A DNA stretch of 64,000 nucleotides from the NCBI GenBank assembly GCA_023129115.1, contig JAGMCR010000013.1, forward strand, positions 1 to 64,000, written 5' to 3'. Below the pieces are notes generated by a model, which was given only the letters and a program-made list of their open reading frames with translations, was not told the origin of the DNA and did no database searches. Both the position numbers and the translations under genes were made by a program. This document shows, in pieces, positions 1 to 64,000 of this stretch. Every line of letters starts with the position of its first letter. Positions within the stretch are counted from its first letter, which is position 1. The stretch is from Candidatus Iainarchaeum sp. (GTDB lineage: Archaea > B1Sed10-29 > WALL01).

Positions 1-22
1 GGGGGGGGGGGGGGGGGGGGGG
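1..22. other. Poly-G run at window edge
   Basis: Twenty-two consecutive G residues open the window. Nothing else in the window resembles this. It may be a contig-end or sequencing artefact rather than genomic sequence. Confidence 0.6.
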
Positions 23-50
23 TCATTGTTTCCCCCCTAGCGGGCGTGGT

Positions 51-225
51 CCTCTGCTGCGCACTGGCTCTCAGGAGGGGGTGTGGCGGAGCTCCAGCAA
101 ACGCAGGAGCGTGGGGCTCCTGTGCAGCAGAGGAGCCGAGGGTCTAGGGGTCGGTTAGTGTTTGTCTTAGGGGAGGCCCAATACCCAGAGCCCGAGGAAA
201 CGGCTGCTCGCTGGTTTTTTGTTGT
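51..225 (+). ncRNA. Candidate structured RNA, unidentified
   Basis: No credible gene lies in the first 358 bases. Bases 51-63 pair with 121-133 as a 13-bp stem with one G-U. A competing hairpin (CAGGAGC at 104-110 with GCTCCTG at 116-122) and a GAGC/GCTC hairpin near 195-220 also form. I could not match this to RNase P RNA or another family. The strand is a guess and the 5' end may be lost in the poly-G edge. Confidence 0.3.
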
Positions 226-313
226 TGGGAGTGAAGTAGTCGGGTGTGCGCTGTCTGGGTTTTCTTCGTTTTTGTAGTCTTAAAAAAACCAAAAAAAGCT
301 GGTTGGTTTTAAA

Positions 314-336
314 GTTAGGCACTAGGTTTTATATAG
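314..336 (+). promoter_or_regulatory. GTTAGGCACTA word and TATA box
   Basis: The word GTTAGGCACTA (314-324) directly precedes a TATA-like box (about 327-335). The box is centred about 28 nt before the GTG start at 359, so the transcript is probably leaderless. The same word sits in the same place before the paralogous nucleotidyltransferase at 36455, which suggests an operator. Confidence 0.6.
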
Positions 337-358
337 CTCCCCGCTTCCCAACAAAGGC

Positions 359-1282
359 GTGGTATATGTGCGGAAAAAGAGGGTCAAGGGCCACGAGTAT
401 TACTACGAGGTCGAGAGCAAGTGGACCCCCAAAGGGCCGAGGCAGAAGGTGAAAAGGTATTTAGGGAAGGGAGTGATTGCGGTGGGGGGAGCTGACCTAT
501 TTGGCAGAGTCGGGGAAAGGGAGATTAAGAGGGCTGCGGCGCGTACGGGAGTGCCGTACGCCACCATCGAAAAGGATTACGTGCTCTCGTATTTCTTGGC
601 TGTGTTATCCACAAAAAAGTTTTTTGACTACGCCACGTTCAAGGGGGGGACAGCGCTGGCGATGTGCTACCTAAGCCACCACCGGTTCAGTGAAGACCTT
701 GATTTCTCGGCTAATCCAAGGAAGAGGAGGGGGGTAATCAAGGCGGTTAGGTCTGCGGCGGCCGAGCTCGGGCTGCACGTGAAAAAGGAGAGGGACACCA
801 AGCAGTGTTACTTGGCAAAGCTCCAGTACATCGGGCCAAGCGGCCACAAGGACAACATACAAGTGGACGTGCGCTTCAGGAAGGTTGCTCTCGCGCCAGT
901 GGAAAAAAAGCTCAAAGCAGGATACGAGGGAGTGCCGGCGGCAACCGTGAAGGTTTATGACTTGAGAGAGTTGGTCGCCGAGAAAATCGCTGCCATGGTG
1001 GAACGCGCGGAGCCCCGGGACTTCTTTGACGTGTGGTACATCCTGAAGCACAAGAGAGTGAAGCTAAACGAAGTTGGAAAACTAGCCCACGAGAAATGCA
1101 GCTTCTCCATGAAAAAAGTGTTCGAGGGAGAGGAAAAAGTCAAGTTGTTGTGGGAGAGCCGGCTGGGGAGACTGGTGGTGCGGGAAAAGCTCCCCCCGTT
1201 TGATGAAGTGAGGGAGTATCTGAACAAGCGGCTCAGCGTATTTCCAGGAAAGAAAGAAGGCTCTCGTCGCTCACGTTTTTAA
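359..1282 (+). CDS. AbiEii-like nucleotidyltransferase (toxin-like)
   Basis: 307 residues, GTG start. The family motifs KGGTAL (95-100) and SEDLDF (111-116) mark a minimal nucleotidyltransferase fold of the AbiEii/AbiGii toxin family, followed by the usual LRELVAEK and PRDFFDVWYI segments. AbiEii proteins are known to transfer nucleotides and arrest growth when not held by AbiEi. Residues 1-38 form a separate basic, Tyr-rich module (RKKRVKGHEYYYEVES) also found on the gene at 36455 and on both Fic proteins here. The gene converges on an AbiEi-like gene and overlaps its 3' end by 50 bp, unlike the tandem order of classical AbiE operons. The family call is strong; toxicity is inferred. Confidence 0.87.
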   Translation: MVYVRKKRVKGHEYYYEVESKWTPKGPRQKVKRYLGKGVIAVGGADLFGRVGEREIKRAAARTGVPYATIEKDYVLSYFLAVLSTKKFFDYATFKGGTALAMCYLSHHRFSEDLDFSANPRKRRGVIKAVRSAAAELGLHVKKERDTKQCYLAKLQYIGPSGHKDNIQVDVRFRKVALAPVEKKLKAGYEGVPAATVKVYDLRELVAEKIAAMVERAEPRDFFDVWYILKHKRVKLNEVGKLAHEKCSFSMKKVFEGEEKVKLLWESRLGRLVVREKLPPFDEVREYLNKRLSVFPGKKEGSRRSRF

Positions 1283-2039
1283 TCACTTTCCACTTCTTGT
1301 CGGCTTTCCCGTGCGAGCCCGCAAGCGGCTCCAGTAACACGTATTTTTTGTCGCGCTTGGCCACAGCCAAAAGTTTCTTCGGCACAGTCATGCCGAGCAC
1401 GTCCATGCAATAGCCGAGCCTCTTAACAAGTGTTTTGTTCCTCATCCTCAAAGCATAATCCACAAGAATCTTGACACTGACTTCACCTCTTGCATTGTGA
1501 AGTGCCTTGACGCACTCGCTTACGCCGAGGGAGTGCCGGGGCTTGTCAAAACAATCCACAATAGTCTTTTCTTTCGACGCCATGTTGACGGTTTGGCCGC
1601 CCTTGAGCTCTATTTCTTCCCAACCAAAAAACTTGTGCTTTGAAAGAGTTATGAACTCGTACCTCGTGCCCTGGAACTCAACCGCCTTTTTCTGCTTCAC
1701 GGCCGCAACGGCGACCACAACCGGGACCTGTTCCGTGAAACCATGGAAGTGCATTGCAGTAACGTAGGACACGTAGTAGGGGGTTATTAAGTTAGGCACT
1801 ATGTAAAGCGGGTTTTCACTCCACTTATCCACACCCGCCTCAAGCGGAAGAAAGACGTACTTACCCCGTTCCAACCGTTCTATCCATCCCTTGGCAGTCA
1901 AGTTCCGCAGAATCACATCTACAGCGGCTTTGCTACCCAAAATATCCCTGGCTTCACCAGTGGTAAAGACAGTCCGGCCACTGGCGCTAAGCCCCCCCAC
2001 AAGCCTTCCCTCTTTTTCACCCAAACTACGTTTTACCAT
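1233..2039 (-). CDS. AbiEi-like antitoxin/transcription regulator
   Basis: 268 residues. An N-terminal winged-helix region (RNLTAKGWIERLERGKYVF) is followed by the AbiEi C-terminal domain with GFTEQVP, KHKFFGWEE and ASKEKTIVDCFDKP. AbiEi proteins are known repressors of their own operon that neutralise AbiEii. I take ATG 2039 rather than an upstream TTG, because the paralogue at 37364-38185 starts at the matching point. The gene converges on the nucleotidyltransferase with a 50-bp overlap, so the mRNAs are complementary at their 3' ends. The codons for VPNL contain the word TAGTGCCTAAC (1791-1801), the complement of the promoter word at 314. Confidence 0.83.
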   Translation of the reverse strand: MVKRSLGEKEGRLVGGLSASGRTVFTTGEARDILGSKAAVDVILRNLTAKGWIERLERGKYVFLPLEAGVDKWSENPLYIVPNLITPYYVSYVTAMHFHGFTEQVPVVVAVAAVKQKKAVEFQGTRYEFITLSKHKFFGWEEIELKGGQTVNMASKEKTIVDCFDKPRHSLGVSECVKALHNARGEVSVKILVDYALRMRNKTLVKRLGYCMDVLGMTVPKKLLAVAKRDKKYVLLEPLAGSHGKADKKWKVIKNVSDESLLSFLEIR

Positions 2040-2180
2040 TTTTATCAACAAACCGATACAATATAACGATTTAGATATAAAAAAAGTAGTATATAAATGT
2101 TTGGGATATTAACACAAAAACCCAAGGAAGGGAAACCACTTTTCTGCAGCACAGGGGCCACGTGTCTCGAGGCGCTTAAA

Positions 2181-2279
2181 TCAGTCCCTTCCTAGGTGGT
2201 AGTAAATAGTCCGCAGTGGAATATCCATTTGCTTTGATATGTCTTTCACGGCCACGCCTTGCTCCCTCATCTGTTTCAT
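2181..2279 (-). CDS. 32-residue helix-turn-helix microprotein
   Basis: An ATG-initiated frame of 32 residues (starts MKQMREQGVAVKDISKQM) that is essentially one helix-turn-helix: a helix, the turn around KQMDIP, and a recognition-like helix LRTIYYHLGRD. The shape resembles the DNA-binding end of resolvases. It is divergent from the winged-helix gene at 2356, and repeated TATACTATTATA words fill the gap, which fits a regulator. It could also be the surviving fragment of a longer gene. Existence is inferred from sequence only. Confidence 0.5.
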   Translation of the reverse strand: MKQMREQGVAVKDISKQMDIPLRTIYYHLGRD

Positions 2280-2333
2280 TATAGTAAGTTTGAATATACT
2301 ATTATAAAATATTTTCTCTAGTATACTATTATA
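2277..2333. promoter_or_regulatory. Direct repeats between divergent HTH genes
   Basis: The word TATACTATTATA occurs at 2295-2306 and 2322-2333, 27 bp apart, with a related TTATAGTAA beside the microprotein start (2279-2287). The repeats overlap the likely TATA region for the gene at 2356. This is a plausible shared operator for the divergent HTH genes. Confidence 0.5.
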
Positions 2334-2355
2334 GCGCCTGTTTGAAACTTATTAC

Positions 2356-2607
2356 ATGGCTAAACCAAAGAGGCGGAGAAAACGAACGTCCATAGAACTA
2401 AAAAAGGCCATTCTCTCGTTTTTGGAAGAGGCCGAGTTGTGGTGTACGACTGGTGAAGTAGCTAAGGCTACTGGTTTGAATTGGTACGTGGCGGTGACTC
2501 ACCTGAGCCGCTTGAGGGAAGAGGGTGTGGTCTTTCATGGGAAAGTGGGTCGCCAACAGGAGTGGTGCCTGATGGAGAAGTATGAGCATGGGTTTAAGAA
2601 GCGTTAA
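2356..2607 (+). CDS. Small winged-helix protein
   Basis: 83 residues with a very basic start (MAKPKRRRKRTS), then a winged-helix pattern: helices ELKKAILSFLEEAE, TTGEVAKATGL and YVAVTHLSRLREEG, followed by a wing (VVFHGKVGRQQEWCL). This is a likely DNA-binding regulator. It is the first of three small same-strand HTH genes (2356-3104) with gaps of 9 bp or less. The target is unknown; the repeats upstream suggest autoregulation. Confidence 0.6.
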   Translation: MAKPKRRRKRTSIELKKAILSFLEEAELWCTTGEVAKATGLNWYVAVTHLSRLREEGVVFHGKVGRQQEWCLMEKYEHGFKKR

Positions 2608-2616
2608 TGGCCTAAC

Positions 2617-2850
2617 ATGGGTGTGTTGTGTTTGGCGGGGGTGTCAAAAGAGGGGGAAAGAAAGAAAATCGCGCTGAAGAGGTTTGGCGCGCCTTACAAA
2701 GTTATTCTTAAGCAGTTTTATACCCGGGACCAGAAGACAATGGATGAGATAGGGAAACTGTTTTCCATTGATGCCGCCACGATTCATAGGGATTTGCATC
2801 GCTTTGGGGTACCGACTAGGCGGCAAGGTCCCGGAAGAAAATGGATGTAA
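2617..2850 (+). CDS. Small HTH protein
   Basis: 77 residues if started at ATG 2617; a GTG at 2641 (MSKEGERKK) is also credible because homology-like content begins there. The segment MDEIGKLFSIDAATIHRDLHRFG is a clear helix-turn-helix of the homeodomain-like or resolvase type, with a basic tail RRQGPGRKW. It ends inside the start of the next gene (10-bp overlap), so the two are probably translationally coupled. Function beyond DNA binding is not known. Confidence 0.6.
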   Translation: MGVLCLAGVSKEGERKKIALKRFGAPYKVILKQFYTRDQKTMDEIGKLFSIDAATIHRDLHRFGVPTRRQGPGRKWM

Positions 2851-3104
2851 CAAAGGAGGAGCTCGAGTACCTGGTGGCTCGGGGCCTGGGCCTCGGCGAG
2901 ATTGCGTGGCTTTTTAGGGTGTCCTCAGCCACGGTTAGGAACGAGTGCGAGCGACTGGGGCTGGCTCCACCAAAGGGCTGGAAGAATAAGTCGAGCCCCA
3001 AAGAGATTATGGGGCGCGTGAGCCCGGCGCTTAAGAAAAGATTATCAGGAAAGAGGCGTAGCTGGGGGGTCACGGCCGGGCCGGGGAAGCTTCTGGGAAA
3101 GTAA
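2841..3104 (+). CDS. Small HTH protein
   Basis: 87 residues. LGLGEIAWLFRVSSATVRNECERLG is a helix-turn-helix much like the one in the preceding gene, which suggests duplication, followed by a basic low-complexity tail. The ATG overlaps the previous stop by 10 bp. The 3' end runs 35 bp into the convergent surface-protein gene. Probable DNA-binding protein with unknown target. Confidence 0.55.
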   Translation: MDVTKEELEYLVARGLGLGEIAWLFRVSSATVRNECERLGLAPPKGWKNKSSPKEIMGRVSPALKKRLSGKRRSWGVTAGPGKLLGK

Positions 3105-6100
3105 CCGTGTTTTCCTTCAGGTTGACTTCCACTCCCAACACTTCAAAGGCTTCGCCTTCAGGCTCTTCTTCCTCTTCTTCGGGTGTTGGGGGCGAGAGTG
3201 GCAAGACGCCCACTGTGACGCTGTCACTTTTGGTTTGGTTGGTGGGCGTATAAATCAGGAATCCCTTGAGTGTCGCGCTTGAACCTGAGCAAGTAACTTT
3301 CCATGTTGCGAATTGGTAGCCCCCGTTACCCGCGAGAGTTAATACGGTTTGTGGATTGGGATAACCATTCTGAATAGCACACGTGGGCGCGGTTAGGTTG
3401 AGGTCTACTTTACCACAGGTCACGTTTTCTTCGTTGTAGTTGGTTGCATAAACCCGCACTGAAAAAGGCGTACTCATCAACAATGGGTTGGGTGAGATTA
3501 TATCCACCGCGAGGTTAGTAAATATACTCGAAACGTTGACCGTGACGCTTTCTGCGGGGCCGTAGTTGAGCGAGCCGTCGACGCCGCGGATGTAGAGTTT
3601 TGAAACTCCTTCGGGCACGTTGTTGAACTCGTGCTTGTAGACTGTTTCGTTAGCCGCGCTGGTGATGGCGTCCGAGTAACTGGAGCCGTCAAACGAGTAC
3701 TGGAACTTAGTGATGTCCGAGTCGTTGGTGTAGAAGCTCACGTTGATGTCGTCGACAGTGTAATTCAGGTCACCCGTGGGCGCGGTAATGTAAGTCGTGG
3801 GGCCATTCGCGTCCACGTTAATCCAATTGTGTGACACGTTCTCGTTGCCTGCGTAGTCCACTGCTTTGATGTACAAGTACCGCTTCCCATCGCTCAACCC
3901 GCTGAAGGAGGCGGGGCTGCCACCAGGGTCAAGAGTCCAGGGCCCATTGTCTGTTCTTTGGTAGTAAGCCTTCACATCAGTCGCGCTTGAGCTATAGAAC
4001 ATGCTACTGCTACTTACCGTAACGTTGCTGTTGTTTCCTGGCGCGCCAATCGTGATATCAGGCGCAACGGTATCCAGCGTGATGTTGACGTTGACTGCGT
4101 TGCCGACGTTGCCGAGCGCGTCGTACGCACGCACGAAAAGCTGGTGGCTGCCGTCGGAGAGCGTGAAGGTGTGTGTCTCGCCGCTCTCGAATGTCCAGCC
4201 GCCGGCGTTGGCCTTGACTTCGTAGTAGTCGATTCCGGCCTGGTCAGTAGCAGAGTATTCGATTTTAGCGGAGCTAACGTTGTCGCCTTCCGAGGGTGAG
4301 GTGATTGTGGTCACGGGTCCGGTCGTGTCAACCGTGAAGTCCACTTCGGCGGTCTCGCTCCAGTAGGTTCCGTCCGTGCACTTTACGTAGAGCGTGTAAG
4401 TGTTTTCGCTGGTGATATTCGTGATGGATTGGGTTTTGGGTGTGCCGCTGGTGGCGCTGATGTTGCTGCTCCACGCGCCGGCGTCAATCTTGTAAGTGCA
4501 GTTAAGCGCGCTCTGCTGTGGGTCGCTGCCGGTGAAGTTGATCTCGTCCACGAAGCGGTGGTAGCCGCCGTCCACTGGGCTGTTTATCACGACGCTTGGT
4601 GGTGTGTTGGGGGTGGACGTAACGTTTATCCATACGTATGCCTGGCCGGACTCTGTGGAGTCCCACGCCCGTATTTTGAGGTCGTGTGTCCCGAAGGGTA
4701 AGCCGGTGAAGTTGTGGGTGTAGTAGGTGTCTGCCGTGATGCTTGTGATGCCGGTGTCTTTCCAGGTGCCGCTGTCCGTGGCGTGCTCGAATTTTTCGAC
4801 GTCGCCGTGTGGGGTCGAGAAGTTGACTACTACCCACGAGTTGGTTGTGGTGGTGCCGTTGGCTGGCGAAGCAATGTCGATTGTTGGGGCGCCGTCGTTG
4901 ACGTGCACGGTGACGTTGGCTTCTGGGCCTATGTTCTCGAAGAGGTCGACGTACCGCACGTGCAGAACGTGCCAGCCGTCAGTGAGGTTCTTGAACCCTG
5001 TGGGGGACTCGTTGGGGTCTGTGCACCACTGCCTGCCAAAGGTGTCGTTCCAAGTGTTGTTGTACGGCAGCGGGCAGTATGCGCCGTCGTCAAGCATCAT
5101 CAGCGAGTAGTTGATGTCCGTGGCGTTGGTGGTGTAGTACACGCCTATGTTGACGTAAGTGAAAGATGAGCCGTTGGCTGGCTCGGTTATTGTGATGCCT
5201 GGCGCGACCGTGTCCAGCGTGAAGTTGATGGTGTCGGTCGCGGTGTTGCCTACTTTGTCGTAGGCAGTAACGATAATCGTGTGCTTGCCGTCCTCGAGTT
5301 CTTGGTTTTCCGGGCTGGTCGCGGGGGCGATTTCTATTGTGTCGTTGCTTTTTATCTCGACCTTGTAGTAGTCAATCCCACTCCCTACGTCGCCCCCTGT
5401 CCACTGTACCGAGATGTTGGAGTCCGTGAGTTCGGCGTCGTGCAGTGGGTTGGTGATGTTGACGGTTGGGGCCGTGCCGTCGTTGACAATGGTTATTTGT
5501 TTTGTGGTGTCGTCGCTTGCGTAGTCGTCGTCCTTGACGACGAGCGAGACAGTGTACGTTCCTGTTGAGGTGTAGTTGTGGATGACTACTGGTGCCGGGG
5601 TAGTCGTTGTTTTTCCGTCGCCCCACTGCCACTCGTAAGTGGATATGGAGCCGTCGGGGTCAGTGCTGGCAGTGGCGTTGAACGTGATGTTGAAGTATTG
5701 CCCGCCCATGTCCCTCGTGGTGAAGCTGGCGGTTGGCACCTCGTTGGTCGGCGCGTCAACGACTGTGACGTAGCTCCAGTCGTTGTAGCACTTCCCGAGC
5801 TCTACTTTAACGTAGCGGAAGTCCGGGCTGTAGTCGCCAATCGTGTGAGTGCGCGTTGCCCACAACTGGTGGGGCCCGCCGCCCTTGCTGGTGTCGATGC
5901 TGGTCGTGGAAACGCTGTCCGCGAGCACCCAGCCGGTCACGTTGTTGGTGGAGGTATAGACCTTGAGTGTGTCTACGCAGCCGCTGCCGTAGCCGGGCTT
6001 GAAGTCTACGTTGATGCTGACGTTTACGGTTATGAGTGAGCCGAGGTCGTGGACATGGTACTTCTGGTACCAGTTGCAGCAGTCCTTTGTGCCTGCTGCT

Positions 6101-6765
6101 TTACAGTGTGATTCGCCTTGGTTGCTTGAGTAGCCAATGCCGTTGCCGCACGTGTCGCTCCAGAGCGACGTGTGGGCGGCCATTGGGATTGCCCCGCTGC
6201 CAGGGAGTGACGTGACGCTGGTGACCGTGTGGGCGTCCAGTGAGCCGGGCATGACTATCTTGATTTGGGCCAAGGGCTCGTTGGTGACGAGTGTGAACGA
6301 GATTTCGGAGTCCGGGTCGACAACGCTTTTTTCAGTGATTTTGTGGAAGAAGCCGCCGGCGGTTCCGTATACCTCGATTTTTTTGGTGGAGCCGTGGGGC
6401 GTGACCTTGAAGTCGAGCTGCGTGAGGCCCGTGGCCTCGACGCGAATGACGTGCTGGCTCTCAAGCCCACTGCATTCTTCGTTGGGGGCACACGTTATTA
6501 TTTTGTCAACTGGAAGTGTTTTTGGCTGCGGCGCAACTACTATTGGGGGGGGTGTGGGTTCCAGTTTTGGCTCTGGTGTTGGAGTGGCAGAAGGGGTGGG
6601 CGTTGGAGTCGGCGCCGCTTCCGGCGCCTGGATTTCTATCGTGTTCTCGACAGGGTTTACTTTTATTGTTTTGACGAGCTGGCCGAACCCAGGGCCGATG
6701 AAAGCGAATGCAGGAGTAAGGAGAATAATGGACACCATTAGTGCTATCAGGGTCCTCCTCAGCAT
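3070..6765 (-). CDS. Large secreted PKD/Ig-repeat surface protein
   Basis: 1231 residues. A Sec signal peptide (IALMVSIILLTPAFAF) precedes a Pro/Thr stalk (PTPTPTPSATPTPEP). A PKD domain follows around 350-430 (DPDGSISTYEWQWGDG). Then come about seven Ig-like repeats of the VxITxPxxG...DG.H.L.V.AYD..GN type, an acidic stretch EEEEEEPEGE and a short tail. NxS/T sequons are abundant, so glycosylation is likely. No C-terminal membrane anchor is seen. The start of the mature protein (KVNPVENTIEIQAPEAAP) and the C-terminus (VEVNLKENTVTFPEASP) resemble each other, which could reflect a pairing or assembly role. A TATA box near 6787-6796 suggests a leaderless mRNA. Probably a cell-surface or adhesion protein. 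Confidence 0.82.
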   Translation of the reverse strand: MLRRTLIALMVSIILLTPAFAFIGPGFGQLVKTIKVNPVENTIEIQAPEAAPTPTPTPSATPTPEPKLEPTPPPIVVAPQPKTLPVDKIITCAPNEECSGLESQHVIRVEATGLTQLDFKVTPHGSTKKIEVYGTAGGFFHKITEKSVVDPDSEISFTLVTNEPLAQIKIVMPGSLDAHTVTSVTSLPGSGAIPMAAHTSLWSDTCGNGIGYSSNQGESHCKAAGTKDCCNWYQKYHVHDLGSLITVNVSINVDFKPGYGSGCVDTLKVYTSTNNVTGWVLADSVSTTSIDTSKGGGPHQLWATRTHTIGDYSPDFRYVKVELGKCYNDWSYVTVVDAPTNEVPTASFTTRDMGGQYFNITFNATASTDPDGSISTYEWQWGDGKTTTTPAPVVIHNYTSTGTYTVSLVVKDDDYASDDTTKQITIVNDGTAPTVNITNPLHDAELTDSNISVQWTGGDVGSGIDYYKVEIKSNDTIEIAPATSPENQELEDGKHTIIVTAYDKVGNTATDTINFTLDTVAPGITITEPANGSSFTYVNIGVYYTTNATDINYSLMMLDDGAYCPLPYNNTWNDTFGRQWCTDPNESPTGFKNLTDGWHVLHVRYVDLFENIGPEANVTVHVNDGAPTIDIASPANGTTTTNSWVVVNFSTPHGDVEKFEHATDSGTWKDTGITSITADTYYTHNFTGLPFGTHDLKIRAWDSTESGQAYVWINVTSTPNTPPSVVINSPVDGGYHRFVDEINFTGSDPQQSALNCTYKIDAGAWSSNISATSGTPKTQSITNITSENTYTLYVKCTDGTYWSETAEVDFTVDTTGPVTTITSPSEGDNVSSAKIEYSATDQAGIDYYEVKANAGGWTFESGETHTFTLSDGSHQLFVRAYDALGNVGNAVNVNITLDTVAPDITIGAPGNNSNVTVSSSSMFYSSSATDVKAYYQRTDNGPWTLDPGGSPASFSGLSDGKRYLYIKAVDYAGNENVSHNWINVDANGPTTYITAPTGDLNYTVDDINVSFYTNDSDITKFQYSFDGSSYSDAITSAANETVYKHEFNNVPEGVSKLYIRGVDGSLNYGPAESVTVNVSSIFTNLAVDIISPNPLLMSTPFSVRVYATNYNEENVTCGKVDLNLTAPTCAIQNGYPNPQTVLTLAGNGGYQFATWKVTCSGSSATLKGFLIYTPTNQTKSDSVTVGVLPLSPPTPEEEEEEPEGEAFEVLGVEVNLKENTVTFPEASPARP

Positions 6766-7313
6766 TGTAATAATCTTTTGAGGAAAGGGATATATAAATT
6801 GTACTCACTATTGTACTCTTTTTTCAATAGCTTCCTGAATTCTTCTAGGTCTTTTACTGGCTCTTTCAATTTTTCGTTGTTCTCTTCCTCGACGATTTCT
6901 TTGAACAGCTTGTGTACTCCTTCGTCGCCAGTTTCTATATCTCTTATTAGCCTTACTGTGTTATATTCCTCTGATTCGACAGGCGGCAGCATTGTTTTGA
7001 CCCAGCCGCCAGAAGTCCCAGAGATAACGTACCTGCCACCTTCTGTTTTTACTGAAATAACTGAAATCAATTTTTCCGGTGACTCTACTCCAGTCGTACC
7101 CATCTTAATCTTCTTTTTTGGGGTTTCCTTGGGGTACTCCAGGGACGAGCCCGTGGCAAAGTCCACCTGAATTATTCTTGGGTTATTAGCCCCTGCCTCG
7201 ACGTAGTCTGGGTTTATCGCAATTTTGTGCCCAACGCCCGAATGCCAGGTGGGGGGCAACCTACCGTTCTTGTCTATTTCAAGAGTCCAGTGGGCCTCTC
7301 GCTTTTCCATCAT
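6759..7313 (-). CDS. Hypothetical protein upstream of surface protein
   Basis: 184 residues, no family recognised. It is soluble and charged: the first half is beta-rich with Gly turns (VISGTSGGWVKTMLP), the second is helical and acidic (IVEEENNEKLKEPVKDLEEF) ending FLKRLLQC. No signal peptide is visible. Its 3' end overlaps the surface-protein start by 7 bp, so co-transcription is possible, although the latter also has its own TATA box. Its TATA box (7336-7345) is shared with the divergent SRP RNA gene. Confidence 0.7.
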   Translation of the reverse strand: MMEKREAHWTLEIDKNGRLPPTWHSGVGHKIAINPDYVEAGANNPRIIQVDFATGSSLEYPKETPKKKIKMGTTGVESPEKLISVISVKTEGGRYVISGTSGGWVKTMLPPVESEEYNTVRLIRDIETGDEGVHKLFKEIVEEENNEKLKEPVKDLEEFRKLLKKEYNSEYNLYIPFLKRLLQC

Positions 7314-7333
7314 TACTCATTGTTTCTGTACAA

Positions 7334-7346
7334 ATCCTTATAAACC
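7334..7346. promoter_or_regulatory. Bidirectional TATA box
   Basis: CCTTATAAAC reads as a TATA box on both strands. On the minus strand it lies about 27 nt before ATG 7313. On the plus strand it lies about 27 nt before the SRP RNA 5' end at about 7367. One core element may therefore serve both genes. Confidence 0.6.
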
Positions 7347-7366
7347 TCTCTCCTCCAAACTTGTTT

Positions 7367-7634
7367 GGCGGGCTAGCCGGGGGGTCAGCAGTCCCCTGTA
7401 CCCCAAACCTGCTTTAGGGGGGGTGAATGCCGCTTGAGGGCTTCGGCGTCTTCGTTGGTTCCTTGTGGTGCTGTCGACGCTCTGTCCGCATTGGCGTTTG
7501 TATTATGCTAACCCGGCGAGGCGGGGAACCGAGCAGCCGTAACATGTACTTGCGCGCTTTGTGGGTCGCAGAGTTGAGGTGTCATGAGGGTTCAGCCATT
7601 GGGGGCTTCGTGTTCGAGGGTGGATGCTCGCCCC
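7367..7634 (+). ncRNA. Signal recognition particle 7S RNA
   Basis: The 5' part (GGCTAGCCGGGGGGTCAGCA, then TCCCCTGTACCCCAAACC) matches the archaeal SRP RNA Alu domain pattern of helices 2-4. The distal part contains GGCGGGGAACCGAGCAGCCG, the helix 8 region that binds SRP54. The ends pair (GGCGGGC at 7367-7373 with GCTCGCC at 7626-7632), closing helix 5. Length is about 267 nt, slightly shorter than the usual 300 or so. It is the RNA scaffold of the particle that delivers ribosomes to the Sec translocon. The exact 3' end is uncertain. Confidence 0.88.
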
Positions 7635-7698
7635 CCCACATCATTCACGCTAGCCACGCAGTGATGCTGGAAGGTGTCATCGCTCGCCACAAGGACTT

Positions 7699-7722
7699 GG
7701 GGGACGCCAATTGGCGTCCCCC
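7699..7722. repeat. 24-bp palindromic repeat, copy A
   Basis: A perfect 24-bp palindrome with half-site GGGGGACGCCAA. It is followed by CCCATAGGCCGGC, also seen after copy B. Related copies are at 40355-40378 and 44907-44930. It lies between the SRP RNA and the gene at 7777. Confidence 0.75.
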
Positions 7723-7776
7723 CATAGGCCGGCATCCCCCACAAAGCATTTATTCCCTCACTCCCTAGTCTTGTCC

Positions 7777-8910
7777 ATGCCCGCAAAGCCCAAGAAGAAG
7801 GCGTCTGGAGCGAGTGCGAGGAGGGCCAAGGGGTTCATCAAATCGCTTCCTGAATGGCGCTTGAACAATATTCTTGAGAGCAACATAGTGTACGAGCGGT
7901 ACATCGCCTTGAGGGAGCGCCATAACGACGGCACGGTGCCAGCGCAGTGGGAGCGTGAGTGGGGGATAATCAAGAGGATGAAGCGAGAGAGGCAGAGGCA
8001 GAAGGGGGTGGAGAGGAAGCTGTCGCCGTCACAAGTCGCAGAGAAAGAAGAGGCACAGCGCCTCGCCGACGAGGAAAAGCGCCTCGCCGACGAAGAAAAA
8101 CTCCAGAAAAAAGAGGAGGGGGAAGCGGCCCGGGAGCAGGCAGAGCTTGACGAGTACGACAGGAAAATCCGGGAGCACAAGAAGCGCGAAGAAGAAGAAA
8201 GGAAGCAGGAGTGGGCAAAGGTCCGGGACACCATGGAGGGCCACGAGAGGGAGCCCAAGACTGCCAAGGACTTGCGCGGGGAGAGGGGTGACCGCAGGGA
8301 CTGGGAGCAGGAAAAAATGGCGAGGCTGATGAAGCGCCTCGGCAAGGAGTCGCCAGCTCCGGAGCCAATGTACAAAGAATTGCTTTCGTCGATGACCCAA
8401 CAGGAAATCCGGAAGTCCTTGCGGGTCTCGGACAAGCCGCTGAAGGCGGCCAATCCCGCGGAGCAGGACGCGGTGGGGCGGCCGGGCACGTACGAAAAGT
8501 TTTATTACGTTTATTCCCGGGGCAAAAAAGGCAATGTTTTCCTGGGCCACGTGGCTGCGCTGGAGAAGAGTGCGGACGACTTCAAGCGCGAGAGGTCGCC
8601 TTTGCTGGACCGGCTCCTGCACGCTGAGCTGGACCGGCAGAGGGTCGCCAAGAACGACGTGATTGCGCACATTCGTGTGCCGTCCGAGGGCTTGAGGGGG
8701 CTCTTCGTGAAGCACCCGGCGATTGGCAAGCGCGTGGTGGGCGAGGTAATGGACCGCGTGAGGAAGGACTTCAAGGCGGACTGGGCGCTGCTGTCCTCAA
8801 AGTCGCCGAGGCTGAACAAGCTCCACGAGGGGGGGATGAAGAAGTTTTCGGTGGGCAGCAGGGAGCAGGGCGGGCCTGTGCGCCACTTGCTAAAAGAGCT
8901 CCCCAAGTAA
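7777..8910 (+). CDS. Coiled-coil protein of unknown function
   Basis: 377 residues from ATG 7777, chosen because a TATA-like box (AGCATTTATTCCC, about 7745-7753) lies at leaderless distance. Residues about 85-190 form a highly charged coiled coil rich in E, K and R with repeated RLADEEK units. A globular C-terminal domain (about 225-377; KFYYVYSRGKKGNVFLGHV, then LLDRLLHAELDRQ) matches nothing I recognise. No membrane segment is present. It recalls the coiled-coil protein at 57919 in style, but no shared domain is evident. Confidence 0.7.
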   Translation: MPAKPKKKASGASARRAKGFIKSLPEWRLNNILESNIVYERYIALRERHNDGTVPAQWEREWGIIKRMKRERQRQKGVERKLSPSQVAEKEEAQRLADEEKRLADEEKLQKKEEGEAAREQAELDEYDRKIREHKKREEEERKQEWAKVRDTMEGHEREPKTAKDLRGERGDRRDWEQEKMARLMKRLGKESPAPEPMYKELLSSMTQQEIRKSLRVSDKPLKAANPAEQDAVGRPGTYEKFYYVYSRGKKGNVFLGHVAALEKSADDFKRERSPLLDRLLHAELDRQRVAKNDVIAHIRVPSEGLRGLFVKHPAIGKRVVGEVMDRVRKDFKADWALLSSKSPRLNKLHEGGMKKFSVGSREQGGPVRHLLKELPK

Positions 8911-9150
8911 ACGCTTTTAAACCCCGCCACGCAAAACACTGTTTAGCAGGCCACGTTTCTCATTATTTTAGCTTGGCCTACTGTCAAACATGGTTTCAAC
9001 GTTTGCCTCTGGGGGCCTTGTGCCCCCAAGCCTAACGTGCCATGACGTGAATCCCGCAGGACCTGGCGAATCCCACAGGATTGCCGGGGCACCTGGCGAA
9101 TTTCCCAACGGAAAACGCCGGGGGATTCTCGTCTGGGCTGAGTTTCAGCT
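8911..9150. other. Non-coding stretch with hairpin
   Basis: No gene seen. A hairpin GGGGGC/GCCCCC (9011-9027) is followed by AAGCCTAA. A similar unit (CTCTGGG, a GCC/GGC hairpin, CCCAAGCCTA) recurs at 9335-9364, so this is a small dispersed repeat. The remainder shows short imperfect repeats (ACCTGGCGAATCCC and ACCTGGCGAATTTCCC). Confidence 0.5.
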
Positions 9151-9233
9151 GCTGGGGTCGCATAGCGGCTATTGCGGTGGCCTGCTAAGTCACTGTCCTT
9201 CGGGGCACGGGAGTTCGAGTCTCCCCCCCAGCG
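9151..9233 (+). tRNA. tRNA-Ser (anticodon GCU)
   Basis: A class II tRNA. Acceptor GCTGGGG pairs with CCCCAGC. The anticodon arm is GTGGC-CTGCTAA-GTCAC with anticodon GCT. The long variable arm is TGTCC-TTCG-GGGCA. The T arm is GGGAG-TTCGAGT-CTCCC. The discriminator is G and CCA is not encoded. It decodes AGC/AGU serine codons. Copies of its 3' end are scattered downstream to 13346, so it probably served as an integration site. Confidence 0.92.
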
Positions 9234-9334
9234 CTTCAGCCTTTTTCCGCTGGTAGCGGAAAAACCCTGGGGAATGTATTATTGCTCGCCATTGCGGGCG
9301 AGCATTTGCTCGCTTCGCTCGCAGTTTTTTTTGT

Positions 9335-9409
9335 CTCTGGGAGCCGATAGGCTCCCAAGCCTACCTCGCCAGCTCAGGTTTGGGCTGTTAGACGTCTCCC
9401 CCCCAGCGC
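9335..9409. repeat. Repeat cluster and tRNA-Ser 3'-end copy
   Basis: Three units abut. A GGGAGCC/GGCTCCC hairpin (9339-9356) resembles the one at 9011. A 25-bp word (9363-9387) recurs exactly, inverted, at 40451-40475. A 16-bp copy of the tRNA-Ser 3' end, GTCTCCCCCCCAGCGC (9394-9409), is identical to 9219-9234. Confidence 0.7.
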
Positions 9410-9468
9410 CTCTATACTGTGCAGCGCCAGGCCGTATGGCTGTTGTTTCATTTCCTGAAAAACGATAA

Positions 9469-9502
9469 GTTTAAATATATGCAGTTACTGAATTATTCAG
9501 TA
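9469..9502 (+). promoter_or_regulatory. TATA box and inverted-repeat operator
   Basis: TTTAAATATAT (about 9471-9480) is a TATA-like box about 35-40 nt upstream of ATG 9514. A perfect inverted repeat, TACTGAA-TTA-TTCAGTA (9486-9502), lies between box and start, where a repressor would block initiation. Confidence 0.55.
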
Positions 9503-9513
9503 GGTGAATATAT

Positions 9514-10887
9514 ATGAAGTTTGTGAATCGCAAGCTTGAGCTTAAAGAGTTGGAAAAACTCCAGAAATTGTCTAAAAACAAGCTGTTTGTTGTTGCTCTT
9601 TATGGCATTCGCAGGGTTGGCAAGACGAGGCTCATCCTTGAATTCGCAAAAAACAATGGCATTTATTTCTTCGTGAACAAGAACAAGACTCCTCGTGATC
9701 TCCTCATGGAATATGAAAGTATTCTGAAAAGCAGGGGGGTGCTTGGGGAATTAGAGACGCTTGAGTCCTGGGACCAGTTTATAGACCTAATAATCAAAAG
9801 AACCAACCAACTAGTTATTTTCGACGAGTTCCAGAACTTTTATAATATAGAGCCGTCTTTTTTTGGAATGCTTCAAAAGGCAGTAGACTTGAATGAAAAT
9901 GAACCCGGGCTTATTGTAGTTCTTGGCTCTACTTTAGGGCTTATCAAGAAAACTTTTTCAGATTCCAAGGAACCACTTTACGGCAGGATAAAAAAATCAA
10001 TGCGGGTAACACCACTTACTTTGCCTTCATCACTAAAACTGTCGAAAGAATTGGGATTGTTGAAAGAGGATGCGGTGAAGTGCTATTGCTTGTTTGGCGG
10101 GTACCCAAAATACTATGTTTATATCGAGGACTATGATTTGAAGGGCAAGGCCATGGAAGAGATACTAAACACTCTCTTGTTTTCAAGGAATGCCCCTCTG
10201 GAAGATGAAGTCACCGTTATGCTTTCACAGGAGTTTGGGGGGCGGAGCGGCGTGTATTTCTCTATATTGGAAGCCATAGCAACTGGCGATAACACTATTT
10301 CCAAAATTGCTTCTTACTTGGGCATGCCAGCCACTTCACTCACACGGCAAATCAAGGAGTTGAAGGATTATTTTGAGTTCATTGAATATGAAAAGCCGTT
10401 TAGCGGGAAAAAAGGCGTTTACAGGATAAAGCACCCGCTGATGGCGTTCTGGTTTTCAAGCATATACAAAAACCTTTCTGCGTATCTTTCTAGAGACCAG
10501 AAATTCGTGAACAGTCTCAAGAACAACCTACCCAATTATTTCGGCAGGTCATTTGAAGCAGCTGCAACAAAGTTTATTGTTCCCAAGTTAGGGTTAACAG
10601 AGGCGAGACGGCAGTGGGGGAAAATGCCCGGAGCCAAGAAGGGAGAAAATACTTATGAGATTGACTTGATAGGGATGAAAGATAGTATCGCATATGCTTT
10701 TGAGTTCAAATGGAAAAAGCTCAATTTTGCTGAGGCCTCTTCTATACTAAATAACCTTAAAACAAAAACTAAGCTCGTTCAAAACCTGCCTCCTAATGTA
10801 AAACTGGGGTTAGTCGCTAAAAAAATCAATGGAAAAAGAAAACTACAACGCAAAGGCTTCTTGGTATATGACATAACTGACTTCTAG
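9514..10887 (+). CDS. Archaeal ATPase with DUF234-type C-terminus
   Basis: 457 residues. Walker A GIRRVGKT (31-38) and Walker B LVIFDEF (100-106) mark the archaeal ATPase_2 family of STAND-like P-loop proteins. A winged-helix segment follows around 255-290 (NTISKIASYLGMPATSLTRQ). The C-terminal DUF234-like region contains a restriction-nuclease-like pattern: EIDLIGM, then FEFKWKK, matching D...ExK. Such proteins are abundant in archaea, often mobile, and of unproven function; nuclease activity is an inference. The gene is AT-rich compared with its surroundings and lies in the tRNA-Ser island, which suggests transfer. Confidence 0.85.
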   Translation: MKFVNRKLELKELEKLQKLSKNKLFVVALYGIRRVGKTRLILEFAKNNGIYFFVNKNKTPRDLLMEYESILKSRGVLGELETLESWDQFIDLIIKRTNQLVIFDEFQNFYNIEPSFFGMLQKAVDLNENEPGLIVVLGSTLGLIKKTFSDSKEPLYGRIKKSMRVTPLTLPSSLKLSKELGLLKEDAVKCYCLFGGYPKYYVYIEDYDLKGKAMEEILNTLLFSRNAPLEDEVTVMLSQEFGGRSGVYFSILEAIATGDNTISKIASYLGMPATSLTRQIKELKDYFEFIEYEKPFSGKKGVYRIKHPLMAFWFSSIYKNLSAYLSRDQKFVNSLKNNLPNYFGRSFEAAATKFIVPKLGLTEARRQWGKMPGAKKGENTYEIDLIGMKDSIAYAFEFKWKKLNFAEASSILNNLKTKTKLVQNLPPNVKLGLVAKKINGKRKLQRKGFLVYDITDF

Positions 10888-11006
10888 CCCAAACTGTCTA
10901 TTACCATTCCCTGATGCTATACTATCCCGCAGTGTAGCACCAAGCTATTTATAGACGTTTGAGCTAATTATTAAGAACCGCATACCACAACAATGGGGGG
11001 CATCTG

Positions 11007-11567
11007 ATGTTCACTGATGAGAGGAGTAAACAAATAGTTTTGGTATCACATTGTATCTTAAACCAAAACTCAATTTCAGATGGGACTGCAGATTATCCAG
11101 CGGCAATTAATGAAATAGTTGAATTATTACTTAAATCTAACATAGGCGTTATACAAATGCCTTGCCCGGAACTGCTGTGCATAGGATTAGACCGTGGAAA
11201 CATTCATGGTTGTGAAGAGCCAGTCGTTGTAGAAAATACAAGAATTCGGAGTTCCTTGAACAGCCCCTCTTCTACCCAAACAATTAAAACCCTTGTAAAA
11301 CAGCTAGTTTACCAAATAGAAGAGTATAGCCAAAACGGATTTACAGTATTAGGACTTATCGGGATTAATCGCTCTCCTAGTTGCGGCGTGAACACTACAT
11401 CAATGAATAATAGAGAGGTTGATGGTGAAGGGGTTTTTATTAAAGCTCTTCGAGAAGAACTAGAAAAAAAGGATGTCCATATCAAAATGGTCGGTATAAA
11501 AGCATCAGAAATGGAAAAAGCGTTAGTGTCAATAAAGAAGTTAGTTGACAATTCACCACAAAAATGA
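11007..11567 (+). CDS. DUF523/TudS-related putative desulfidase
   Basis: 186 residues. The conserved segments SHCILNQN (C16), MPCPELLC (C53, C58) and NRSPSCGVNTT (C126) give the three-cysteine pattern of the DUF523/TudS family. Characterised members hold a [4Fe-4S] cluster and remove sulfur from thiouracil. The closest subgroup by pattern is the TudS-related one; the true substrate is unknown. The ATG follows a GGGGGG tract that could act as a ribosome-binding site. The gene is AT-rich and inside the tRNA-Ser island. Confidence 0.78.
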   Translation: MFTDERSKQIVLVSHCILNQNSISDGTADYPAAINEIVELLLKSNIGVIQMPCPELLCIGLDRGNIHGCEEPVVVENTRIRSSLNSPSSTQTIKTLVKQLVYQIEEYSQNGFTVLGLIGINRSPSCGVNTTSMNNREVDGEGVFIKALREELEKKDVHIKMVGIKASEMEKALVSIKKLVDNSPQK

Positions 11568-11635
11568 ATCACGTAATTTCTAGCAAATTAGGTGGGGGGA
11601 TGGCATTTGGCGCTCCACGCCACTGCCTTGCCGCG

Positions 11636-11645
11636 CCCCCAGCGC
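11636..11645. repeat. Weak tRNA-Ser 3'-end-like copy
   Basis: CCCCCAGCGC followed by TCTTT resembles the tRNA-Ser terminus but has only five C residues. It lies just before the promoter of the membrane protein at 11682. On its own it could be chance. Confidence 0.3.
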
Positions 11646-11681
11646 TCTTTATTTTATACTACTTATGAGATAGACTGGTTG

Positions 11682-11993
11682 ATGAAAAGTAAGATGCAAA
11701 AAGGAATACTATTGGGCCTTTTGGCAGGCATAGTTGATGTGATTCCAATGATTCTACAGAATCTTAGTTGGGACGCCAATCTATCAGCTTTTACTCATTG
11801 GGTAGTTGCAGGCTTTGTCATTTCTGTTGCGGACATACCGATTAAGGGAGCTGTGAAAGGCTTGGTTTTATCTTTGTTGCTTCTGCTTCCAGTTGCCATT
11901 CTTGTGGGTTGGCAAGAACCCATGAGTTTGATTCCTATTCTAATCATGACCGTGATTTTAGGAAGTGCACTGGGATACTTAATTGATAAGTGA
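11682..11993 (+). CDS. Small membrane protein
   Basis: 103 residues from ATG 11682; a TATA-like box (TTATTTTATAC, about 11649-11659) sits at leaderless distance. Three or four hydrophobic segments are visible (GILLGLLAGIVDVIPMIL, FTHWVVAGFVISV, LVLSLLLLLPVAIL, LIPILIMTVILGSALGYLI). No catalytic motif is seen. It sits in the tRNA-Ser island, between two copies of the tRNA 3' end. Function unknown. Confidence 0.7.
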   Translation: MKSKMQKGILLGLLAGIVDVIPMILQNLSWDANLSAFTHWVVAGFVISVADIPIKGAVKGLVLSLLLLLPVAILVGWQEPMSLIPILIMTVILGSALGYLIDK

Positions 11994-12015
11994 GGCCCAA
12001 CAAAGAATCTCTTTA

Positions 12016-12084
12016 CCCCCCCAGCGCTCAACCCTTTTTCTGTTACTCGCTGCGCTCGCTCGGTGGAAAAGCGTTGATGGAAAA
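12016..12084. repeat. tRNA-Ser 3'-end copy plus stem-loop element, copy 1
   Basis: CCCCCCCAGCGC (12016-12027) copies the tRNA-Ser 3' end and shares its next 12 bases with the copy at 13321. It runs into a stem-loop element (about 12029-12084) with ends ACCCTTTTTCTGTTAC and GTGGAAAAGCGTTGATGG and a CGCTGCGCTCG core. Related elements are at 15951-16011 and 44739-44812. Further small hairpins (AACGCTTCGCGTT) follow up to 12190. Confidence 0.7.
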
Positions 12085-12195
12085 TGGCGCAAACGCTTTG
12101 CGTTTGCTGATTTTCAGCAAGGCCCCGCTTTGCGTGAAAAAGAAGAACTAATTTTCTCAACGCTTCGCGTTGGCTATAATGGCGCTTCACAGATG

Positions 12196-12226
12196 GGTGA
12201 CCACATTCTCGTGTTTTGTGGTCACC
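12196..12226. promoter_or_regulatory. Inverted repeat at the fic-1 3' end
   Basis: GGTGACCAC (12196-12204) and GTGGTCACC (12218-12226) form a perfect 9-bp inverted repeat touching the Fic stop codon. The same word occurs between the Fic TATA box and start (13178-13186). It may act as a terminator hairpin, an operator, or a cassette boundary. Confidence 0.5.
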
Positions 12227-13164
12227 TACTTTTTGTATGTCTTGCGCATTACTCTGTATTCTTTGAGGAGGAATTCGATTGTGGGCCTGAGGTTATGGCT
12301 GAACTCATATTCTCTTAGTGACTCATAGTACGTCCCTCGTCTCGTGAATTCTATGTTTACGGGCGGCAATCCATTCTTAATCAGTATATTGTTTAGTAGT
12401 AATCGCCCTACACGCCCATTGCCATCTGTGAATGGATGTATGTTCTCAAACTGGTTGTGCACGACTGCCCCGAGCACGAGAGGCGAATATTTTTTTCTGT
12501 TTTTATTGTACCAAGTAATAAGCTCTTTTAGTAAGGGAAAGACTTTTTCTGACGGTGCACCCTGGTGTATTACATCGCCGTATCCATCCACTACTGCTAC
12601 TTCTTGGCCTTTTGACCGGAGTTTTCCCGCGAAAGATTTAGAGTTCTTGAATGTGAGCTCATGCAGTTTTTTTATGAGGGCTACTGAAATATGTTCTTTT
12701 GTTTTCTTAGTGTAGTTTATTGCTTCCATCAGCCCATATGTCTCGGCTATGTCCCCCCGGCTCTTTTCTGGCCACTCATTCTTCTCAATTATCTCAGTAA
12801 CCTCACTTTCTGTGACTTGAGACCCTTCTATGGCATTAGTATTGTACGTAAAGCTTTCTGCGAAATCCTGCCACTCTTCTTCTGAGAGATGGAACACTTT
12901 GAACCTCTCTTTCTTCTCTAAATCTTTGATTAATTCTAATTCGTGAGTAGATAGAACTGTAACAAACGGGTCTTTGATTGCTTTGTACACTTTAACTCTG
13001 TTGAGAACCTGTTCCCCGATTACCGGCTTTAACTTTTCTAGCTCTTTTTTTGAGAGGTCAGAGCCCAGGAAACGCCTAATCTTCTCAACTTTTTTCCCAA
13101 CACGGAAAGAGTGGACCAGATAATACTTTATTTTCTTGCCCGATTTTCTTTTCTCTACAAACAT
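12226..13164 (-). CDS. Fic-domain protein (AMP-transferase-like) 1
   Basis: 312 residues from ATG 13164, chosen because a TATA-like box (about 13186-13195) is at leaderless distance and the shared N-terminal module begins there. The catalytic motif HPFTDGNGRVGR is at about 243-254. An N-terminal inhibitory motif T-N-A-I-E-G (109-114) marks class II Fic autoinhibition. Fic enzymes usually attach AMP to proteins; the target here is unknown. Residues 1-34 (KRKSGKKIKYYLVHSFRVGK) match the N-terminal module of the second Fic protein and both AbiEii-like proteins. Low GC and the island setting suggest transfer. Confidence 0.87.
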   Translation of the reverse strand: MFVEKRKSGKKIKYYLVHSFRVGKKVEKIRRFLGSDLSKKELEKLKPVIGEQVLNRVKVYKAIKDPFVTVLSTHELELIKDLEKKERFKVFHLSEEEWQDFAESFTYNTNAIEGSQVTESEVTEIIEKNEWPEKSRGDIAETYGLMEAINYTKKTKEHISVALIKKLHELTFKNSKSFAGKLRSKGQEVAVVDGYGDVIHQGAPSEKVFPLLKELITWYNKNRKKYSPLVLGAVVHNQFENIHPFTDGNGRVGRLLLNNILIKNGLPPVNIEFTRRGTYYESLREYEFSHNLRPTIEFLLKEYRVMRKTYKK

Positions 13165-13177
13165 ACACCCTCTTAGG

Positions 13178-13196
13178 GGTGACCACATTTATATGC
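13178..13196 (-). promoter_or_regulatory. fic-1 promoter with GGTGACCAC operator
   Basis: On the minus strand the TATA-like CATATAAATG is followed directly by GTGGTCACC, about 14 nt before the start codon, where a bound protein would block initiation. The word recurs twice at the gene's 3' end. Confidence 0.5.
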
Positions 13197-13320
13197 TTTT
13201 CTATTATTTTGACTACATTATTTATAAACCTGTGTTTTTTGCTGCTGTTTGAGCCCATAACCATAACCAAATCAATACTGGCAGGTGTTTTGGTTATAAC
13301 TCCACAAAAGCAGCCAGACG

Positions 13321-13346
13321 CCCCCCCCAGCGCTCAACCCTTTTTT
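13321..13346. repeat. tRNA-Ser 3'-end copy, distal
   Basis: A C-run, then AGCGCTCAACCCTTTTTT. It shares 24 bp with the copy at 12016 and the core CCCCCCCAGCGC with the tRNA-Ser gene. It is the last such copy before GC-rich core genes resume at 13372, so it is a candidate right end of the island. Confidence 0.6.
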
Positions 13347-13371
13347 AACCCCCAACCCGTTAGGCATAGCG

Positions 13372-14049
13372 ATGCCCAACCGCTACTGGGAAATCGACGC
13401 CTTGCGCGGGCTCGCAGTGGCCGCCATGATATTGTTCCACTTCGCGTTCGACCTAGAGTACTTCGCAGGCATTAACGTCCTGGCCGGAGACGCATGGTTC
13501 TGGCTCCCGAGAATGATTGGGGGGTTATTTATTTTCCTCGCCGGCACCGCGTTGACGCTAAGCAAGAGCAACCCCCTGAAACGGGGGGCAACCATCCTCG
13601 CTTGGGGAGTTATAATTACTATTATTACTTATGTGGCATTCCCCCACGCCACGATTTGGTTCGGGATACTGCACTCCATCGGGCTAGGCATAATCATTTC
13701 CCAGCCGCTGAAGCGGTACGCCCTGCCAACCGGAGTCCTGTTTATCGCGCTTGGGGTGTGGCTCCAGACAATGGCCTTCACTTTCCCGTGGCTCCTCTGG
13801 CTCGGGCTCGGCCCAAGCGGCATGTACATGTTCGACTACTACCCCCTCCTGCCGTGGCTCGGCGTGATGCTGCTTGGCGTGTACGCAGGGCAAAAGCTCT
13901 ATGCCGGGGAGAGGAGCTTCGGGCTGCCAGAGCTTGGCGGGCTGTTGGGAATCAAACAGCTCTGCCTCATCGGGAAAAACTCGCTCTTGATTTACCTGCT
14001 GCACCAGCCCGTGCTCGTGCTGCTGGTCACGGCCGCGGGATACCTATAA
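13372..14049 (+). CDS. HGSNAT/DUF1624-family membrane acetyltransferase-like protein
   Basis: 225 residues. The N-terminus (RYWEIDALRGLAVAAMILFHFAFD) carries the signature of the heparan-alpha-glucosaminide N-acetyltransferase catalytic family: R-x-x-x-x-D-x-x-R-G then a histidine in the first membrane helix. Six or seven hydrophobic segments follow. Relatives move acetyl groups across membranes; the acceptor here is unknown. It is GC-rich like core genes. Its last codons carry the TATA-like CTATAAATAA used by the next gene. Confidence 0.8.
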   Translation: MPNRYWEIDALRGLAVAAMILFHFAFDLEYFAGINVLAGDAWFWLPRMIGGLFIFLAGTALTLSKSNPLKRGATILAWGVIITIITYVAFPHATIWFGILHSIGLGIIISQPLKRYALPTGVLFIALGVWLQTMAFTFPWLLWLGLGPSGMYMFDYYPLLPWLGVMLLGVYAGQKLYAGERSFGLPELGGLLGIKQLCLIGKNSLLIYLLHQPVLVLLVTAAGYL

Positions 14050-14074
14050 ATAATCCCACTGCTTTTTGTTTGCC

Positions 14075-15943
14075 ATGACAGTCCTTGCAAAGCCCAACAC
14101 CAAAACCGTGCTCCTCGGCAACGAGGCAATTGCCCGCGGAGCGCTCGAGGCGGGGGTGGGAGTGTTCGCCGCGTACCCCGGCACGCCCAGTTCCGAAGTC
14201 CCAATAACCATGGCCCAAGTCGCCAAGAAATGTGGCGTCTATTTCGAGTACTCGACCAACGAAAAAGTCGCGCTCGAGACCGCGGTCGGCGCAGCGTGGA
14301 GCGGCGTCCGCGCCATGACCGCAATGAAGCACTTCGGCCTCAACGTTGCGGCCGACTCAATGGGGCCAATTGCGTACACCGGCGTCAAGGCCGGGCTCGT
14401 CGTAATGGTGTCGGACGACCCGCAGGGATGGTCTTCCGCCCAGAGCGAGCAGGACACCCGCTACTACGCCAAAATGTTCCGCATGCCCATGATTGAGCCG
14501 TCGAACCCACAGGAGTGCCTGGAGTACACCAAAGCCGCTTTCGCGCTCTCAGAAAAATACGGCGTGCCAGTATTCCTCCGCACCACCACCAAGGTAAGCC
14601 ACTCCATTGGCACCGTCAAGGTAGGCAAAATCAAGAAGCCGGTCACAAGAGGCGAGTTCAAAAAAGACTTCGACCGCTACCTGCTGCTCAGGCCCAATCT
14701 CCAGAAGCGGCACCGCGTTGCGGACGAAAGGCTCGCCAAAATAGAAAAAAACTCCAAAAAATTCGTCAAGTCAATTCGCGGCAAGGGCCGTGTGGGCATA
14801 ATCGTGTCCGGCGTCAGCTACGACTACGTGCGTGAGGCCCTCCGCGGCCTCGGGCTTAGCCCGCCAATACTCAAAATCGGGATGGTGCACCCGCTCCCCA
14901 CGCAAGCAATCAAGGCATTCATCAAAAACAAGCGCTCCGTCCTCGTGCTCGAGGAGCTCGAGCCAATCATCGAGGACTTTGTCAACCGCGTGGCGAAGGG
15001 CGCCAACCACAGGCTCGTCGTCCACGGCAAGGACTACTTGCCGCGCTACGGCGAGTACACTGCAGAATTAATTATTCCAGCGCTCGGCAAGGCACTCAAG
15101 AAAAAAGTGCCGAGTTTCGCCGCGCACAAAAAGAATGCCGACAACGCAATCAAGGGCCTCCCGCCGCGCAAGCCCGTGTTTTGCCCGGGCTGCCCGCACC
15201 GCTCGACTTTTTACGCGGTCGAAAAAGTGTTCGGCAAGGACGTGGTGTTCGCGGGCGACGTCGGGTGCTACGTGCTTGGCCTGTTCGAGCCGTTCAGGAT
15301 GCAGGACTTCATGGTCAGCATGGGCGCGAGCCTCGGGATTGCGCACGGCATGACGCGCGTGAGTGACCGGGAAGTGATTGCGTTCGTTGGCGACTCCACG
15401 TTTTTCCACGCCGCGATGCCGGGGCTGGCGAACCTCGCGTTCAACGACGACAAAAGCCCGCTGGTGATAGTGATGGACAACAGCATTACTGCCATGACGG
15501 GGCACCAGCCGAACCCGTCGACGGGCGTCACGGGCATGGGTGACAAGGTACAAAAGCTGCCGATTGAAGACATTGCTTTTGCGATGGGCGCAACTGTCGA
15601 GGTCGCGAACTCGTTCAGCCAGCGCGACCTGCTGGACAAGCTCGGGAAGCTGAGGAAGGCCAAGGGCCTTCGCGTGCTCGTGAGCCGGGGCGAGTGCCGC
15701 CTCATCACCAAGCGCAAGCTGCGCAAGCAGGGCCTGGAGTTCAACACGTTCCAAATCGACCAGGAGAAGTGCAAGAAGTGCGGCATCTGCACAGACCACT
15801 TCGCGTGCCCCGCGATTGTTGAAATCCGCAAGAAAAAGGGCGACGAGCCAAAGTACTGGATTAACCCGGACAACTGCTGGGGCTGCTCGGTGTGCATGCA
15901 AATATGTCCCTACGACGCAATCCGCCCGGGGGTGAAGAAATGA
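14075..15943 (+). CDS. iorA: Indolepyruvate ferredoxin oxidoreductase, alpha subunit
   Basis: 622 residues from ATG 14075; the TATA-like box at 14043-14052 supports a leaderless start. It oxidatively decarboxylates aryl pyruvates to aryl-acetyl-CoA with reduction of ferredoxin, as part of anaerobic amino-acid fermentation. Visible features are an N-terminal pyrimidine-binding domain (AAYPGTPSSEVP), a thiamine diphosphate domain (FAGDVGCYVLG, then FVGDS...VMDNS) and two C-terminal [4Fe-4S] motifs (CKKCGIC...CP and CWGCSVCMQICP). The stop overlaps the beta-subunit start (ATGA), so the subunits are coupled. Confidence 0.93.
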   Translation: MTVLAKPNTKTVLLGNEAIARGALEAGVGVFAAYPGTPSSEVPITMAQVAKKCGVYFEYSTNEKVALETAVGAAWSGVRAMTAMKHFGLNVAADSMGPIAYTGVKAGLVVMVSDDPQGWSSAQSEQDTRYYAKMFRMPMIEPSNPQECLEYTKAAFALSEKYGVPVFLRTTTKVSHSIGTVKVGKIKKPVTRGEFKKDFDRYLLLRPNLQKRHRVADERLAKIEKNSKKFVKSIRGKGRVGIIVSGVSYDYVREALRGLGLSPPILKIGMVHPLPTQAIKAFIKNKRSVLVLEELEPIIEDFVNRVAKGANHRLVVHGKDYLPRYGEYTAELIIPALGKALKKKVPSFAAHKKNADNAIKGLPPRKPVFCPGCPHRSTFYAVEKVFGKDVVFAGDVGCYVLGLFEPFRMQDFMVSMGASLGIAHGMTRVSDREVIAFVGDSTFFHAAMPGLANLAFNDDKSPLVIVMDNSITAMTGHQPNPSTGVTGMGDKVQKLPIEDIAFAMGATVEVANSFSQRDLLDKLGKLRKAKGLRVLVSRGECRLITKRKLRKQGLEFNTFQIDQEKCKKCGICTDHFACPAIVEIRKKKGDEPKYWINPDNCWGCSVCMQICPYDAIRPGVKK

Positions 15944-16602
15944 AAAAGAAGGTTTCCCGCCAGCGCTTTTCCACCGGGCGAGCGAAGCGAGTAACAGGAA
16001 AAGGGCTGAAGTTTAGTGCTTTCTTCATCGGCGTGGGCGGCGAGGGCGTGCTCACGTCTGCTACAATGGTGGCAGAGGCCGCGCACCTCGAGGGCCACTT
16101 TGTCCGCGGCATCCAGCTGCACGGCCTGGCGCAGCGCGGCGGCTCCATCCCGACCATCGTGCGCTTCGGCTCCGAAAAAGACGTTGTGTCCCCCGCAATA
16201 ACCGAGGGCGACGCCGACCTGGTCATAGCGTTCGAGCCGCTCGAGGCCGCCCGGGCGACGCACTACGCCAGCAAGGAAAAGACTGCGTTCATCATCGACG
16301 ACTACCCGTACATGCCTGTTTATGCAAACCTGTTGGACTTGCCTTACCCGCCGATGGCGGAGATAGTCAAGCGCGTGAAGCCGTTCGCAAAGGACTTGAT
16401 GGTGTTCAACGCGCACCACCTCGCGGAGGAAGAGTTCGGCCTCGCTGTCCTGGGGAACACCATGCTGCTCGGCGCGGCAATCGGTGCCGGGGTTCTCCCA
16501 TTGAAGCCCGCGAGCTTCCGCTCGGTCATCAAGGCCATGCCGCGGCGGGCCGACGACAACAGGAAGGCGTTCGACGAGGGCCTGAAGCTGGGGAAGCGCT
16601 AG
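15940..16602 (+). CDS. iorB: Indolepyruvate ferredoxin oxidoreductase, beta subunit with inserted element
   Basis: 220 residues; ATG 15940 overlaps the iorA stop. The gamma-type domain follows the family (GVGGEGVLT, then HGLAQRGGS), with GGQG changed to GGEG. Beta subunits normally begin a few residues before this glycine motif. Here residues about 5-23 (SRQRFSTGRAKRVTGKGLK) are encoded by a stem-loop repeat (15951-16011) related to intergenic copies at 12029 and 44739. No start codon lies after the element, so the extra basic segment must be translated if the gene is used. The reading frame is kept, so the insertion is apparently tolerated. Confidence 0.9.
   Translation: MKKKVSRQRFSTGRAKRVTGKGLKFSAFFIGVGGEGVLTSATMVAEAAHLEGHFVRGIQLHGLAQRGGSIPTIVRFGSEKDVVSPAITEGDADLVIAFEPLEAARATHYASKEKTAFIIDDYPYMPVYANLLDLPYPPMAEIVKRVKPFAKDLMVFNAHHLAEEEFGLAVLGNTMLLGAAIGAGVLPLKPASFRSVIKAMPRRADDNRKAFDEGLKLGKR
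15951..16011. repeat. Stem-loop element, copy 2, inside iorB
   Basis: About 60 bp with ends related to copies 1 and 3: GCGCTTTTCCACC, a core GCGAGCGAAGCGAG, then TAACAGGAAAAGGGCTG. CTTTTCC and GGAAAAG pair. In this strand it is the reverse complement of copy 1. It is read in frame as about 19 codons. Confidence 0.75.
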
Positions 16603-17120
16603 GACAGCTCTGCCTCGGCTAATTCCTTGTGGCCGTTTTCGGCGTGGATGAGGGCGTCGTAAAGATTCTTGACCTTGTCGCTCGTGGCGTTGGCCATGAA
16701 TTCCTTGTACCTGCCCATGGCGCCGGTCTCGAGCTCCTTCGTGCGCTCTAGATCCGCCTTCACGTCGCCACGGCTCTTTTCTCCAACGAACTCTGGCAAA
16801 TCAACGCCAAGGAACTTTGCCGCTACTTCCGCGTGCTCTTTCTCGACGCGGGCAAGCGCCTTGAAAAGCCTCTCGTACTTCTCGTATTTTGTGTTGGCCT
16901 TGGCGACGTCCGTGTAGTACGCGGTCGCGTTGACCTCGAGCACGAGCGTGGCCTCCATGTCGGTCTTTTCCTGTTCCGTGAGCTCGGCGCCCCACAGCGT
17001 GGAGTAGTCCTCAGCCATCTTCAGGTATTTCTTTGGCGCGCCGCAGAACTGGCAGTCCGTGGGCACTTCGTCGGCGAGGTGTGGCTCGCCACAAATTTGG
17101 CATACAAAAAGCTTAAGCAT
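16599..17120 (-). CDS. Rubrerythrin with N-terminal rubredoxin domain
   Basis: 173 residues from ATG 17120. The N-terminal rubredoxin-like knuckles are CQICG and CQFCG (CxxC pairs, residues about 7-26). The ferritin-like domain that follows carries di-iron ligands in the EVNATAYY, RVEKEHAEV, ETGAMGRYKEF and HAENGHKELAE segments. The rubredoxin-first order is that of reverse rubrerythrins, which reduce hydrogen peroxide in anaerobes. Its stop overlaps the iorB stop region by 4 bp (convergent). An upstream in-frame extension is less likely because it does not resemble the family. Confidence 0.88.
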   Translation of the reverse strand: MLKLFVCQICGEPHLADEVPTDCQFCGAPKKYLKMAEDYSTLWGAELTEQEKTDMEATLVLEVNATAYYTDVAKANTKYEKYERLFKALARVEKEHAEVAAKFLGVDLPEFVGEKSRGDVKADLERTKELETGAMGRYKEFMANATSDKVKNLYDALIHAENGHKELAEAELS

Positions 17121-17220
17121 ACTCCTGTCTTTCGCAGAACTCCCTAAAAAGCGTTGCGGGCGTCCAGTTCCCCTGGCAATAGGGCGTAGCCTTAAATAGC
17201 TGGAATAGGTTTTGTTGCTC

Positions 17221-17643
17221 ATGGTAGTGGAAATCCTGCTCAGCCACAACCTTCACATACTCCTGGTGCTCGGCGGATTGTTCTTCCTCCTGGCCACGGC
17301 GTACCACCTGTGGATGATACGCGCCTATACCCTGAACAGCAAGTTCCAGAAAAAGTGGAGCATACTCTTTTGTTTCGTGGTCCTGTTCGTGCTGACTTAC
17401 ACTGCCGCCCTCTACCTGCTCTCCTACCGCTTTGACCTCGTCCAGTGGCTGTTCTTCCTATTTACTTTCGCCCTGTTCGTGGCTGCGGCCTTCGTGCTGT
17501 TCGTCCTCATAACCGTGCACCACATGCTCGAGGACCTGCGCACTTCCCTCCGGCACATAAAGATTCTACGGACCAAGCAGAAAGAGCTCGTCCACTCAAT
17601 CATTTCATTTGTGAAATGGAAGCGCAAAATCGAGTTTAGGTGA
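17221..17643 (+). CDS. Membrane protein, unknown
   Basis: 140 residues from ATG 17221; the TATA-like CTTAAATAG (about 17191-17199) is at leaderless distance. Three hydrophobic helices are visible (LHILLVLGGLFFLLATAYHLW, ILFCFVVLFVLTYTAALYLL, WLFFLFTFALFVAAAFVLFV). A basic cytoplasmic tail follows (LRTSLRHIKILRTKQKEL). No enzymatic motif is seen. The next gene, a DNA glycosylase, begins right after the stop, so they are probably co-transcribed. Confidence 0.7.
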   Translation: MVVEILLSHNLHILLVLGGLFFLLATAYHLWMIRAYTLNSKFQKKWSILFCFVVLFVLTYTAALYLLSYRFDLVQWLFFLFTFALFVAAAFVLFVLITVHHMLEDLRTSLRHIKILRTKQKELVHSIISFVKWKRKIEFR

Positions 17644-17644
17644 T

Positions 17645-18223
17645 GTGCTGGTGCGGGCCCTTCGCCAAGAAATAAGCCGCCTCAAGAAGTCGCCGGTCAA
17701 GCGCTTGGTCGACAAGCGAATCCGCGACTTCAAGAAAAACACGGACTTTTTCAGCGAGCTGTGCTTCTGCCTGCTCACGGCCAACACTTCTGCCGAGCTG
17801 GGCATCAAGTGCCAGAAAGAGTGCAGGGGCTTCAAAACATTCCCCGAGAAGAAGCTGGCCGCGGAATTGAAGTCGGTGGGCTACCGCTTCTACAACCGGC
17901 GCGCCGGGTTCATTGTTGGGGCGAGAGGGCAAGACCTTGTCCTGGACCGTGACTGGCTCGTGAAGAACATCAAAGGAATTGGCATGAAGGAGGCGTCGCA
18001 CTTCCTCCGCAACGTCGGGCTCGACAACTACGCGATTATTGACTTCCATATATTGGACCTTCTCGCGAGGCACGGCTTAATCAAAAAGCCCAAAGCACTC
18101 ACGAAGAAAAAGTACCTCGAAATCGAGAAAAAACTCGCCAAACTGGCCGATTCCACCGGCCTTTCGCCCGCAGAGCTGGACCTGTACCTGTGGCACATGG
18201 AGACCGGGAAGGTATTAAAATAG
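17645..18223 (+). CDS. ogg: 8-oxoguanine DNA glycosylase/lyase, Ogg2 type
   Basis: 192 residues, GTG start next to the previous stop. It excises 8-oxoguanine and cuts the abasic site. The helix-hairpin-helix IKGIGMKEASHFLRNVG carries the catalytic Lys, and the following IIDFHILDLL carries the catalytic Asp, as in the small archaeal Ogg2 enzymes (about 200 residues). The N-terminal segment SELCFCLLTANTSAE also fits that family. A GTG at 17651 is an alternative start. Confidence 0.85.
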   Translation: MLVRALRQEISRLKKSPVKRLVDKRIRDFKKNTDFFSELCFCLLTANTSAELGIKCQKECRGFKTFPEKKLAAELKSVGYRFYNRRAGFIVGARGQDLVLDRDWLVKNIKGIGMKEASHFLRNVGLDNYAIIDFHILDLLARHGLIKKPKALTKKKYLEIEKKLAKLADSTGLSPAELDLYLWHMETGKVLK

Positions 18224-18299
18224 CTTTAAATATCACAAGCGACTATATTCTCTTGCTTGTTTTTCTGGGTGGGTCTTGAAAACCAAGTGGAGGCACTTT

Positions 18300-19304
18300 A
18301 TGATACGCGTAGGTGTAAATGGCTACGGGGTAATCGGCAAAAGGGTTGCCTATGCCGTTACGAAGCAGGACGACATGGAGCTCGCTGGCGTCGCCAAGAC
18401 CAAGCCCGACTTCAGCGCCCAGACCGCGCTCGACAAGGGCCAGCCGCTCTACTGCTCCATCCCCGACAACCTCGGCCTGTTCAAGGAAAAGGGGATGGAC
18501 GTCAGGGGCACCATCGACGACTTGGTCGACGCGTCTGACCTTATCGTGGACTGCACGCCCGGCAAAATCGGGGTGCAGAACAAGCCCATGTACGAGAAAA
18601 AAGGCGTTAAAGCCATTTTCGAGGGCGGCGAGGCCGGCGCCACAGCCGAGTGCTCGTTCAACGCCCTGTGCAACTACAGCGACGCAATCGGCAAGGACTT
18701 CGTGCGCGTCGTCTCGTGCAACACGACCGGCCTCGCCCGCACAATCAAGCCACTCACCGGCCTCGGGGAAACCGGGCGCATCCGCGTCGTCTTAATCCGC
18801 CGCGCAGTGGACCCCGGCGAGTCCAAGAAGGGCCCCATCAACGCAATCATCCCGGTGACCACGGTGCCGTCGCACCACGGCCCGGACCTGAAGACCGTTC
18901 TGCCAGACATTGACATCGTCTCAATGGCGGTCGCCGTGCCGACAACAATAATGCACGTGCACACCCTCATGGTTGAGACGGACATAAAGCGCGACGACTT
19001 TATCGAGGCGCTCCGCAAGACCCCGCGCGTCAAGCTCATTTCTTCCGGGGACGGGTTCCGCTCGACCGCGGAAGTGATGGAGTACGCGCGCTCTCTGGGG
19101 AGGTACATGGGCGACCTGTACGAGATTCCGGTGTGGGAGGACACAATCTCGGCCAAGGGCGGCGAGCTTTACTACATCCAGGCCGTGCACCAGGAGTCCG
19201 ACGTCGTCCCGGAAAACATTGACGCAATACGCGCCATGGCCGGGCTCGAGAAGGACGCCATGAAGTCCATCGAAAAGACCAACAAGTCGCTCGGCATCAA
19301 GTGA
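18300..19304 (+). CDS. gap: Glyceraldehyde-3-phosphate dehydrogenase, class II (archaeal)
   Basis: 334 residues. It converts glyceraldehyde 3-phosphate to 1,3-bisphosphoglycerate with NAD(P). The Rossmann motif VGVNGYGVIGKRVA is at the start. The catalytic Cys140 sits in VSCNTTGL, and the sequence is of archaeal type throughout. ATG 18300 follows a GGAGG tract by about 7 nt, and a TATA-like box (about 18222-18232) lies further upstream, so this gene seems to have a real leader. It overlaps the PGK start by 4 bp (GTGA), giving a gap-pgk operon. Confidence 0.95.
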   Translation: MIRVGVNGYGVIGKRVAYAVTKQDDMELAGVAKTKPDFSAQTALDKGQPLYCSIPDNLGLFKEKGMDVRGTIDDLVDASDLIVDCTPGKIGVQNKPMYEKKGVKAIFEGGEAGATAECSFNALCNYSDAIGKDFVRVVSCNTTGLARTIKPLTGLGETGRIRVVLIRRAVDPGESKKGPINAIIPVTTVPSHHGPDLKTVLPDIDIVSMAVAVPTTIMHVHTLMVETDIKRDDFIEALRKTPRVKLISSGDGFRSTAEVMEYARSLGRYMGDLYEIPVWEDTISAKGGELYYIQAVHQESDVVPENIDAIRAMAGLEKDAMKSIEKTNKSLGIK

Positions 19305-20536
19305 TTCTTATGGAGACCATCCAGTACATGGACGGGATTGACTTCAAGGGAAAAATAGTTCTCGTGAGGATTGACCTTAACCTGCCTTACCTGCGCGAGA
19401 CCGACGAGTTCGGCCACTCCAAGCGCCTCGTGGAGCACGCCAAGACCATTCGCGAGCTCAGCGACAAGGGCGCCAAGGTAGTCGTCCTCGCGCACCAGGG
19501 CCGCCCCGGCAAGACCGACTTCCAGCGCCTCGAGAGCCACGCCGACGCCCTCGAGCAATACGTCGGCAAGCCCGTCAGGTACTGCGACGAAATCATCAGC
19601 AAGCAGGCCGTGCGCTCCATAAGCGAGCTCAAGGACTCGGAAATCCTGCTGCTCGAGAACATCCGCTTCCTCGCCGAGGAAGAAAAAGAGAACGGCGCGG
19701 CGAAGCACGCCGAGAGCATTTTGGTGCGTACGCTCGCGCCACTCGCCGACATCTTTGTCAACGACGCCTACTCGGTGGCGCACAGGCCCCACGCGTCCAT
19801 CATTGGGTTCAGCCACATCCTGCCGACCGTGGCCGGCAGGGTAATGGAAGAGGAAATCAAGGCCAACGCCCACGCCATCAGGCAGGCCGAGCCGCCGAGG
19901 CTCTTCATCGTCGGCGGAGCCAAGCCGGACGACTGTATAAAAGCAGTCAGCAACCTCCTTGAGAAAGGCAGGGTGGACCTGGTCCTGACCGGCGGCGTAA
20001 TCGGCAACCTCTTCCTCGCGGCCGCGGGATACAACGTCGGCAAGGAGACCATGCTCAGGATTGAGGAAGAGGGCAGCGCTGACCACTTCAGCACGGTAAA
20101 GCAGCTCTACGCGGACTACGAGGACAAAATCGAGCTGCCGGTTGACCTGGCGTTCGAGAGGGGCGGCAAGCGCGTGGAAATCGACGTAGAGGACCTGCCC
20201 GCGGACGGCATTGTGTACGACATCGGCACCAAGACCGCCGAGCACTACGCCAAGCTAATCAAGGGCGCGAAGACAATCAACATCAAGGGCCCGCCCGGCT
20301 ACTTCGAGAACAAATTGTTCCGCAGGGGAACAGAAATCGTGTTCAAGGCCATCGCGGACTCCAGCGCCTTCTCCCTCATCGGTGGGGGGCACACCCTGGC
20401 CGCAATCCAAATGTTTAGCCTGCCCGAGGACCGGTTCGGCCACATCACGATGGGCGGGGGCGCGCTGCTCGCGCATTTGTGCGGTGCGACCCTGCCCGGA
20501 GTGGAGTGCCTCAAGAACCCAATTCTTGTAAAATAG
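19301..20536 (+). CDS. pgk: Phosphoglycerate kinase
   Basis: 411 residues from GTG 19301; an in-frame ATG at 19310 is also possible. It transfers the phosphate of 1,3-bisphosphoglycerate to ADP. The substrate-binding VRIDLNLP and AHQGRPG motifs, LLLENIRF, FVNDAYSVAHRPHAS and the nucleotide loop GGGHT are present. AHQGRPG is the archaeal variant. The usual GGAK(V/L)xDK motif reads GGAKPDDC, a mild departure. Coupled to gap. Confidence 0.95.
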   Translation: MILMETIQYMDGIDFKGKIVLVRIDLNLPYLRETDEFGHSKRLVEHAKTIRELSDKGAKVVVLAHQGRPGKTDFQRLESHADALEQYVGKPVRYCDEIISKQAVRSISELKDSEILLLENIRFLAEEEKENGAAKHAESILVRTLAPLADIFVNDAYSVAHRPHASIIGFSHILPTVAGRVMEEEIKANAHAIRQAEPPRLFIVGGAKPDDCIKAVSNLLEKGRVDLVLTGGVIGNLFLAAAGYNVGKETMLRIEEEGSADHFSTVKQLYADYEDKIELPVDLAFERGGKRVEIDVEDLPADGIVYDIGTKTAEHYAKLIKGAKTINIKGPPGYFENKLFRRGTEIVFKAIADSSAFSLIGGGHTLAAIQMFSLPEDRFGHITMGGGALLAHLCGATLPGVECLKNPILVK

Positions 20537-20538
20537 CT

Positions 20539-20796
20539 TTATGGCAGGTAGTTCATGGCCACTGCGCCTGTCTTGGCTATCTCCAGTTCCGCCATTTCGA
20601 ACACGCCGAAGAAAGCCATTGCCACAATCAAGACCACAATCGCGATGGTTGCCCACGTCATGAAGTGGAACGGGTCGTAGAGTATCTTCTGCACGACCCA
20701 CATCACGAAAAGCATTCCCACGGTTATCGCTATGAGAATCAGGAAGTGCGCTATCGTGAACGTGAACGCCAGCCCGCCGAGCTCAAACGTGAACAT
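20539..20796 (-). CDS. Small membrane protein
   Basis: 85 residues from ATG 20796; the TATA-like CTTAAAAAAC on the minus strand (about 20818-20826) is at leaderless distance. Two hydrophobic helices are visible (FTIAHFLILIAITVGMLFVMW and TWATIAIVVLIVAMAFFGVF). No family is recognised. It lies between pgk and enolase, pointing the other way, and ends 2 bp past the pgk stop. Confidence 0.65.
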   Translation of the reverse strand: MFTFELGGLAFTFTIAHFLILIAITVGMLFVMWVVQKILYDPFHFMTWATIAIVVLIVAMAFFGVFEMAELEIAKTGAVAMNYLP

Positions 20797-20875
20797 CACT
20801 AACTACTACGGATTACTGTTTTTTAAGCCTTGCGGCGGCTTACATTTAAATACCCTTTCTGAGTAGCCACAGGCA

Positions 20876-22135
20876 ATGATTGGGAAATACGATATAACAA
20901 GCGTCCGCGCCCGGCAAATCTTCGACTCGCGGGGCAACCCAACCATTGAATGCGACGTATCGTGCGGCAAGGGCTTCGGCCGCGCCTCTGTGCCGTCCGG
21001 CGCAAGCACGGGCAAGCACGAGGCCCTGGAGCTCCGGGACAAGGGCAAGGCCTACCACGGCAAGGGCGTCCTGAAGGCAATCGACAACATTCACCAGCTC
21101 GTCGCCCCCAAACTCATCGCCAAGGACGTCCGCGACCAGGACGGCATCGACAAGCTCATGATTAACGTCGACGGCTCGGCCAACAAGCGCAATCTCGGCG
21201 CCAACGCCACGCTCGCCGTCTCAATCGCGTGCTGCAAGGCCGCCGCGTCCGCCAAGGAAGCCGCGGTGTACGAGCACATAGGGCAAATCTATACCCATTA
21301 CGAGCCCACGTACCACACTCCCGTCCCCTTCTTCAACATAATCAACGGCGGCAAGCACTCCAACAACAAGCTCGACGTCCAGGAGTTCATGATTGTGCCC
21401 AAGGCCAAGACCTTTGGCGAGGCCATGCGCATCGGCTCCGAGACCTACTACGAGCTAAAAAAACTCCTCGAGAAAAAGTTCGGCGTCGTCGGCGTCGGCG
21501 ACGAGGGCGGCTTCTCCCCGCCCCTCAAGAAAACCAGTGAAGCCATCGACTTCATCATGAAGGCCGCCAAGTCCGCGGGCCACTCCAAAAACGTTTCCAT
21601 CGCCCTGGACGTCGCCGCCTCGGAGTTCTACAAGTCCAAGAGGTACCGCATTGACGGCAAGCAGCTCCCCCCCACGAAGCTCATGGACTACTACGAAAAG
21701 CTCGTCGAAAGTTACCCAATCGTTTCAATCGAGGACCCGTTCCACGAGGACGACTTCAAGTCCTTCGCCGGCCTCACCGAGCGAATCGGGCAAGAAGTCC
21801 AAATCGTGGGCGACGACTTGTTCGTCACGAGCACGCAGCGCCTGAAGGAAGGCATCCGCATGTGCGCTGGCAACGCCATGATTCTCAAGGTCAACCAAAT
21901 CGGCACTTTGACCGAGGCATTCGAGGCCGCGGGCCTCGCGTTCCACTCCAGCTACCAAGTCATGGTCTCGCACCGCTCGGCGGACACCACGGACAGCTTC
22001 ATCGCCGACCTCGCGGTGGGCATCGAGGCCAAGCAAATCAAGTCCGGCGCCCCGTGCCGCGGGGAGCGCCTCGCGAAGTACAACCAGCTCCTCCGCATTG
22101 AGGAGCAGGGCGTGCCGTACGCCGAGTGGTTTTGA
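20876..22135 (+). CDS. eno: Enolase
   Basis: 419 residues. It interconverts 2-phosphoglycerate and phosphoenolpyruvate. ARQIFDSRGNPT, SVPSGASTG, NIINGGKHSNN, DEGGFSP, SIEDPF, the K in LKVNQIGT and SHRSADTTDSF are all present. The TATA-like CATTTAAATACC (20842-20853) fits a leaderless start. The last 28 codons plus stop (22049-22135) are repeated at 23370-23456 beyond an inserted gene, with only synonymous differences. Confidence 0.97.
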   Translation: MIGKYDITSVRARQIFDSRGNPTIECDVSCGKGFGRASVPSGASTGKHEALELRDKGKAYHGKGVLKAIDNIHQLVAPKLIAKDVRDQDGIDKLMINVDGSANKRNLGANATLAVSIACCKAAASAKEAAVYEHIGQIYTHYEPTYHTPVPFFNIINGGKHSNNKLDVQEFMIVPKAKTFGEAMRIGSETYYELKKLLEKKFGVVGVGDEGGFSPPLKKTSEAIDFIMKAAKSAGHSKNVSIALDVAASEFYKSKRYRIDGKQLPPTKLMDYYEKLVESYPIVSIEDPFHEDDFKSFAGLTERIGQEVQIVGDDLFVTSTQRLKEGIRMCAGNAMILKVNQIGTLTEAFEAAGLAFHSSYQVMVSHRSADTTDSFIADLAVGIEAKQIKSGAPCRGERLAKYNQLLRIEEQGVPYAEWF

Positions 22136-22185
22136 GAAGCGAGTTTCTTGAGTAGTGACTCATTTTAGTAACGCGCTATTTCCCC

Positions 22186-22218
22186 CGCAGGGCTGTTTTC
22201 CTCTTCCCGGGCCCTGCG
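22186..22218 (+). terminator. Hairpin downstream of enolase
   Basis: CGCAGGGC (22186-22193) pairs perfectly with GCCCTGCG (22211-22218), with a T-rich loop. It lies about 50 nt after the enolase stop. GGGCCCTGCGT recurs at 23492-23502, shortly after the duplicated enolase end, so this may be part of the duplicated context. Confidence 0.4.
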
Positions 22219-22335
22219 TTAAAATCACTGAGAACTAGTAGCATACTTCTTCAAGTACCACTCAGGTTTCCTAGGCCCAGCCGGGGGTAGTGCCCCTTGC
22301 CATAAACCGTCTTCTTCGGGGCTCTATCTACTCAC

Positions 22336-23304
22336 TCATTTCAGCCAATATCTTCTCAAGGCGCTTCCTAATTTTTGGATCAAGTTCCGCGGCTTTTCTG
22401 AACTCTTCTGTTGTTTCTTCATATAGCCTAGGTTGTGGTGTGCGAGTGCTCTGCCATAGTCTATTAATGTGTTGTTTGGGTCTATTTCCAGTGCTTTTTC
22501 GTAGTGGTGTAATGCTTTTTCGTAGTGGTGTAATGCTTTTTTGTGGCGGTGAAATGCTTCTTCATATTGTCCTAGGTAGTAGTGTACGAATGCTTTGTTG
22601 GTGTGTGCTTCTGCGTTGTTTGGGTTTATTTTCAGAGCTGATTCGTGTGCTCGAAGTGCCGGTTCATAAGCCCTTTTTTCACGTAGATTGACACCATGAC
22701 TAGTCCACATTAGCGAAGCAAATTCTGTTTCAGATTGTTCTTCTCCTTTGTGTTTAGTTTTGGTTAAGCCTAGGGCTGGATCGAGTTGTATGCCTTCAGC
22801 AGTAATATAACAATGCCCCACATCTGATGCTTCCACACGCTCTTTTTTTTGTTTTGTTAGTTGTATTAAATCCTTGTTTTCACCCTTGACTCTGAAGTAT
22901 TTTGTTTTGACCCCGCTTTTTTTCAGCATTTGTGCGAGTACTGCAGGTAATGCCACGCAATCTGCTACTTCTCCTAGTCGAAAACGAGGGATAGTTTTGA
23001 CTGTGGGTTCATCAAGCTTACTTCCAAATTTGCTTAATTTTTCAAAAAAAGCATCAAATCTCAACTCTTCATTTCGTTCGTGCACCCATTCACTCAGTTT
23101 AATGGCAAGTTTTTTCTTTGATAATTTCTTGTTTCGTTTTATCCAGTCACCGGGTTGTTCCAACTTTTTTGGTGGCCGTGTTTTGAACAAATCAGGCGTG
23201 GCTTTAATGAATTCGTTCAATAACTTGTTAACAGAAGCAGGGGCAAAGGTTCGCTTAACCAGTTCTTTTTTGGTTAATCCTTTTGGTGGCTTTTTCTTGG
23301 GCAT
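22336..23304 (-). CDS. Transglutaminase-like protein with TPR tail
   Basis: 322 residues. The N-terminal half carries a transglutaminase-like triad: C116 in VADCVALPAVL, H164 in DVGHCYI, D175 in IQLDPA. The C-terminal half is TPR-like (YEPALRAHESALKINPNNAEAHTNKA and two more units). Three tandem 21-bp repeats (about 22500-22562) encode KALHHYE units inside the TPR region, a recent expansion. The lysine-rich N-terminus is basic and no signal peptide is seen. A TATA-like box on the minus strand (about 23330-23339) suggests a leaderless mRNA. The gene lies between the two copies of the enolase 3' end, so it is probably inserted cargo. Confidence 0.78.
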   Translation of the reverse strand: MPKKKPPKGLTKKELVKRTFAPASVNKLLNEFIKATPDLFKTRPPKKLEQPGDWIKRNKKLSKKKLAIKLSEWVHERNEELRFDAFFEKLSKFGSKLDEPTVKTIPRFRLGEVADCVALPAVLAQMLKKSGVKTKYFRVKGENKDLIQLTKQKKERVEASDVGHCYITAEGIQLDPALGLTKTKHKGEEQSETEFASLMWTSHGVNLREKRAYEPALRAHESALKINPNNAEAHTNKAFVHYYLGQYEEAFHRHKKALHHYEKALHHYEKALEIDPNNTLIDYGRALAHHNLGYMKKQQKSSEKPRNLIQKLGSALRRYWLK

Positions 23305-23369
23305 CTAAAATAATTATTGTTTTTGAGACTTTTTAAACACACAGTTTGTTACGGGGTTTTTTGGCCAGA

Positions 23370-23456
23370 GCCCCCTGCCGCGGCGAGCGCCTCGCCAAGT
23401 ACAACCAGCTCCTCCGCATCGAGGAGCAGGGCGTGCCGTACGCCGAGTGGTTTTAG
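23370..23456 (+). pseudogene. Duplicated 3' end of enolase
   Basis: Twenty-eight codons plus stop aligning without gaps to the end of eno (22049-22135). The encoded peptide is identical. Differences are synonymous (CCG/CCC, GGG/GGC, GCG/GCC, ATT/ATC), plus TGA versus TAG. No start or upstream coding part exists. It marks the far side of the insertion carrying the transglutaminase-like gene. Confidence 0.92.
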
Positions 23457-23545
23457 GACCGCTGAAAACCAAGGCGCCACGGCTTAGGCGGGGGCCCTGC
23501 GTAATACTCGTTTTGTGGTGGGTACCCACCACCCTTTTTATATTA

Positions 23546-23566
23546 GTATATACTTAATGTATATAC
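23546..23566 (+). promoter_or_regulatory. Inverted-repeat operator of toxin-antitoxin operon
   Basis: GTATATAC-TTAAT-GTATATAC, a perfect 8-bp inverted repeat whose arms are themselves palindromic. The second arm (23559-23566) is centred about 29 nt before ATG 23592 and can double as the TATA box, as expected for an autoregulated operon. Confidence 0.6.
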
Positions 23567-23591
23567 AACACGTATCAACACTGGTGAACCA

Positions 23592-23858
23592 ATGATTAAG
23601 TACCACGGCAAATGGTTGGTAATAAAGCGGCATCCAGCAAATGAAATGAACAAGCTGGGGCTTGACCCAGAAGACATTGTTAAGTTCCTTGAGAAAGGAA
23701 GGCAATTCGAACACAGAGAAAAAGGCAAGGTGGAGAAGTGGTGTCCACGGGGCGATAAGATATACAATGTCGTGATAGCCGAGTATCAAGATACTCTGGT
23801 ACTAATTCACGTCGGAAGGTTCAAGAAAACAAAAAAACACATGGCAAGATTGAGGTGA
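23592..23858 (+). CDS. Small toxin-like protein (DUF4258/MqsR-like)
   Basis: 88 residues. The basic alpha-plus-beta pattern (HPANEMNKLGLDPEDIVKFL, then KIYNVVIAEYQDTLVLIHVGRF) matches small RelE-fold or DUF4258-type toxins. It is followed after 4 bp by a zinc-finger/AbrB antitoxin-like gene. Ribonuclease activity would be the family expectation but is not shown by sequence. It sits directly beyond the enolase duplication. Confidence 0.65.
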   Translation: MIKYHGKWLVIKRHPANEMNKLGLDPEDIVKFLEKGRQFEHREKGKVEKWCPRGDKIYNVVIAEYQDTLVLIHVGRFKKTKKHMARLR

Positions 23859-23862
23859 ATTC

Positions 23863-24186
23863 ATGAAAAAGAAAGCGGTCTCGCACTCATGCACGGAGTG
23901 TGGAGGCAAAATGGCGTATGTAGAAGACATAAAATTTAGGGGCTATCTACTTGAAGGCCTCCGTTGTAAAAAGTGTGGTGAAGAAGAGATGGATCTAGAG
24001 CAAGTAGGTGGGATAGTCAGACTGGAACGTATGAAAAAGAAAGAAACACTAATGGCAAAAGCCTACAAATCAGGAAACAGCATGTCTCTTAGAATCCCCA
24101 TGGCTCTAGCAAAGGCATTTGGAATAGAGCCAGGTGAAGAGCTCCCCATAACTACCAAGGGCCACACCATAGAAATATTGGCTTAG
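23863..24186 (+). CDS. Antitoxin-like protein: YgiT-type zinc finger plus AbrB domain
   Basis: 107 residues. A CxxC...CxxC zinc ribbon (CTECG, then CKKCG, residues 9-40) as in MqsA/YgiT antitoxins is joined to a SpoVT-AbrB DNA-binding domain (KSGNSMSLRIPMALAKAFGIEPGEEL). It would bind the partner encoded at 23592 and the inverted repeat upstream. The first half resembles MqsA, but the usual HTH is replaced by AbrB. The stop is followed at once by a GTAGTGCCTA/TAGGCACTAC inverted repeat. Confidence 0.78.
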   Translation: MKKKAVSHSCTECGGKMAYVEDIKFRGYLLEGLRCKKCGEEEMDLEQVGGIVRLERMKKKETLMAKAYKSGNSMSLRIPMALAKAFGIEPGEELPITTKGHTIEILA

Positions 24187-24190
24187 AGGT

Positions 24191-24222
24191 GTAGTGCCTA
24201 TGGCTTTGTTCGTAGGCACTAC
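24191..24222. promoter_or_regulatory. GTAGTGCCTA/TAGGCACTAC inverted repeat
   Basis: A perfect 10-bp inverted repeat (24191-24200 and 24213-24222), 4 bp past the antitoxin stop and followed by a T-rich stretch. As RNA it could terminate transcription. The arm TAGGCACTAC is also the core of the word found before both AbiEii-like genes. Confidence 0.55.
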
Positions 24223-24288
24223 AGGGTTATTTAGAGACTGCGCCGCGTTCTCCTCTCCCACGGCCCGCGTCAATTTACTGCCCTTAGT

Positions 24289-24333
24289 TTTATCACTACA
24301 AAATAGGTAGATATATAAATATGTAGTGATAAA
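24289..24333 (+). promoter_or_regulatory. fic-2 promoter within an 11-bp inverted repeat
   Basis: TTTATCACTAC (24289-24299) and GTAGTGATAAA (24323-24333) form a perfect 11-bp inverted repeat around the TATA box ATATATAAAT (about 24311-24320). The start codon follows at 24342. GTAGTGATAAA occurs again at 25326-25336, just after the gene. Confidence 0.65.
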
Positions 24334-24341
24334 ACCTGTTT

Positions 24342-25298
24342 GTGACATACGTAGTAAAGAAAAAGATACACGGGAAGTATTACCACTACGTTGGGCGCTC
24401 TTTCCGGGTGGGCAACAGAGTCATTTCTGTCCAACGGATAATCCCGACACCGAGGGAACCCAAAGAAAAGATAGTGGCCCGGTATGAGGCAGAGCTGGAA
24501 GAAATGGAAAAGAAGTTTTGGAGGCATCGGGCCATGAAGAAATTTAAGGCCAATCACATTTTCACTGGAGAAGAACTGGTCAAGATAGAGGACATGAAAG
24601 TAGAGTACGCGCGGCTGCTGCGGGAGATGGCCAAAGAAGACAGGAAACAATTGTTTGACCGCTTCACTGCCAACTTCACGTATGAGTCAGATGCCATTGA
24701 GGGGAGCACCCTCACCCTGAAGGACGTTGAGATAGTGATGTTCGAGAACAGGGTCCCGAAAGGCGCGGACTTGAGGGAGGTATACGAGACCCGGAACTCG
24801 CGCAGAGTCATGGAACTGATACTCAACAAGAAGTTCAACGTGAGCGAAAAGAGCATCAAGAAGATGCATAAGATGCTGATGAAGGACATAGACGCGCGAG
24901 GCGGATACAAGCGGTTCCCGAACGCCATACCTGGAGCCAGATTCAAGACCACTCCCCCGGAAAGAGTGGCTGGAGAAATGAAGGGGCTCATGGAATGGCA
25001 CGCGAAAAACAAGGAAAAAATGAGCCCGGTGATGCTTGCCACACACTTGCACGGAAAGTTCGAAAAAATCCATCCCTTCGCGGACGGCAACGGGCGGGTC
25101 GGCCGGTGGCTCACCACAGTCATCCTAGTCAACGAGGACTACCCACCACTCATCATCAGGAAAACACAGAAGGGCTCTTACCGGGCAGCGCTAAGCGCTT
25201 TTGACTATAAACACGCGGACAAGCTAGAGAGGTTCTTTCTGGACAAGTACAAGAAGACGTACAGGTCGTTCTTCAAAGAGTACCACAAGTATTTATAA
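24342..25298 (+). CDS. Fic-domain protein (AMP-transferase-like) 2
   Basis: 318 residues, GTG start at leaderless distance from its TATA box. The catalytic motif HPFADGNGRVGR is at 244-255, with the inhibitory S-D-A-I-E-G motif at 116-121 (class II). The N-terminus (KKKIHGKYYHYVGRSFRVGN) matches the module on Fic 1 and on the AbiEii-like proteins. No antitoxin gene is adjacent, in keeping with built-in inhibition. Target unknown. It lies in the accessory block after the enolase duplication. Confidence 0.88.
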   Translation: MTYVVKKKIHGKYYHYVGRSFRVGNRVISVQRIIPTPREPKEKIVARYEAELEEMEKKFWRHRAMKKFKANHIFTGEELVKIEDMKVEYARLLREMAKEDRKQLFDRFTANFTYESDAIEGSTLTLKDVEIVMFENRVPKGADLREVYETRNSRRVMELILNKKFNVSEKSIKKMHKMLMKDIDARGGYKRFPNAIPGARFKTTPPERVAGEMKGLMEWHAKNKEKMSPVMLATHLHGKFEKIHPFADGNGRVGRWLTTVILVNEDYPPLIIRKTQKGSYRAALSAFDYKHADKLERFFLDKYKKTYRSFFKEYHKYL

Positions 25299-25325
25299 CT
25301 ACGAAATACTAAGAATAACTATATT

Positions 25326-25336
25326 GTAGTGATAAA
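25326..25336. repeat. GTAGTGATAAA word after fic-2
   Basis: A third copy of the fic-2 operator word, 28 bp beyond the stop codon and upstream of gpmI. It may mark the cassette end or bind the same regulator. Confidence 0.5.
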
Positions 25337-25476
25337 CTATTGGTGGGCTGTTTGATAAAGATTTGCCTTTCCGCGGGCACTTCCATTGCAAAAACCACTA
25401 TGAAAAGGCCCCCCACACCTATTTTGCTAAAACCATTAAATATACAGTGTTCTTCTTGTTTGCTGAGGTAATCCCA

Positions 25477-26865
25477 GTGACTTTTGGCTTGATTGTTCTT
25501 GATGGTTGGGGCCATTCCAAGAAGAAAGAGAAAAACGCGGTGCTTGCTGCAAAGACACCTAATTTTGACAGGCTGTGGGATGGATACCCCCACACGCTTT
25601 TGAAGGCGCACGGTGAGGCAGTTGGCCTGCCAAAAGGGTTCCAGGGCGGCTCGGAGGTCGGGCACCTGCATCTCGGCGCCGGGAGGCTAATCCCGCAGAA
25701 AATGGTCGAAATCGATGGCTATATAACAGATGGGAGCTTTTTCAGGAACCGCCATCTGGTAAGTGCATGCAAGCGGAAAAGGGTGCACTTCATTGGGCTG
25801 CTTTCCGACCAGGGCGTGCATTCCCACATACGGCACCTGAAAGCATTGCTGAAGATGAGGCCGGACGCGTTTGTCCACGCGTTTCTTGACGGCAGGGACA
25901 CTCCACCAAAAAGCGCTCTGAAATACGTCCGCCAGTTTAGGAATATCGCAACCGTTTCGGGAAGGTATTATGCAATGGACCGGGACGGGCGGTGGAAGAG
26001 GATACAAAAAGCATTTGATTGCATGACAAAAGGGAAGGGCAGGGAAGCAAAAACCGCAGAGCAGGCAGTGCTGGACGCATACAAACGGGGTGAGACCGAT
26101 GAGTTTGTGTCCCCTACTTTGGTGAACCCGGATGGGGTCATCCGGGAGGGGGACGCGGTCGTTTTTTTCAATTTCCGTGCTGACAGGGCAAGGCAACTCA
26201 CAAAAAAGTTCCTTGAGGAGACAAAGACCTACTTCGTGTCGATGTCTGAGTATGATAAGGCTCTGGAGGAGCGGATTGCATTCAAGCCCCATTATGTCGA
26301 GGACTCGCTGGGAGAAGTGCTTAGCATGGCCGGCAAGACCCAGCTGAGAATAGCGGAGACTGAGAAGTATGCACACGTCACGTTTTTTTTCTCTGGAGAA
26401 AGGGAAAAACCTTTCAAAGGCGAGGACAGGGTTCTTGTCCGCTCTCCCAGGGTTGCGACCTATGACCTGAAACCCGAAATGAGCGCCTATGAAGTCACGG
26501 ACAAACTTGTAAAAGCGGCAAAGAAGTACGACTTTGTGATAATCAATTATGCGAATGGCGACATGGTTGGGCATACCGGGATTTTCAGGGCGGCAGTCAA
26601 AGCAGTAGAATCAGTTGATAAGTGCGTTGGGAAAATCATACCCCTGTTTGATGAGTGCATCATACTTGCAGACCACGGAAACTGCGAGGCCATGACGGGC
26701 AAAACAAAAACATCACACACCCTTAACCCAGTTCCCTGCATACTGGTCACCGAAAGAAAAATTAAGCTCAAGAAGGGCTCACTTTACAACATAGCCCCCA
26801 CAATTCTTGAGCTGATGGGCATCAAAAAGCCGGGGAAAATGGCGGATAGCCTCGTTGTGCACTAA
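25477..26865 (+). CDS. gpmI: 2,3-bisphosphoglycerate-independent phosphoglycerate mutase (GpmI type)
   Basis: 462 residues from GTG 25477, chosen because GAGGT lies 7 nt upstream and the family begins at this point (TFGLIVLDGWG). It interconverts 3- and 2-phosphoglycerate using two manganese ions. Metal ligand D9, catalytic S59 (GGSEVGHLHLGAGR), HAFLDGRDTPP and the C-terminal NYANGDMVGHTG and ADHGNCEAM motifs are intact. It is somewhat shorter than the usual 510 residues. GC content and codon use look lower than in the neighbouring glycolytic genes, and it follows an accessory block, so it may be a bacterial-type acquisition. Confidence 0.92.
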   Translation: MTFGLIVLDGWGHSKKKEKNAVLAAKTPNFDRLWDGYPHTLLKAHGEAVGLPKGFQGGSEVGHLHLGAGRLIPQKMVEIDGYITDGSFFRNRHLVSACKRKRVHFIGLLSDQGVHSHIRHLKALLKMRPDAFVHAFLDGRDTPPKSALKYVRQFRNIATVSGRYYAMDRDGRWKRIQKAFDCMTKGKGREAKTAEQAVLDAYKRGETDEFVSPTLVNPDGVIREGDAVVFFNFRADRARQLTKKFLEETKTYFVSMSEYDKALEERIAFKPHYVEDSLGEVLSMAGKTQLRIAETEKYAHVTFFFSGEREKPFKGEDRVLVRSPRVATYDLKPEMSAYEVTDKLVKAAKKYDFVIINYANGDMVGHTGIFRAAVKAVESVDKCVGKIIPLFDECIILADHGNCEAMTGKTKTSHTLNPVPCILVTERKIKLKKGSLYNIAPTILELMGIKKPGKMADSLVVH

Positions 26866-26897
26866 GCTTAAATACTTGGTTTTTGTTAGTTCGCTTA

Positions 26898-28121
26898 ATG
26901 AAATGTCTTTTTATAGTGGCGTCTGGCGCGGGCGACCGCCCCATCAAGCGGCTGGGCAACAAGACGCCCTACCAATTGGCGCACACCCCCAACCTTGACC
27001 ACTTGTCGGAAATCGGTGAGGACGGGCTCATGGACCCGATTGCGCCAGGCATCTGGCCGGGCAGCGACACCAGCCACCTGCAATTATTTGGCTACGACCC
27101 ACACGAGTACTACTTCGGCCGGGGCCCAATCGAGGCACTTGGCGCGGGAATGGAACTGCAGGAGGGCGACATTGCGTTCCGCTGCAACTTCGCCACTGTC
27201 AAGGACGGCGTTATCGTGGACCGCCGCGCGGGGCGAATCAAGGAAGGAACTGCCGAGCTCGCGCGGGCGCTGAACGAAATCGCCATCACAACTGTTCCCG
27301 GCGTCCAACTCATCTTCAAGGAGTCGACCGAGCACCGCGCCGTCTTGGTCCTCCGCGGCACGAGCCTGTCCCCCCAAATAATCGACAACGACCCGCACGA
27401 CGACGGCCTCCCCCCCACGAAAATCACTGCGCTGGAGCACACGGACGCAGCCATCCGCACGGCCAAGGCCTTGAGCGAGTTCATCGACAAGGCCCACAAA
27501 ATCCTGCGCAGCCATCCCCTCAACCGCGAGCGCGAGCTGCCGGCGAACTACATTCTTTGCCGCGGCGCGGGCGTCCTGAAGCGCCCGCCCACGTTCGAAG
27601 AAAAGTACGGGTTCAAGGGCGCCGTAGTCGCCGCGTCGGGAATGATTATTGGCGTCGGGCGCCTCCTCGGCATGGACGTCATAATCCCGCCGGGCGCCAC
27701 GGGCGGCTACGACACCGACTTGACCGCGAAGGCAGACGCCGCGCTCGAGGCGCTCAAAACCCACGACTACGTCTTCCTCCACATCAAGTGCACTGACCTC
27801 GCGGGCCACGACGGCGACCCCGAGAAAAAAATCGAGCTCATCGAAAAAGTTGATGAAATGGTCGGCTACATAACCCGTAACATTGACCTCGAGAACACGA
27901 TTATTGCTTTCACGAGCGACCACTCGACGCCGTGCTCGGTCCGCAACCACTCGGCCGACCCCGTGCCCCTCGTAATCGCCGGGGGGGACGTGCGCTTCGA
28001 CTACGTGAAGCACTTCGACGAGCTGAGCGCGACGCAGGGCGCGCTCTTCAAGATTTCCGGCAAGGACTTGTTCCCCATCCTCCTGGACTTCATGGGGCGG
28101 GCAAAGAAATACGGTGCCTAG
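26898..28121 (+). CDS. apgM: Archaeal-type phosphoglycerate mutase (ApgM), altered metal site
   Basis: 407 residues from ATG 26898, with a TATA-like box (CTTAAATAC, about 26869-26877) at leaderless distance. It belongs to the archaeal independent mutase family: NKTPYQLAHTPNLDHL, PGSDTSHLQLFGYDP with catalytic S56, HIKCTDLAGHDGD and TSDHSTPCSVRNHSADPVP. The first metal-binding motif, normally LDG(M/L)GDRP, reads VASGAGDRP, so the expected Asp9 is Ser. This may weaken or abolish activity. An intact GpmI is encoded immediately upstream, which would relax selection. The rest is well conserved, so it may be recently impaired or repurposed. Confidence 0.9.
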   Translation: MKCLFIVASGAGDRPIKRLGNKTPYQLAHTPNLDHLSEIGEDGLMDPIAPGIWPGSDTSHLQLFGYDPHEYYFGRGPIEALGAGMELQEGDIAFRCNFATVKDGVIVDRRAGRIKEGTAELARALNEIAITTVPGVQLIFKESTEHRAVLVLRGTSLSPQIIDNDPHDDGLPPTKITALEHTDAAIRTAKALSEFIDKAHKILRSHPLNRERELPANYILCRGAGVLKRPPTFEEKYGFKGAVVAASGMIIGVGRLLGMDVIIPPGATGGYDTDLTAKADAALEALKTHDYVFLHIKCTDLAGHDGDPEKKIELIEKVDEMVGYITRNIDLENTIIAFTSDHSTPCSVRNHSADPVPLVIAGGDVRFDYVKHFDELSATQGALFKISGKDLFPILLDFMGRAKKYGA

Positions 28122-28122
28122 A

Positions 28123-28623
28123 ATGACAAACTACAAGGGCCACTTCATTGGCGGGATGCTGGTCTGGCTGCTCTCGCTCGGGCTGTTCTGGCACCAGTAC
28201 TCGTCCCTCCCGCTGCAGCAGCTCCTCCCGTTTGCGCTGACGACTTTCTTCATCTGCTTCCTTGGCTCGCTGCTGCCGGACACTGACACCCCCAAGTCAA
28301 AAATCGGCGGCCTCCTGCAGCTCACAGTGATTGTGACAGCGCTTTTGTTCGGCTTCACGCGGTTCTTCCGCGACTTCAGCAACCCTGTCGCCAGCGCAAT
28401 CAACACGGCAATCGTGGGGATAGCGGTCTTCATGGTTTTCGTGCTGGCCCGCCCGCGACACCGCGGCGCGACGCACACGCTCCGCGCCAATCTGATTTAC
28501 GGCCTCGTCGTGTTCTTATTTTTCTTTTTGTCGGCGGGCCTTTACGACGCGGCGTTTTTTGGCGTGCTTGCGTTCCTTAGCTATTTTTCGCATCTCGTGC
28601 TTGACCGCCAGGTCACGTTCTGA
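28123..28623 (+). CDS. YdjM-like membrane-bound metal-dependent hydrolase
   Basis: 166 residues from ATG 28123, 1 nt after the apgM stop; an in-frame GTG at 28114 would overlap it. Four hydrophobic segments surround the family motifs: GHFIGG, GSLLPDTDTPKSKIGG, RHRGATHTL and YFSHLVLD. The clustered His and Asp residues suggest metal binding at the membrane. The bacterial relative is a LexA-regulated inner-membrane protein; the substrate is unknown. Its last 108 bp overlap the end of the convergent antiporter gene. Confidence 0.8.
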   Translation: MTNYKGHFIGGMLVWLLSLGLFWHQYSSLPLQQLLPFALTTFFICFLGSLLPDTDTPKSKIGGLLQLTVIVTALLFGFTRFFRDFSNPVASAINTAIVGIAVFMVFVLARPRHRGATHTLRANLIYGLVVFLFFFLSAGLYDAAFFGVLAFLSYFSHLVLDRQVTF

Positions 28624-29769
28624 CTGCTTTATGCGCGCGGTGAGCTGCCTCATCACGAGCGGCGCGGTAAGCGTGGTAACAATCGAGAGGGCGACGAGCG
28701 CGGTTATCGTGGCGTTGTCCAGCAGCCCGAAGCCGAGCGCGGCGAACGCCGCGGCCAGCGTCGTGGAGAGCTGCGGCGTGGTCGCGAACCCCATCAGCAG
28801 GCTCTCGGTTTTACTGAAGTTCGTTAGCCTGCCAGCGACGTATCCGCTCACGACCTTCGAGACAATGAGCCCGAACACCACCAGCCCGACGAACAAGTAG
28901 CTCTCGGCCGACACCAGCACGCTCAAGTCCAGCTTGGTGCCAATCAAAATGAAGAAAGTCGGGATAAACAGTCCGTACGACAGCGTGCGTATTTTGACCA
29001 TCAATCGCTCGTGGCGCACTGTTTCAGCAAGCAGCAGCCCAATGATGAACCCCGCGACAATGGAGTGCACGCCCAATGCCTCGAAATAAATCGCAGTGCC
29101 AACGAGTATCATGAAGAAGAACAGCAGGTCGCGCTCGAACTGGTCGCGCTCGCCAATCAGCTTGTGGTATGTTTTGCTTATTGTCGGCAGCGCGAGCTTC
29201 ATCACTACTACGGACAGCAGCAGTATCACGTAGTACGCGATTATCGGCAGCTGCGTCTTGGGCATCATTGTCTGAAGCGCCATCGACAAGAGCAGCAGCG
29301 ACCCGAGGTCCTCAAAGATTGCGGCGGTCAGTATGTTCTGCCCCAGCTCTTTCTTTATCAGCCCGCTTTTCTCGAGCTGCGGGATAATGACTGCCACGGA
29401 CGAAGAAATAAACACGATTCCGAGCACGAGCGCGCTCATTATGCCGTACCCGAACACCGTCGCGATGCAGAACCCCGTGAGGAACGGCAGTATCGAGTTC
29501 AGCGTTATCAGGAGGAACGCGTTCCGCGTCAAGTACTTCTTGTGCTTGACGTTTACTTCCAGCCCAGCCATGAACATGAGGAAGATGACCCCAATTGCGG
29601 CGATGGCCTCAATCGTGGGGTCCGGGGTGAATATGTTGAGGGCGTACGGCCCAATCACTATTCCGGAAAGGATTAGTGCGGTGACGTACGGGATTTGGAT
29701 TCTGCTGAGTAGCCCAGAGAACACGACGCCGGCCGTAATCACGATGAGGAAGTTTATGAAGTCGGTCAT
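28516..29769 (-). CDS. Cation:proton antiporter, CPA2/Kef type
   Basis: 417 residues from ATG 29769, which overlaps the stop of the upstream methyltransferase (ATGA). It has about twelve membrane segments, with LILSGIVIGPYAL, FLMFMAGLEVN and SSSVAVIIPQLEKSG as in Na+/H+ or K+/H+ exchangers. ILTAAIFEDLGSLLLL gives the ED pair in place of the usual DD. The C-terminal tail is very basic (KKRRVVKARRQ) and there is no TrkA-N domain. It probably handles ion and pH homeostasis. The 3' end overlaps the YdjM-like gene by 108 bp on the opposite strand. Confidence 0.88.
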   Translation of the reverse strand: MTDFINFLIVITAGVVFSGLLSRIQIPYVTALILSGIVIGPYALNIFTPDPTIEAIAAIGVIFLMFMAGLEVNVKHKKYLTRNAFLLITLNSILPFLTGFCIATVFGYGIMSALVLGIVFISSSVAVIIPQLEKSGLIKKELGQNILTAAIFEDLGSLLLLSMALQTMMPKTQLPIIAYYVILLLSVVVMKLALPTISKTYHKLIGERDQFERDLLFFFMILVGTAIYFEALGVHSIVAGFIIGLLLAETVRHERLMVKIRTLSYGLFIPTFFILIGTKLDLSVLVSAESYLFVGLVVFGLIVSKVVSGYVAGRLTNFSKTESLLMGFATTPQLSTTLAAAFAALGFGLLDNATITALVALSIVTTLTAPLVMRQLTARIKQSERDLAVKHEMRKIAKERKHAKKRRVVKARRQKEK

Positions 29770-30758
29770 CTCTTCAACCCCACTTTGTAGCCCCATCCTT
29801 TTACATGCACATTCTTCCCTGCCTTGAGTGCGTTAGAGTCTTTCCGCAGTACGGTGAAATACCTCTCTTTTTTCTTGAGGGATTCCTCGTGCACGAACCC
29901 TTGTTCCTCAAAGCTCTTGATGAGGTCCTTTATGGGCGTCTCTTTTGGGTCCCCGTGGTGCGTGAAGACGAATTTCCCGCCTTCCCTGAGCGCCTTTTTC
30001 AGTTCCCACACAAGCGAAACGTTTGCGGTTACCGCCGAGAGCCAGCCAATGGAGTCAATCATCAACGCCTTGTCGAACTCTTGTTTCCTGACTTCTTTCG
30101 GGAATGGCAGGCTTTCTTGGAGTATCTGAAAAATATTGTTCACCTTGCCTTGCTTGAACTTGCCCTTGTACAAGTCCAGGTCGGCCTGAATGAACTCAAC
30201 GTTCTTCATGTCCTTGTTGTGCTCTTTCGCTATCTTCAGCGGCTCTTCGTGCTTGTCGACGCCAACTACTCTCCCTTTTTCACCCACAATCTTCCCGACT
30301 TCTTTCGTGAGTATCCCTGTGCCGCTGCACAAGTCAAGGATTTTCTCGCCTTTTTCGATTGGGATTTCTTTCCACGCGTCCTTGAATTCTTCCAGCGCGA
30401 AATTCTTCCGGAAGAATGCCTCGACAGGCGCCATGGAACCATAAATGACTGCCCCCGGCTCTTCGAACCTGTGCTCTTGGAAAGTCCTTACAAACTCTTC
30501 CACAACGCCCTGGAACTTCTTGTCTTTGATGAGCTCTTCTGTAACGTTATTGTATGTGTTCAGTCTGTACTGGTCAAGCAATACATACGTGGGGATGTTG
30601 ACCTTCAATTCCTTGTCGCCAAACTTTATCTCCACAAGATTTTTCTCGTCGTTCAGCTCGCCGCTGTCCAGCAGTGAATCAGCGTAGTCCATTAGCTCAA
30701 AGCTCCCCACGTCCTCCAGGCCCTTGCGTATCTTCACGAGCTTTATCGGCCTTTTCAT
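29766..30758 (-). CDS. SAM-dependent methyltransferase
   Basis: 330 residues. The class I motif I is ILDLCSGTGILTKEVG (around residue 140), followed by GRVVGVDKHEEPLKIA and VEFIQADLDLY. An N-terminal region of about 110 residues precedes it and is not recognised. The acceptor is unknown. It starts one base after the aspS stop and is coupled to the antiporter downstream, so aspS, this gene and the antiporter form one minus-strand operon. Confidence 0.85.
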   Translation of the reverse strand: MKRPIKLVKIRKGLEDVGSFELMDYADSLLDSGELNDEKNLVEIKFGDKELKVNIPTYVLLDQYRLNTYNNVTEELIKDKKFQGVVEEFVRTFQEHRFEEPGAVIYGSMAPVEAFFRKNFALEEFKDAWKEIPIEKGEKILDLCSGTGILTKEVGKIVGEKGRVVGVDKHEEPLKIAKEHNKDMKNVEFIQADLDLYKGKFKQGKVNNIFQILQESLPFPKEVRKQEFDKALMIDSIGWLSAVTANVSLVWELKKALREGGKFVFTHHGDPKETPIKDLIKSFEEQGFVHEESLKKKERYFTVLRKDSNALKAGKNVHVKGWGYKVGLKR

Positions 30759-30759
30759 C

Positions 30760-32043
30760 CTACGGCACCAGCCTGGTTTTGTCCCTCGGGAAAAGCACTG
30801 CCTCGCGCACGTTCGCCAGCCCCAGCAATTTCTGCACTAACCTGTCGACTCCAAGCCCAACGCCGCCGTGTGGCGGCATGCCGTACTTGAACGCGCTTAG
30901 GTAAAACCTAAAATCCTTGGGCTTTAATTTCAGCTTTTTCATCCGCGCCTCGAGCTCGCCGTGCCTGTGCTCCCTCTGCCCGCCGCTCGCCAATTCCAGC
31001 CCCAAATACCCCAAATCAAACGATTGCGAGAACTCGCCGTCTTCCATGATGTAAAACGGCTTTTCGGCGTGAGGGAACCCAGTGATGAAGTAAAACTCTT
31101 CGCCCACCAATTCGCCAAGCAATTTTTCTGCCTCGCTGTCCAGGTCGTTCCCAATTTCCTTGCCCTCCTTGGCCAGCATGTCCTTGGCCTCGGTGAACGT
31201 TATCCTCTTGAACGGCGTCTTTGGCACCACAACGTCCTTGCCAAGCAACTCCAATTCTTCCGCCGCCTCTTTCTTGGTGTGCTTGATTGCGGCCGCAACC
31301 ATTTCTTCGGTGGCGCGCATCACGTCTTCCTGTGACTCAATGAACGCCATCTCGAAGTCCAGCGAAATGAACTCGCTCACGTGCTTGGTGGTCGCGCTTG
31401 GTTCCGCGCGAAACGCCGGCGCAATCTCATAGACCTTGTCCAGCCCCGTCGCCATCAAGGCCTGCTTGAACAATTGCGGGCTCTGCGTCAAGAAAGCTTT
31501 CTTGCCGAAGTAGTCGATTGGGAACAGTGTCGCGCCGCCCTCGGCGCCGGCCTCCACTATTTTTGGGGTGTGCACTTCGACGAACCCCTCGCCCTCGAGG
31601 TATTCCCTTATGCCCGTGAGCAGCGAGTCGCGCACCGTGAACACTGCCGTCACGGCGGGCTGCCTGAGGTCCATGAACCGCGAGTCCAGCCGTGTCTCTA
31701 ATTCGCTCGTGATTTTTCCCGAGACGTCCATGGGGAGCGGCACTTCTGCCTTGGACAGTACCTCAATCGTGTCCGGTATGATTTCCCTGCCGCCGGGCGC
31801 GTCCTTGTTTTGCTTGAGCTCGCCCTTGACTGCAATCACGCTTTCCTTGGTGAGCTGCGCGGCCTCGTCGTAGATGACGCCGACTTTGGACTTTGGCATG
31901 GTCACTTGCACAGTGCCGTACCTGTCCCTTAATACAATAAACCCGATTTTCCCGAGCATCCGCAGCTGGTCGACCCAGCCCGCGACAGTAACCCCCCTGC
32001 CTTCCTGGCCCTCGAGCTCGTTGGTGTAGTGCGTACGCTTCAT
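30760..32043 (-). CDS. aspS: Aspartyl-tRNA synthetase (archaeal type)
   Basis: 427 residues. An N-terminal OB-fold anticodon-binding domain (VTVAGWVDQLRMLGKIGFIVLRD) is followed by the class II core. Motif 2 lies around FRAEPSATTKHVSEFISLDFEM, and motif 3 is GLGVDRLVQKLLGLANVREAVLFPRD. Length is typical of archaeal enzymes. Whether it also charges tRNA-Asn cannot be judged here. Leads the operon with the methyltransferase and antiporter. Confidence 0.95.
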   Translation of the reverse strand: MKRTHYTNELEGQEGRGVTVAGWVDQLRMLGKIGFIVLRDRYGTVQVTMPKSKVGVIYDEAAQLTKESVIAVKGELKQNKDAPGGREIIPDTIEVLSKAEVPLPMDVSGKITSELETRLDSRFMDLRQPAVTAVFTVRDSLLTGIREYLEGEGFVEVHTPKIVEAGAEGGATLFPIDYFGKKAFLTQSPQLFKQALMATGLDKVYEIAPAFRAEPSATTKHVSEFISLDFEMAFIESQEDVMRATEEMVAAAIKHTKKEAAEELELLGKDVVVPKTPFKRITFTEAKDMLAKEGKEIGNDLDSEAEKLLGELVGEEFYFITGFPHAEKPFYIMEDGEFSQSFDLGYLGLELASGGQREHRHGELEARMKKLKLKPKDFRFYLSAFKYGMPPHGGVGLGVDRLVQKLLGLANVREAVLFPRDKTRLVP

Positions 32044-32079
32044 GAAAGAGACTAAAACAAAGAGGGTTTTTATGGGTTT

Positions 32080-32574
32080 CTACTTGACCTCGAGCACGAC
32101 TGCCTTGTCCATGATGGTGTTCGCGGCCTTTTGGAGGGTCTCGAGGTTGGTGATGAGCTTGTACTTGTCCTCGCGCGAGATAATGGCCTTGGTCTCCTCG
32201 CCACCGGGCTTGTAAACGATGTTTATTCCCTGTATCCTCGCCGGCGCCACGAGGTCCCTCAGCGCGGTCTTGTCGTCCAGCGTGCTCACAACCCGGACCT
32301 TGCGGTTGAATTCCTTGCTGAGCAAGCGAATCACGCGCCCGCCCTTCCCCACGAGCGGCCCGACCTTGCCCTTCGTCGTAATCACCAGCAGCCCGTTGAT
32401 GTCAAAAATCCTTTCGAAAGAAGCGCCGCGCACCAGGTCCCTCTGCTCAAGCTTCTGCAGCAGGCGCGCTAGCTGTATGTCGAGTTCGCCTATTTCCCCG
32501 TTACGCTGTTTCTCGGCGCACCCGTCACAAAGAATTCCACTCTTGACGCACTCCTCGCATAATGGGCCCTTCAT
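32080..32574 (-). CDS. NusA-like KH-domain protein with zinc knuckle
   Basis: 164 residues. An N-terminal CxxC pair (CEEC, CDGC) is followed by a KH-type RNA-binding segment (GKVGPLVGKGGRVIRLLSKEF) and a second segment (DLVAPARIQGINIVYKPGG) that resembles the other half of archaeal NusA-like proteins. It probably binds RNA in transcription or rRNA processing. It lies 15 bp downstream of the Alba gene on the same strand, which suggests co-transcription. Confidence 0.85.
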   Translation of the reverse strand: MKGPLCEECVKSGILCDGCAEKQRNGEIGELDIQLARLLQKLEQRDLVRGASFERIFDINGLLVITTKGKVGPLVGKGGRVIRLLSKEFNRKVRVVSTLDDKTALRDLVAPARIQGINIVYKPGGEETKAIISREDKYKLITNLETLQKAANTIMDKAVVLEVK

Positions 32575-32589
32575 AGGGGGCTGCCCCCT

Positions 32590-32868
32590 TTACCTGCTGA
32601 GGGTGATTTCAATCGCCGAAACCCTGTTCGACTCGCCGCCGTCCGACGACAGCTCTTCCGTGCTGATGGATATGTCTTTGACCTTGGTGTCGGCCAGGAA
32701 CCGGTGCCTCACGATTTCCGTCACGTCCACCGCGCGGCTAATCGCTTTCCCACGGGCTTTTACGGTCACTTCCTTCACGCCCGTGTTGAACTGCGTGACC
32801 ACCGCAAGGACGTAGCTCATGACGCCCTTCTTGCCGATGAAGACCTGGTTCTCAGCGCTATCCGCCAT
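32590..32868 (-). CDS. albA: Alba chromatin protein
   Basis: 92 residues. [21 protein letters not shown] is the Alba signature with the DNA-binding loop lysines; [24 protein letters not shown] continues the fold. Alba dimers coat archaeal DNA and RNA. The acidic insertion ([12 protein letters not shown]) before the last strand is typical. First gene of a two-gene unit with the KH protein. Confidence 0.95.
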
Positions 32869-32959
32869 CTGACACCCTCACCTACTATTGTAAACGCTCT
32901 GCTATAAAAAATTTACATCCAGCGCAATGCTTAAAAGCCCCGCACCCGTCTTTAGGGGC

Positions 32960-34621
32960 ATGGACTTCGCCGCCGTGGCAGAAACCCTTTCCACTCTCGA
33001 AGAGACGCCGTCCCGCCTCGAAATGACCGAGATAGTGGCGTCCCTCCTCAAAAGCAGTGGCAGGGACCTCCGCACAGTAGTCCTCTTCATCCGGGGCCGC
33101 GTCTTCCCGCCGTGGGACCCCCGCGAAATTGGCGTCGCCCAAAAGTCCATGATAAAGTGCGTCTCCACAGCCACCGGCACCCCAGCAAAAAAAGTCGAGG
33201 AAACAATCGCGGCGCTCGGCGACACCGGCCTCGCCGCCGAAGCACTCTTCACGAAAAAGCCGCAGACCACGCTCACCAAGAAAAAAATGTCCCTCGCCGA
33301 AATACATTCCTCGCTCGAAAAAATGGCTTCGTGGGAGGGCAAGGGCACCCAGGAAAAAAAGGGCAGGCACGTCATCGAGCTCCTCAACTCCGTTTCCCCG
33401 AACGAAGTAAAGTACCTTGTCCGCCTCGTGCTCGGCGAAATGCGCGTCGGCGTCGGCGAAGGAATCATGCGCGACGCCATTGCCAAGGCGTTCGGCGTCC
33501 CTGCCGCAGAAGCAGAGCGCGCGTTTTCACTAATCAACGACTACTCCGAGGTCGCCGAAATCGCGCGCACCAAGGGCGAGGCCGGGCTAAAGAAAATCGG
33601 CATTTTATTGTTCCGCCCGCTGCGGCCAATGCTCGCACAAACAGTGCACTCTGTCCAGGAGGCATTGGACAACGGTTGCAGGGCTTGGGAATATAAATAC
33701 GATGGAATGAGAATACAGGCCCACATCAAAAACGGCGAGGTCCGCGTCTTCACGCGCCGCCTCGACGACGTCACCCACCAGTTCCCGGACGTCGCCGAAG
33801 CCATCAAAAACACCGTAACCGCCAAGGAGGCAATCATCGAGGGCGAGACAGTCGCCGTCGACGAGTCCGAGCGCCCGCGCCCGTTCCAGTTCCTGTCGCG
33901 CCGCATCAAGCGCAAGTACAAAATCGACGAAATGGTGCGCGACATTCCCGTCATTACCTACTTGTTCGACTGCATGTACCTCGACGGCAAGAACCTCACC
34001 ACCCAAAAAATGAAGGGGCGCCGCGCGGCGCTCAACAAAATTGTCACAGAAGGCAACCACGTGAAGTTCTCGAGGACGCTCATCACAAACTCTGCCGACA
34101 AGGCCGAGTCCTTCTACAAAGAATCACTAAAACTCGGCCACGAGGGGGTGATGGCCAAGAACCTGGGCGCCGCGTACAAGCCGGGCTCGCGGGTCGGGTA
34201 CATGTACAAATTAAAGCCCGTCACCGAGACCCTTGACTTGGTCATCGTGGCTGCGGAGTGGGGCGAGGGGCGGAGAGCCAACTGGCTCGGCTCTTACCTC
34301 CTGGCCTGCCGCGACCCGGACACGAACGAGTTCCTCTCGATTGGCCGAATGGCGACTGGAGCCAAGGACGAGCAGCTCCAGTACCTCACTGACACGCTAA
34401 AGCCCACAATCGAGTTCCAGAAGGGCAAGTTCGTCAAGCTGAGGCCCACTCTCGTCGTCGAGGCCGGCTACCAGGAAATCCAGAAGTCGCCCACGTACGA
34501 GAGCGGCTACGCGCTGCGCTTCCCCCGCTTAATCACAATCCGCGAGGACCGCGCCCCCGAGGAATGCGACTCGCTGGACCGGGTTGCGTCTTTGCACGAG
34601 CGGTTCACTGCGAAGAAATAG
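32960..34621 (+). CDS. lig: ATP-dependent DNA ligase (archaeal)
   Basis: 553 residues from ATG 32960, because a TATA-like box (CTTAAAAG, about 32930-32937) lies 25-28 nt upstream and the family begins MDFxxVAExxxxLE. An upstream ATG at 32927 precedes this box. It seals nicks during replication and repair. The N-terminal DNA-binding domain is followed by the adenylation motif EYKYDGMRIQ with nucleophile K246, then KLGHEGVMAKNL and YKLKP. The last 34 codons plus stop (34517-34621) recur at 35389-35493. Confidence 0.96.
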   Translation: MDFAAVAETLSTLEETPSRLEMTEIVASLLKSSGRDLRTVVLFIRGRVFPPWDPREIGVAQKSMIKCVSTATGTPAKKVEETIAALGDTGLAAEALFTKKPQTTLTKKKMSLAEIHSSLEKMASWEGKGTQEKKGRHVIELLNSVSPNEVKYLVRLVLGEMRVGVGEGIMRDAIAKAFGVPAAEAERAFSLINDYSEVAEIARTKGEAGLKKIGILLFRPLRPMLAQTVHSVQEALDNGCRAWEYKYDGMRIQAHIKNGEVRVFTRRLDDVTHQFPDVAEAIKNTVTAKEAIIEGETVAVDESERPRPFQFLSRRIKRKYKIDEMVRDIPVITYLFDCMYLDGKNLTTQKMKGRRAALNKIVTEGNHVKFSRTLITNSADKAESFYKESLKLGHEGVMAKNLGAAYKPGSRVGYMYKLKPVTETLDLVIVAAEWGEGRRANWLGSYLLACRDPDTNEFLSIGRMATGAKDEQLQYLTDTLKPTIEFQKGKFVKLRPTLVVEAGYQEIQKSPTYESGYALRFPRLITIREDRAPEECDSLDRVASLHERFTAKK

Positions 34622-34954
34622 CTATGCCGTAATGGGGATGGGTATCGAGTCCTGGAGCGGTTCTTTGTAAATGGACAACAGCTTGAAGCCCACGACCAGG
34701 TTGTCCCCTTTTATGTTGTACTTTAGCTCTGCCGCTTTTATTCCTTCCAATGCTTTTTCTGTTTGTGCGGTTGTCAAGTCTACCCCAATCACTTCAGAAG
34801 CGTCAAATATTTCCAGCCCACTCACTCTGTCTTTGTCGTCCATATCCACGACGAATATATCATCGGCCGAAACCAAGGAGTACTGTGATTTTCTCCCCTT
34901 CACGTTTAGCAGTAGTATGTCTTCGTCCTTGTTGTATACCCATTCCGCTTTCAT
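34622..34954 (-). CDS. DUF2283-like protein (antitoxin-like)
   Basis: 110 residues from ATG 34954, which overlaps the stop of the upstream gene (ATGA). The start WVYNKDEDILLLNVKG and GLEIFDASEVIG are typical of DUF2283 proteins, which commonly accompany DUF4258-type toxins. The stop codon abuts the ligase stop on the other strand. The pair lies between the two copies of the ligase 3' end. Confidence 0.72.
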   Translation of the reverse strand: MKAEWVYNKDEDILLLNVKGRKSQYSLVSADDIFVVDMDDKDRVSGLEIFDASEVIGVDLTTAQTEKALEGIKAAELKYNIKGDNLVVGFKLLSIYKEPLQDSIPIPITA

Positions 34955-35310
34955 TTCTTCTTCGCCTCCGGTATCCGCCTTTTGTTGAACCGTGACTTCC
35001 GCTTCTTCTTCCGCAACCAATTATACGAGATGACTATTAAATGGTTATCCCTGAATCTCACAACCACTCTTAAATCGTAAGTCCTGCTGCCATGGAACAC
35101 AAGTAGCGTTCGTCCTTTTCTGGCTTTCTCCGCTTTTTTTAGCCCAGTGAGCCGGTTCTCAAAAAAGTCCAAAACTTTTTCCTTGGGTGGCCGCCCCTGC
35201 CTTTCCTCGATTTCGGTGACGTGTGGGGTGAACACTATAACGGATTGGCGTATCCTCTCCCGTGTTTCCTTGATGTCAAGGGGCTCTTTTTTCAGGGCAT
35301 CAATTCTCAT
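34951..35310 (-). CDS. DUF4258-like small protein (toxin-like)
   Basis: 119 residues. The beta-rich core GRTLLVFHGSRTYDLRVVVRFRDNHLIVISY precedes a strongly basic tail (KKKRKSRFNKRR), as in RelE-fold RNA-cleaving toxins. The family call is tentative and rests partly on the DUF2283-like partner. A TATA-like box on the minus strand (about 35331-35340) is at leaderless distance from ATG 35310 and lies inside a 39-bp repeat shared with 38346-38385. Confidence 0.6.
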   Translation of the reverse strand: MRIDALKKEPLDIKETRERIRQSVIVFTPHVTEIEERQGRPPKEKVLDFFENRLTGLKKAEKARKGRTLLVFHGSRTYDLRVVVRFRDNHLIVISYNWLRKKKRKSRFNKRRIPEAKKK

Positions 35311-35334
35311 CCCACTCTTTAGTATGTCCGCTCA

Positions 35335-35373
35335 GTATAAAAACCGCTTCTGCTACGGCCTGCCGAGAAAAAA
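35335..35373. repeat. 39-bp terminal-like repeat, copy 1
   Basis: Starts GTATAAAAACCGC and ends CTACGGCCTGCCGAG plus a run of A. A similar unit (31 of 39 positions) lies at 38346-38385. The two bracket the second accessory block after ligase, so they may be element ends. The CTACGGC-TGCCGAG part can fold. Confidence 0.6.
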
Positions 35374-35388
35374 GAGTTGGGTGGGCCA

Positions 35389-35493
35389 CGCTTCCCCCGC
35401 TTAATCACAATCCGCGAGGACCGCGCGCCCGAGGAGTGCGACTCGCTGGACCGGGTTGCCGCTCTGCACGAGCGGTTCACCGCGAAGAAGTAG
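35389..35493 (+). pseudogene. Duplicated 3' end of DNA ligase
   Basis: Thirty-four codons plus stop aligning without gaps to the end of lig (34517-34621). Differences are almost all synonymous (GCC/GCG, GAA/GAG, GCG/GCC, TTG/CTG, ACT/ACC, AAA/AAG); one changes Ser to Ala. No upstream coding part is present. The next gene's stop (35477, minus strand) lies inside it. Confidence 0.93.
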
Positions 35494-36313
35494 GTGTTCT
35501 TGTCACTTCTTTCATCATGAAGGCGTCTATCGGGGCGTCGTGCGCGTAGTAGTCCCGCATTTCCCTCAGCTCTTTGTCCCTGATGTGGGGGTGCTTTGCC
35601 AGGTAATTGAAGAAGGTCAGGTACTCGTTTTCCGGGGTCACGTGCTTTATCCTGTTCCTGAACATTATGGTTAGGGCGTCCTGGAGAGCGTGTGCCGTTG
35701 GGTTTTTGGTCGCGAACTTAATCGCTGATTCTTTGTCCAGTATCCGTGTTTTCGTTTCTTTGGAGGCGGTTTTGACTTCTACTTTCAGTGATTTTTCTTC
35801 CATTTTCTGGTAATCCGAGTTAGGCACTACGTTGATGTAGAAGTCAAGCTTCCTGGCCTTCAATAGGCGAAAAGTAACCCGCTTGGCTTTCAGCTTTTTC
35901 TCAATCTTTTTGATGTTGTCTTCGACAGTCACGAGCTCCACGTTTTTGCCCATGCGGTACTCTGCATAGACAATGGTTGTTATAGGCCTGTTGACCAGGG
36001 CCAGGCCTTTTATTTCGTCCAATAGCTCAATCATGGCATTTGCTATTTCCGGCAGCTCCGCGCGTTCCAATGGCTTCCTGCCCGCTTTCTCTTTTTTGCG
36101 GATAACTGCTATTTGCCTATCCGTTAGTGCTTTCCTGGCTTCTTTGGTTATCTCGGTGTTTGGTGTCACAACAACGGTTTTCAATCTCTTAAACCGCTCA
36201 AGTTTTTTGGTTGCCCCGATGCCCACGTAATTGTTAAATTTGACACTAGTGATATTGTTAGGGAGTCCTACCAGGTCGTCACTGTTTCGTATGTAGTCCA
36301 TGCCAAGCCTCAT
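35477..36313 (-). CDS. Hypothetical protein in ligase-linked accessory block
   Basis: 278 residues from ATG 36313; no family recognised. It is a mixed alpha/beta, charged, soluble protein. A strand-rich first part (TSVKFNNYVGIGATKK, LKTVVVTPNTEI) is followed by a helical, lysine-rich middle and a C-terminal part (AHALQDALTIMFRNRIKHV, then LAKHPHIRDKELREMRDYYAHDAP). Its codons for VVPNS contain TAGTGCCTAAC (35819-35829), the word also found before the AbiEii-like genes. The stop lies inside the duplicated ligase end, so it entered with, or was fused onto, that junction. It may be a third component of the adjacent AbiE-like cassette. Confidence 0.6.
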   Translation of the reverse strand: MRLGMDYIRNSDDLVGLPNNITSVKFNNYVGIGATKKLERFKRLKTVVVTPNTEITKEARKALTDRQIAVIRKKEKAGRKPLERAELPEIANAMIELLDEIKGLALVNRPITTIVYAEYRMGKNVELVTVEDNIKKIEKKLKAKRVTFRLLKARKLDFYINVVPNSDYQKMEEKSLKVEVKTASKETKTRILDKESAIKFATKNPTAHALQDALTIMFRNRIKHVTPENEYLTFFNYLAKHPHIRDKELREMRDYYAHDAPIDAFMMKEVTRTPTSSR

Positions 36314-36360
36314 CAATCATGATGTATCACTATGCTCACTAGTATCACGATAGTCACTAT

Positions 36361-36376
36361 TATGCAAATTTGCATA
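36361..36376. promoter_or_regulatory. 16-bp palindrome in divergent promoter region
   Basis: TATGCAAATTTGCATA is a perfect palindrome between the hypothetical gene (start 36313, minus) and the AbiEii-like gene (start 36455, plus). It is a probable binding site for a dimeric regulator. Confidence 0.5.
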
Positions 36377-36411
36377 TTTATGTATTTTTATAGAAATCCA
36401 ATTTTATTTGG

Positions 36412-36430
36412 GTTAGGCACTATATTTTTA
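36412..36430 (+). promoter_or_regulatory. GTTAGGCACTA word and TATA box
   Basis: GTTAGGCACTA (36412-36422) runs into the TATA-like TATATTTTTATA. The box is centred about 28 nt before ATG 36455. The arrangement matches that at 314-335 before the paralogous gene. Confidence 0.6.
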
Positions 36431-36454
36431 TAGTTGGGTGCCAGGAGTACACCC

Positions 36455-37390
36455 ATGGCCTACACACGCAAAAAGACGATCAAGGGCCACGAATACGCTT
36501 ACATGGTCAAGAGCGTGAGGACCCCCAAAGGGCCGAGGCAGAAGGTAGTGGAGTACTTGGGCGCTGCCCAGAGCGGCGTGCTCGGGGCGGGTCGCCTGGG
36601 CGGGGTGAGGTTTGGCACTGGTTTTTCTGTGCCGGCTGATGAGGTCAGGGCGTTGGCCAGGGAGCAGGGTGCGTCCCTTGGGATGGCTGAAAAGGACTTC
36701 ATGCTATCTGTTTTCTTGAAGTACTTGTACCTCGTTCCTGGCTCTGAAGTGCTGGTCTTCAAGGGCGGCACTGCCCTGTCAAAGGTTTACGTCAAGGGCT
36801 ACCGATTGAGCGAGGACTTGGACTTCACTGCCATGATAAAGGACAAGAAAGCCGTCAGGGAACTCCTCCGCAGGGCCGCACGCGAGCTGGGGTTTGTCAT
36901 CAAGCGCGAGAACATGACCTCGCGGAGTTACACGATACGCTTGGGTTTTGTGGGCATGCTGATGACGCCGAACAGCATCCACATTGACGTTGACTTCACG
37001 CGCACGCCAGTGCTGAAGCCCAAGCACGTAAAAAAGAAGCTGCCGTACAAGGGGCTTGGGTATGCCACGATGGTTGTGTACGACCTGCGCGAGTTGTTTG
37101 CCGAAAAGGTTATGGCCTTATCGCATCGTAAGAAGCCAAGGGACTTCTACGATATTTGGTACCTGTTCAAACACAAGCGCTTCAACCGCTCCGAGATAGC
37201 CAAAATCGTCAAGGCGAAGGGCCGAGAGTTTCCGCCCGGGCTTGATGTGCCAGGCATTTTCTCGGGGACTGACGCGGCCAGGCGGCAGTGGAAGAACAGG
37301 CTCGTGGAACTCATGCACGATGTGCCGGACTTTGACGTGGTCTTGGCAGAGCTGCGGCCCAAGCTAGAAGCCCTCGAGAAAGCCAAATAA
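36455..37390 (+). CDS. AbiEii-like nucleotidyltransferase (toxin-like), second copy
   Basis: 311 residues from ATG 36455; this start matches the N-terminal module of its paralogue and fits the TATA spacing, whereas the in-frame TTG at 36434 does not. KGGTAL (105-110 region) and SEDLDF about 16 residues later carry the catalytic Ser and Asp residues. LRELFAEKVMAL and PRDFYDIWYL follow. Residues 1-36 (RKKTIKGHEYAYMVKSVR) are the module shared with both Fic proteins. It converges on an AbiEi-like gene with a 27-bp overlap. Toxicity is inferred. Confidence 0.86.
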   Translation: MAYTRKKTIKGHEYAYMVKSVRTPKGPRQKVVEYLGAAQSGVLGAGRLGGVRFGTGFSVPADEVRALAREQGASLGMAEKDFMLSVFLKYLYLVPGSEVLVFKGGTALSKVYVKGYRLSEDLDFTAMIKDKKAVRELLRRAARELGFVIKRENMTSRSYTIRLGFVGMLMTPNSIHIDVDFTRTPVLKPKHVKKKLPYKGLGYATMVVYDLRELFAEKVMALSHRKKPRDFYDIWYLFKHKRFNRSEIAKIVKAKGREFPPGLDVPGIFSGTDAARRQWKNRLVELMHDVPDFDVVLAELRPKLEALEKAK

Positions 37391-38185
37391 CTGCTTGTCC
37401 TCGATGTTCTTGATTACCTTCCACTTCTTGTCTATGCCCCCCCTTCTTTCGGCAAAGGTGGAGAGGGGGACAGCTGTTGTGTCACGCTTTATGGCTTCGT
37501 GGAGGGGCTTCGTGGGCCTGACCCCCAGCTTGTCCATTACGTAGCCCAGGCGCTTTACCAGTGTCTTGTTGCGCATTTTGAGCGCGTATTCACAGAGCTT
37601 CTTGGCGTTGATTTCGCGCCTGGCGAAGTAGAGGGCCTTGGCGCACTCGGCGACGCCCAGGGAGTACTGTGGCTTGTCAAAGCAGTCCACAACAGTTTTT
37701 TCTTTCGACGCCATGTTGATGGCCGGGCCGCCCTTGAGCTCTACCTCTTCCCAACCAAAAAACTTGTGCTTGGACAGCGTGACGAACTTGTAGTCCACTC
37801 CATGGAACCGTGTTATGTCCTTTTTTTGTTTAGTGGTTGCTACGTAAACCGAAATAGGTATTTGCTCGGTGAATCCCCAGAAGTTCATGGCGCTCACATA
37901 GGACACGTAGTAAGGTGAGACCAAGTTAGGCACTATGAGCCACTGGTGCTCCCACCAACCTTCTTCACCCGCCTTTGTGGGTATGAGCACGTACTTGTCC
38001 CGTTCTAGCCTATCGAACCACCCCCCCTTTGTGAGGCGGTGCATCAAGTCCCTTGCCACGCGCTTCTTGCCACCCACTATTTTTCGCACGTCAGCCATGC
38101 TAACGACTGCCTTGCCCTCACGCTCTAGGCGCGACACTAGCCTAAAGCCCTTTTTGCCCAATGTCTTGCCTTTATTTTTTCTCAT
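37364..38185 (-). CDS. AbiEi-like antitoxin/transcription regulator, second copy
   Basis: 273 residues. Winged-helix segment LMHRLTKGGWFDRLERDKYVL, then GFTEQIPISV, KHKFFGWEE and ASKEKTVVDCFDKP. It is clearly homologous to the gene at 1233-2039. A TATA-like GTTATATAG (about 38209-38217) lies at leaderless distance, and an ATAATCGC/GCGATTAT inverted repeat lies between box and start, which suggests autorepression. The VPNL codons again contain the 11-bp word (37925-37935). Confidence 0.83.
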   Translation of the reverse strand: MRKNKGKTLGKKGFRLVSRLEREGKAVVSMADVRKIVGGKKRVARDLMHRLTKGGWFDRLERDKYVLIPTKAGEEGWWEHQWLIVPNLVSPYYVSYVSAMNFWGFTEQIPISVYVATTKQKKDITRFHGVDYKFVTLSKHKFFGWEEVELKGGPAINMASKEKTVVDCFDKPQYSLGVAECAKALYFARREINAKKLCEYALKMRNKTLVKRLGYVMDKLGVRPTKPLHEAIKRDTTAVPLSTFAERRGGIDKKWKVIKNIEDKQLFGFLEGF

Positions 38186-38186
38186 T

Positions 38187-38217
38187 ATAATCGCCTATTA
38201 CGCGATTATCTATATAA
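38187..38217 (-). promoter_or_regulatory. Operator and TATA box of second AbiEi-like gene
   Basis: ATAATCGC (38187-38194) and GCGATTAT (38202-38209) form a perfect 8-bp inverted repeat with a 7-nt loop. It is directly followed by the TATA-like box, read on the minus strand. It is not present at the first AbiEi-like gene, so the operators have diverged. Confidence 0.6.
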
Positions 38218-38313
38218 CAAAACAAGTATAAATACCTTGCTGTGGCACAGCCTAAAAGTAGCCCACACCCAAAAAAAGTGTTGACGCAGGGTTGGTGGGG
38301 GGCTATCCCATCA

Positions 38314-38385
38314 GTTAGGCACTACATTTTATTGGAATGCCCTCGGTATAAAAAGCGTCCACTCTACGGCTTGCCGAGAAAAAAA
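38314..38385. repeat. GTTAGGCACTA word and 39-bp terminal-like repeat, copy 2
   Basis: GTTAGGCACTA is at 38314-38324. Then a 40-bp unit (38346-38385) starts GTATAAAAAGCG and ends CTACGGCTTGCCGAG plus A-run, matching 35335-35373. This is the far end of the accessory block; the core-like gene at 38399 follows. Confidence 0.55.
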
Positions 38386-38398
38386 TAATTAGCCTGGG

Positions 38399-39286
38399 CT
38401 ACACTGCTTTGGTAGCCCAGTTGATTATGTTCCTGAACAGGTCTTCCTGGTTCAGTTCAATCGGGTTGTACGCGAGGTAGACAATGCGGCCGCCCGTGGC
38501 CCCGGCGTCGTACGCGATGAATCCCGCGGTGCTCTGGCCCTTGCCGCTCCCGTCCGTCCACTCAATCCAAGCGACTTTGTTGCTTGCGTACGGCTCGTTC
38601 ACCAGCGTCACGCCACTGAAGGACGCGTAGTTTGCAATATTGATTTTGAAGGGTGCAGTTATGCCGGCGCGTGTGAGAATTTGGTGCTTGTACTGCGTCG
38701 GCACGAACTGGACATCGCTCATGTCGCTCGGCAGCACAGTCACTGCGCCGATGGTGTTGCAGTTAGTGAAGGACGGGCACGCGGGCTCGAACTTGACTAT
38801 CTTGGCCATGTCGTCCACGGCCCACCCAAACGTGTACTCGCTTATGGAGCCGTCCGTGTTCATCTGGTTCAGGCCAGCGCCACGCACAATGATTAGCGCG
38901 CCGCCCGAGTTGACGTAGTCCGTGATTTCGTTTCTTGCCTCGGTCGTCAGTGCCGTGCTGTCGCCGTAGAGAATCACGAGGTCGTAGTCATTGCTTGTTA
39001 TCGCGCCCGCACGGATGTGCTGCTGCACGTTGTTGTCAATCACCGGCGTTATCTTGGTCACGCGGCTGCTTATGTCGGTGCCAAAAGTCTTGGCGGCGTC
39101 GTAGTCACTGGGGTTTGTGATGATGAGGGTCTGGACGCTCTCGCCCGCACAGAGGAAGCTCAGGAAGGAGGGGCATATCCCCATGAACTGGGTGGCGACC
39201 ACCACCAGCACCAAGGCGACCAACACTATTGGTATGGCCATCTCGGCGAACTGCTTTTGTCCTCCTCCGCGCGGATAGAACGCCAT
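38399..39286 (-). CDS. Membrane-anchored GATase-like-fold protein
   Basis: 295 residues. A short cytoplasmic N-terminus and one membrane helix (MAIPIVLVALVLVVVATQF) precede an extracytoplasmic domain. The pattern TLIITNPSDYDAAKTF, YDLVILYGD, ITDYVNSGGALIIVRGAG and RIVYLAYNPIELNQEDLFRNIINW resembles the class I glutamine-amidotransferase-like fold seen in DUF4350-type proteins. No catalytic Cys-His pair is obvious, so it may be a binding domain. A GAGGTG ribosome-binding site precedes ATG 39286. It is coupled to a paralogue at 39299. Confidence 0.72.
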   Translation of the reverse strand: MAFYPRGGGQKQFAEMAIPIVLVALVLVVVATQFMGICPSFLSFLCAGESVQTLIITNPSDYDAAKTFGTDISSRVTKITPVIDNNVQQHIRAGAITSNDYDLVILYGDSTALTTEARNEITDYVNSGGALIIVRGAGLNQMNTDGSISEYTFGWAVDDMAKIVKFEPACPSFTNCNTIGAVTVLPSDMSDVQFVPTQYKHQILTRAGITAPFKINIANYASFSGVTLVNEPYASNKVAWIEWTDGSGKGQSTAGFIAYDAGATGGRIVYLAYNPIELNQEDLFRNIINWATKAV

Positions 39287-39298
39287 TTCTTTTTCACC

Positions 39299-40174
39299 TC
39301 ACGCACTCTGGTACCCGGTGGCCCCGATGATGTAGGCAATCGTGTTGATGACGATGCCTTCCTCGACGTTCATGTCGATGTTCTCGGTCGTCGGGTTAAA
39401 GCTCATCCACACGACGCTTCCGCCTGCCACGTCGCCCATCTCGGCAACGCCGGGGTAGACGTCCCCGGTCTGGCCGGCCTTGACCTCTGCGCCGGACGGG
39501 AATCCGCCGATGTAGAGGATGTGCGAAGCCGTCACCGGGATGTTGGCCACGTTGATGCTGCCGTTGCCCGCGGTGAGGGGTGTGGCTGTGTCAACGTTCT
39601 TGGCGAGGCCGTTGTCGAACATGCCCTGCCTGATGTACATGGTTGGCGCGTAGACCTGCTCGTAGACCCCGGAGCAGTCGCCCAGCGGGCAGCTGACGGG
39701 CATGACGCTCGAGAGCTCTGCCCACCGGCCGTTGGCCTGGGTGCCGCCCGTGCCAATCACGAGCATATTGCCTCCGCCGGCCACCCAGTTCTTGAGGATG
39801 ACCTGCATTGACGGGGTCAGGTCGGTCGCGGTAAGCATAACGACGTCGTAGCCCTGGCTGTCGAGCCAGTCCGCAGAGCTGATTTTGTTGTACTGCGCGT
39901 CCGTCATTACTTCAACGTTCAGCGGGTTACCGAACACTTGCAGTGCCAGGTTCCCAGAGAGGTGCGCCCTCCAGTCGTTGGCCTCGCTGGCAGACTCTCC
40001 GATAATCAGCACGTTGACTGCAGAGCCGCCAAAGAGGTCGCCGAGAATTGGAACCCCGCGGACGAGGCTCGGGTTGAGAGCAATTACCCCTATAATAAGT
40101 AATAGAATAATCAAGACGGGAATAGCCGCCTCGAATTGTCGCTTGAATCCCTGTTCGTAATACTGTTGTGGCAT
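39299..40174 (-). CDS. Membrane-anchored GATase-like-fold protein, paralogue
   Basis: 291 residues. One N-terminal membrane helix (AAIPVLIILLLIIGVIAL) is followed by the same fold as the neighbouring gene: VNVLIIGES, YDVVMLTATD, LKNWVAGGGNMLVIGTGG and GSVVWMSFNPTTENID...VINTIAYI. A strong GGAGGAG Shine-Dalgarno-like tract lies about 7 nt before ATG 40174. It probably assembles at the cell surface with the products at 38399 and 40517. Function unknown. Confidence 0.72.
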   Translation of the reverse strand: MPQQYYEQGFKRQFEAAIPVLIILLLIIGVIALNPSLVRGVPILGDLFGGSAVNVLIIGESASEANDWRAHLSGNLALQVFGNPLNVEVMTDAQYNKISSADWLDSQGYDVVMLTATDLTPSMQVILKNWVAGGGNMLVIGTGGTQANGRWAELSSVMPVSCPLGDCSGVYEQVYAPTMYIRQGMFDNGLAKNVDTATPLTAGNGSINVANIPVTASHILYIGGFPSGAEVKAGQTGDVYPGVAEMGDVAGGSVVWMSFNPTTENIDMNVEEGIVINTIAYIIGATGYQSA

Positions 40175-40294
40175 ATGCCGCTCCTCCTGTTGAACACCAT
40201 TATTCAGCCCCGCCTTTTAAAGCTTTCGCAGCCCCGGCACAGCTGCATAATTAGTTGACATAATCCCTTTTAAGCCTTTGCATAAATTGTCCCT

Positions 40295-40402
40295 AGTGGG
40301 GGACGAACAAAACGCAGTTGGTTACTCGGCCCCTATGGCAAGCAAACTGGACTAGGGGGATGCCAATTGGCACCCCCCTTAGGCCGGCTCGAGTCCCCCA
40401 CT
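40295..40402. repeat. Palindromic repeat, copy B, inside larger inverted repeat
   Basis: AGTGGGGGAC (40295-40304) and GTCCCCCACT (40393-40402) are perfect inverted repeats. They enclose a near-perfect 24-bp palindrome (40355-40378, half GGGGGATGCCAA). Relative to copy A, one C-G pair has become T-A on both sides, which preserves the stem. The right arm abuts a duplicated gene end. The region otherwise holds no gene. Confidence 0.7.
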
Positions 40403-40440
40403 CAGTAGAGCATGAACTCAATCAAGTTCTTCACGAACAC
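40402..40440 (-). pseudogene. Duplicated 3' end of the gene at 40517
   Basis: Twelve codons plus stop (VFVKNLIEFMLY) matching 40517-40555. Five codons differ, all synonymously (CTG/TTG, GAA/GAG, TTT/TTC, CTG/CTC, TAT/TAC). No upstream coding part is present. About 76 bp separate the two copies. Confidence 0.88.
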
Positions 40441-40450
40441 AGCTTAAACT

Positions 40451-40475
40451 CAGCCCAAACCTGAGCTGGCGAGGT
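40451..40475 (-). repeat. 25-bp dispersed repeat
   Basis: An exact inverted copy of 9363-9387, core CAGCTCAGGTTTGGGCTG. Here it lies between the duplicated and native 3' ends of the gene at 40517; at 9363 it lies 15 bp from a tRNA-Ser end copy. Confidence 0.8.
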
Positions 40476-40516
40476 GGACTAAGGCGGCATCAGCAGATGC
40501 CGCGAATAGGCCTGCC

Positions 40517-42511
40517 TCAATACAGCATAAATTCAATCAGGTTCTTCACGAACACTTCGTCTGTCTCTGGCGGGAACGCGTAATAGACGACCACGCCCCT
40601 GCCGAAGATGTGGCTCGCGAACTTCGGGTCCTTCACCGTAATCCCCGGCCACGTGTTCGCGTTCCGGTACGCCGGCGTCACGTGCAGCTGCACCACCTCG
40701 TGCGAGTTGACGTCGTTCGTCTCCACCAGCACGAACGGGACAGGCAAGTCATTTTTCTTCAAGTCCTTCGCGCGCGTCACCCCTTGCACCAATGGGTGCT
40801 TGACGTCCGCTACCTGCATCACCGCCAGTGCCTCGCTCTCCGTCGCCGGGTCGAGCCGCACTTCCTGCGCAGCCTCAATCGCCGCTGCCGCCGAGTTCAT
40901 TCCCTCGGCAAACCCATCGCCGCACTTGAGCGACATGTCCCTGAGCCCGCGCGCAAGCGCCGCCCATTCGCTGCCCTGCGCAGTGCGGATGAAGTCCACC
41001 GCACCGTTCTCGTCCACAAGCGGCGACGAATAAGCAATCAGCGTGTTCAATTCCTCGATGTGCCCGGTCTCCGCCGAAATGGCCTCGGCCACGTTCCCGA
41101 CCTCATCCTCCTCGCACGAATTGTACTCGTTAGCGTCACTCCGCAGCTTTGCCGCAGCGGCCTCGATGTCGGAGACCCTCGACCCCAGCAGCGAAATGTG
41201 GGAGTCATAGTTCGACTTCACGACCGCGTCTTCTTCACTCGCCCTCAGCGACTCAAGCGACGACTTCGCGCCCGCGACTTTCGTGGCAATGCCCTCAATC
41301 GCGGTTATCTCCATGCTTGTGGGCACGCCATCAGGGATAACAACGGCCTCAATATCGTCGATGTACCCCTCCATCTTCGTTGCGGCAGAACTCACCGCGC
41401 TGGACGACTCGCCCCTCGCGTCCTTCTGCTGCGCCAGCGACTTCAGCGTCGTCACCACGCCGCCCAAATCAGTCTTGGCGCCGCTCTTCTCGTTCTCCAG
41501 GCCCGCGAGGCCCGCGTTAACGGCGGCAAGCGCCGCCGTGGGGCTGCACCCGCCCTCGCCGCCGAGCGCGTTGTGGCACACGACAAACCCTGCGTGCGCG
41601 CTCGCCAGGCCTTCCATGACAGTGTCAATCCCCGCGTAGTACCTGTCGAACTCTGCCACGGCATAATCGTCCGCCACGAAGCCGACGCCGAGCACGCTCT
41701 TGCCGAAGTCAATCCCGCCCTCGGTGCCCTCGGCAGTGATTTTTTCGTACTCGCCCCTTGCCCACGGGTTCGCCGTGGTCCTGAAGCCTTGCTCGTTGTC
41801 CCACCTGAAGTAAATGTCCTGGTAGCTCCCGCCCTCGCACGGGTAGCCCTTTGTGCCGCTCACGCCAAGCGTCCCGTCGAACGCGTCCGCGCAGATGCCC
41901 TCGATGTGCTCGAGCGCGCCGGCGATTAGCGCTTCCTTTTTGATTGCGAACGCCTCGCTCGCCATGGCGTCGGACGGCGTGCTTACCTCGCTTTCCTTGA
42001 CGCAGATTTCTTCTTCGTATTCCTGGATGCGCTTGCCGCCCTCGTCGCGCCACTCGGCGGTGTACTCCATGGTCCTGCACGTTTGGTCGCTCGACGAGCC
42101 GATTGTCCCGGCGTCTCCGACCCAGACCAGTCTCCCCATGTCCTCGAACAAGTAGTTGTAGAACACCTTGAGCTTTTCCGTCGGTATTTCGCGCGCGTGC
42201 TCAACGATAATCAGTGAATAGTCCTGGATATTGCCCTTGGACACTTGGTCGACGCGCAGCTTCTGCACGGGCAGCTGGTACTGCGTCTCAATCATTCGTG
42301 CGAGCGTGTCGGGCGAGCCCATTCCCTCGTCGCCCCTGATAATCAGTATGGTCGGCTTCCCGAGCACGGAATAATAAATGTCGCAGTATCCCTGGCCGAG
42401 CGACGAGCAACCCACGAGCCCGGTCTTGGTCGCGACAATAAGCAGCGCGAAGACCAGCACTCCAATAGCAATCAAGTGGGGCAGGTTCTTCTGCAGGTCT
42501 TGGGACGCCAT
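40517..42511 (-). CDS. Large membrane-anchored GATase-like protein with coiled-coil insertion
   Basis: 664 residues. One N-terminal membrane helix (LIAIGVLVFALLIVATKTGLVG) is followed by the first half of the fold seen in the two neighbours (KPTILIIRGDEG, YSLIIVEHARE, GRLVWVGDAG). A Cys-containing middle with long helical segments (about 180-560) follows, then the second half (VKHPLVQGVTRAKDL, GRGVVVYYAFPPETDEVFVKNLIEFML). The insertion makes it more than twice as long as its paralogues. A TATA-like ATATAAATAC (about 42531-42541, minus strand) gives a leaderless start. Probably a surface assembly factor; function unknown. Confidence 0.72.
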   Translation of the reverse strand: MASQDLQKNLPHLIAIGVLVFALLIVATKTGLVGCSSLGQGYCDIYYSVLGKPTILIIRGDEGMGSPDTLARMIETQYQLPVQKLRVDQVSKGNIQDYSLIIVEHAREIPTEKLKVFYNYLFEDMGRLVWVGDAGTIGSSSDQTCRTMEYTAEWRDEGGKRIQEYEEEICVKESEVSTPSDAMASEAFAIKKEALIAGALEHIEGICADAFDGTLGVSGTKGYPCEGGSYQDIYFRWDNEQGFRTTANPWARGEYEKITAEGTEGGIDFGKSVLGVGFVADDYAVAEFDRYYAGIDTVMEGLASAHAGFVVCHNALGGEGGCSPTAALAAVNAGLAGLENEKSGAKTDLGGVVTTLKSLAQQKDARGESSSAVSSAATKMEGYIDDIEAVVIPDGVPTSMEITAIEGIATKVAGAKSSLESLRASEEDAVVKSNYDSHISLLGSRVSDIEAAAAKLRSDANEYNSCEEDEVGNVAEAISAETGHIEELNTLIAYSSPLVDENGAVDFIRTAQGSEWAALARGLRDMSLKCGDGFAEGMNSAAAAIEAAQEVRLDPATESEALAVMQVADVKHPLVQGVTRAKDLKKNDLPVPFVLVETNDVNSHEVVQLHVTPAYRNANTWPGITVKDPKFASHIFGRGVVVYYAFPPETDEVFVKNLIEFMLY

Positions 42512-42536
42512 AGCAAAAGATTAGGGCGGCGAGTAT

Positions 42537-42644
42537 TTATATGTTTATCACGGTGCCCAGCCAGCCAAAAAGCCCAAGCCCAATAACCACTGCCATGCCG
42601 ATAAACATTCCAGTAGCCATCAAAAGCTGCCTTCCACATCTCAT
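42537..42644 (-). CDS. 35-residue membrane peptide
   Basis: An ATG frame of 35 residues: a basic start (MRCGRQLLM) and one glycine-rich hydrophobic helix (TGMFIGMAVVIGLGLFGWLG). A TATA-like ATTAAAAG on the minus strand (about 42668-42674) lies 25-28 nt before the start, as at proven genes here. It lies between the HD-domain gene and the large membrane protein, same strand. Existence is inferred. Confidence 0.5.
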   Translation of the reverse strand: MRCGRQLLMATGMFIGMAVVIGLGLFGWLGTVINI

Positions 42645-42682
42645 GCCAAAAGAAACAGCGCCCCGGCTTTTAATGCTTTTCC

Positions 42683-43450
42683 TCAAAGCGTGAACTTCGT
42701 GAGGATGTGCTTTTCCTTGGCCTGGACCACTGCCTCTACCTCAATGTATTTCCCCAATCCGGACAATGCAATCCTCGGCCGCAGCAATTGGTCGAGCTGG
42801 AACACGCCCGCCGAGTTGTTCATCTTCACCAGAATCTTGACCGGCTTCTTCGTGCCCTTTTTTATACTAACATCATCAATGGCCTGCGCCGATACAGCAT
42901 GAATGTCTTTCTTCCCCATGTCAAACGGAATCCGGCTCCGCCCCTTGCTCATGTCCGTCGCGTCCGCGACGCGCACGACCCCAGCCTCGACGGTGAACGG
43001 CGCCAATTCCTTGCTGTAATGCGGCAGCGCGTGCAGTATCTCGGACTGCATCACGACCTGCTCCTCGACAGAATAGCCGCCCAGTAATTCCGGCAATAGC
43101 TGCGGCGCCAGAATGATGCTGAACAATTCGTGGTTGTGCCGGTGCACGGTCATCCCGATGTCGTGCAGCGAGGCCGCCAAAACAACAACGACTTCTGCGT
43201 CATCAACCGTCATCTTATGGTTCTTCACAATACTCGGCTTCACGCCCCCTGCGACGAGCAGGCGCAGCATCTGCAGCGCGGCGTTCGCCACAATCTGTAT
43301 GTGCACGGGCCCGTGGTCGTTGTAGCCAAGCCGGTCAATCGAGTTGACGTTCGAGCACTTCCACATCGCGGCGAGCCGCTTGCTCGCGCGGACTTTCTTG
43401 ACCACCGACCCCAGTTTTTTGTTCCCCTTCACGGGAATGTTGAACCTCAT
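42683..43450 (-). CDS. HD-domain phosphohydrolase-like protein
   Basis: 255 residues from ATG 43450, overlapping the upstream stop (ATGA). Metal-binding HD motif: the early His in GYNDHGPVHIQIV, the HD pair in VLAASLHDIGMTVHRHNHE, later His in ILHALPHYSKE and Asp in VRVADATDMSKGR. Archaeal relatives are metal-dependent phosphohydrolases of unknown substrate. It is coupled to the sugar nucleotidyltransferase, which suggests nucleotide-sugar or nucleotide metabolism. Confidence 0.84.
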   Translation of the reverse strand: MRFNIPVKGNKKLGSVVKKVRASKRLAAMWKCSNVNSIDRLGYNDHGPVHIQIVANAALQMLRLLVAGGVKPSIVKNHKMTVDDAEVVVVLAASLHDIGMTVHRHNHELFSIILAPQLLPELLGGYSVEEQVVMQSEILHALPHYSKELAPFTVEAGVVRVADATDMSKGRSRIPFDMGKKDIHAVSAQAIDDVSIKKGTKKPVKILVKMNNSAGVFQLDQLLRPRIALSGLGKYIEVEAVVQAKEKHILTKFTL

Positions 43451-44730
43451 TTCTTCAGCCTCTTCATCAGCCCAAGCTTGGCACTGGGGTCGAACCCGCT
43501 CCGCAGCTTTTTCTTCTGCCACTGCTGCGCCAGCAGGACCACGGTGTGCGGCTCAATGCTCTCCCGCAGCACGATGCCCGGCCCGATGAACGAGTACTCC
43601 CCAATCTTTATCCCGGGATAAATGCTGCTGTTGATTCCGGTCTTGCAGTTCGCGCCCACGATGCACCCGAACTTGTTCGCCCCGGTGCCGACCTTCTCGC
43701 CGCCGACCTCCATGTACACCTCTTTCTCGTCGAACCGGAAGTTCGCCGTGACACACCCCGAGCCGAACATCGAGTTGTCCATCACGACAGAGTCGCCCAC
43801 GTAATTGTTGTGGAACCAAACGTTGCAGCCCACGTAGCTCCGCGCGAGCTCGGTCGAAAAGCCGACCACGCTGTTGTCGTCGACGTGGCTCTCGCGCACC
43901 AATGCGTTGTTCGCGACGACCGCGTCCCTCCCGATGTACGAGTCAACAATGACCGCGTTCTCGAACACGCTCGCGCCGTCCTCAATAACCGTGTTGCCTT
44001 TTATCACCGCGCTGGCCGCGATGCTCGCCTTCTTCGAGACGCGCGGCTCCATCTTCGACAGGAAGTGCCTGCTCACCCCGAGGATGTGGAACGGGTACTT
44101 GATTGCGCCCCAGTACCCGGTGTACGGCACAGCAACCACTTCTTTTTCGCCGCACATCTTCGTGAGCGCGACTTCGTACACGTCGTCCCTGCTGCTCGAC
44201 GCGAACTCCAGGCACTCCACCAGGCCCTCGCCGCTCTTGTACTTGTGGAACACGACGTTCACTAGGTCGCTTGGCTCGTTGCCCTCGCCCGGCTTCTCCA
44301 TTATCCCCGTTACCCTGCTTCCATCGGTCACGAGGTAGCCGCCAGGGAAATACTTGGTCACCTTCACAGCCAGAATTGCCGCGTCCCCCTTGGCCTTCTT
44401 GATGGACTCGTAGGCGCTTTCCTCGAACACGTCGTTCGCGCCGATGATTACGACTTCTCCCCTCAGGAACTTTTTCGCGGACAATACTGCGTCCGCCATT
44501 CCCCTAGGCTCTTCCTGGATTGCGTACTCTGCCCTGTCCCCCACCACTTTTTTGATGTCCTCAATATTGAGGGGCGAGCATATGAGCACTGGCTTGCCCT
44601 CGGCGTATTTTTCGGCGAGCTCGAGCTGGCGCAGCACAAGCTCCTTGCCGCAGAACCTAAGCAGGCCCTTGTCCTTGGTAATCGGCATCATTCTCTTGCC
44701 GATTCCGCCGCACAGGAATATTGCTCTCAT
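43447..44730 (-). CDS. Sugar-1-phosphate nucleotidyltransferase with beta-helix (GlmU-like)
   Basis: 427 residues. The N-terminal nucleotidyltransferase domain (FLCGGIGKRMMPITKDKGLL) has a shortened G-G-x-G-x-R loop, EPRGMADAV and IIGANDVFEE. It is followed by a left-handed beta-helix of hexapeptide repeats (ASIAASAVIKGNTVIEDGASV onward). It probably makes a UDP- or dTDP-sugar for surface glycans. The first 8 codons and ATG are duplicated exactly 105 bp upstream (44811-44836), on the far side of a stem-loop element, so the present 5' end has been rebuilt next to an insertion. Confidence 0.88.
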   Translation of the reverse strand: MRAIFLCGGIGKRMMPITKDKGLLRFCGKELVLRQLELAEKYAEGKPVLICSPLNIEDIKKVVGDRAEYAIQEEPRGMADAVLSAKKFLRGEVVIIGANDVFEESAYESIKKAKGDAAILAVKVTKYFPGGYLVTDGSRVTGIMEKPGEGNEPSDLVNVVFHKYKSGEGLVECLEFASSSRDDVYEVALTKMCGEKEVVAVPYTGYWGAIKYPFHILGVSRHFLSKMEPRVSKKASIAASAVIKGNTVIEDGASVFENAVIVDSYIGRDAVVANNALVRESHVDDNSVVGFSTELARSYVGCNVWFHNNYVGDSVVMDNSMFGSGCVTANFRFDEKEVYMEVGGEKVGTGANKFGCIVGANCKTGINSSIYPGIKIGEYSFIGPGIVLRESIEPHTVVLLAQQWQKKKLRSGFDPSAKLGLMKRLKK

Positions 44731-44738
44731 TCAATCAC

Positions 44739-44836
44739 CTTTTCCATCGACGCTTTTCCACTGTTCAGGGGTTGAGCAGGCAAGCGAAACCCCTGTAACA
44801 GAAAAAGGGTCGCCGCACAGGAATATTGCTCTCATT
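44739..44836. repeat. Stem-loop element, copy 3, with flanking 26-bp duplication
   Basis: The element (about 44739-44812) ends in CGCTTTTCCACTG and GTAACAGAAAAAGGG, like copies 1 and 2, with a different core (CAGGGGTT...AACCCCTG pairs). It is flanked by exact 26-bp direct repeats at 44706-44731 and 44811-44836 that carry the ATG and first 8 codons of the nucleotidyltransferase gene. Confidence 0.75.
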
Positions 44837-44857
44837 ATCGTCACCTTGTCATGCTTC

Positions 44858-44956
44858 TGGGGAGTGCCACGAGGACAAGCCGCAAGGGCTTGGGGGGAAA
44901 GGAATTGGGGGACGCCAGTTGGCGTCCCCCCAGATGCCGGTTGTGGCACCCCCCCA
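44858..44956. repeat. Palindromic repeat, copy C, inside larger inverted repeat
   Basis: A near-perfect 24-bp palindrome (44907-44930, half GGGGGACGCCAG). It lies between outer arms TGGGGAGTGCCAC (44858-44870) and GTGGCACCCCCCCA (44943-44956). ATAGGCCG follows, as after copies A and B. No gene is seen between 44850 and 45071. Confidence 0.7.
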
Positions 44957-45071
44957 TAGGCCGATGCTACCGCCCCCGCGAAAGGATTGTTTCGCTATCC
45001 TGAGTCTCTCGCATTAGTTTTCCGCAAACCATTTATATATAGTTAGTGTATTTACCGCGGGTGCCTTTGCG

Positions 45072-46781
45072 ATGAACCGAACCATCATACTCGTCCTGCT
45101 CTTGCTTGCCGCCGCGTTCGCGGCAGAAATAGAGTTCGAGAAAGGCTCATGGCTGCTGGCCACGAACATTTTTGGGTCTGGGCCGGACGAAATCACGCCG
45201 GAGCTGAACTATAACGGCGACCTCAGGCTTACGCTGGACTCGACGGCCAAGAGCCGCGCGTTCTTCAAGATGATTACGGTGTTCAACACGCCCACCAACT
45301 TGTCCTACGACATCGAGTTCGAGGCGCGCGTGAACGCGCCCGGGATTGACCTGGACTACAGCAAGGACTTTGGCAGCGGCGAGCAGGAGGACAACGACGG
45401 GCCGAACCTGTTCGCCTTCGCGTACGGCTTCGAGAACGCAACGCTCGAGGACCCGCCCATCAGCATCACGTCGCTTTCCTTTTACGACCGCAAGAAGTCA
45501 CTGTGCCACTGGCACATGGAGTGCAACTGGATGGGCGACCCCGACTCTGCCTACGGCTTCTACTGCTCGAGCGAGACGACGGCGTCGGGCTGGGTCTATG
45601 ACGCCAAGACGTTCGGCACCGCAGTGAAGGTGAACGAGGTCGGCGCCGAGGCGTTCCAGGACAACGACTGGAAAATGATTCGCCTGAACATGGACGCGGG
45701 CGAGTGCGGGGGCAAGAACACGACGCTCATGATAATGGGGGTGGACCCGTTCGCGGACTACCCATACACGTGGGAGTTCAAGGACTTCCGCCTCGTGACC
45801 ACCGAAACGATTGAGATGCCGCTCGACTACATTTATGTCCTGGAGGACGGCGAGTACAGCCGGCTCCCCAAGCCCATCTACTGCGGCGACGGCGCCAAGG
45901 AAGGCACTGAAGAGTGCGACGGCGACGACGGCGTCGAGCCCGGGTGGACGTGCACGTCGAGCTGCAAGCTCGAGAGCATCTGCGGCGACAACAAGATTGT
46001 CGGCGACGAGGTGTGCGACGGCTCGGCACGCACGCCGGGCTTTTCTTGCTCTTCGGACTGCAAGACGGAGACGCCAATTTGCGGCGACAACCTGATTGTG
46101 GCGGACGAGGTGTGCGACGGGACAGAGACCCTTCCCGGGTTCGCGTGCGCGGCGGACTGCAAGAGCATGTCCGCGGTGTGCGGGGACGGCGTCGTGGTCG
46201 GGGCCGAGGAGTGCGACGGCGTGAACGGCACTGACGCGCAGCACGGGTGCACGCAGCAGTGCACGCTTTACCGGCTGCTGACCGAGGACGAGCAGGAGGC
46301 AGTCGACGCGTTCGTGTCGCTCATCGAGAGCACGGACCCCGGGCTGCCCGCGACCGCTAAGCTGAACATACCAAAGGGGCTTTACACTTCAAGGGACATC
46401 AAGGACCAGTTCATACTTGCGGGCAACCCGCTGGACGCCAATGTCTCGTTCTGTGCCGTGGGCGTGACGGCGTGCGAGGCACGGTACATCTTTGTCGAGG
46501 ACGCGATGGCGACTGCCACGCAATTCGAGCCCGTGGACGTGATGAAGGGCGTGGCCAAGGTGTACGAGACCGACGACAACGGCACCACGCACTACTACAT
46601 TGGGTTCAAGGGCGGCGTGGGGTGGATGCCGTACATCGAGATGGACACGACGATGTGGATAATCGTGGGCCTGCTCGTGTTCCTGGTGCTCGGCGCGGGC
46701 GTTGTCCTGCTGTTGATACTGGGCGGGTTCGCCTATATCTCGAAGCGGGGCGGCTTCCAGTTCCGAAGAATTTTTAAATAA
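45072..46781 (+). CDS. Secreted, membrane-anchored Cys-rich repeat protein
   Basis: 569 residues. Signal peptide (RTIILVLLLLAAAFA), then a beta-rich domain (about 20-260). Four DUF4215-type cysteine repeats follow (CGDG..EGTEECD...CTSSC, then CGDN..VGDEVCD...CSSDC, and so on, about 275-400). A further domain precedes a C-terminal helix (TTMWIIVGLLVFLVLGAGVVLLLIL) and short basic tail. It is probably displayed on the cell surface with disulfides. A TATA-like TTTATATATAG (about 45032-45042) lies 30-40 nt upstream. The CGD...ECD...C repeats are common in extracellular metazoan, bacterial and DPANN proteins of unknown role. Confidence 0.8.
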   Translation: MNRTIILVLLLLAAAFAAEIEFEKGSWLLATNIFGSGPDEITPELNYNGDLRLTLDSTAKSRAFFKMITVFNTPTNLSYDIEFEARVNAPGIDLDYSKDFGSGEQEDNDGPNLFAFAYGFENATLEDPPISITSLSFYDRKKSLCHWHMECNWMGDPDSAYGFYCSSETTASGWVYDAKTFGTAVKVNEVGAEAFQDNDWKMIRLNMDAGECGGKNTTLMIMGVDPFADYPYTWEFKDFRLVTTETIEMPLDYIYVLEDGEYSRLPKPIYCGDGAKEGTEECDGDDGVEPGWTCTSSCKLESICGDNKIVGDEVCDGSARTPGFSCSSDCKTETPICGDNLIVADEVCDGTETLPGFACAADCKSMSAVCGDGVVVGAEECDGVNGTDAQHGCTQQCTLYRLLTEDEQEAVDAFVSLIESTDPGLPATAKLNIPKGLYTSRDIKDQFILAGNPLDANVSFCAVGVTACEARYIFVEDAMATATQFEPVDVMKGVAKVYETDDNGTTHYYIGFKGGVGWMPYIEMDTTMWIIVGLLVFLVLGAGVVLLLILGGFAYISKRGGFQFRRIFK

Positions 46782-46803
46782 AGCGTGCCATAAGTGAGGA
46801 GCG

Positions 46804-46968
46804 ATGAAGGTAAGCCAGGGACCAGCAGTGAGCGGGCCAATGAGCTCCGCCGGCCTAGTGCGCTATTTTGACACCTCGGGCGGCGGCCTCCAGATAACTC
46901 CCGAGCTCGTGCTCGGCCTCGCCATGTTCTTCCTCATCACAGAGGCACTGATTTCGTACGTTTTTTAA
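46804..46968 (+). CDS. secG: Preprotein translocase Sec61-beta subunit
   Basis: 54 residues. MSSAGLVRYFDTSGGGLQITPELVLGLAMFFLITEALISY is the archaeal Sec61-beta pattern: a Ser/Gly-rich start, AGLVRYF, and one C-terminal membrane helix. It is a small subunit of the SecY channel. A TATA-like TTTTTAAATAAA (about 46769-46780) and a GGAG tract precede ATG 46804. It lies among genes for secreted proteins. Confidence 0.9.
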   Translation: MKVSQGPAVSGPMSSAGLVRYFDTSGGGLQITPELVLGLAMFFLITEALISYVF

Positions 46969-47034
46969 ACTGGCTTTTTAGGCAAAAACCTTTTAAAGCT
47001 AGCCACCGTAATTTGTAACTATACAGTGAGTACT

Positions 47035-47607
47035 ATGAAGCGAGGTGTTCTGCTCACTCTTTTGCTGCTTGCAGCGGCTTCGGCCAGCCTGTTCGCTGTC
47101 GAGCACTCGCCGGGCCTCGTGGTGGGCGAGGACCAGGGCTACGTAATCACGCTCACCGACGCCAACAACGGCACCCCGGTTGAAGCGGCTTTGGTCGAGG
47201 CATACGGCGACGAGGGCGTCATCGCCCAAGGGGCCACCGGCGCCGACGGCAGCGTGCACTTCTTCCTGCACCCCGGGTCCCCGGGCTTCATCGCGTTCCG
47301 CGCGACTGCAGACGGCTACAACGAGTACGTCGTGGTGGAAGAAGTCACTGTGCCCGACGAGCCGGCGCCAGCCTACTCCACACCCACTCCAAAGCCGAAC
47401 GTGGCCACCAACCCAATAACCGGCTTCATCACACTTAACCCCACCGAAAGCTCAATCTTTTACTTCGGGTTCGCCGCGGTAATCGCGTCCCTGTTCGGCG
47501 CGACCTACATCTTTTACCTGAACTACATCATGGAAGAAGAAACAGAGGCCGCGTGGGACGTGACGCGCGTCATCGAGTCCGCGGCCGCGTGGCTGAAGGG
47601 CGACTAA
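47035..47607 (+). CDS. Secreted membrane-anchored Ig-like protein
   Basis: 190 residues from ATG 47035; an upstream GTG at 47026 is less likely. Signal peptide (RGVLLTLLLLAAASASLFA), then a carboxypeptidase-regulatory or Ig-like beta sandwich (YVITLTDANNGTPVEAALVEAYGD...GADGSVHFFLHPGSPGFIAFRA), a Pro/Thr linker, one membrane helix (FYFGFAAVIASLFGATYIFYL) and an acidic cytoplasmic tail. Probably a cell-envelope protein. Its end overlaps the convergent orc1 gene by 4 bp. Confidence 0.75.
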   Translation: MKRGVLLTLLLLAAASASLFAVEHSPGLVVGEDQGYVITLTDANNGTPVEAALVEAYGDEGVIAQGATGADGSVHFFLHPGSPGFIAFRATADGYNEYVVVEEVTVPDEPAPAYSTPTPKPNVATNPITGFITLNPTESSIFYFGFAAVIASLFGATYIFYLNYIMEEETEAAWDVTRVIESAAAWLKGD

Positions 47608-48620
47608 GACGCCAGCTCGTACTCCCTTCCGGTCAGCTCGCCTTTTGCCTTAATCAATCCCAGCCGCGCCAAGTGGTTCATGTAGTTGCGGTAGCTCCTC
47701 TGGCTCGCCGGCTTCTTGTCGGCCTTCACGTATTTCTCCCACAATTCCTTGGTGCCGATTTTCTTGTGCTTTTCCATTAGCTGGTACAGCGCCTGCTCGT
47801 GCTCGTTCAGCTTCTTGAGCGCATCACTCCTCCGCAGCATTCCCGTGGAGCCGAACGCTTTCTTGACGTCGTCGCCGGTGATTCTTTCCTGCTCCTTGTC
47901 CTCTGCCACGAGCGCCGCGCGCCGCAGCGTCTCAATCGCTATCCGCGCGTCGCCGTTCGAGAGGCGCGCAATCGTCTTCAAGTCGTTTTCCTTTGCCGCC
48001 CCGGGGACCAACCCGTACTTCGCGCGCACCTTGACTATCCCAAAGACTTCTTCGTCAGTGTACATCGGGAACTCGATTCCTTCGGCGTTGACCGAGCTCT
48101 TTATCCGGGGGTCCATGTCCACCATTGCGTACGCGTCGTTCGACACCAGGACGAGCCCAACGCCGGAGCGGCTCAAGTCGTACAGCAATTCGCTCGTCTC
48201 CAGCGAGTCGACTTCGTCGAGGCAAACGACGACCTGCTTCTTCGCCGCCTCTTTCTCCAGCAATTTCAGCAGGTCGGTCGCGGCCTGCCGGTAGTTGACA
48301 TAGATGTCGAGCTGGCTAAGTATCTCGGTGAGCGCGGCGTGCGTTGTGTTCCTCTTCCAGCAGTTCACGTACGCCGTCCTCGCCCTCGAGGTGTGCCCCT
48401 CCAATTCCCGCAACAGCCACTGGACCAGCAGCGTCTTGCCCGTTCCGCACGGGCCGTACAAGAACGCGTTCCTCGGCTTGCGGTTCACCGTCACGGGCCG
48501 CAGGCACTCGGCCAATTCCTGCTTCTGGCCGTCGCGGTGCGTCACGCTCTCGGGAATGAAGTACTCCAAGAGCGGCTGCTCGTCCCGAATCAATACAACT
48601 TTTTTGTCGAAAATGCTCAT
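47604..48620 (-). CDS. cdc6: Orc1/Cdc6 replication initiator
   Basis: 338 residues from ATG 48620, overlapping the previous stop (ATGA). AAA+ ATPase with Walker A GPCGTGKT (56-63), Walker B VVCLDEVD (about 133-140), sensor 1 (GLVLVSNDAY), sensor 2 (SNGDARIAIETLRRAA) and a C-terminal winged helix (YRNYMNHLARLGLIKAKGEL). It recognises origins and loads MCM. No clear origin repeats are visible nearby, so it may not be origin-linked or may be a paralogue. Co-transcribed with a GNAT-like gene. Confidence 0.93.
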   Translation of the reverse strand: MSIFDKKVVLIRDEQPLLEYFIPESVTHRDGQKQELAECLRPVTVNRKPRNAFLYGPCGTGKTLLVQWLLRELEGHTSRARTAYVNCWKRNTTHAALTEILSQLDIYVNYRQAATDLLKLLEKEAAKKQVVVCLDEVDSLETSELLYDLSRSGVGLVLVSNDAYAMVDMDPRIKSSVNAEGIEFPMYTDEEVFGIVKVRAKYGLVPGAAKENDLKTIARLSNGDARIAIETLRRAALVAEDKEQERITGDDVKKAFGSTGMLRRSDALKKLNEHEQALYQLMEKHKKIGTKELWEKYVKADKKPASQRSYRNYMNHLARLGLIKAKGELTGREYELAS

Positions 48621-49093
48621 AGCTCCACCACGTAATGCCTTTTTTCGCCTTCGCGCACTTTTTCCCACTTGATGCCCTTGATTTTGCTTAGTATCGACTC
48701 CAGCCGGAGCGGGTTCACGTCGCCGTATTTCTTGCCGTGGAACATGCCGCTCATTTCACTGACTTCTTTCAGCACGACTTTTTTCATGCCGCTCTCCCTC
48801 GCGCCTTTGATGAAGTGCTCCAACACTTTGTAGCCTATTCCTTCGCCCTCGGGGTCAACCAGCAAGTCGGTAATGATGGTTGCCTTCCCATCACGCAATT
48901 CAACTTTGTGGCCTACCATCACATGGCCGATGGGGCTCCCCCCCACCCGGATGTGGTAGAAGACAGAGTCAAAGCCAACGCCGCCGTAACTGTCTTTGTA
49001 CGTATACGGCTTCCCTTCAAGGCTACTGGACCTGCATAGCGCAAGCGTCTTCCCACCGTGCTTTCCAATAGCTTCTTCAGGTGCCTTAGGCAT
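48617..49093 (-). CDS. GNAT-like acetyltransferase
   Basis: 158 residues. ATIITDLLVDPEGEGIGYKVLEHFIKGARESGMKKVVL fits the GNAT acetyl-CoA loop region (E-G-x-G-x-G/K variant) and following helix. The first 60 residues are less typical. Substrate unknown. Coupled to orc1/cdc6 by a 4-bp overlap. Confidence 0.7.
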   Translation of the reverse strand: MPKAPEEAIGKHGGKTLALCRSSSLEGKPYTYKDSYGGVGFDSVFYHIRVGGSPIGHVMVGHKVELRDGKATIITDLLVDPEGEGIGYKVLEHFIKGARESGMKKVVLKEVSEMSGMFHGKKYGDVNPLRLESILSKIKGIKWEKVREGEKRHYVVEL

Positions 49094-49128
49094 GTCGGAA
49101 CTTATTCATTGCCGAGAATAAAAGCCTT

Positions 49129-49380
49129 TCACTTCTTTCGTTTCGCCAGGCGCTCAAAACCCAGTGAAATTGTTTTGTCAATGCTGCTCAGCTTTTCGTT
49201 CATGTTCCAAAGGAAGCTGAGAACGAGAATAAGTAGGGATAATTGAAGCCCCAGCCCTATTTCAATAGGTGTCAGGGAATGGCCTTGGGGGGAGTTAATA
49301 ATCTGCCATATGAGCCACAAGAATATGATGATGGCGATTATCCGAAGGACTTCGTCCATGCGTATTTTGGTTTTTCCCAT
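49129..49380 (-). CDS. Small membrane protein
   Basis: 83 residues. A charged start, then two hydrophobic helices (LRIIAIIIFLWLIWQII and GLGLQLSLLILVLSFLWNM) and a basic amphipathic tail (SSIDKTISLGFERLAKRKK). Its ATG shares one base with the stop of the 28-residue peptide gene upstream (TAATG), so the two are translationally coupled. Function unknown. Confidence 0.68.
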   Translation of the reverse strand: MGKTKIRMDEVLRIIAIIIFLWLIWQIINSPQGHSLTPIEIGLGLQLSLLILVLSFLWNMNEKLSSIDKTISLGFERLAKRKK

Positions 49381-49466
49381 TATCCCACCGTCAACAAGTA
49401 CAGGAACAGCAGAACGGCGATTACAGCAATAACAACCACGACGGTGTTGAGAAGCTCTTTTTTCAT
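49380..49466 (-). CDS. 28-residue membrane peptide
   Basis: MKKELLNTVVVVIAVIAVLL begins a 28-residue frame that is almost entirely one hydrophobic helix with a basic start. A TATA-like GATTTATAAG on the minus strand (about 49490-49499) is at leaderless distance from ATG 49466, and the stop overlaps the next ATG. Spacing and coupling support a real gene. It may be a subunit or regulator of the 83-residue membrane protein. Confidence 0.62.
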   Translation of the reverse strand: MKKELLNTVVVVIAVIAVLLFLYLLTVG

Positions 49467-49633
49467 GAAATCATCTTCCGCGCCCGTGGCTTATAAATCT
49501 TTTGTTCGGCCATTGGCTTGTCTTAATTGCTGCTGTGGTTTAATAAACGGGGAGTATACAACTTGCCGAGATAAGTTACCTTTTTATACCTTTTCGCCAG
49601 AATCATGGGCACAACCACACCAGGTGTTAGAAA

Positions 49634-50017
49634 ATGGTTGATTACACAACAATAAAGTCGACTGAAATCAAGTACGGAAACAACAACTTCCTGGAAGTTG
49701 CACGAAAGGAGATCGAGGGCAACGAGTTCATCTCGCTGTCCAAGGGCTATTTCCTCCCGAACGGGAACAAGCGCTACAAGAGTGGCATCGGGTTCCCGGA
49801 CGAGAACGCACTGCCCCAGCAGCTCGCAGACGCCATCCTGCAGATGGCTTCCACCACGAAGACCATCAAGGAAACCGCAAAAGAGCTCGCTGCAGAAACA
49901 ACGGAAGTAGCTGAAGCGGCGCCCGCCGAAGAAAAGAAGGAAGAGGCGCCCGCCGAGGAAGCCCCCGAAGAGGAGGCTCCTGCCGAAGAGGCCCCGGCCG
50001 AAGAGGCTTCGGAATAA
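49634..50017 (+). CDS. PC4/PurA-like single-strand nucleic-acid-binding protein with acidic tail
   Basis: 127 residues. The N-terminal part (TEIKYGNNNFLEVARKEIEGNEFISLSKGY, then KRYKSGIGFP) has the beta-strand pattern of small PC4- or PurA-like ssDNA/RNA-binding domains. The tail from about residue 85 is low-complexity, rich in Glu, Ala and Pro (EEAPAEEAPEEEAPAEE). A TATA-like box lies about 49581-49590, so this mRNA may have a leader of some 20 nt. The family call is tentative; nucleic-acid binding is inferred. Confidence 0.6.
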   Translation: MVDYTTIKSTEIKYGNNNFLEVARKEIEGNEFISLSKGYFLPNGNKRYKSGIGFPDENALPQQLADAILQMASTTKTIKETAKELAAETTEVAEAAPAEEKKEEAPAEEAPEEEAPAEEAPAEEASE

Positions 50018-50061
50018 GATACCGGTACCGGTCGAGGTGCCAGGGGACTCCGGCTTTGGTC

Positions 50062-50095
50062 GGAGCCAATCTGCGCCTCGGCTCCCTATTTTTTT
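50062..50095 (+). terminator. Hairpin and T-run after the PC4-like gene
   Basis: GGAGCC (50062-50067) pairs with GGCTCC (50080-50085), followed by CTATTTTTTT. The T-run overlaps the stop of the convergent gene at 50086. Confidence 0.5.
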
Positions 50096-51447
50096 GCCAG
50101 GAATGGGTTCTTCCTCACCAGCGTCTTGTACACATTCCACCAGCCGTCAGCGTCACTCAGGTGCCTCCCGGCCTCGGCTTCCTTTCCCTTCTTCTCGTGC
50201 TTCAGCTTTGCCTTGGCCTTGCCCGTCGGCACCTCGAACTTCGTGGGGTGCCCCCACGTCGTCTGGCCGTGGTACTCCCTCTTCCCCTTCAGCGAATGCC
50301 TTGCCTTCTCATAGCTAAGCTTTGCCCACGCGTGATGCATGTGTGTAAACCACGCCTTCAGCATTTCCTCTCCCGCCTTCTCGACCTTCCGCGCCTCGTA
50401 ATCATCCCTGGACTCGCCCTCCTCCCGCGGCACGATTTTGTAGACCTTTTTCATGTGCTCGAGCGCGTCCTTCCGCGCTGCGTCAAACGGCAGCTCGTAG
50501 TCCTCAAGCCTCACGGCCTCGCCCTGCTGCTTCCGCTCCGCCAGGTCAAACATGGCGTATACCAGGTGATTCACCCCGGGCACGACGCTGTGCAGCGGCC
50601 ACCCGACTTCTAACCACGCAGTGCTTCCTGCAGTCGCGGCGTGGACGCCGGGCTCGGACTTCCTCAGCTCGTAAAGCTCCCTCAGCACATCGGAAAAGTT
50701 TTTTTGGGTCTTTTTTATCTCTCTCTCGTGCTCCGGTGTCCCAATCTTCCCGAGCAGCTTTATGTCGCGGTCCAGCCGCGCCAGGTCGCTCTCAATCGAG
50801 TGCTCGGTGAACGCCTCGCACACCCGCCGCGTCTTGCCGTAGTCAAGCTCGCCCCGATGCTTCAGCGCAAGCGCCCTCATGAAGTCGCCCCGCCGCGACG
50901 CGACGACCTGCTCCGGAACAGTCTCCTTGTTCCCGACCGGCAAAAACGCGTACGACAAGGCAATCAAGTCACCCTTCAGCGTCTCGTACCCCACCCTCTT
51001 TGCCTTAGGCTTGCCCTTGTTCCACTCCACCGCAAAGTCATTCAGGGCGTCCTTCCGAATCTTCTGGCGATTCTCGTACAGGTAGCCCACCATTTTCTGC
51101 ATCCGCTTCACGCGGCTGCCAATGAACGTCTGCCGCAGCTGCATGTTGAAGTGGTGAGCGATTGCGCCCGCGAGCACGTTCTTCTTGAAGCTCTTCCGCT
51201 TCCGAATTGTGTCCACGATTGCCTCGGCCTCGTGGCTTCGCCGTCCCTTCAGCAGGGGGTGCCGCGGCGCCAGCACGCGCGAGAAGTCAAGGAACTGGCC
51301 CCAGTATTCTCCGTCCCTGGCACCGTCGCGCTGCTCCCGCTTATGTATCCACTCGCGGATGCTGCCGTCCCTGATTTGCCCTGGCTTCCTGGCGATTTCG
51401 CCGAAAAAGTCGAACTTCCGCCTGAATTCCAGCTCCATCTTGGGCAT
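50086..51447 (-). CDS. Large hypothetical protein divergent from HerA-like gene
   Basis: 453 residues from ATG 51447, the start that fits the TATA-like box about 26 nt away (ATTATATAC on the minus strand, about 51469-51477). The protein is basic, soluble and mainly helical, rich in K, R and aromatic residues, with no recognised domain. Possible clusters are FKKNVLAGAIAHHFNMQLRQTF and WFTHMHHAWAKLSYEKARHSLKG (several His). It shares a 36-bp divergent promoter region with the HerA-like ATPase, which suggests joint control. Nucleic-acid binding is a guess. Confidence 0.7.
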   Translation of the reverse strand: MPKMELEFRRKFDFFGEIARKPGQIRDGSIREWIHKREQRDGARDGEYWGQFLDFSRVLAPRHPLLKGRRSHEAEAIVDTIRKRKSFKKNVLAGAIAHHFNMQLRQTFIGSRVKRMQKMVGYLYENRQKIRKDALNDFAVEWNKGKPKAKRVGYETLKGDLIALSYAFLPVGNKETVPEQVVASRRGDFMRALALKHRGELDYGKTRRVCEAFTEHSIESDLARLDRDIKLLGKIGTPEHEREIKKTQKNFSDVLRELYELRKSEPGVHAATAGSTAWLEVGWPLHSVVPGVNHLVYAMFDLAERKQQGEAVRLEDYELPFDAARKDALEHMKKVYKIVPREEGESRDDYEARKVEKAGEEMLKAWFTHMHHAWAKLSYEKARHSLKGKREYHGQTTWGHPTKFEVPTGKAKAKLKHEKKGKEAEAGRHLSDADGWWNVYKTLVRKNPFLAKK

Positions 51448-51483
51448 CACCTATTTATACGCTTATTCCGTATATAATCCTGC
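51448..51483. promoter_or_regulatory. Interleaved divergent promoters
   Basis: Only 36 bp separate ATG 51447 (minus) and ATG 51484 (plus). The plus-strand TATA-like ATTTATAC (about 51452-51459) lies closer to the minus gene, and the minus-strand TATATAAT (about 51471-51478) closer to the plus gene. Each is about 26 nt from its own start. Transcription in one direction should exclude the other. Confidence 0.65.
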
Positions 51484-53847
51484 ATGGAATTCAAGCCAAG
51501 GGTCAACTCCCCCCTGGACGCGCTGGAAGACGCCGCAGGCCGCAGCATTTTCGTGGGCCGCAGCCAGGCCCTCCACCGCAAGTACGGCCGCGAGGGCGCC
51601 CTGCTGCTGGGCAAAGTCGCGGAACAGGAAAAATACGGCGAGTTCGTCTACCTCGACGCATTGATGCCCCACACCATTTTCGTGTGCGGTTCAAAAGGCT
51701 CTGGCAAAAGCTATTCGATATCAATCATCGCCGAGGAATTGATTTACAAGAACCCAAATGTCGCAGTCGTAATCATCGACCCCATCGGCATCTTTTGGTC
51801 CATGAAGTACCCAAACCAGGAAGAGTCCGAGCTCGACGAATTGATTCGCATGGGCCTCGCGCCGCGCGGCGTCGCCGAGACGCGAGTCTTCGTCCCGTAC
51901 GGTGTCCGCAACACTTTGCCGCGCGACACCTACGACAAGACGTACGCACTGCGCCCCGCCGACTTGAACGTGGACGACTGGTGCATCACTTTCGACATCG
52001 ACCGGTTCTCCCCAACCGGCCTGCTCCTCGAAAAAACGCTCGAAAAAGTGTTCAACGGCTACAAGACCACGGACAAAAAGCACGTGAACCCCAACCCGGA
52101 CTACGGCCTCGAAGAAATAATCAACTGCCTCAACAACGACGCAGAGCTTTCCTCGAAGACCAAGGGCTTCAAGACGGACTCGCGCCGCGCGCTGACGTCC
52201 CGCTTCGAGTCGGCAAAGTCGTGGGGCATTTTTTCCGCGAGCGGCACTCCGCTCGTCGAATTGTGCCAGGAGGGCAAGGTCTCTGTAATCGACGTCTCGT
52301 TCCTTGACGAAAAAGTCAACGCGCTCGTCATCGGGCTGCTCGCGCGAAAGATTCTTAACGCGCGCAAGCTCGCGACGCGCAAGACCGCGATGAAGCGGCT
52401 CGCCGTGTCCATGGAGGAAGTCCTGGAGACCGGCATCCCGCCGACGTGGCTGTTCATCGACGAGGCCCACACCCTGATTCCCTCGGGCTCGCAGAAGACC
52501 GCCGCCTCGGACGCGCTCATTGAGTACGTGAAGCAGGGCCGCCGCCCGGGATGCTCGCTCGTGATGGCGACGCAGCAGCCCGCCGCGCTCGACACCAAAG
52601 TCCTCTCGCAGCTCGACCTGCTGGTCTGCCACAAGCTCACGTTCGACGACGACATCAAGGCCGTGTTCAAGCGAATGCCCGCGGGCATCCCCAAGGAGTA
52701 TTCCGCCCGATTCATCAAGACGCTCCCAATCGGGTATTGCTTGATTGGCGACAGGAGCGACCACACGAACAGGGTGTTCGCCGCCAAAATGCGGCCGCGG
52801 TTCTCGCAGCACGAGGGCCGCGAGACGCGGAGCGTCGACTTCGAGGAGACCCTGTCCGCGGAACAGGTGGAAGAGCTTGTCGTAAAGATGGTCAAGAAGC
52901 AATTGGTCGACTTCGGCCGCGTGAACCTTTCCAAAATAGACCAATTGGCCCGCACCATCAACAAGCGCTACGGCACCAAAGTCTCTGCCAAGTCAGTGGT
53001 CAAGGCAATCGAGGGCGCGGCGGTGGACAACGAGCAGCTCGTGCTGAAGGAAATCCTTGAGCAGGAGCAGGCCGCGGCCGAGGACTTGCCTGAAGAGCCG
53101 GCGCCCGAGGCGCCGAGCGGCGAGAACCTGCTGGCGTTCACTTCCCAAATCAGCGCGGAGCGGGCGAAGGGCCTGGCATTGAAGCAGCGCAAGGCGAAAT
53201 TATTCGGCTTGTTCGGGGACGAGGAGTCCTTGAAGGACCTGCGCATCGAGTACTGGCCGGTGTACAAGGTGGAGTACGACTATTACCAGGGCAAGGGCTT
53301 CAAGCGCTTGGTGTGCTACGTGGACGGCATGAACGGCGAATTGTTGAGCGTCGGCAGGGCGGGGATGGCCTCGACGCGCGGCGTGGGCCGCTTGACCACA
53401 ATGAACAAGAGCAAGCGCAAGATAATCGCGGCCCTGCGCAAGGGCAAGCAGGCGAGCGCGAAGGGAATCGCGGGCGTCGCCGAAATCACCGAGACGACCG
53501 CGCGGGCGAACGCGGAGGAATTGGCCGAGGACGGCCTGCTCTCTTATCGCGACGACGGCCGCGCCCGGACTTACGTGCTGAAGGAGCAGTTCGACCTGCC
53601 GCAGAAAATCAATGTGCCGGAGTACACTACTCTTGAGTCGCAATTAACGATGGGCGAGGCGAGCGGGTTTGTCCCCACGCCCCGCATCACACAGGAGTCT
53701 GTTTCCGACATCCCCGCGATTTTCGGCGAAGTAAAAATCAAGTCTGTTTCTTTCGTGTACCGCCCGGTCTACCACGCCTCGTTTGCCTCCACGAAGGGCC
53801 CCCGCGACGTCTACATAGACGGCATTGACGGGGCGGTGGCAAGATGA
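51484..53847 (+). CDS. HerA/VirB4-like ATPase with C-terminal wHTH and repeat domains
   Basis: 787 residues. RecA-fold pump-type ATPase: Walker A GSKGSGKS (69-76), Walker B WLFIDEAHTLIP (D326, E327), and VMATQQPAALDTKVLSQLD, as in HerA, FtsK and conjugation ATPases. A winged helix follows around 650-700 (KIIAALRKGKQASAKGIAGVAEIT). It is flanked by two related units, YWPVYKVEYDYYQGKG...CYVDGMNGE and YRPVYHASFASTKGP...YIDGIDGA. This build occurs in archaeal HerA-like proteins lacking NurA partners; none is adjacent here. It probably moves DNA or a polymer. Coupled to the next gene by overlap. Confidence 0.87.
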   Translation: MEFKPRVNSPLDALEDAAGRSIFVGRSQALHRKYGREGALLLGKVAEQEKYGEFVYLDALMPHTIFVCGSKGSGKSYSISIIAEELIYKNPNVAVVIIDPIGIFWSMKYPNQEESELDELIRMGLAPRGVAETRVFVPYGVRNTLPRDTYDKTYALRPADLNVDDWCITFDIDRFSPTGLLLEKTLEKVFNGYKTTDKKHVNPNPDYGLEEIINCLNNDAELSSKTKGFKTDSRRALTSRFESAKSWGIFSASGTPLVELCQEGKVSVIDVSFLDEKVNALVIGLLARKILNARKLATRKTAMKRLAVSMEEVLETGIPPTWLFIDEAHTLIPSGSQKTAASDALIEYVKQGRRPGCSLVMATQQPAALDTKVLSQLDLLVCHKLTFDDDIKAVFKRMPAGIPKEYSARFIKTLPIGYCLIGDRSDHTNRVFAAKMRPRFSQHEGRETRSVDFEETLSAEQVEELVVKMVKKQLVDFGRVNLSKIDQLARTINKRYGTKVSAKSVVKAIEGAAVDNEQLVLKEILEQEQAAAEDLPEEPAPEAPSGENLLAFTSQISAERAKGLALKQRKAKLFGLFGDEESLKDLRIEYWPVYKVEYDYYQGKGFKRLVCYVDGMNGELLSVGRAGMASTRGVGRLTTMNKSKRKIIAALRKGKQASAKGIAGVAEITETTARANAEELAEDGLLSYRDDGRARTYVLKEQFDLPQKINVPEYTTLESQLTMGEASGFVPTPRITQESVSDIPAIFGEVKIKSVSFVYRPVYHASFASTKGPRDVYIDGIDGAVAR

Positions 53848-54887
53848 TGCGGGAGCTGGCGAGGCAGCATTACATTGAGACCATGAGGCGGCTCCCGAAG
53901 TATGAGGGCGTCGGCGAGAGCTTCCACGACAGGGAGGCGGAGCGCTACGCAGACTTTTACACGCTCGGCCCCCGGCAGGGCGCGACCCTGGCGAACCTGC
54001 GGGAGCACGGCAGCGAAGAGCACCCCGAGGGCCTGAACGAGAAGAGGGTCACCGAGTGGCTCGCCTCAAAGTTCGTGGATGAGCAGGCCATGGCGCTGAG
54101 GCTTGTGCCGGGCCTTGCCCCGGACCCCGAGTTCAAGAAGATGGCCGACGTCATGGCGCACTGCCGCGAAATCATCAGGAACAAGTTCGGCGAGGGCACC
54201 AAGGAGTTCAAGAGCTTCCGGCTCAAGCACCTCCGCAACACGCTGGTTGACTATACCAACATGTACTTGTACGGCCCGAGGGGCAAGGTCGACCGGGGCT
54301 GGCTCAAGAGCAGGATTGAAAGGTTCGACTACTTGTGGGCAGTGCCCGGCTGGGACCCGCACCCCGAGTTCGCGGGCGTGGGCGAGCCAATCAGGCGGCT
54401 TCGGGAGAGGCAGGAACAGGCCGGCGCAACGCTCGATGAGCCACTGGCGCCAAGGGCTTCGTCGCTGCTCCGCGCCGTCAAGCCCGGGGAAACAACTCCT
54501 ACTCCAACACCAGAACTGGGGGTGTCGCCAGAACAGTCTCCGACGCCAACCGGGGGGACGCCAAAACCGGGGACGCCTGCTCCAACGCAAGAACCGGGGG
54601 TGTCGCCAGAATCGGCGACACCCCCAATTGCTGAGGCTGGGGAACCCGAGAAGCCAATTCCCGTGCTGAAGCAGGAAGAGGAAGAAGACGTGCTTTCCCT
54701 GCTGAAAAAGGAGACCCAAAATGACCTGCTCATCCACGCCCGCACCCTGGCCATGCTCAAGCCAGGAAAAAAGGTGACCATGGGAGACGTGGACCTATTG
54801 TCGTCTAAGATTATGGACCGCGGCATTGGCTACGAGGACGCGAAGAAGATAGCCAGGAAAATCATGGAGCAGGCAAGGCAGGGGTAG
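53844..54887 (+). CDS. Novel protein with Pro/Thr linker and shared C-terminal module
   Basis: 347 residues, starting at overlapping ATGs (53844/53847) on the HerA-like stop. The N-terminal helical domain (1-205) is not recognised. A linker (about 213-275, TPTPTPELGVSPEQSPTPTGG) follows, encoded by short DNA repeats including a perfect 12-bp inverted repeat (54596-54625). The last 55 residues (HARTLAMLKPGKKV...RGIGYEDAKKIARKIME) match the C-termini of the proteins at 55886 and 57919. Translational coupling suggests that it works with the ATPase. Confidence 0.7.
   Translation: MMRELARQHYIETMRRLPKYEGVGESFHDREAERYADFYTLGPRQGATLANLREHGSEEHPEGLNEKRVTEWLASKFVDEQAMALRLVPGLAPDPEFKKMADVMAHCREIIRNKFGEGTKEFKSFRLKHLRNTLVDYTNMYLYGPRGKVDRGWLKSRIERFDYLWAVPGWDPHPEFAGVGEPIRRLRERQEQAGATLDEPLAPRASSLLRAVKPGETTPTPTPELGVSPEQSPTPTGGTPKPGTPAPTQEPGVSPESATPPIAEAGEPEKPIPVLKQEEEEDVLSLLKKETQNDLLIHARTLAMLKPGKKVTMGDVDLLSSKIMDRGIGYEDAKKIARKIMEQARQG
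54596..54625. repeat. Palindromic repeat within coding linker
   Basis: GGGGGTGTCGCC and GGCGACACCCCC are perfect 12-bp arms with a 6-nt loop. Just upstream, at about 54552-54563, GGGGGACGCCAA repeats the half-site of the 24-bp palindromes at 7699 and 44907. Confidence 0.7.
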
Positions 54888-54892
54888 TTGCC

Positions 54893-55819
54893 ATGAAGGC
54901 GAAGAGCAGCAGGCACAGGGTTGAGGAAGGCATTCGCGGCTCCCCCAAGAACCGGACTGAGCAGGTCGTCCATTTCCTGGAGCCAGGCAAGGACCTCCAC
55001 ATCAAGGACATAACCCAAGAGGCCTACAAATATTTCGACATTGACCGCAAGCAGGTCCTGTCCACACTCATGCAGGGGGCAAAGGGGCCCGGCGCTTTTT
55101 TCGAGAGGATTAAGCCCGCCCATTACCGCCTGACGCCCCTGGGCAAAGAGCTCCAGAAGCTGGTCGAGCTGCCGCCCATGCGCGAGCTCCCGCCCGAGCC
55201 AGAGCCCGAGCCGCCGAAGAGCATTGAGGAAGCGCTGGAAGAGGAGTACTTCAGCATCACGGGCAAGAACCGCTCCAGCAAGCGCGTGCAGGATTCGGCA
55301 AAGCGCTTCAGGAACCTTTTTTTGACGGGCGTGTGGGCAACCGCGGAAAGCGAGGCGCCCAAGGGCTCGACCAGCGGCGTGGTGCGCAGGAAGAGGAGGC
55401 GCATCCTGTCCTGGATTAGCACCCACAAGCGGAACGCTTCGGAGCTCGCGAGGCTTGTGCAGGGCGAGCGCGAGTTTATGTACCCCGAGCTCATGAAGGA
55501 CGCCAAGCCACACCCCGAGCTCGCGGAAAAAATGACTGTGCCAGTGAAAAAGCAGGCTGTCGAGCGCTGGGACTTGGGTGCGAAGTACGACGACGCCATT
55601 TTCGCGGTGTGCAGGGAAAGGGAGTGCACGCCCCAGTTCCAGGACCCGCGCTTCACGGCGAGCGACACCAGCCGCCACCTATTGCTGGCCATGCTGGTGA
55701 GGGACGCCCGGGAAGAGGTCGAGTCATGGGAAAACCCACCCAAGGCCTACGAAAAGGACAAGCTCGGCTATCTGAGGAAAATTGTCGAGAACTGGGTCAA
55801 AAACAAGCACAAGGGTTGA
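54893..55819 (+). CDS. Novel protein with N-terminal winged-helix-like domain
   Basis: 308 residues. Residues 15-85 look like a winged helix (TEQVVHFLEPGKDLHIKDITQEAYKYFDI...YRLTPLGKELQKLVE). A Pro/Glu linker (PPEPEPEPPKS) and a helical C-terminal region follow (VRRKRRRILSWISTHKRNASELARL, then TSRHLLLAMLVRDAREEVESW). No known family. It lies 5 bp after the preceding gene in the same operon as the HerA-like ATPase, which favours a DNA-linked role. Confidence 0.68.
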   Translation: MKAKSSRHRVEEGIRGSPKNRTEQVVHFLEPGKDLHIKDITQEAYKYFDIDRKQVLSTLMQGAKGPGAFFERIKPAHYRLTPLGKELQKLVELPPMRELPPEPEPEPPKSIEEALEEEYFSITGKNRSSKRVQDSAKRFRNLFLTGVWATAESEAPKGSTSGVVRRKRRRILSWISTHKRNASELARLVQGEREFMYPELMKDAKPHPELAEKMTVPVKKQAVERWDLGAKYDDAIFAVCRERECTPQFQDPRFTASDTSRHLLLAMLVRDAREEVESWENPPKAYEKDKLGYLRKIVENWVKNKHKG

Positions 55820-55822
55820 TTC

Positions 55823-55882
55823 TGTCTAGACGTTTAGATTAAAACCCTACTATTTTATAAACTGTCTAGACATTTAAATTAA
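55823..55882 (+). promoter_or_regulatory. Double TGTCTAGAC operator, copy 1
   Basis: TGTCTAGACGTTTAGATTAA (55823-55842) and TGTCTAGACATTTAAATTAA (55863-55882) are direct repeats 40 bp apart that flank the TATA-like ATTTTATAA. The second covers the likely transcription start, just before ATG 55886. The same layout precedes the gene at 57919. Confidence 0.75.
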
Positions 55883-55885
55883 TTA

Positions 55886-57853
55886 ATGGAGAAGCGCGGC
55901 AGGAAGAAGGGCTACAGGTACACGAAGTACGACCCCAAGCGCTATTACTCTCCTGGCGACGCCCGCATCGAGGTTTGGAAGCGCATCGAGAAAAAGGAGT
56001 TTGAGAAGGGCTTCTTCTCGTACAAGGAGAACCGTGTGCTCGCCATCCAGATGCTCGTCGCGAAGCTCGTGCGGGACAAGGGCCTCCAGGTAAGCGAAAT
56101 CACGAGGGACCACTTCAGGGAACACGGCATGGACTGCCTGATTACTTATTTCAAGTCCAAGGAAAAGGCGCTCCGCGCCGCGGGGTTTTCCGACGAGTTA
56201 ATCACGACCAAGCCGGCGGAGCACGACGTCAGGGACATTCGGAGGGCCGTCCGGCTCATCAAGGGCGTGAAGGCCTCGGAAGACATTGACGACACCTTGG
56301 ACGGGCTGCACCGCAAAGTCTTCGGCAATGTGCCCAAAAAGATTGGCTACCGCTATCTCCTGAAACTCGCGGAGGAGCACACCGGAATTAAATACCGCAC
56401 GCTTTACCAGCTCTTCAACCCGAATTACGCGCGCTTCAAGAAGTACAGCCCCCGGCTCCGGGAGGAAATCCACGCCATCCGCGAGCAGTGGGGCCTCGAG
56501 GGAGAGACGGAGCCGGGCGAAGTGAAGCGCCCGGTGCACGTCCCGGGAGAAAGCCCGTTCAAGATGAGGGGCCTGACCGCCGAGGAAAAAACGCTCCTGC
56601 AGGACATACGCACGGGCTTCAGGAACTGGGACTTGACCTTCCTCTCGAGGAAGAAAAAGATTCCTGGCAATGTATGGACTGTCCTGATACTCCCCGAGGT
56701 CAGGAAGCTTTCGAAAGAGCTGCTCAAGAAAAGCCCTGAGCACGAGCCCAGGCTGCTGAGGATGCTCCGCAGGATGTACAAGCGCTCAAGCCACCGCACG
56801 CGGGGCGACAAGCTCCTCGAGAGAGTCAAGGAGTCCCTCGAGAGGGAAATGCTCCTCGGCGGGCCAGAGACAGGAAAAACGCGGGAGCTCCGGCTGCCGG
56901 CAGGCGTGCTGGACAAGCTGCTCCCGTTCATGACACCGAACCGCCGCCTCCAGGAAGTGCTCGAGGAGGCACAGCAGTACTTTCCCGAGTTGAGTTTCCC
57001 CCAGGCCGAGGCCGCGGTCTATCTCGACAGGAGCAGTATTGACCCCCACATCAACCTGTCTTTCTTTGGCGGCGATTACGTGCGGACCAAGAAGGGCGAG
57101 GAGGCAGCGGCGTCCATTCTCCTGCCGCCGAAGCTTGGGACCCCGGCGAGGGAAGGGCTCGACCAAAAGCGCCTGCAGGAAGAGTCGGCCCGCGAGGAAG
57201 TGGAGCGGCTGAAGCGCGTGGCCGAAGAGGAATTGACCCCGGAGGAGAAAGAAGAACTGTTTGCCGACAAGGCACTGGAGGACTTCACCAGCGCCACCGG
57301 CGTCAAGGGCATGGTCGCCCAGCGGTTCAGGAACTATGTCAGGGCAGGCCCAGAGCATGATGTCAAGACACCGTCGGAGCACGCCACGAAGGAAGAGTTC
57401 AGGCTGCTGGGGCAGGAGATCCCCAAAGCCGGAATCGGCTTCAAGCAATGGCAAATCAAGCAGTGGCTCTCGAGGTACCTTGCGCACCCCGAGCTCAAGA
57501 AGTACCGGCGGGAGGACGAGCCGCTCCATGAAGTCGAGGAAGAGCCGCCCGAGATTCCGGTCCCAAAGACCAAAAAAAGGAAGAAAATCGGGCCGCCAGA
57601 GCCAAAGAAAGAAGAAGAGCCCCCGAAGCCCGCCGGCCGGCCCAGGGAGGTAAAGTCCCTGCTCGAGGGCCTCTCGGCGGCGGACCGGAAGAACTTTGAC
57701 AGCCAGGCCCGCGGCCTCCTCAGGCAATGCGGTGGAGACGCCAGAAAGGCGACGGACCTGCTGGCCCAGAGCGTTTCGCGCCTGGGCTACGGCCCCCGCG
57801 AGGCCAGCAGGATAGCAGCCAAAATAGTCGAAATAGAGAAAAAACTCTACTAA
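55886..57853 (+). CDS. Novel multidomain DNA-binding-like protein (paralogue A)
   Basis: 655 residues. An N-terminal domain of about 210 residues contains a unit like the homing-endonuclease-associated repeat (VSEITRDHFREHGMDCLITY, FKSKEKALRAAGFS), then GYRYLLKLAEEHTGIKYRTLYQLFNP. A central domain (about 228-330, EEKTLLQDIRTGFRNWDLTF) and the C-terminal module (SQARGLLRQ...LGYGPREASRIAAKI) also occur in the paralogue at 57919. A charged middle and Pro/Lys linker lie between. No nuclease motif is seen. Expression is probably controlled by the double operator upstream. Confidence 0.75.
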   Translation: MEKRGRKKGYRYTKYDPKRYYSPGDARIEVWKRIEKKEFEKGFFSYKENRVLAIQMLVAKLVRDKGLQVSEITRDHFREHGMDCLITYFKSKEKALRAAGFSDELITTKPAEHDVRDIRRAVRLIKGVKASEDIDDTLDGLHRKVFGNVPKKIGYRYLLKLAEEHTGIKYRTLYQLFNPNYARFKKYSPRLREEIHAIREQWGLEGETEPGEVKRPVHVPGESPFKMRGLTAEEKTLLQDIRTGFRNWDLTFLSRKKKIPGNVWTVLILPEVRKLSKELLKKSPEHEPRLLRMLRRMYKRSSHRTRGDKLLERVKESLEREMLLGGPETGKTRELRLPAGVLDKLLPFMTPNRRLQEVLEEAQQYFPELSFPQAEAAVYLDRSSIDPHINLSFFGGDYVRTKKGEEAAASILLPPKLGTPAREGLDQKRLQEESAREEVERLKRVAEEELTPEEKEELFADKALEDFTSATGVKGMVAQRFRNYVRAGPEHDVKTPSEHATKEEFRLLGQEIPKAGIGFKQWQIKQWLSRYLAHPELKKYRREDEPLHEVEEEPPEIPVPKTKKRKKIGPPEPKKEEEPPKPAGRPREVKSLLEGLSAADRKNFDSQARGLLRQCGGDARKATDLLAQSVSRLGYGPREASRIAAKIVEIEKKLY

Positions 57854-57856
57854 TTC

Positions 57857-57915
57857 TGTCTAGACGTTACGATTAATACCACTAGCTTTATATAATGTCT
57901 AGACGTTACGATTAA
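57857..57915 (+). promoter_or_regulatory. Double TGTCTAGAC operator, copy 2
   Basis: TGTCTAGACGTTACGATTAA occurs at 57857-57876 and 57896-57915, 39 bp apart, flanking the TATA-like CTTTATATA (about 57886-57894). ATG 57919 follows. It is nearly identical in design to 55823-55882, so one factor probably controls both paralogues. Confidence 0.75.
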
Positions 57916-57918
57916 TCA

Positions 57919-60900
57919 ATGCCCAAGGGTTTGGAGGAAAGGAAGCTCGGCCGCAAGCCCGGCTTTAAGTTCCCGAAGGTCGAGCCGGACAAGCTGCGGC
58001 CAATAATCAAGGATTATCTTGAGAAGAAAAGGGATTCGCTCGCGGACGGCTTCTGGACGCACGAGGACCAGGCGGCGACTGCGGTGCGCATGATGGTCGG
58101 GAAGCTCGTGCGGGACCGCGGCCTGCAGGTGAGCGAAGTCACTCAAGACCATTTCCCTGAGTTTGGCATGGGGAGCGCGCTTAGGGTTTTCGGCTCGAAG
58201 GAAAACGCGCTCAAGGCCGCGGGGTTTTCTGACGAGCTAATCAATACAAAGCCGGCGGAGCACGATGTCGCGAGCATTCGAAACGCGGTCCGCTTGATTG
58301 AGGGCGTCAAGGGCCCGGGGGACATTGACGAGGCTTTGCACAACTTGCACCGCAGGGTGTTCGGTGATTCTCCCAAGCGGGTCAGCTATCGTTATTTGCT
58401 GAAGCTCGCGGAAGAATACACGGACATCAATTATCGCACGCTTTACCAGCTCTTCAACCCGAAGTATTCCCGGTTCAAGGATTTCGACAAGGGCCTCAAG
58501 GACGGCATAAAAGCAATCCGCAGGCACTGGCGCATCGGGGAAAAAGTGGCGGTGAAGCGTGAAGTGTACTCGCCGCTTGACCGCGGTTTGCTGGAGAAGC
58601 GAAAGCGGGCGAGTGCCGACGAGCGAAAGGCGGCTCACTGGTTTAACGTTAATCTCAAGGATGCTAGTACTGCTTCCGTCGGGGGGCTGAGGCGCGGCCT
58701 CACGGTATTGCCGCTGCTTTCGCACGAGGTGCGTGTGGCAATCCTCGCGCGCCTTAAGCCTGAGAACTATGACTATCGCGTGTCTTTCAGGAAAGGCGTC
58801 GTGGGGTTGACTACGAAGGAGCGGGAGGCGATAAGGCCGCACGTGCCCCCCGGGCTCAAGGAGCTTTTTGACGAAATCCCGCTTGGCGGAGTGGACCTGG
58901 AGCTGCCTTCGGCAAAGGCGGCTGAGGAAGACTTGTGGGAGAAGCAGAGGGAGCTCCAGAGGCTGGAGACCCAGAAACTGATTGAGGAGTGGAAGGAAGA
59001 GCTGCTGGAAGAGGGGGAGAGGCAATTGCGGGAGAAGGCGAGGGACGAGCAGGACTACCAGAAAATGCGTAGGGCAGAGGAAGAAAAGCTGGAGAGGCAG
59101 CGCAAGGCGGAGACGTGGAGGCGCTTGCTGAAGGAGAAGAGGGCGGAGCAGGAAAGGGAGGGGAGGGAGAAGGCGCTTGAGGAAAAGAAGAGGCAGCGCC
59201 AGGAAATGAAGCAGAAGCTGTTCGAGGAAAAAGAGGAAAAGAAGCGCTTGGGGATGGAGGCGAAGCGGCTCAAGAAGCAAAAGGAAGAGCAGGAGCGCGA
59301 GGCGCAGAAGGAATGGGAAAAGCAGCAAAAAGAATTGCAGAAACAGAAAGAAGCCGCGGAAGTTGTCGAGAAAGGCGTTGCCTTCTTGGAGGAGTCGGCT
59401 GAGGGAGAGGGTTGGTTCGTTAGTTCTAAGGAGCGTGTGGACCGGGTCCCGCTTTCGTTCTTGTCGGGGGAGCTAGACAAGCCTGGCCCGAGACTAGGGA
59501 AGTATTTTGATGGCATGTCCTCCGAGCAGCTGGAGCGCGTGAAGGCGGCTGCAGACAAAAACGCGGCAAAGCAGGCGGCGAAGAAGGCGGTGAAGCAAAG
59601 GGCGGTGGAAGAGCAGGAGCTGGCGAGGCGGGAGGCCTGGGCGAAGAGACAGGCGGAAATGGAGAAGGCTCGGGCGAAGAGAAAAGAGGAAGTGGAGAAG
59701 GCTCTGGAAGCGAAAGCCGGGGAGGAAGCGAGGCTAATCAAGGAGCTCACCGAAGCCAGCGCCCCAGACCTCCCTGCCATGACACATACCCAGAAGATTT
59801 ACGAGTTCGGCCGCACGCACAAGGGCTTCAGGACAAACGAATTGATGGCGTGGCTGGAGGCACGCGATCCAACCATCTCGCGCAATCGCCATGGCGTGTA
59901 CTATGCTATTGGGCGAATGTACAGGAACAAAAAAGAGCTGTCCAAGACGGACAGCGTCTACACTTTTACTCCGGAGGGGGAGCGCAGCATCAAGCTCCAC
60001 GAGGGCCTCAAGGGGAAGAGAACCCCAGAGACCATGGCCGAAAGAATCTTCTCTTTGGTAGAGCCGGGAGTGGGGTATTCAAGCCACTGGCTTATCGAGA
60101 ACCTGTCCAAGCATTACAAGGAAGACAAGGACCTGGACTCCAAGACGTTCAGCACCAAGATTCACGCCAGCCTGCACACCGGCCTTCTCTTCGAAAGGCC
60201 GGACTATGTTTATTTCCTGACGCCCAGGGGGGTCGAGAACAGGAAGCCGATTGCGTCCGTCCATGACCTCAAGGAAGCGCTGGGCGAGCCCCCCGCAGAA
60301 ATTGCCGGCGAGGCCGTTGAGCTGGAGATTGGCGGCAAGCCCAGAAGGGTCGTGCTCACCCCCAAAGAAAAGGAGATCCTGGGCAAGCTCCGTGGCGGCT
60401 TCGAGAAAAAGACTTTGCGCTTTGTCGCCACCGAAAGGTTCCTCCAGGCTTACGGCAATTTGATAGTGCCGGAGGTGGAAAAGCTGGCACTGAAGTTCCT
60501 CAGGGACAACCCGACTGCCGGGGCACTTGAGACCCTGCGCGTTATAGTGGGCACCATGTACGCGGACCCCAAGACGGCGAGTGCCGGCAGGATTATCAGC
60601 AACGTAAGGGCAGAGCTCGCCAAGGAAGGCATTGAAGTAAAAGAGCCAGCCCCGCAGAAGGCGGTTGCGCCCGAGGGGCCCAGCGCCACGGAGGAAGAGC
60701 TCTGGGCGGAAATAATTGCGCGGCAGAAAGAAGAGGAGAAACAAAAGAAGAAAGAAGAGCCAAAAAAGCCTTCAGGCGCGGGGAAGCCGGGCAGGGCAAA
60801 ATTCGGGGAAGAGCGCCCGCCCGTGTCGCTGAAGGACTTGCCGGCCACAGAACAGTACAACCTCGCTGTCCAGGCCCGCAACCTGCGCAAGAAGTTCAGC

Positions 60901-61008
60901 CCCAGCCAAGCCGTGCGATTCCTGGCCGAGCAGATAGAGGCCAAGGGCTACGGCAAGGCCGACGCAGTAAGAATAGCAAAGGAAATCCTGGAGAAAGAAA
61001 AGCAATAG
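57919..61008 (+). CDS. Novel giant coiled-coil DNA-binding-like protein (paralogue B)
   Basis: 1029 residues. Residues about 1-200 match paralogue A (VSEVTQDHFPEFGMGSALRV, then FGSKENALKAAGFS, GYRYLL replaced by SYRYLL). A long charged coiled coil spans about 330-615 (EKQRELQRLETQKLIEEWKE onward). Two winged-helix-like units follow about 620-770 (MTHTQKIYEFGRTHKGFRTN and MAERIFSLVEPGVGYSSHWL). The second shared domain is near 815-905 (KEKEILGKLRGGFEKKTLRF). The C-terminal module (AVQARNLRKKFS...KGYGKADAVRIAKEIL) ends it. The layout suggests an elongated DNA-bridging or structural protein; function unknown. Confidence 0.75.
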   Translation: MPKGLEERKLGRKPGFKFPKVEPDKLRPIIKDYLEKKRDSLADGFWTHEDQAATAVRMMVGKLVRDRGLQVSEVTQDHFPEFGMGSALRVFGSKENALKAAGFSDELINTKPAEHDVASIRNAVRLIEGVKGPGDIDEALHNLHRRVFGDSPKRVSYRYLLKLAEEYTDINYRTLYQLFNPKYSRFKDFDKGLKDGIKAIRRHWRIGEKVAVKREVYSPLDRGLLEKRKRASADERKAAHWFNVNLKDASTASVGGLRRGLTVLPLLSHEVRVAILARLKPENYDYRVSFRKGVVGLTTKEREAIRPHVPPGLKELFDEIPLGGVDLELPSAKAAEEDLWEKQRELQRLETQKLIEEWKEELLEEGERQLREKARDEQDYQKMRRAEEEKLERQRKAETWRRLLKEKRAEQEREGREKALEEKKRQRQEMKQKLFEEKEEKKRLGMEAKRLKKQKEEQEREAQKEWEKQQKELQKQKEAAEVVEKGVAFLEESAEGEGWFVSSKERVDRVPLSFLSGELDKPGPRLGKYFDGMSSEQLERVKAAADKNAAKQAAKKAVKQRAVEEQELARREAWAKRQAEMEKARAKRKEEVEKALEAKAGEEARLIKELTEASAPDLPAMTHTQKIYEFGRTHKGFRTNELMAWLEARDPTISRNRHGVYYAIGRMYRNKKELSKTDSVYTFTPEGERSIKLHEGLKGKRTPETMAERIFSLVEPGVGYSSHWLIENLSKHYKEDKDLDSKTFSTKIHASLHTGLLFERPDYVYFLTPRGVENRKPIASVHDLKEALGEPPAEIAGEAVELEIGGKPRRVVLTPKEKEILGKLRGGFEKKTLRFVATERFLQAYGNLIVPEVEKLALKFLRDNPTAGALETLRVIVGTMYADPKTASAGRIISNVRAELAKEGIEVKEPAPQKAVAPEGPSATEEELWAEIIARQKEEEKQKKKEEPKKPSGAGKPGRAKFGEERPPVSLKDLPATEQYNLAVQARNLRKKFSPSQAVRFLAEQIEAKGYGKADAVRIAKEILEKEKQ

Positions 61009-61077
61009 TAGTTTCATCCGTATTCAATATCTCCCGCAAACAAAGGTCTTTATAAACTACTCCTGCGTTTATTGCGT

Positions 61078-64000
61078 ATGCCCAAGCGCGGAAAGAAAAA
61101 GCGTGGCTCCAGGTTCAGCGTCGACAAGGCGGTTGTCCATCTCGAGAGCCGCATCGATTCCGGCGAGGGCTGGCCGCTCACACAAGGGAGGAGGCGGCCT
61201 GATGGCTTGCCGGCCTCTTTTTTGGGCAAGAAGTTTGGCGTTAGCACGGCCACGGTTTTACGCCACTTCGAAGGCATCAGCGCCGGGCACAAGAAGCGCC
61301 TTGCAACAACAGTCAAGAAAAACGCAGCAATCCAGGCAGCGAAGCGCGAGAGCGGCGAAGTAGGCAAGCTCTTCAAGAGGAGGGGGGACGCAATCCTCCA
61401 CATAGAGCAGCTCGTCCAGTCCGGCGAGGGCTGGCCGATTACCGATGGCGTACCAAGTAAGTATGGCATACCAATCCACGGGCTGGCGAGGCGCTTTGGA
61501 GTCGCCCCCGAGACTGTGAGGGCGTGGTTCGATACAATGTCTGCCACGCACACAAAACAAATCAAGGCAGCAGTGAAGAAAAACGAAAGAATCCAAAAAA
61601 AGAAGCGCGAGACCGAAGGCCAGGCGACGGCGTGGACAAAGAAAAATCTTGACGCCGCCCTTAATCACTTGGACGGGCTCGTCCAGTCCGGCGAGGGCTG
61701 GCCGTTGGGCAAGGGCAGGAGGCGCGCCGATGGGGCGCCGCTCACTCTCCTGGCAGCGCAGCTTGGCTATTCCCACAAGGGGGTGACTCACTGGTTTGAC
61801 AACATCACTCCCAGGCACGCGGCTCGCTTGGCAAAGATTGTCGCGAAAAACAATGCCGTCCAAGAAAAAAAGAAGGCGGCCGGCGAGCCCAGGCTGTCGG
61901 CAGCGGGGATAAACTGCGAGGCTGCCCTGTCCCATTTGGAGTCGCTTGTTAAGTCTGGTGCCGGGTGGAGCCTGCACTACGTAAGGCGCTCCGACAGCGT
62001 GCCGACCAGTATTGTGGCCAATCACTTGGGGGTTTCTTATTCGACGGCCATGCGCTTGTTTGAGAAGCTTCACCCCAGCCACGAGAAGCGCGTGAAGAAA
62101 GTCGTGAATGCAAACAAGCGGCTGCAGAAGAAGCTGGAAAAGCTCTATGGGCCGCTTAATCCCAAAACTCGGGCGCAGCTCGAAAAGGCCCTCGGCCACT
62201 TGGACTCGCTTGTGAAGTCGGGCGAGGGGTGGGAGCTGGCCGGCGGCAGGCCGCCGAAGCATGGTGTCCCCTACGGCGTTTTGGCCGATAAGTTCAACAT
62301 GACGAACGCAGGCGTGCGCGTGTGGTTCACCAATATGGGGAGCGTCCACGCGAAGCGGCTGAAAAAGATTGTTGCGGCGAATGACCGGATTCGGAAGAAA
62401 AAACTGGGGACCGAGGGGGTCTCGCGGGCGGAGGCGGTAATGCGGCGGGAGGCCGCCATCGAGCACCTTGAAGAGCGCGTCAATTCCGGGGAGGGCTGGT
62501 CTATTAAGGGGCGGAGGACGGCTGACGCGATTCCTTTCACGCTTTTGGGCAAGAAGTTCAACAGGCGCGCCAATATTGTTGCGGCATGGTTCAAGAACAT
62601 GCCTGCAGGCCACAAGAAGCGCGTGGAAAGGGTGCTCAGGAAGAACGCTAAGCTGTGGGAGAGGACGGGAGAATCCACGTTGCACAAGAACCGCGGGCAA
62701 GCAATTTCTTATCTCGAGTCCCGCGTGGAGTCGGGCGAGGGCTGGGACACTGCCTATGTCAAGCATGCGCTGGGCGTTCCCCTCCAGCTTTTGGTCGAGC
62801 ACTTTAAGACAAGCGTGACCACGCCGGGGAAGTGGTTCGCGGACGTGCCGGCTGCCCACAAGAAGCGCATCAAGAAGGTCGTGAAAGAGAATGATGCGCT
62901 TCAGTACGAAAACGTGGATACTGTCGGCCGCTGGGCACAGGACAGGCACGAGGCGTTGTCCCACTTGGAGAATCGTGTGAAGTCCGGCGAGGGCTGGCCG
63001 TTGCGCGGCAGGAAGTGGGGCAAGCCCCCGTATACTCTATTGGCGGAGCATTTCAATGTCGCCTCGCCCACTGTAAAGCGTTGGTTCGAAAAAATTGGTG
63101 AATCGCACCACGCGCGCCTCAACAAAGTGTTGACGGAGAACACAGTTCTCCAAAAGAAAAAGGGGGAGGGTGTGCTCTCCCCACAAGAATTGAGGAAGCT
63201 TGAGAAATCACTCGCCTTCCTCGAGGGCCGTGTTGGGTCGGGCGAGGGCTGGTCCAGGCGCTACGGCCGCAGGCACCCCGACCGCTTGCCGGTCATGCTT
63301 CTGGCCGACGGGCTTAATGCAAGCAAGGAGAAGGTCAAGCAGTGGTTCTCGAAGGCCACTCCAGGCCATGTAGAGCGCTTGGCGAAAGTCGTTGAGGCGA
63401 ACGACGAGCTCCAGGACGCGAAGCCCCCACAGAAGTCCAGCACGTCCAGTGTCGTGGTACTCAAGAAAATCAACGCGGCCATGGGCCGCCTAGACGAATT
63501 GCTGGAGGAGGGCGGGTGGCGCCCCTCTTGGCGCGCGGACGGTGTGCCTGTTTCCGTCATCGCGAAGGAGATGAAGAAGAGTGGCCCAACAGTGAGGTAC
63601 TGGCTGGAGAGGATGACCGAGGAACAAAAGGCGCGGTTGACCGCACAAGTGAAAAAGAATGCTGGGATTCAGGCCGCGAGAGCTGAAGAATCGAAGAGGC
63701 AGGCAGAAGAAATCAAAAAGGCGAAGGCGGCCGAGCGCGGGAGGCAGAAGCAAGCCGAGCGGCTTGCGGAGAGGGAGAAAAAGATTGATGATTCACTTGA
63801 CCACTTGAAAACATTGCTTGGGGGGGATGGCTGGTCGCTGAAGCACGGAAGAAACCGGGTGGACCGGGCGCCGGTTCGCATTATGGGCAAGCTTCACGGC
63901 GTCAGCCGGCTGACCGCCGCCTCGTGGATGAACAACGCGACCGAAGAGCAGAAGCAGCGGCTCGCGGTTCTCGTGGGGGAGAATGACGCAATCCAGGCGG
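61078..64000 (+). CDS. Giant tandem HTH-repeat protein (SGEGW repeats), 3' end beyond window
   Basis: An open frame from ATG 61078 to the window end, 974 codons without a stop. A TATA-like CTTTATAAAC (about 61049-61058) is at leaderless distance. At least eleven repeats of 82-104 residues are present. Each has the form HLExxVxSGEGW-PL-GRR-DG-P, then a helix-turn-helix (LLAKKFGVSxxTVxxWFxxM) and H-KRLxKVVKKNxxIQxKK. The SGEGW-type motifs start at 61159, 61420, 61687, 61954, 62218, 62485, 62731, 62983, 63238, 63508 and 63820; the last two are degenerate. No catalytic domain is seen yet. It probably coats or counts DNA sites; I know of no described family with this layout. Confidence 0.82.
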   Translation, partial: MPKRGKKKRGSRFSVDKAVVHLESRIDSGEGWPLTQGRRRPDGLPASFLGKKFGVSTATVLRHFEGISAGHKKRLATTVKKNAAIQAAKRESGEVGKLFKRRGDAILHIEQLVQSGEGWPITDGVPSKYGIPIHGLARRFGVAPETVRAWFDTMSATHTKQIKAAVKKNERIQKKKRETEGQATAWTKKNLDAALNHLDGLVQSGEGWPLGKGRRRADGAPLTLLAAQLGYSHKGVTHWFDNITPRHAARLAKIVAKNNAVQEKKKAAGEPRLSAAGINCEAALSHLESLVKSGAGWSLHYVRRSDSVPTSIVANHLGVSYSTAMRLFEKLHPSHEKRVKKVVNANKRLQKKLEKLYGPLNPKTRAQLEKALGHLDSLVKSGEGWELAGGRPPKHGVPYGVLADKFNMTNAGVRVWFTNMGSVHAKRLKKIVAANDRIRKKKLGTEGVSRAEAVMRREAAIEHLEERVNSGEGWSIKGRRTADAIPFTLLGKKFNRRANIVAAWFKNMPAGHKKRVERVLRKNAKLWERTGESTLHKNRGQAISYLESRVESGEGWDTAYVKHALGVPLQLLVEHFKTSVTTPGKWFADVPAAHKKRIKKVVKENDALQYENVDTVGRWAQDRHEALSHLENRVKSGEGWPLRGRKWGKPPYTLLAEHFNVASPTVKRWFEKIGESHHARLNKVLTENTVLQKKKGEGVLSPQELRKLEKSLAFLEGRVGSGEGWSRRYGRRHPDRLPVMLLADGLNASKEKVKQWFSKATPGHVERLAKVVEANDELQDAKPPQKSSTSSVVVLKKINAAMGRLDELLEEGGWRPSWRADGVPVSVIAKEMKKSGPTVRYWLERMTEEQKARLTAQVKKNAGIQAARAEESKRQAEEIKKAKAAERGRQKQAERLAEREKKIDDSLDHLKTLLGGDGWSLKHGRNRVDRAPVRIMGKLHGVSRLTAASWMNNATEEQKQRLAVLVGENDAIQA

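Follow-up and report, generated by a model that had tools for sequence, protein, structure and literature searches.

In an uncultured Diapherotrites (DPANN) archaeon, a member of a structured, dispersed stem-loop family forms a 66-nt in-frame insert after the first codon or codons of iorB, and this insert is absent from the orthologues examined. The reading that we prefer as a whole, to which we give a probability of about three in four, is that of a tolerated in-frame insertion which occurred after the split from a same-genus genome and which would be read through from the old ATG. The window, that is the whole 64,000-nt stretch of DNA analysed here, is part of a 1.25-Mb genome in 19 contigs that is 88.6% complete. 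We refer to this source genome as G000, to the same-genus genome as G001 and to a genome of the same family as G004.

An in-frame insertion in iorB

The features of the iorA-iorB locus are the following.

14066-15943, + strand: iorA, indolepyruvate ferredoxin oxidoreductase alpha subunit (NCBIfam TIGR03336, 684 bits, over the cut-off); the listed ORF opens at TTG 14066, a putative start
15929-15942, + strand: SD-like stretch resembling GGGGGTGA, followed by the retained iorB ATG (read from the sequence)
15940-16602, + strand: iorB, indolepyruvate oxidoreductase beta subunit, with a 22-residue N-terminal insertion (NCBIfam)
15943-16008, + strand: insertion relative to relatives, 66 nt or 22 codons, of which about 9 nt are filler (AAAAAGAAG) 5' of the element (comparison with ATGAAATTC in G001 and ATGACGTTC in G004)
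15953-16009, + strand: the 57-nt stem-loop element, encoding residues 5-23 (VSRQRFSTGRAKRVTGKGL)
16006-16008, + strand: CTG codon at the ancestral ATG position, a possible alternative start (sequence and alignment)

The only full iorB found in the source genome runs from ATG 15940 to TAG 16600-16602, with a best NCBIfam match for IorB (E = 1.3e-35) that lies below the curated cut-offs. The iorA stop codon, TGA 15941-15943, overlaps the iorB start as ATGA, an overlap that is also kept in G004. Upstream of this start, GGGGGTGA is presumably SD-like, a label that we base on the archaeal consensus. In G001, an ORF that by eye resembles a cytidine deaminase lies between iorA and iorB (5281-5763 of locus L059), also with a stop/start overlap.

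The initial annotation had claimed that a stem-loop repeat sits in frame near the N-terminus of iorB and that it supplies residues 5-23 of the protein. Both claims hold, with 57 nt of element contained in the 66-nt insert and residues 5-23 coded by 15952-16008. Rather than being common to all close iorB genes and unlike any repeat family, the segment is missing from 13 of 13 aligned relatives, including one same-genus genome (translated loci, with the start codons of the relatives picked by eye), and it belongs to a multi-copy family. The IorB proteins of the relatives begin directly at the first strand, with MKFSAFFIGVGG in G001 and MTFSAFFIGVGG in G004. A search with IorB found a match in 35 of 61 genomes, and the four closest matches outside the source genome (59-75% identity) begin at residue 16-22. 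The core of the protein, aligned to relatives, exhibits no further unusual indels, and the iorB body is under purifying selection, with dN/dS values of 0.055-0.11 against two relatives that span the whole divergence and not the time since the insertion.

We regard it as highly improbable that the insert is an assembly artefact or a strain chimera, in which the assembler stitched a repeat into iorB. Repeats do cause misassembly, the genome is fragmented and incomplete to the extent given above, and the iorB junctions are known from one MAG. However, the insert is flanked by iorA and iorB in conserved order with the exact ATGA overlap, it is in frame and free of stop codons, and elsewhere in the genome copies lie within contigs with matching flanks.

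The element probably adds a loose 22-residue tail to IorB. In an AlphaFold2 model with a confident core and a mean pLDDT of 87.5, residues 1-20 score between 46 and 54 by block, and the first strand occupies residues 25-32; residues 1-23 contain nine K/R and no D/E. This excess of basic over acidic residues, together with the predicted disorder, might be taken to mean that a benefit has preserved the tail, which could, for instance, aid contact with the other subunit, ferredoxin or nucleic acid. We consider such a role very unlikely: the insert is much like copies that are not translated (93% identity to the best of them), its composition is that of a recent, unameliorated insertion (GC3 of 0.59, compared with 0.85 in the iorB body), and the segment occurs in no relative.

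Where translation begins is a more serious matter. The element could be an untranslated 5' leader, with translation starting at CTG 16006 and yielding a protein of native length, an explanation that we judge unlikely but deserving of weight. Between the element and the first conserved strand the frame offers no ATG, GTG or TTG but this CTG alone, which speaks for the old start. The right junction of the insert reads CTG AAG TTT where relatives show ATG AAA TTC, and downstream initiation remains a rival because the CTG sits exactly at the position of the ancestral ATG. On this view a 4-bp duplication, TGAA, would have reproduced the ancestral ATGAAG at the right junction as (C)TGAAG; a long flanking repeat is lacking around the iorB copy (p = 0.89), TGAA being all that its two sides share. 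Also in favour of a downstream start are the sharp end of the element, GGGY, which marks the start of the right flanking repeat in other insertions, a weak purine stretch upstream (AGGAAAAGGG), and a published warning, in the part of PMC3733652 consulted, that many N-terminal REPs may be extragenic. On the other hand, the SD-like site and the ATG of the old start are both preserved, a ribosome beginning there would meet no barrier, and a leader has no need for an insert that is open and a multiple of three in length, though 100 of the 174 strand-frames of 29 copies are open as well. Moreover, CTG start codons are rare.

Hence, we favour a scenario in which the element inserted into iorB after the lineage had split from its sister genome G001, and in which the original start, with its SD-like stretch and its ATG overlapping the iorA stop, would still drive translation. 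The ribosome would read through the element because it contains no stop codon in the iorB frame. The product would be an IorB with a disordered, strongly basic tail ahead of an intact core, and the tail would be tolerated rather than useful, a scar left by selfish DNA.

Copies and structure of the stem-loop family

The repeat had been called dispersed, and this is borne out by BLAST with the iorB element, which finds 13 places in the source genome (E = 3.4e-18 and 93% identity for the best match outside iorB), and by a covariance model built from 28 copies. At E ≤ 0.1 the model finds 29 copies in the source genome, 51 in G001, 13 in G002 and 6 in G004, and at least one match is present in 14 of the 19 genomes of the class, the source genome included. 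Two further copies lie in the window, and the first of them contains a segment, 12028-12084, to which 15953-16009 is 86% complementary.

12026-12085, - strand: second copy, intergenic, preceded by a fragment like a tRNA 3' end (CCCCCCAGCGC) (complementarity, covariance model)
44739-44815, + strand: third copy, with a 26-bp exact direct repeat at 44706-44731 and 44811-44836
15961-16008, + strand: paired part of the iorB hairpin, CAGC/GCTG and CTTTTCC/GGAAAAG, with the tip GCGAAGC (family covariation, fold)

Among the 29 source-genome copies, 10 of the 20 stem pairs are changed on both sides and 82.2% of cells pair, counts that lean towards structure because the alignment was fitted to the covariance model. 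The covariation score of 0.188 compares with 0.086 in shuffled alignments, none of 500 shuffles scoring as high; a measure of further pair types in the same copies is not above its shuffles. The tip of the element varies widely, yet it is mostly paired, and the loop is GNA or GNNA in the 13 short-tip copies read. In iorB the tip is GCGAAGC, a sequence that forms a highly stable mini-hairpin in DNA. The element matches no Rfam family over the gathering score, the only Rfam matches in the window being an SRP RNA (archaeal, RF01857, at 7366-7633) and one tRNA, and a search of viral contigs and plasmids gave no match to the element.

The element also occurs in tandem arrays in G001. Two loci (L171 1029-1136 and L174 991-1098) have element loops with an additional hairpin-like insert, suggesting nested insertions. 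The window holds another dispersed palindrome (GGGGGACGCCAATTGGCGTCCCCC) in three copies, at 7691-7732, 40347-40388 and 44899-44940, and a 30-nt inverted pair at 9358 and 40451.

Location of the copies relative to tRNA genes and gene ends

A genome-wide check for the element inside other genes, as the initial annotation had suggested, found iorB to be the sole one of the 29 source-genome copies that lies between a start codon and a gene body (GC3-marked ORFs). Three stop-to-stop frames span an element, and in the other two the likely start is read as lying downstream of it. The earlier description of the element as otherwise intergenic is correct in that iorB is the only such case, but it does not extend to several other source-genome copies that cut into gene ends, which are regenerated by duplication. 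In seven copies the stop codon of a coding-like ORF lies at the edge of the element (C5:81151, C3:2684, C15:51015, C14:12626, C9:33061, C15:23025 and C12:113273). The 3' end of fibrillarin carries the element and a duplicated gene end in two genera, at C5:81151 in G000 (L003 1499-2205) and at C5:49 in G004 (L137).

For the positions relative to tRNA genes we extracted 82 copies, a partly chosen set (29 of 29 from G000, 43 of 51 from G001, 8 of 13 from G002 and 2 of 6 from G004), and for tRNA introns and bulge-helix-bulge (BHB) motifs we added 17 more covariance-model loci to reach 99. A predicted tRNA end is overlapped or lies within 10 nt in 16 of the 82 copies, and within 100 nt in 31. At least 70% of the element lies within a predicted tRNA intron in 7 of the 99, whereas iorB and most other copies are outside such introns. 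In six of these seven the tRNA is encoded on the minus strand of the element, and in all seven the sharp-end boundary falls within 3 nt of a splice site, usually the 5' one. The element-bearing introns are predicted in tRNA-Arg, tRNA-Thr, tRNA-Leu and tRNA-Ala, plus a tRNA at G001:C5:3502, which ARAGORN calls tRNA-Phe and which we read as tRNA-Gly(CCC) with a good BHB, among the best-fitting motifs of the scan. At this G001 locus (L055 3280-3600) one tRNA gene is accompanied by three copies, namely a tandem pair with a duplication of the first 16 nt of the tRNA, and an intronic one. In the window, the tRNA (Rfam, 9151-9233) is followed by a small hairpin (region 9151-9271), and its 3' end, CCCCCCAGCGC, recurs near 9395-9410; CCCCCCAGCGC together with the start of the element is found at 12016-12039 and 13322-13345, as if copies carry tRNA tails along.

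The intronic copies, and the usual placement of their sharp end at the 5' splice site, raise the question of whether the iorB copy is itself a BHB intron, which the tRNA splicing endonuclease would excise from the mRNA of iorB so that the native N-terminus is restored. Archaeal mRNA introns exist, as in cbf5 according to the portion of PMC2738675 at hand. We nevertheless hold this to be extremely improbable: neither strand of the iorB copy shows a bulge-helix-bulge motif, and iorB transcribes the strand opposite to that of six of the seven intronic copies. Over all copies, strict BHB motifs are no more common than at random (4 of 99 per strand, compared with 19 and 21 of 400), in a scan whose sensitivity is limited because it missed most of the intronic tRNA copies.

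Flanking duplications and the search for a mobiliser

The element looks mobile; we infer its movement from the dispersed copies, the flanking duplications and the lineage-specific presence. Judged against random genome positions, flanking direct repeats at p < 0.01 are present in 7 of 29 copies in G000, 19 of 42 in G001, none of 8 in G002 and none of 2 in G004, and at p < 0.001 in none of 29 in G000 and 6 of 42 in G001, the tandem copies of G001 not being independent in these counts and one copy having been dropped for a short flank. Random positions replaced a first control with mismatched copies, which contaminates the null because mismatched copies share targets; the p values are conservative because random positions also hold true repeats. 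Three of the seven G000 repeats (C1:65436, C18:3596 and C2:19341) do not abut the element. Those that do abut it are about 12 to 54 nt long, with one longer tandem case of 64 nt, and in most repeats the right copy begins at a near-constant place just 3' of GGG and the left copy ends variably, giving one sharp and one ragged end.

The duplicated stretch often includes a gene end, examples being the beginning of a Memo-like gene (G001), the fibrillarin 3' end (G000 and G004) and, in the window, the first codons of a minus-strand NTP-transferase/hexapeptide gene (Pfam PF00483), which are duplicated by the 26-bp repeat at the 44739 copy. As a gene end is thereby rebuilt, many insertions would be harmless. 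The family would thus spread by a process that leaves long, variable flanking duplications, and most surviving copies would sit at harmless sites: beside a tRNA gene or within a tRNA intron, immediately downstream of a stop codon, or at a gene start that duplication has regenerated. In iorB, the one such case in the source genome, the reading frame and not a duplication would have spared the gene. The initial annotation had missed the tie to tRNA genes and introns and the long flanking duplications, as well as the CTG at the ancestral start.

A gene for a plausible mobiliser was sought in five genomes of the family (85-98% complete). None of the five has a RAYT (Y1_Tnp), in a search whose control matched in 5 of 14 genomes, and none has a reverse transcriptase (PF00078), as a target-primed retroelement would require, or a Cas1 (PF01867), as a casposon or a CRISPR integrase would. 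Two other candidates were rejected. A single phage integrase (PF00589) is present in each of G000, G001 and G004, and none was found in the element-bearing G002; Cas12f1-like_TNB (PF07282), which we take to be IS605-type, is found at four places in G000 and at none in G001. The presence of these two is mismatched to that of the element, and therefore neither tracks it.

Relation to known palindromic elements and implications

The comparison with in-frame palindromes of Rickettsia, drawn in the initial annotation, is apt for the way of working and probably not for descent. Like the iorB case, an RPE is a palindromic, selfish repeat that sits in frame in a housekeeping gene and is absent from orthologues, and N-terminal RPE cases are reported as expressed in the sections of PMC3733652 and PMC10969869 consulted. 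RPEs, however, are about 150 bp long and form ten families with dozens of genic copies, whereas the archaeal element is about 57 nt long, is read as translated in one of 29 copies, and is strongly tied to tRNA genes and gene ends.

REPs, which are mobilised by RAYT (a Y1 tyrosine transposase), share with the element the form of short hairpins, which are mostly intergenic near the 3' ends of ORFs and sometimes within ORFs (PMC3733652, in part). No GTAG/CGTC tag of the REP kind is constant at the stem foot in the aligned copies as judged by eye, some copies having GTCG/CGTC as stem variants. Long flanking duplications are, to our knowledge, not a feature of REPs. The hairpin arms of a MITE are present, but the duplications vary from about 12 to 54 nt instead of having a fixed short length. 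The GC clusters of yeast mitochondria are short mobile palindromes that occur in frame in var1 (PMC8811140, in part); they have target duplications of 2-3 nt and are presumably of unrelated origin. Among the references of PMC8811140 is a study of GC-rich palindromes that flank tRNA genes in the mitochondria of Neurospora.

A further parallel is provided by the tRNA introns of Thermoproteales, where near-identical bodies are found at several tRNA genes, as the element is found in several tRNA introns; according to an excerpt of PMC4090602 these introns are said to transpose by an unknown mechanism. In contrast to them, most copies of the element lie outside tRNA introns, some have long direct repeats, and one lies in a coding frame. 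Partial texts of other studies link tRNA disruption in Caldiarchaeum to mobile elements and include archaeal introns in a survey of direct repeats at intron borders. In the portions seen, a review and a REP survey (PMC10969869 and PMC3733652) report palindromes inserted in frame in Rickettsia and other bacteria, and their lists of archaeal MITEs contain no such case; in the open-licence literature, as far as its texts were available, no archaeal protein-coding palindrome was found in print. In-frame palindromes are known from bacteria (RPE, REP) and yeast mitochondria; their occurrence in an archaeon and the connection with tRNA introns appear to be new.

As a speculative proposal, to which we attach clearly less than even odds, the element may be a mobile archaeal tRNA-intron body that some enzyme moves at the DNA level. 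Its long, variable target duplications would regenerate the gene ends that it interrupts, and from tRNA introns it would have reached tRNA flanks, the start or stop of protein-coding genes, among them fibrillarin in two genera, and now and then a reading frame, iorB being such a case. If true, the element would represent a new class of minimal mobile elements and would offer a direct way of studying how Archaea gain tRNA introns. A hairpin that occurs in tRNA introns, tRNA flanks, gene ends and a reading frame links the gain of tRNA introns to a mobile element whose copies can be followed one by one, in a DPANN lineage where selfish DNA reshapes a small genome.

Follow-up and report, generated by a model that had tools for sequence, protein, structure and literature searches.

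Why the 3' end of a DNA ligase gene should occur twice, on either side of a small gene pair, is the question raised by this locus, and with it comes the question of how lone toxin-antitoxin (TA) modules that carry no transposase enter chromosomes. The locus lies in a stretch of 64,000 nucleotides (the window) from Candidatus Iainarchaeum sp., whose genome is a draft metagenome-assembled genome (MAG; 88.6% complete, 19 contigs, 1.25 Mb). Here lig, encoding a ligase with 57-64% identity to those of order-level relatives, is followed by cassette A, a second copy of the lig 3' end and block B (Table 1). We refer to the copy that ends the intact gene as the functional tail and to the copy beyond the cargo as the stranded one. 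The earlier note had described a repeat of 34 codons plus stop with a single amino acid change, and the comparison bore this out: the copies were 93.3% identical over 105 nt, with seven differences, of which six are synonymous codon changes and one replaces an amino acid (S555A). Since Lig, used as a protein query against all 1.25 Mb of the assembly, retrieved only lig itself and the tail copy (E = 3e-15), the copy is not a chance match.

Table 1 Features of the lig, eno and 40517 loci (window positions; a dot marks features without strand)
Feature	Position	Strand	Basis or remark
lig, ATP-dependent DNA ligase, 564 aa, intact	32927..34621	+	Pfam DNA_ligase_A_N/M/C
Functional lig 3' tail, 34 codons and stop	34517..34621	+	D8 repeat in sequence comparison
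Cassette A, 767 bp	34622..35388	.	47% G+C vs 59% in lig
DUF2283 protein, probable antitoxin, 111 aa from internal ATG	34622..34957	-	PF10049
119-aa partner, probable BrnT/RelE-like toxin	34951..35310	-	Predicted fold
Motif CTACGGCCTGCCGAGAAAA behind TATA-like box, near right edge of cassette A	35353..35371	+	
Stranded lig tail, probably the host's original end	35389..35493	+	Repeat and Lig protein search
279-aa protein, no family match	35477..36316	-	Pfam, NCBIfam and PADLOC searched
Block B, 2.9 kb, second insertion in lig/38399 gap	35494..38398	.	Empty in G005, G007, G009
AbiEii toxin	36434..37390	+	PF08843, 111 bits; PADLOC AbiEii
AbiEi antitoxin	37364..38185	-	PADLOC AbiEi, 234.6 bits; under NCBIfam cut-off
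Second copy of motif CTACGGCCTGCCGAGAAAA, near right edge of block B	38364..38382	+	
Convergent backbone gene, lig neighbour at empty site	38399..39286	-	Gene order in relatives
Functional eno 3' tail, stop TGA	22049..22135	+	
eno insertion: TPR protein, stranded eno tail, DUF4258-like and MazE/zinc-ribbon pair, Fic	22136..25362	.	
Stranded eno tail with stop TAG, shared with G003	23370..23456	+	
Stranded 3' end of gene 40517-42511(-)	40402..40440	-	In 115-bp unit with hairpin repeat

The two genes of cassette A had been read as a DUF4258/DUF2283-like pair, which held for one of the partners. The DUF2283 gene matched its Pfam family with 27.2 bits (cut-off 23); its longest open reading frame begins at 35020, and the 111-aa form uses an internal ATG. 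The DUF4258 identity of the 119-aa partner is unconfirmed, because the protein had no match in Pfam, NCBIfam or PADLOC. It also showed no similarity to the DUF4258-like protein of the eno locus, and no homologues were found in the 19 class genomes searched. A single-sequence structure model was obtained with moderate confidence (pLDDT 70), and the fold search retrieved BrnT (3u97) at the top, followed by MqsR, YoeB/ParE and HigB2, with probabilities mostly of 0.8-1.0 but E-values of 0.02-0.15. The model suggests a BrnT/RelE-like toxin fold, and the predicted function of cassette A is probably that of a TA pair.

The accessory block that had been noticed directly behind the lig duplicate, with a gene of unknown type and an AbiE-like pair, was recovered as block B. 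Its 279-aa protein had no match in Pfam, NCBIfam or PADLOC; the AbiEi and AbiEii genes are adjacent, but lie on opposite strands. Six exact copies of GTTAGGCACTA (window positions 314, 1791, 35819, 36412, 37925 and 38314) are confined to the surroundings of two AbiE-like modules, with 0.44 copies expected when one mismatch is allowed; this motif is possibly an operator of AbiEi. Cassette A and block B each end 16-17 nt past a TATA-like box plus CTACGGCYTGCCGAGAAAA, an edge motif that may be a shared cassette end or a donor promoter cut at the junction. The box and CTACGGCYTGCCGAGAAAA together had 21 loose matches genome-wide versus about one expected, and elsewhere they often stand upstream of gene starts.

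A comparison of lig 3' flanks across relatives had been proposed as a check. The order eno, gpmI, asp, kh, lig, 38399, 39299, 40517 (numbers are window positions) is conserved among family members; family-level relatives carry the name Candidatus Diapherotrites. In G005, G007 and G009, which belong to three other families of the order, lig and 38399 are separated by 10-60 bp, and in G003 and G004 the gap is occupied by other genes. At eno, the family member G003 has the stop codon TAG, one base and then the gpmI start, a distance that is 3.2 kb here. Because relatives show empty sites, we conclude that 34622-38398 and 22136-25362 are insertions; an old duplication that has stayed in place does not account for them. 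Conservation of the arrangement at one position across distant relatives, named beforehand as the mark of such a duplication, was not seen: the other class genomes searched had no tail copy beside eno, PCNA or lig. The draft state of the MAG (incomplete and in 19 contigs) leaves some room for static partial duplications or an assembly artefact. Both are nevertheless very improbable given the empty sites and the recurrence of the pattern in an independent assembly and in Altiarchaeales (see below), and since the tail copies differ from each other, they are not assembler repeats.

The parallels drawn earlier with enolase and the gene at 40517 were found again, with tail repeats at both, and the pattern extends further. 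We read the genome in stretches and scanned C-terminal tails for repeats with the stop codon in register. Same-strand tail copies (at least 10 of 14 amino acids, stop aligned) formed 12 local pairs, compared with 6 across the remainder of the genome, and all 12 local copies sit downstream of their intact gene, including a doubtful low-complexity pair (C5:77912). The protein tail scan and nucleotide self-comparison gave about 11 genes that have another copy of their 3' end downstream in the same orientation: lig, eno, the 40517 gene, a PD-(D/E)XK gene with four additional copies, RNase Z, PCNA, an MscS-like channel, a Hef-like helicase, a radical-SAM-like gene, the thermosome and a 210-aa gene on contig C12. 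Aldehyde dehydrogenase is less convincing. Several of the names were assigned by reading the proteins, that of RNase Z from the protein of G001. The repeats vary in length (about 20-105 nt), the homology usually stops at the stop codon, and the tails of these unrelated genes share no common core. At C7 and at PCNA, the gene end has been re-used in tandem.

The cargo comprised MNT/HEPN at PCNA (Pfam), a ParE-like pair at hef (Pfam, the ParE match being under the curated cut-off), DUF4258-like and MazE-like proteins (both under curated Pfam cut-offs) with Fic at eno, and AAA/DUF4143 at mscS (Pfam; PDC-S01 in PADLOC). TA genes are common but not required, because at 40517, RNase Z, C19 and the thermosome the short units contain a hairpin repeat and nothing else. 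The G+C content was 0.42-0.51 in cargo versus 0.54-0.61 in the genes at the lig, eno, PCNA, mscS, hef, C7 and C13 loci. With regard to known TA pairs, the cargo belongs to or resembles AbiE, HEPN/MNT, HicAB, ParE-like and DUF4258/zinc-ribbon modules, whereas its location and the linked gene tail are the unusual part. A two-hairpin intergenic repeat, in which the core YCTAACGTGCCAGCTGAGTTTCAGCTG stands beside a G-rich hairpin, occurs in the window at 7699, 9030, 40484 and 44907; the genome has about 35 sites with this repeat, dispersed, oriented and mosaic, and sometimes it forms the whole content of a tail-swap insert.

Similar cases were detected in other genomes. G001, an independent assembly from the same genus, had three in 0.52 Mb (L118, L119 and L238), one of them with a HicA/HicB-like pair as insert, and at its RNase Z and TFB-like genes a different hairpin repeat is found in the same role. 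A supposed tail copy in the G001 PCNA gene was rejected as a 151-bp contig overlap. One or two cases were present in 0.26 Mb of G003 and none in the 0.22 Mb of G004 scanned. In 1.28 Mb around the lig genes of other archaea, two of five tail-scan matches look genuine: tyrS of Altiarchaeales, which is followed by a DUF4258-like and zinc-ribbon pair, and an aldolase-like gene (both names from reading the proteins).

The divergence of the tails bears on which copy came from where. Third codon positions held 80 of the 119 differences over 18 tail pairs, and 46/67 in those pairs that the nucleotide comparison detected, a set free of the bias of detecting tails by protein similarity. When a tail was duplicated and then left to decay in simulations, the third-position share was about 0.46-0.48 (p = 5e-4 for 46/67); for lig, at most one replacement codon among seven differences had a probability of 0.02. 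Because the differences concentrate at third codon positions, both tails once served as functional gene ends. These data are relevant to insertion with long target duplication, in which the cargo copies about 100 bp of its target and the copies then diverge in place. Such insertion is described for restriction-modification systems (Nobusato 2000, Furuta 2010; PMC3874152, PMC3031569). These insertions resemble our case in the small addiction modules, the absence of a transposase, the lineage specificity and the long variable repeats of about 100 bp; here, however, what is repeated is the coding 3' end of a core gene, the divergence is synonymous and the functional copy seems to have arrived from outside. 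As for presence and absence of the insert between relatives at a defined site, the lig and eno sites are empty in relatives. Repeats of the length expected from copying the target (about 20-105 nt) are present, but their synonymous divergence argues that one copy did not come from this target. Long target duplication would fit the lineage-specific addiction modules without transposase, the near-identical 75-nt repeat at Altiarchaeales tyrS, which runs into non-coding DNA, and, equally well, the nearly identical tail copies in L149 and L143. On the other hand, stranded copies should then decay at all codon positions, in contrast to what was observed; the reading frame is open in nearly all of them, and the functional copies of eno and PCNA bear a new stop codon. 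We therefore regard long target duplication as improbable.

The stop codons point to the direction of the exchange. The stranded eno copy has the stop TAG followed by GA, as does eno of G003, and both stranded PCNA copies end with TAG as in G001, whereas the functional ends of eno and PCNA have TGA. Since the stranded copies keep the stop codon of the relatives, the functional eno and PCNA ends probably came in with the cargo. In G001, the stranded RNase Z tail overlaps the start of the next gene (TAATG). Judged from these sequences, the functional end is probably the newcomer at eno, PCNA and G001 RNase Z, and by analogy the functional lig tail would probably be the newcomer and the stranded copy the original. 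The general mechanism proposed in the earlier note, by which cargo inserts at 3' ends of conserved genes and leaves the host gene intact, thus stands in part: insertion recurs at about 11 genes, with empty sites in relatives and the gene functional, but the host's own end is probably not untouched, as the functional end looks incoming. Codon usage was also tried as a mark of the foreign tail; lig alone leans 3:0, and there was no signal across loci (26 versus 27 sites).

Our preferred reading, to which we assign a probability of roughly 0.57, is an end swap by homologous recombination within the gene tail, with an incoming diverged tail and its cargo. The TA pair would have reached the gap between lig and 38399 linked to a synonymously diverged copy of the lig end. 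Recombination within the last ~100 nt would then exchange the ends, so that the ligase reads into the new tail and the old one comes to lie beyond the cassette. The function of lig would be kept throughout, and a crossover from tail to tail would delete the cassette and leave a full-length ligase; carried out in silico, this crossover restored full-length Lig, Eno, 40517 and PCNA. The same swap would have occurred at about ten other genes of the genome. The incoming DNA would derive from related Diapherotrites through general homologous recombination with no dedicated integrase, with tail homology on one side and a circle or an illegitimate join on the other. Against this reading, neither a donor molecule nor a circle came to light, and searches of viral and plasmid sequences for the tail or the TA genes gave no match. 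The first junction of tail and cargo would most likely go back to an earlier insertion beside the same gene in a relative, and TA addiction would favour retention of the cassette. Because homologous recombination would act in each tail, different tails would explain the different targets. If so, about eleven loci would keep a readable scar of the entry route in the form of an exchanged gene end; the end swap would account for the harmless settling of cargo at essential genes, and from it one can predict the foreign end and the way in which a cassette may be lost. The Altiarchaeales tyrS case suggests that this route is not confined to one family. A comparable event is known from the R.PabI locus of Helicobacter pylori ELS37, with one homologous and one non-homologous junction and a duplication around the insert (PMC4615327). 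Both cases share mixed junctions with incoming DNA and the duplication left behind, but in ELS37 this was a single event with a 1577-bp duplication and an insert of about 50 kb.

Restoration of a gene 3' end is also the hallmark of integrative elements such as prophage e14 in icd. In Thaumarchaeota, integrated mobile genetic elements target 3'-distal gene regions, with att sites of 17 bp (median; PMC6563490). As in such elements, the target here is the 3' end of a protein-coding gene, a new end with a stop codon is supplied, the old one is displaced and a target may be re-used in tandem. The inserts, in contrast, are 0.1-3 kb long, lack integrase and replication genes and occupy many unrelated targets, with repeats of up to 105 nt and no common core. 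Cassettes could accordingly be circles whose attP includes the gene tail, integrated in trans by a tyrosine recombinase, for which the XerA-like protein at C12:78360 would be the helper. A genome-wide search for PF00589 found this gene only, and none in the lig cassette. Besides the anatomy of restored and displaced ends with tandem re-use at C7 and PCNA, integration in trans could explain why the sole recombinase lies in a 6.9-kb stretch bordered on both sides by copies of a gene tail (77380-77552 and 84323-84495, 93%) and why an identical block is seen at the inner edge of the tail in lig (38 nt at the 5' edge) and C19 (50 nt). A 5'-edge crossover core was not supported as a general feature, however (pooled polarity 0.516 versus 0.547 under the null), the cassettes carry no integrase, and one enzyme could hardly read about eleven unrelated tails that share no core. 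Moreover, the C12 protein may be an ordinary chromosome recombinase, because its match is to XerA (131 bits against a cut-off of 220) and its score as an integron integrase falls well short of the cut-off (46.8 versus 265); its sequence also contains a zinc ribbon. We consider integration in trans unlikely, albeit worth keeping in view. Integron cassettes, suggested by GTTRRRY-like boxes in the hairpin repeats, were rejected, as the recombinase scored far below the IntI cut-off and the repeats are dispersed and do not form arrays. The C12 stretch itself (C12:77454-84322; L077, L078 and L104) encodes the XerA-like recombinase with a zinc ribbon, isochorismatase-like and subtilisin-like genes, and has copies of a 173-nt gene end on both sides.

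More speculatively, a dedicated archaeal mobility system might move TA genes or bare hairpins as cassettes tagged with a recoded core-gene end, which seems quite unlikely to us. The idea that this tag would serve as both address and rescue ('insert and rescue') and be read by a putative recombinase is just as tentative.

Two further observations concern relatives. In G003, about 1 kb of DNA (L196:8998-10001) interrupts lig between residues 262 and 264, within an open frame of 919 aa, and this interruption is probably an intein. In G001 (L106, contig C2), a stretch that reads as a GNAT gene on the opposite strand occurs in two nearly identical copies, spaced by 1.3 kb, with a gene of unknown type between them; this is possibly another long-repeat insertion.

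Follow-up and report, generated by a model that had tools for sequence, protein, structure and literature searches.

A double-hairpin element between two copies of an archaeal gene end, one site of a genome-wide pattern of probable target-regenerating insertion

When elements of the SSV/pNOB8 type integrate, the element-borne copy regenerates the end of the target and the displaced copy stays as a direct repeat (PMC3293823); for SSV1 at its tRNA gene this repeat is 44 bp long, and mismatches between attP and attB persist (PMC3293823). The gene end analysed here has the same anatomy. Elements of that type, however, span kilobases and bring their own integrase to a fixed target, whereas those described below are non-autonomous, share one common end, mark dozens of unrelated targets and join them precisely at the end of a hairpin. 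A second close parallel is the fungal mitochondrial mORF hybrids (Allomyces atp6; Glomus atp6, atp9, cox2 and nad3), in which the gene acquires a foreign carboxy-terminal end from an insert and its native end comes to lie farther downstream; an end of the displaced type differs only synonymously from that of a relative (PMC3630166). Here too we find an in-frame hybrid gene and a displaced native end, although which of the two copies is foreign is something that we infer. The mORF insert, in contrast, encodes the homing endonuclease that drives it, whereas ours is a 56-nt double hairpin without a gene, and tRNA genes are targeted as well, at many loci of an archaeal chromosome.

Three further systems share some features with this locus. 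Mitochondrial double-hairpin elements are likewise short, mobile-looking hairpins found in intergenic regions and beside tRNA genes (PMC2800124), but those of Allomyces were reported without flanking duplications (PMC2800124), whereas here copies of the gene end are the rule. Integron cassettes and attC sites, which are known from archaea too (PMC9668308), have in common with our elements the structured hairpin sites and the arrays built by repeated insertion; here, in contrast, there is no integron integrase, inspection by eye revealed no paired R'' (RYYYAAC) and R' (GTTRRRY) boxes, and a gene end is repeated rather than a whole gene. The tyrosine integrase IntpTN3 of Thermococcus nautili carries out low-specificity, homology-type recombination between identical segments down to 104 bp (PMC8371274, PMC5495485) and is an archaeal precedent for recombination of that type, although most of the repeats here are shorter than 104 bp. 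Because a low-specificity archaeal integrase is known (PMC8371274), a trans-acting recombinase is plausible in our case, but the precedent does not identify it.

The locus lies in a 64,000-nucleotide stretch (the window) that is part of contig C5 of an archaeal genome (G000) of 1,247,405 bases in 19 contigs. The affected gene encodes 664 amino acids; it is conserved over its full length across the order, and its product has no match in Pfam or NCBIfam. The features at its end are as follows.

40517–42511, reverse strand: 664-aa gene whose end is duplicated (open reading frame; orthologues)
40516–40555, reverse strand: gene-attached (regenerated) tail copy (repeat and codon comparison)
40441–40515, reverse strand: 75-bp insert separating the two tail copies
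40451–40512, reverse strand: family-A double hairpin, full-length covariance-model match, 33.4 bits (model search; fold)
40401–40440, reverse strand: displaced tail copy, still encoding VFVKNLIEFMLY and a stop (repeat and codon comparison)
40292–40404, reverse strand: palindromic inverted-repeat element of family B, core palindrome 40348–40384 (fold; family census)
39299–40174, reverse strand: next gene; in several relatives its orthologue follows the 664-aa gene without an insert

The two tail copies are 40 bp each and identical at 35 of 40 positions. Compared in frame, they span 13 codons including the stop, with five synonymous and no nonsynonymous differences, which confirms the first-pass annotation's reading that the gene's final 12 codons are repeated together with its stop. 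The inverted-repeat element that it placed against the distal copy is also real: 40292–40404 has 10-bp terminal arms (AGTGGGGGAC/GTCCCCCACT) and folds at −57.4 kcal/mol (z = −4.4). A candidate third, decayed tail copy near 40300 was discarded, as its 19/40 match was no better than chance (p = 0.30). The 75-bp insert contains no gene. It does contain a 25-bp repeat that had been thought to recur only at 9363, and within the window 9363–9387 is indeed its sole other exact occurrence; beyond the window the statement fails, because the 21-bp core of the repeat has six exact matches in the genome (both window sites included) in addition to near matches, so that its apparent rarity was a window effect.

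A genome search with this region, followed by iterated profile searches, placed the insert in a repeat family (family A) with members at 59 places. The unit is a gene-less 56-nt double hairpin with the alignment consensus TGCCTCT-GGGGGG..CCCCCC-AAGYCTAACGTGCC-AGCTGAGTTTCAGCT-G, and both hairpins covary, with 93.5% of cells paired and 50 cells changed on both sides versus 15.7 in shuffles. A covariance model found about 59 matches in this genome and 9 in G001, a second species of its genus; a distant genome gave 1 weak match, and the remaining 16 genomes of the class gave none. The phylum-level search took in the same 19 genomes as the class-level one. Rfam matched only tRNA and SRP RNA, and not the hairpin element, in the window and two element loci, and two pattern scans of viral contigs found no element. 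Most copies carry GYCTAAC after hairpin 1, for which we saw no matching R' box by eye in the alignment. At 9004–9150 of the window, directly upstream of a tRNA-Ser gene, lies a variant whose 3′ part is extended and holds several hairpins (CATGACGTGAATCCCGCAGG...), nearly identical at C17:10144 and C2:2521. Downstream of the same tRNA gene is the window's second element.

9151–9234, forward strand: tRNA-Ser(gct), T-arm duplicated
9332–9387, forward strand: second family-A element in the window
9388–9409, forward strand: displaced tRNA-Ser T-arm copy, 17/22, directly after the element

For 36 model matches, we looked in the 400 bases preceding hairpin 1 for similarity to the 50 bases past hairpin 2. 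The displaced-copy score was at least 24 for 22 of the 36 elements, compared with 5% when partners were permuted, and 14 showed no clear flanking copy by this test. Many of the matches began at the first base (+1) after hairpin 2, and what had been copied was the end of the neighbouring gene or tRNA. In the cases that we read, polarity was constant: the 5′ side of the element faced the intact gene, and the hairpin-2 end faced the displaced copy. At that junction the element ended in GGGCTG, CAGCTG, AAGCTG or CGGCTG in 24 of 34 cases, while the target ends had no core sequence in common, which is unusual for one site-specific integrase. Displaced T-arm copies stood beside many tRNA genes (Ser, Arg, Glu, Leu, His and others), several of them starting in or near the T-loop. 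The arrangement recurred in the second species (G001), with copies at a tRNA-Gln 5′ end, a tRNA 3′ end and a protein tail, and with a gene-head array (L081) in which two identical heads with identical elements are followed by diverged copies. The same locus (L081:2780–3021, G001:C34) also holds a tandem repeat of about 100 bp (ACAGACGGCAAAGAACCCATGCGC...) downstream of an intron-containing tRNA-like sequence. Genome-wide, 16 local repeat pairs ended at CDS tails where 4.7 were expected, and 1 lay at a CDS head where 4.6 were expected, counts that are approximate given that genes were called naively as the longest coding-like frames and that several pairs came from one locus. The excess at CDS tails excludes chance as the source of the duplication.

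The differences between tail copies were as informative as their positions. Across ten protein-gene pairs, 49 codon differences were synonymous and 16 nonsynonymous, and among the five cleanest pairs (enolase, DNA ligase, the 664-aa gene, a gene on C7 and PCNA) only 1 of 23 was nonsynonymous. Duplication in place followed by drift predicts that about 58% of differing codons should be nonsynonymous, and in 2000 simulated runs none yielded 1 or fewer of 23; we therefore rejected that explanation. The synonymous bias instead indicates that the copies diverged as working gene ends, as alleles of different strains, and were joined recently. Continued selection on the displaced copy, for instance through reversible switching, would leave the same synonymous pattern.

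Orthologous loci provided sites without an insert. In seven relatives (G002, G003, G005 and G007–G010) the orthologue of the 664-aa gene stops at the same point, and downstream of it there is neither a tail copy nor a family-A element; in several of them roughly 80–200 bp, free of any insert, separate this stop from the orthologue of the next gene. A search of G001 gave no match to the 664-aa gene. The size of the locus therefore varies among relatives, as the first-pass annotation had proposed to look for. Its suggestion of an empty or collapsed integration site held up in part. The anatomy of an integration site, with a regenerated gene, an insert and a displaced gene end, is present and recurs through the genome with and without gene cargo. 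The gap, on the other hand, is not vacant: a full-length copy of the dispersed double hairpin occupies it, with no sign of lost cargo. The site is thus one member of a genome-wide pattern and not an emptied one.

Two other families of palindromic or hairpin elements occur in the window. Family B follows the pattern GCCTA-GGGGGRYGCC-AATT-...-TAGTCC, with palindromes at 40348–40384, 7693–7729, 44901–44936 of the window and at other sites, and part of its profile matches overlap hairpin 1 of family A, so the two families may be related. Family M has 27 copies in the genome (the one listed below and 26 others) with the pattern CCCTTTTTCTGTTAC...GGAAAAGCGTYGATGGAAAA.

44706–44731, reverse strand: head of a nucleotidyltransferase gene (43447–44730), intact copy
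44740–44810, reverse strand: family-M hairpin element, between the two copies of the gene head
44811–44836, reverse strand: second (displaced) copy of the head, 26 bp identical

Gene-end copies flank family-M elements at some loci, and at C16:17833 and C5:81157 the flanking heads or tails differ synonymously. The flanking-copy score exceeded the 95th percentile of the null for 12 of the 27. At the displaced copy the element ended in GGGYTG (reverse strand) in 17 of 24 cases, which resembles the end of family A.

We consider the 664-aa locus to be, with somewhat better than even probability, an integration-like insertion of a non-autonomous double hairpin at the 3′ end of the gene, accompanied by an allelic gene end. 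The incoming DNA would have consisted of the element and the orthologous gene end of another strain. Recombination within the common gene end would then have fused the gene body to the incoming tail, keeping the gene intact and leaving the native tail on the far side of the element, so that the gene-attached copy (40516–40555) is presumably the incoming allele and the displaced copy (40401–40440) presumably the native end. Formally, this could be the single-crossover (Campbell-type) insertion of a circle made of element and gene end, in which the element boundary is fixed at the 3′ end of hairpin 2. That the intermediate is circular and that the gene-attached copy is of foreign origin are our deductions from this arrangement, as is the choice of enzyme. 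A trans-acting tyrosine recombinase is one candidate, and the genome has a single tyrosine recombinase gene (C12:78360–79529, not adjacent to the insert), whose best model is XerA_Arch at 131 bits, below that model's 220-bit cut-off; a recombinase of this XerA-like type is apparently also present in the genus-mate. RadA-type recombination between short homologies could serve as an alternative. We found no recombinase linked to the elements, and the integron-integrase model TIGR02249 scored 46.8 bits against a cut-off of 265. The pattern itself is real, genome-wide and out of the ordinary, and it probably belongs with the recognised target-regenerating insertions.

Gene-end copies also flank inserts that have no hairpin. 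The copies of the enolase and DNA ligase tails in the window, and those of other genes elsewhere, enclose 0.7–2.1 kb of cargo.

22049–22133, forward strand: enolase tail, gene-attached
22336–23304, reverse strand: TPR protein in the 1.2-kb cargo between the enolase tails
23370–23454, forward strand: displaced enolase tail
34517–34621, forward strand: DNA ligase tail, gene-attached
35389–35493, forward strand: displaced DNA ligase tail

The 0.77-kb cargo between the DNA ligase tails encodes a DUF2283 protein and a second small ORF, and cargo genes overall include the TPR protein, the DUF2283 protein, an AAA_14/DUF4143 ATPase, a nucleotidyltransferase-HEPN pair and others. One iterated locus is that of PCNA, whose tail recurs twice; another is the gene at C7:49010–50284, which is followed by at least three further diverged copies of its tail with different genes between them, making C7:49010–54958 (L042, L041) an iterated accretion island. 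We found no core sequence shared by all gene-tail junctions: the hairpin inserts share an RGYTG-like element end, while a motif was sought at the gene-cargo junctions and none was found, either among them or in common with the hairpin junctions, so one mechanism for both kinds of insert is not proven. The DNA ligase has its closest match (57%) in a Diapherotrites archaeon and its next in Altiarchaeota, which points to a probable DPANN-type host. Two related AbiEii/AbiEi-type toxin-antitoxin pairs (the AbiEi match is weak) lie at 359–2051 and 36434–38185 of the window, with about 72% identity over 415 bp of the partner region. In the segments 55819–57921 and 56051–58479, the tandem paralogues 55886–57853 and 57919–61008 have similar intergenic starts.

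The cargo bears on the best-surviving alternative, that large viruses or plasmids integrated classically at gene and tRNA ends and that the hairpin inserts are collapsed attL-attR scars. Gene cargo of 0.7–2.1 kb at several tails would fit this account, as would the way in which SSV/pNOB8-type elements regenerate tRNA targets while displacing the target end (PMC3293823). We nevertheless regard it as improbable, since no cargo that we examined contains an integrase gene, the genome has one tyrosine recombinase, and unrelated scars should not share a full-length structured 56-nt unit, as dozens of targets here do.

If homing endonucleases drove the transfer of inserts with gene tails, as they do in the mitochondria of Allomyces and Glomus, this would account for both the anatomy and the synonymous-only signature, which are those of the mORF hybrids (PMC3630166), and the genome is rich in LAGLIDADG domains: LAGLIDADG_3 has 16 matches, mostly in frames of 860–1724 aa, and a few free-standing LAGLIDADG genes lie beside tRNA genes. 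One of these, at C13:96344–97117 (L060), ends within tRNA-Met on the opposite strand, and its last residues (VAGTRFELMTFGL) are encoded by the antisense of the tRNA-Met 3′ half. The long frames are intein-like, however, which suggests an intein-rich genome, and the free-standing genes are not, by eye, flanked by copies of one gene end. No homing endonuclease was recognised in the insert at the 664-aa gene or in the cargos searched, and a single enzyme could not cleave dozens of unrelated target ends. We give this mechanism little chance of being the right one.

Equally doubtful is the idea that the hairpin transposed and duplicated a long target site, after which ordinary recombination swapped in diverged gene-end alleles. 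In its favour are the dispersal of the element and the identity of some flanking copies (tRNA ends and the first two L081 heads). Against this, the repeats range in length from about 15 to 105 bp, the exchange of alleles would need to break off where the gene ends independently at every locus, and there is no matching transposase or Cas1 among the families searched. Neither G000 nor G001 contains a Cas1, a reverse transcriptase or a Y1 (HUH) transposase, which led us to reject CRISPR or casposon insertion, a group II intron and an IS200/IS605-type single-strand transposon; a diversity-generating retroelement was rejected on the missing reverse transcriptase and the lack of A-biased amino-acid changes. 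The possibility that chimeric assembly joined strain variants in this metagenome-assembled genome, suggested by a draft in 19 contigs and by the allelic look of the copies, we dismiss as very remote, because the sequence between copies is unrelated and offers no overlap that an assembler could use, the junctions fall repeatedly at the same element end and include tRNA copies, and an independent assembly (G001) has the same structures.

Returning to integration-like insertion with an allelic gene end, a more far-reaching version is conceivable, though we hold it only tentatively: an undescribed recombination system of this DPANN-like archaeon that moves hairpin-tipped 'gene-end cassettes' between strains. 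In such a system a circle of structured element and allelic gene end would enter the chromosome of another strain where the gene ends match, the hairpin terminus serving as structural recombination signal and the gene end as address. If so, gene-end cassettes would constitute an integration system programmable by homology, through which strains would also exchange their gene-end alleles.

The usual view of integration at gene ends pairs one element with one integrase and one target. Here dozens of unrelated targets are marked by one small, structured, gene-less element, each with an allelic-looking displaced end. If our reading is correct, the displaced ends would be dated records of recombination between strains, and alleles in this lineage would be exchanged especially often at gene ends. 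Toxin-antitoxin pairs and similar small cargo may arrive by the same route, and the reading predicts a recombination activity addressed by short homology.
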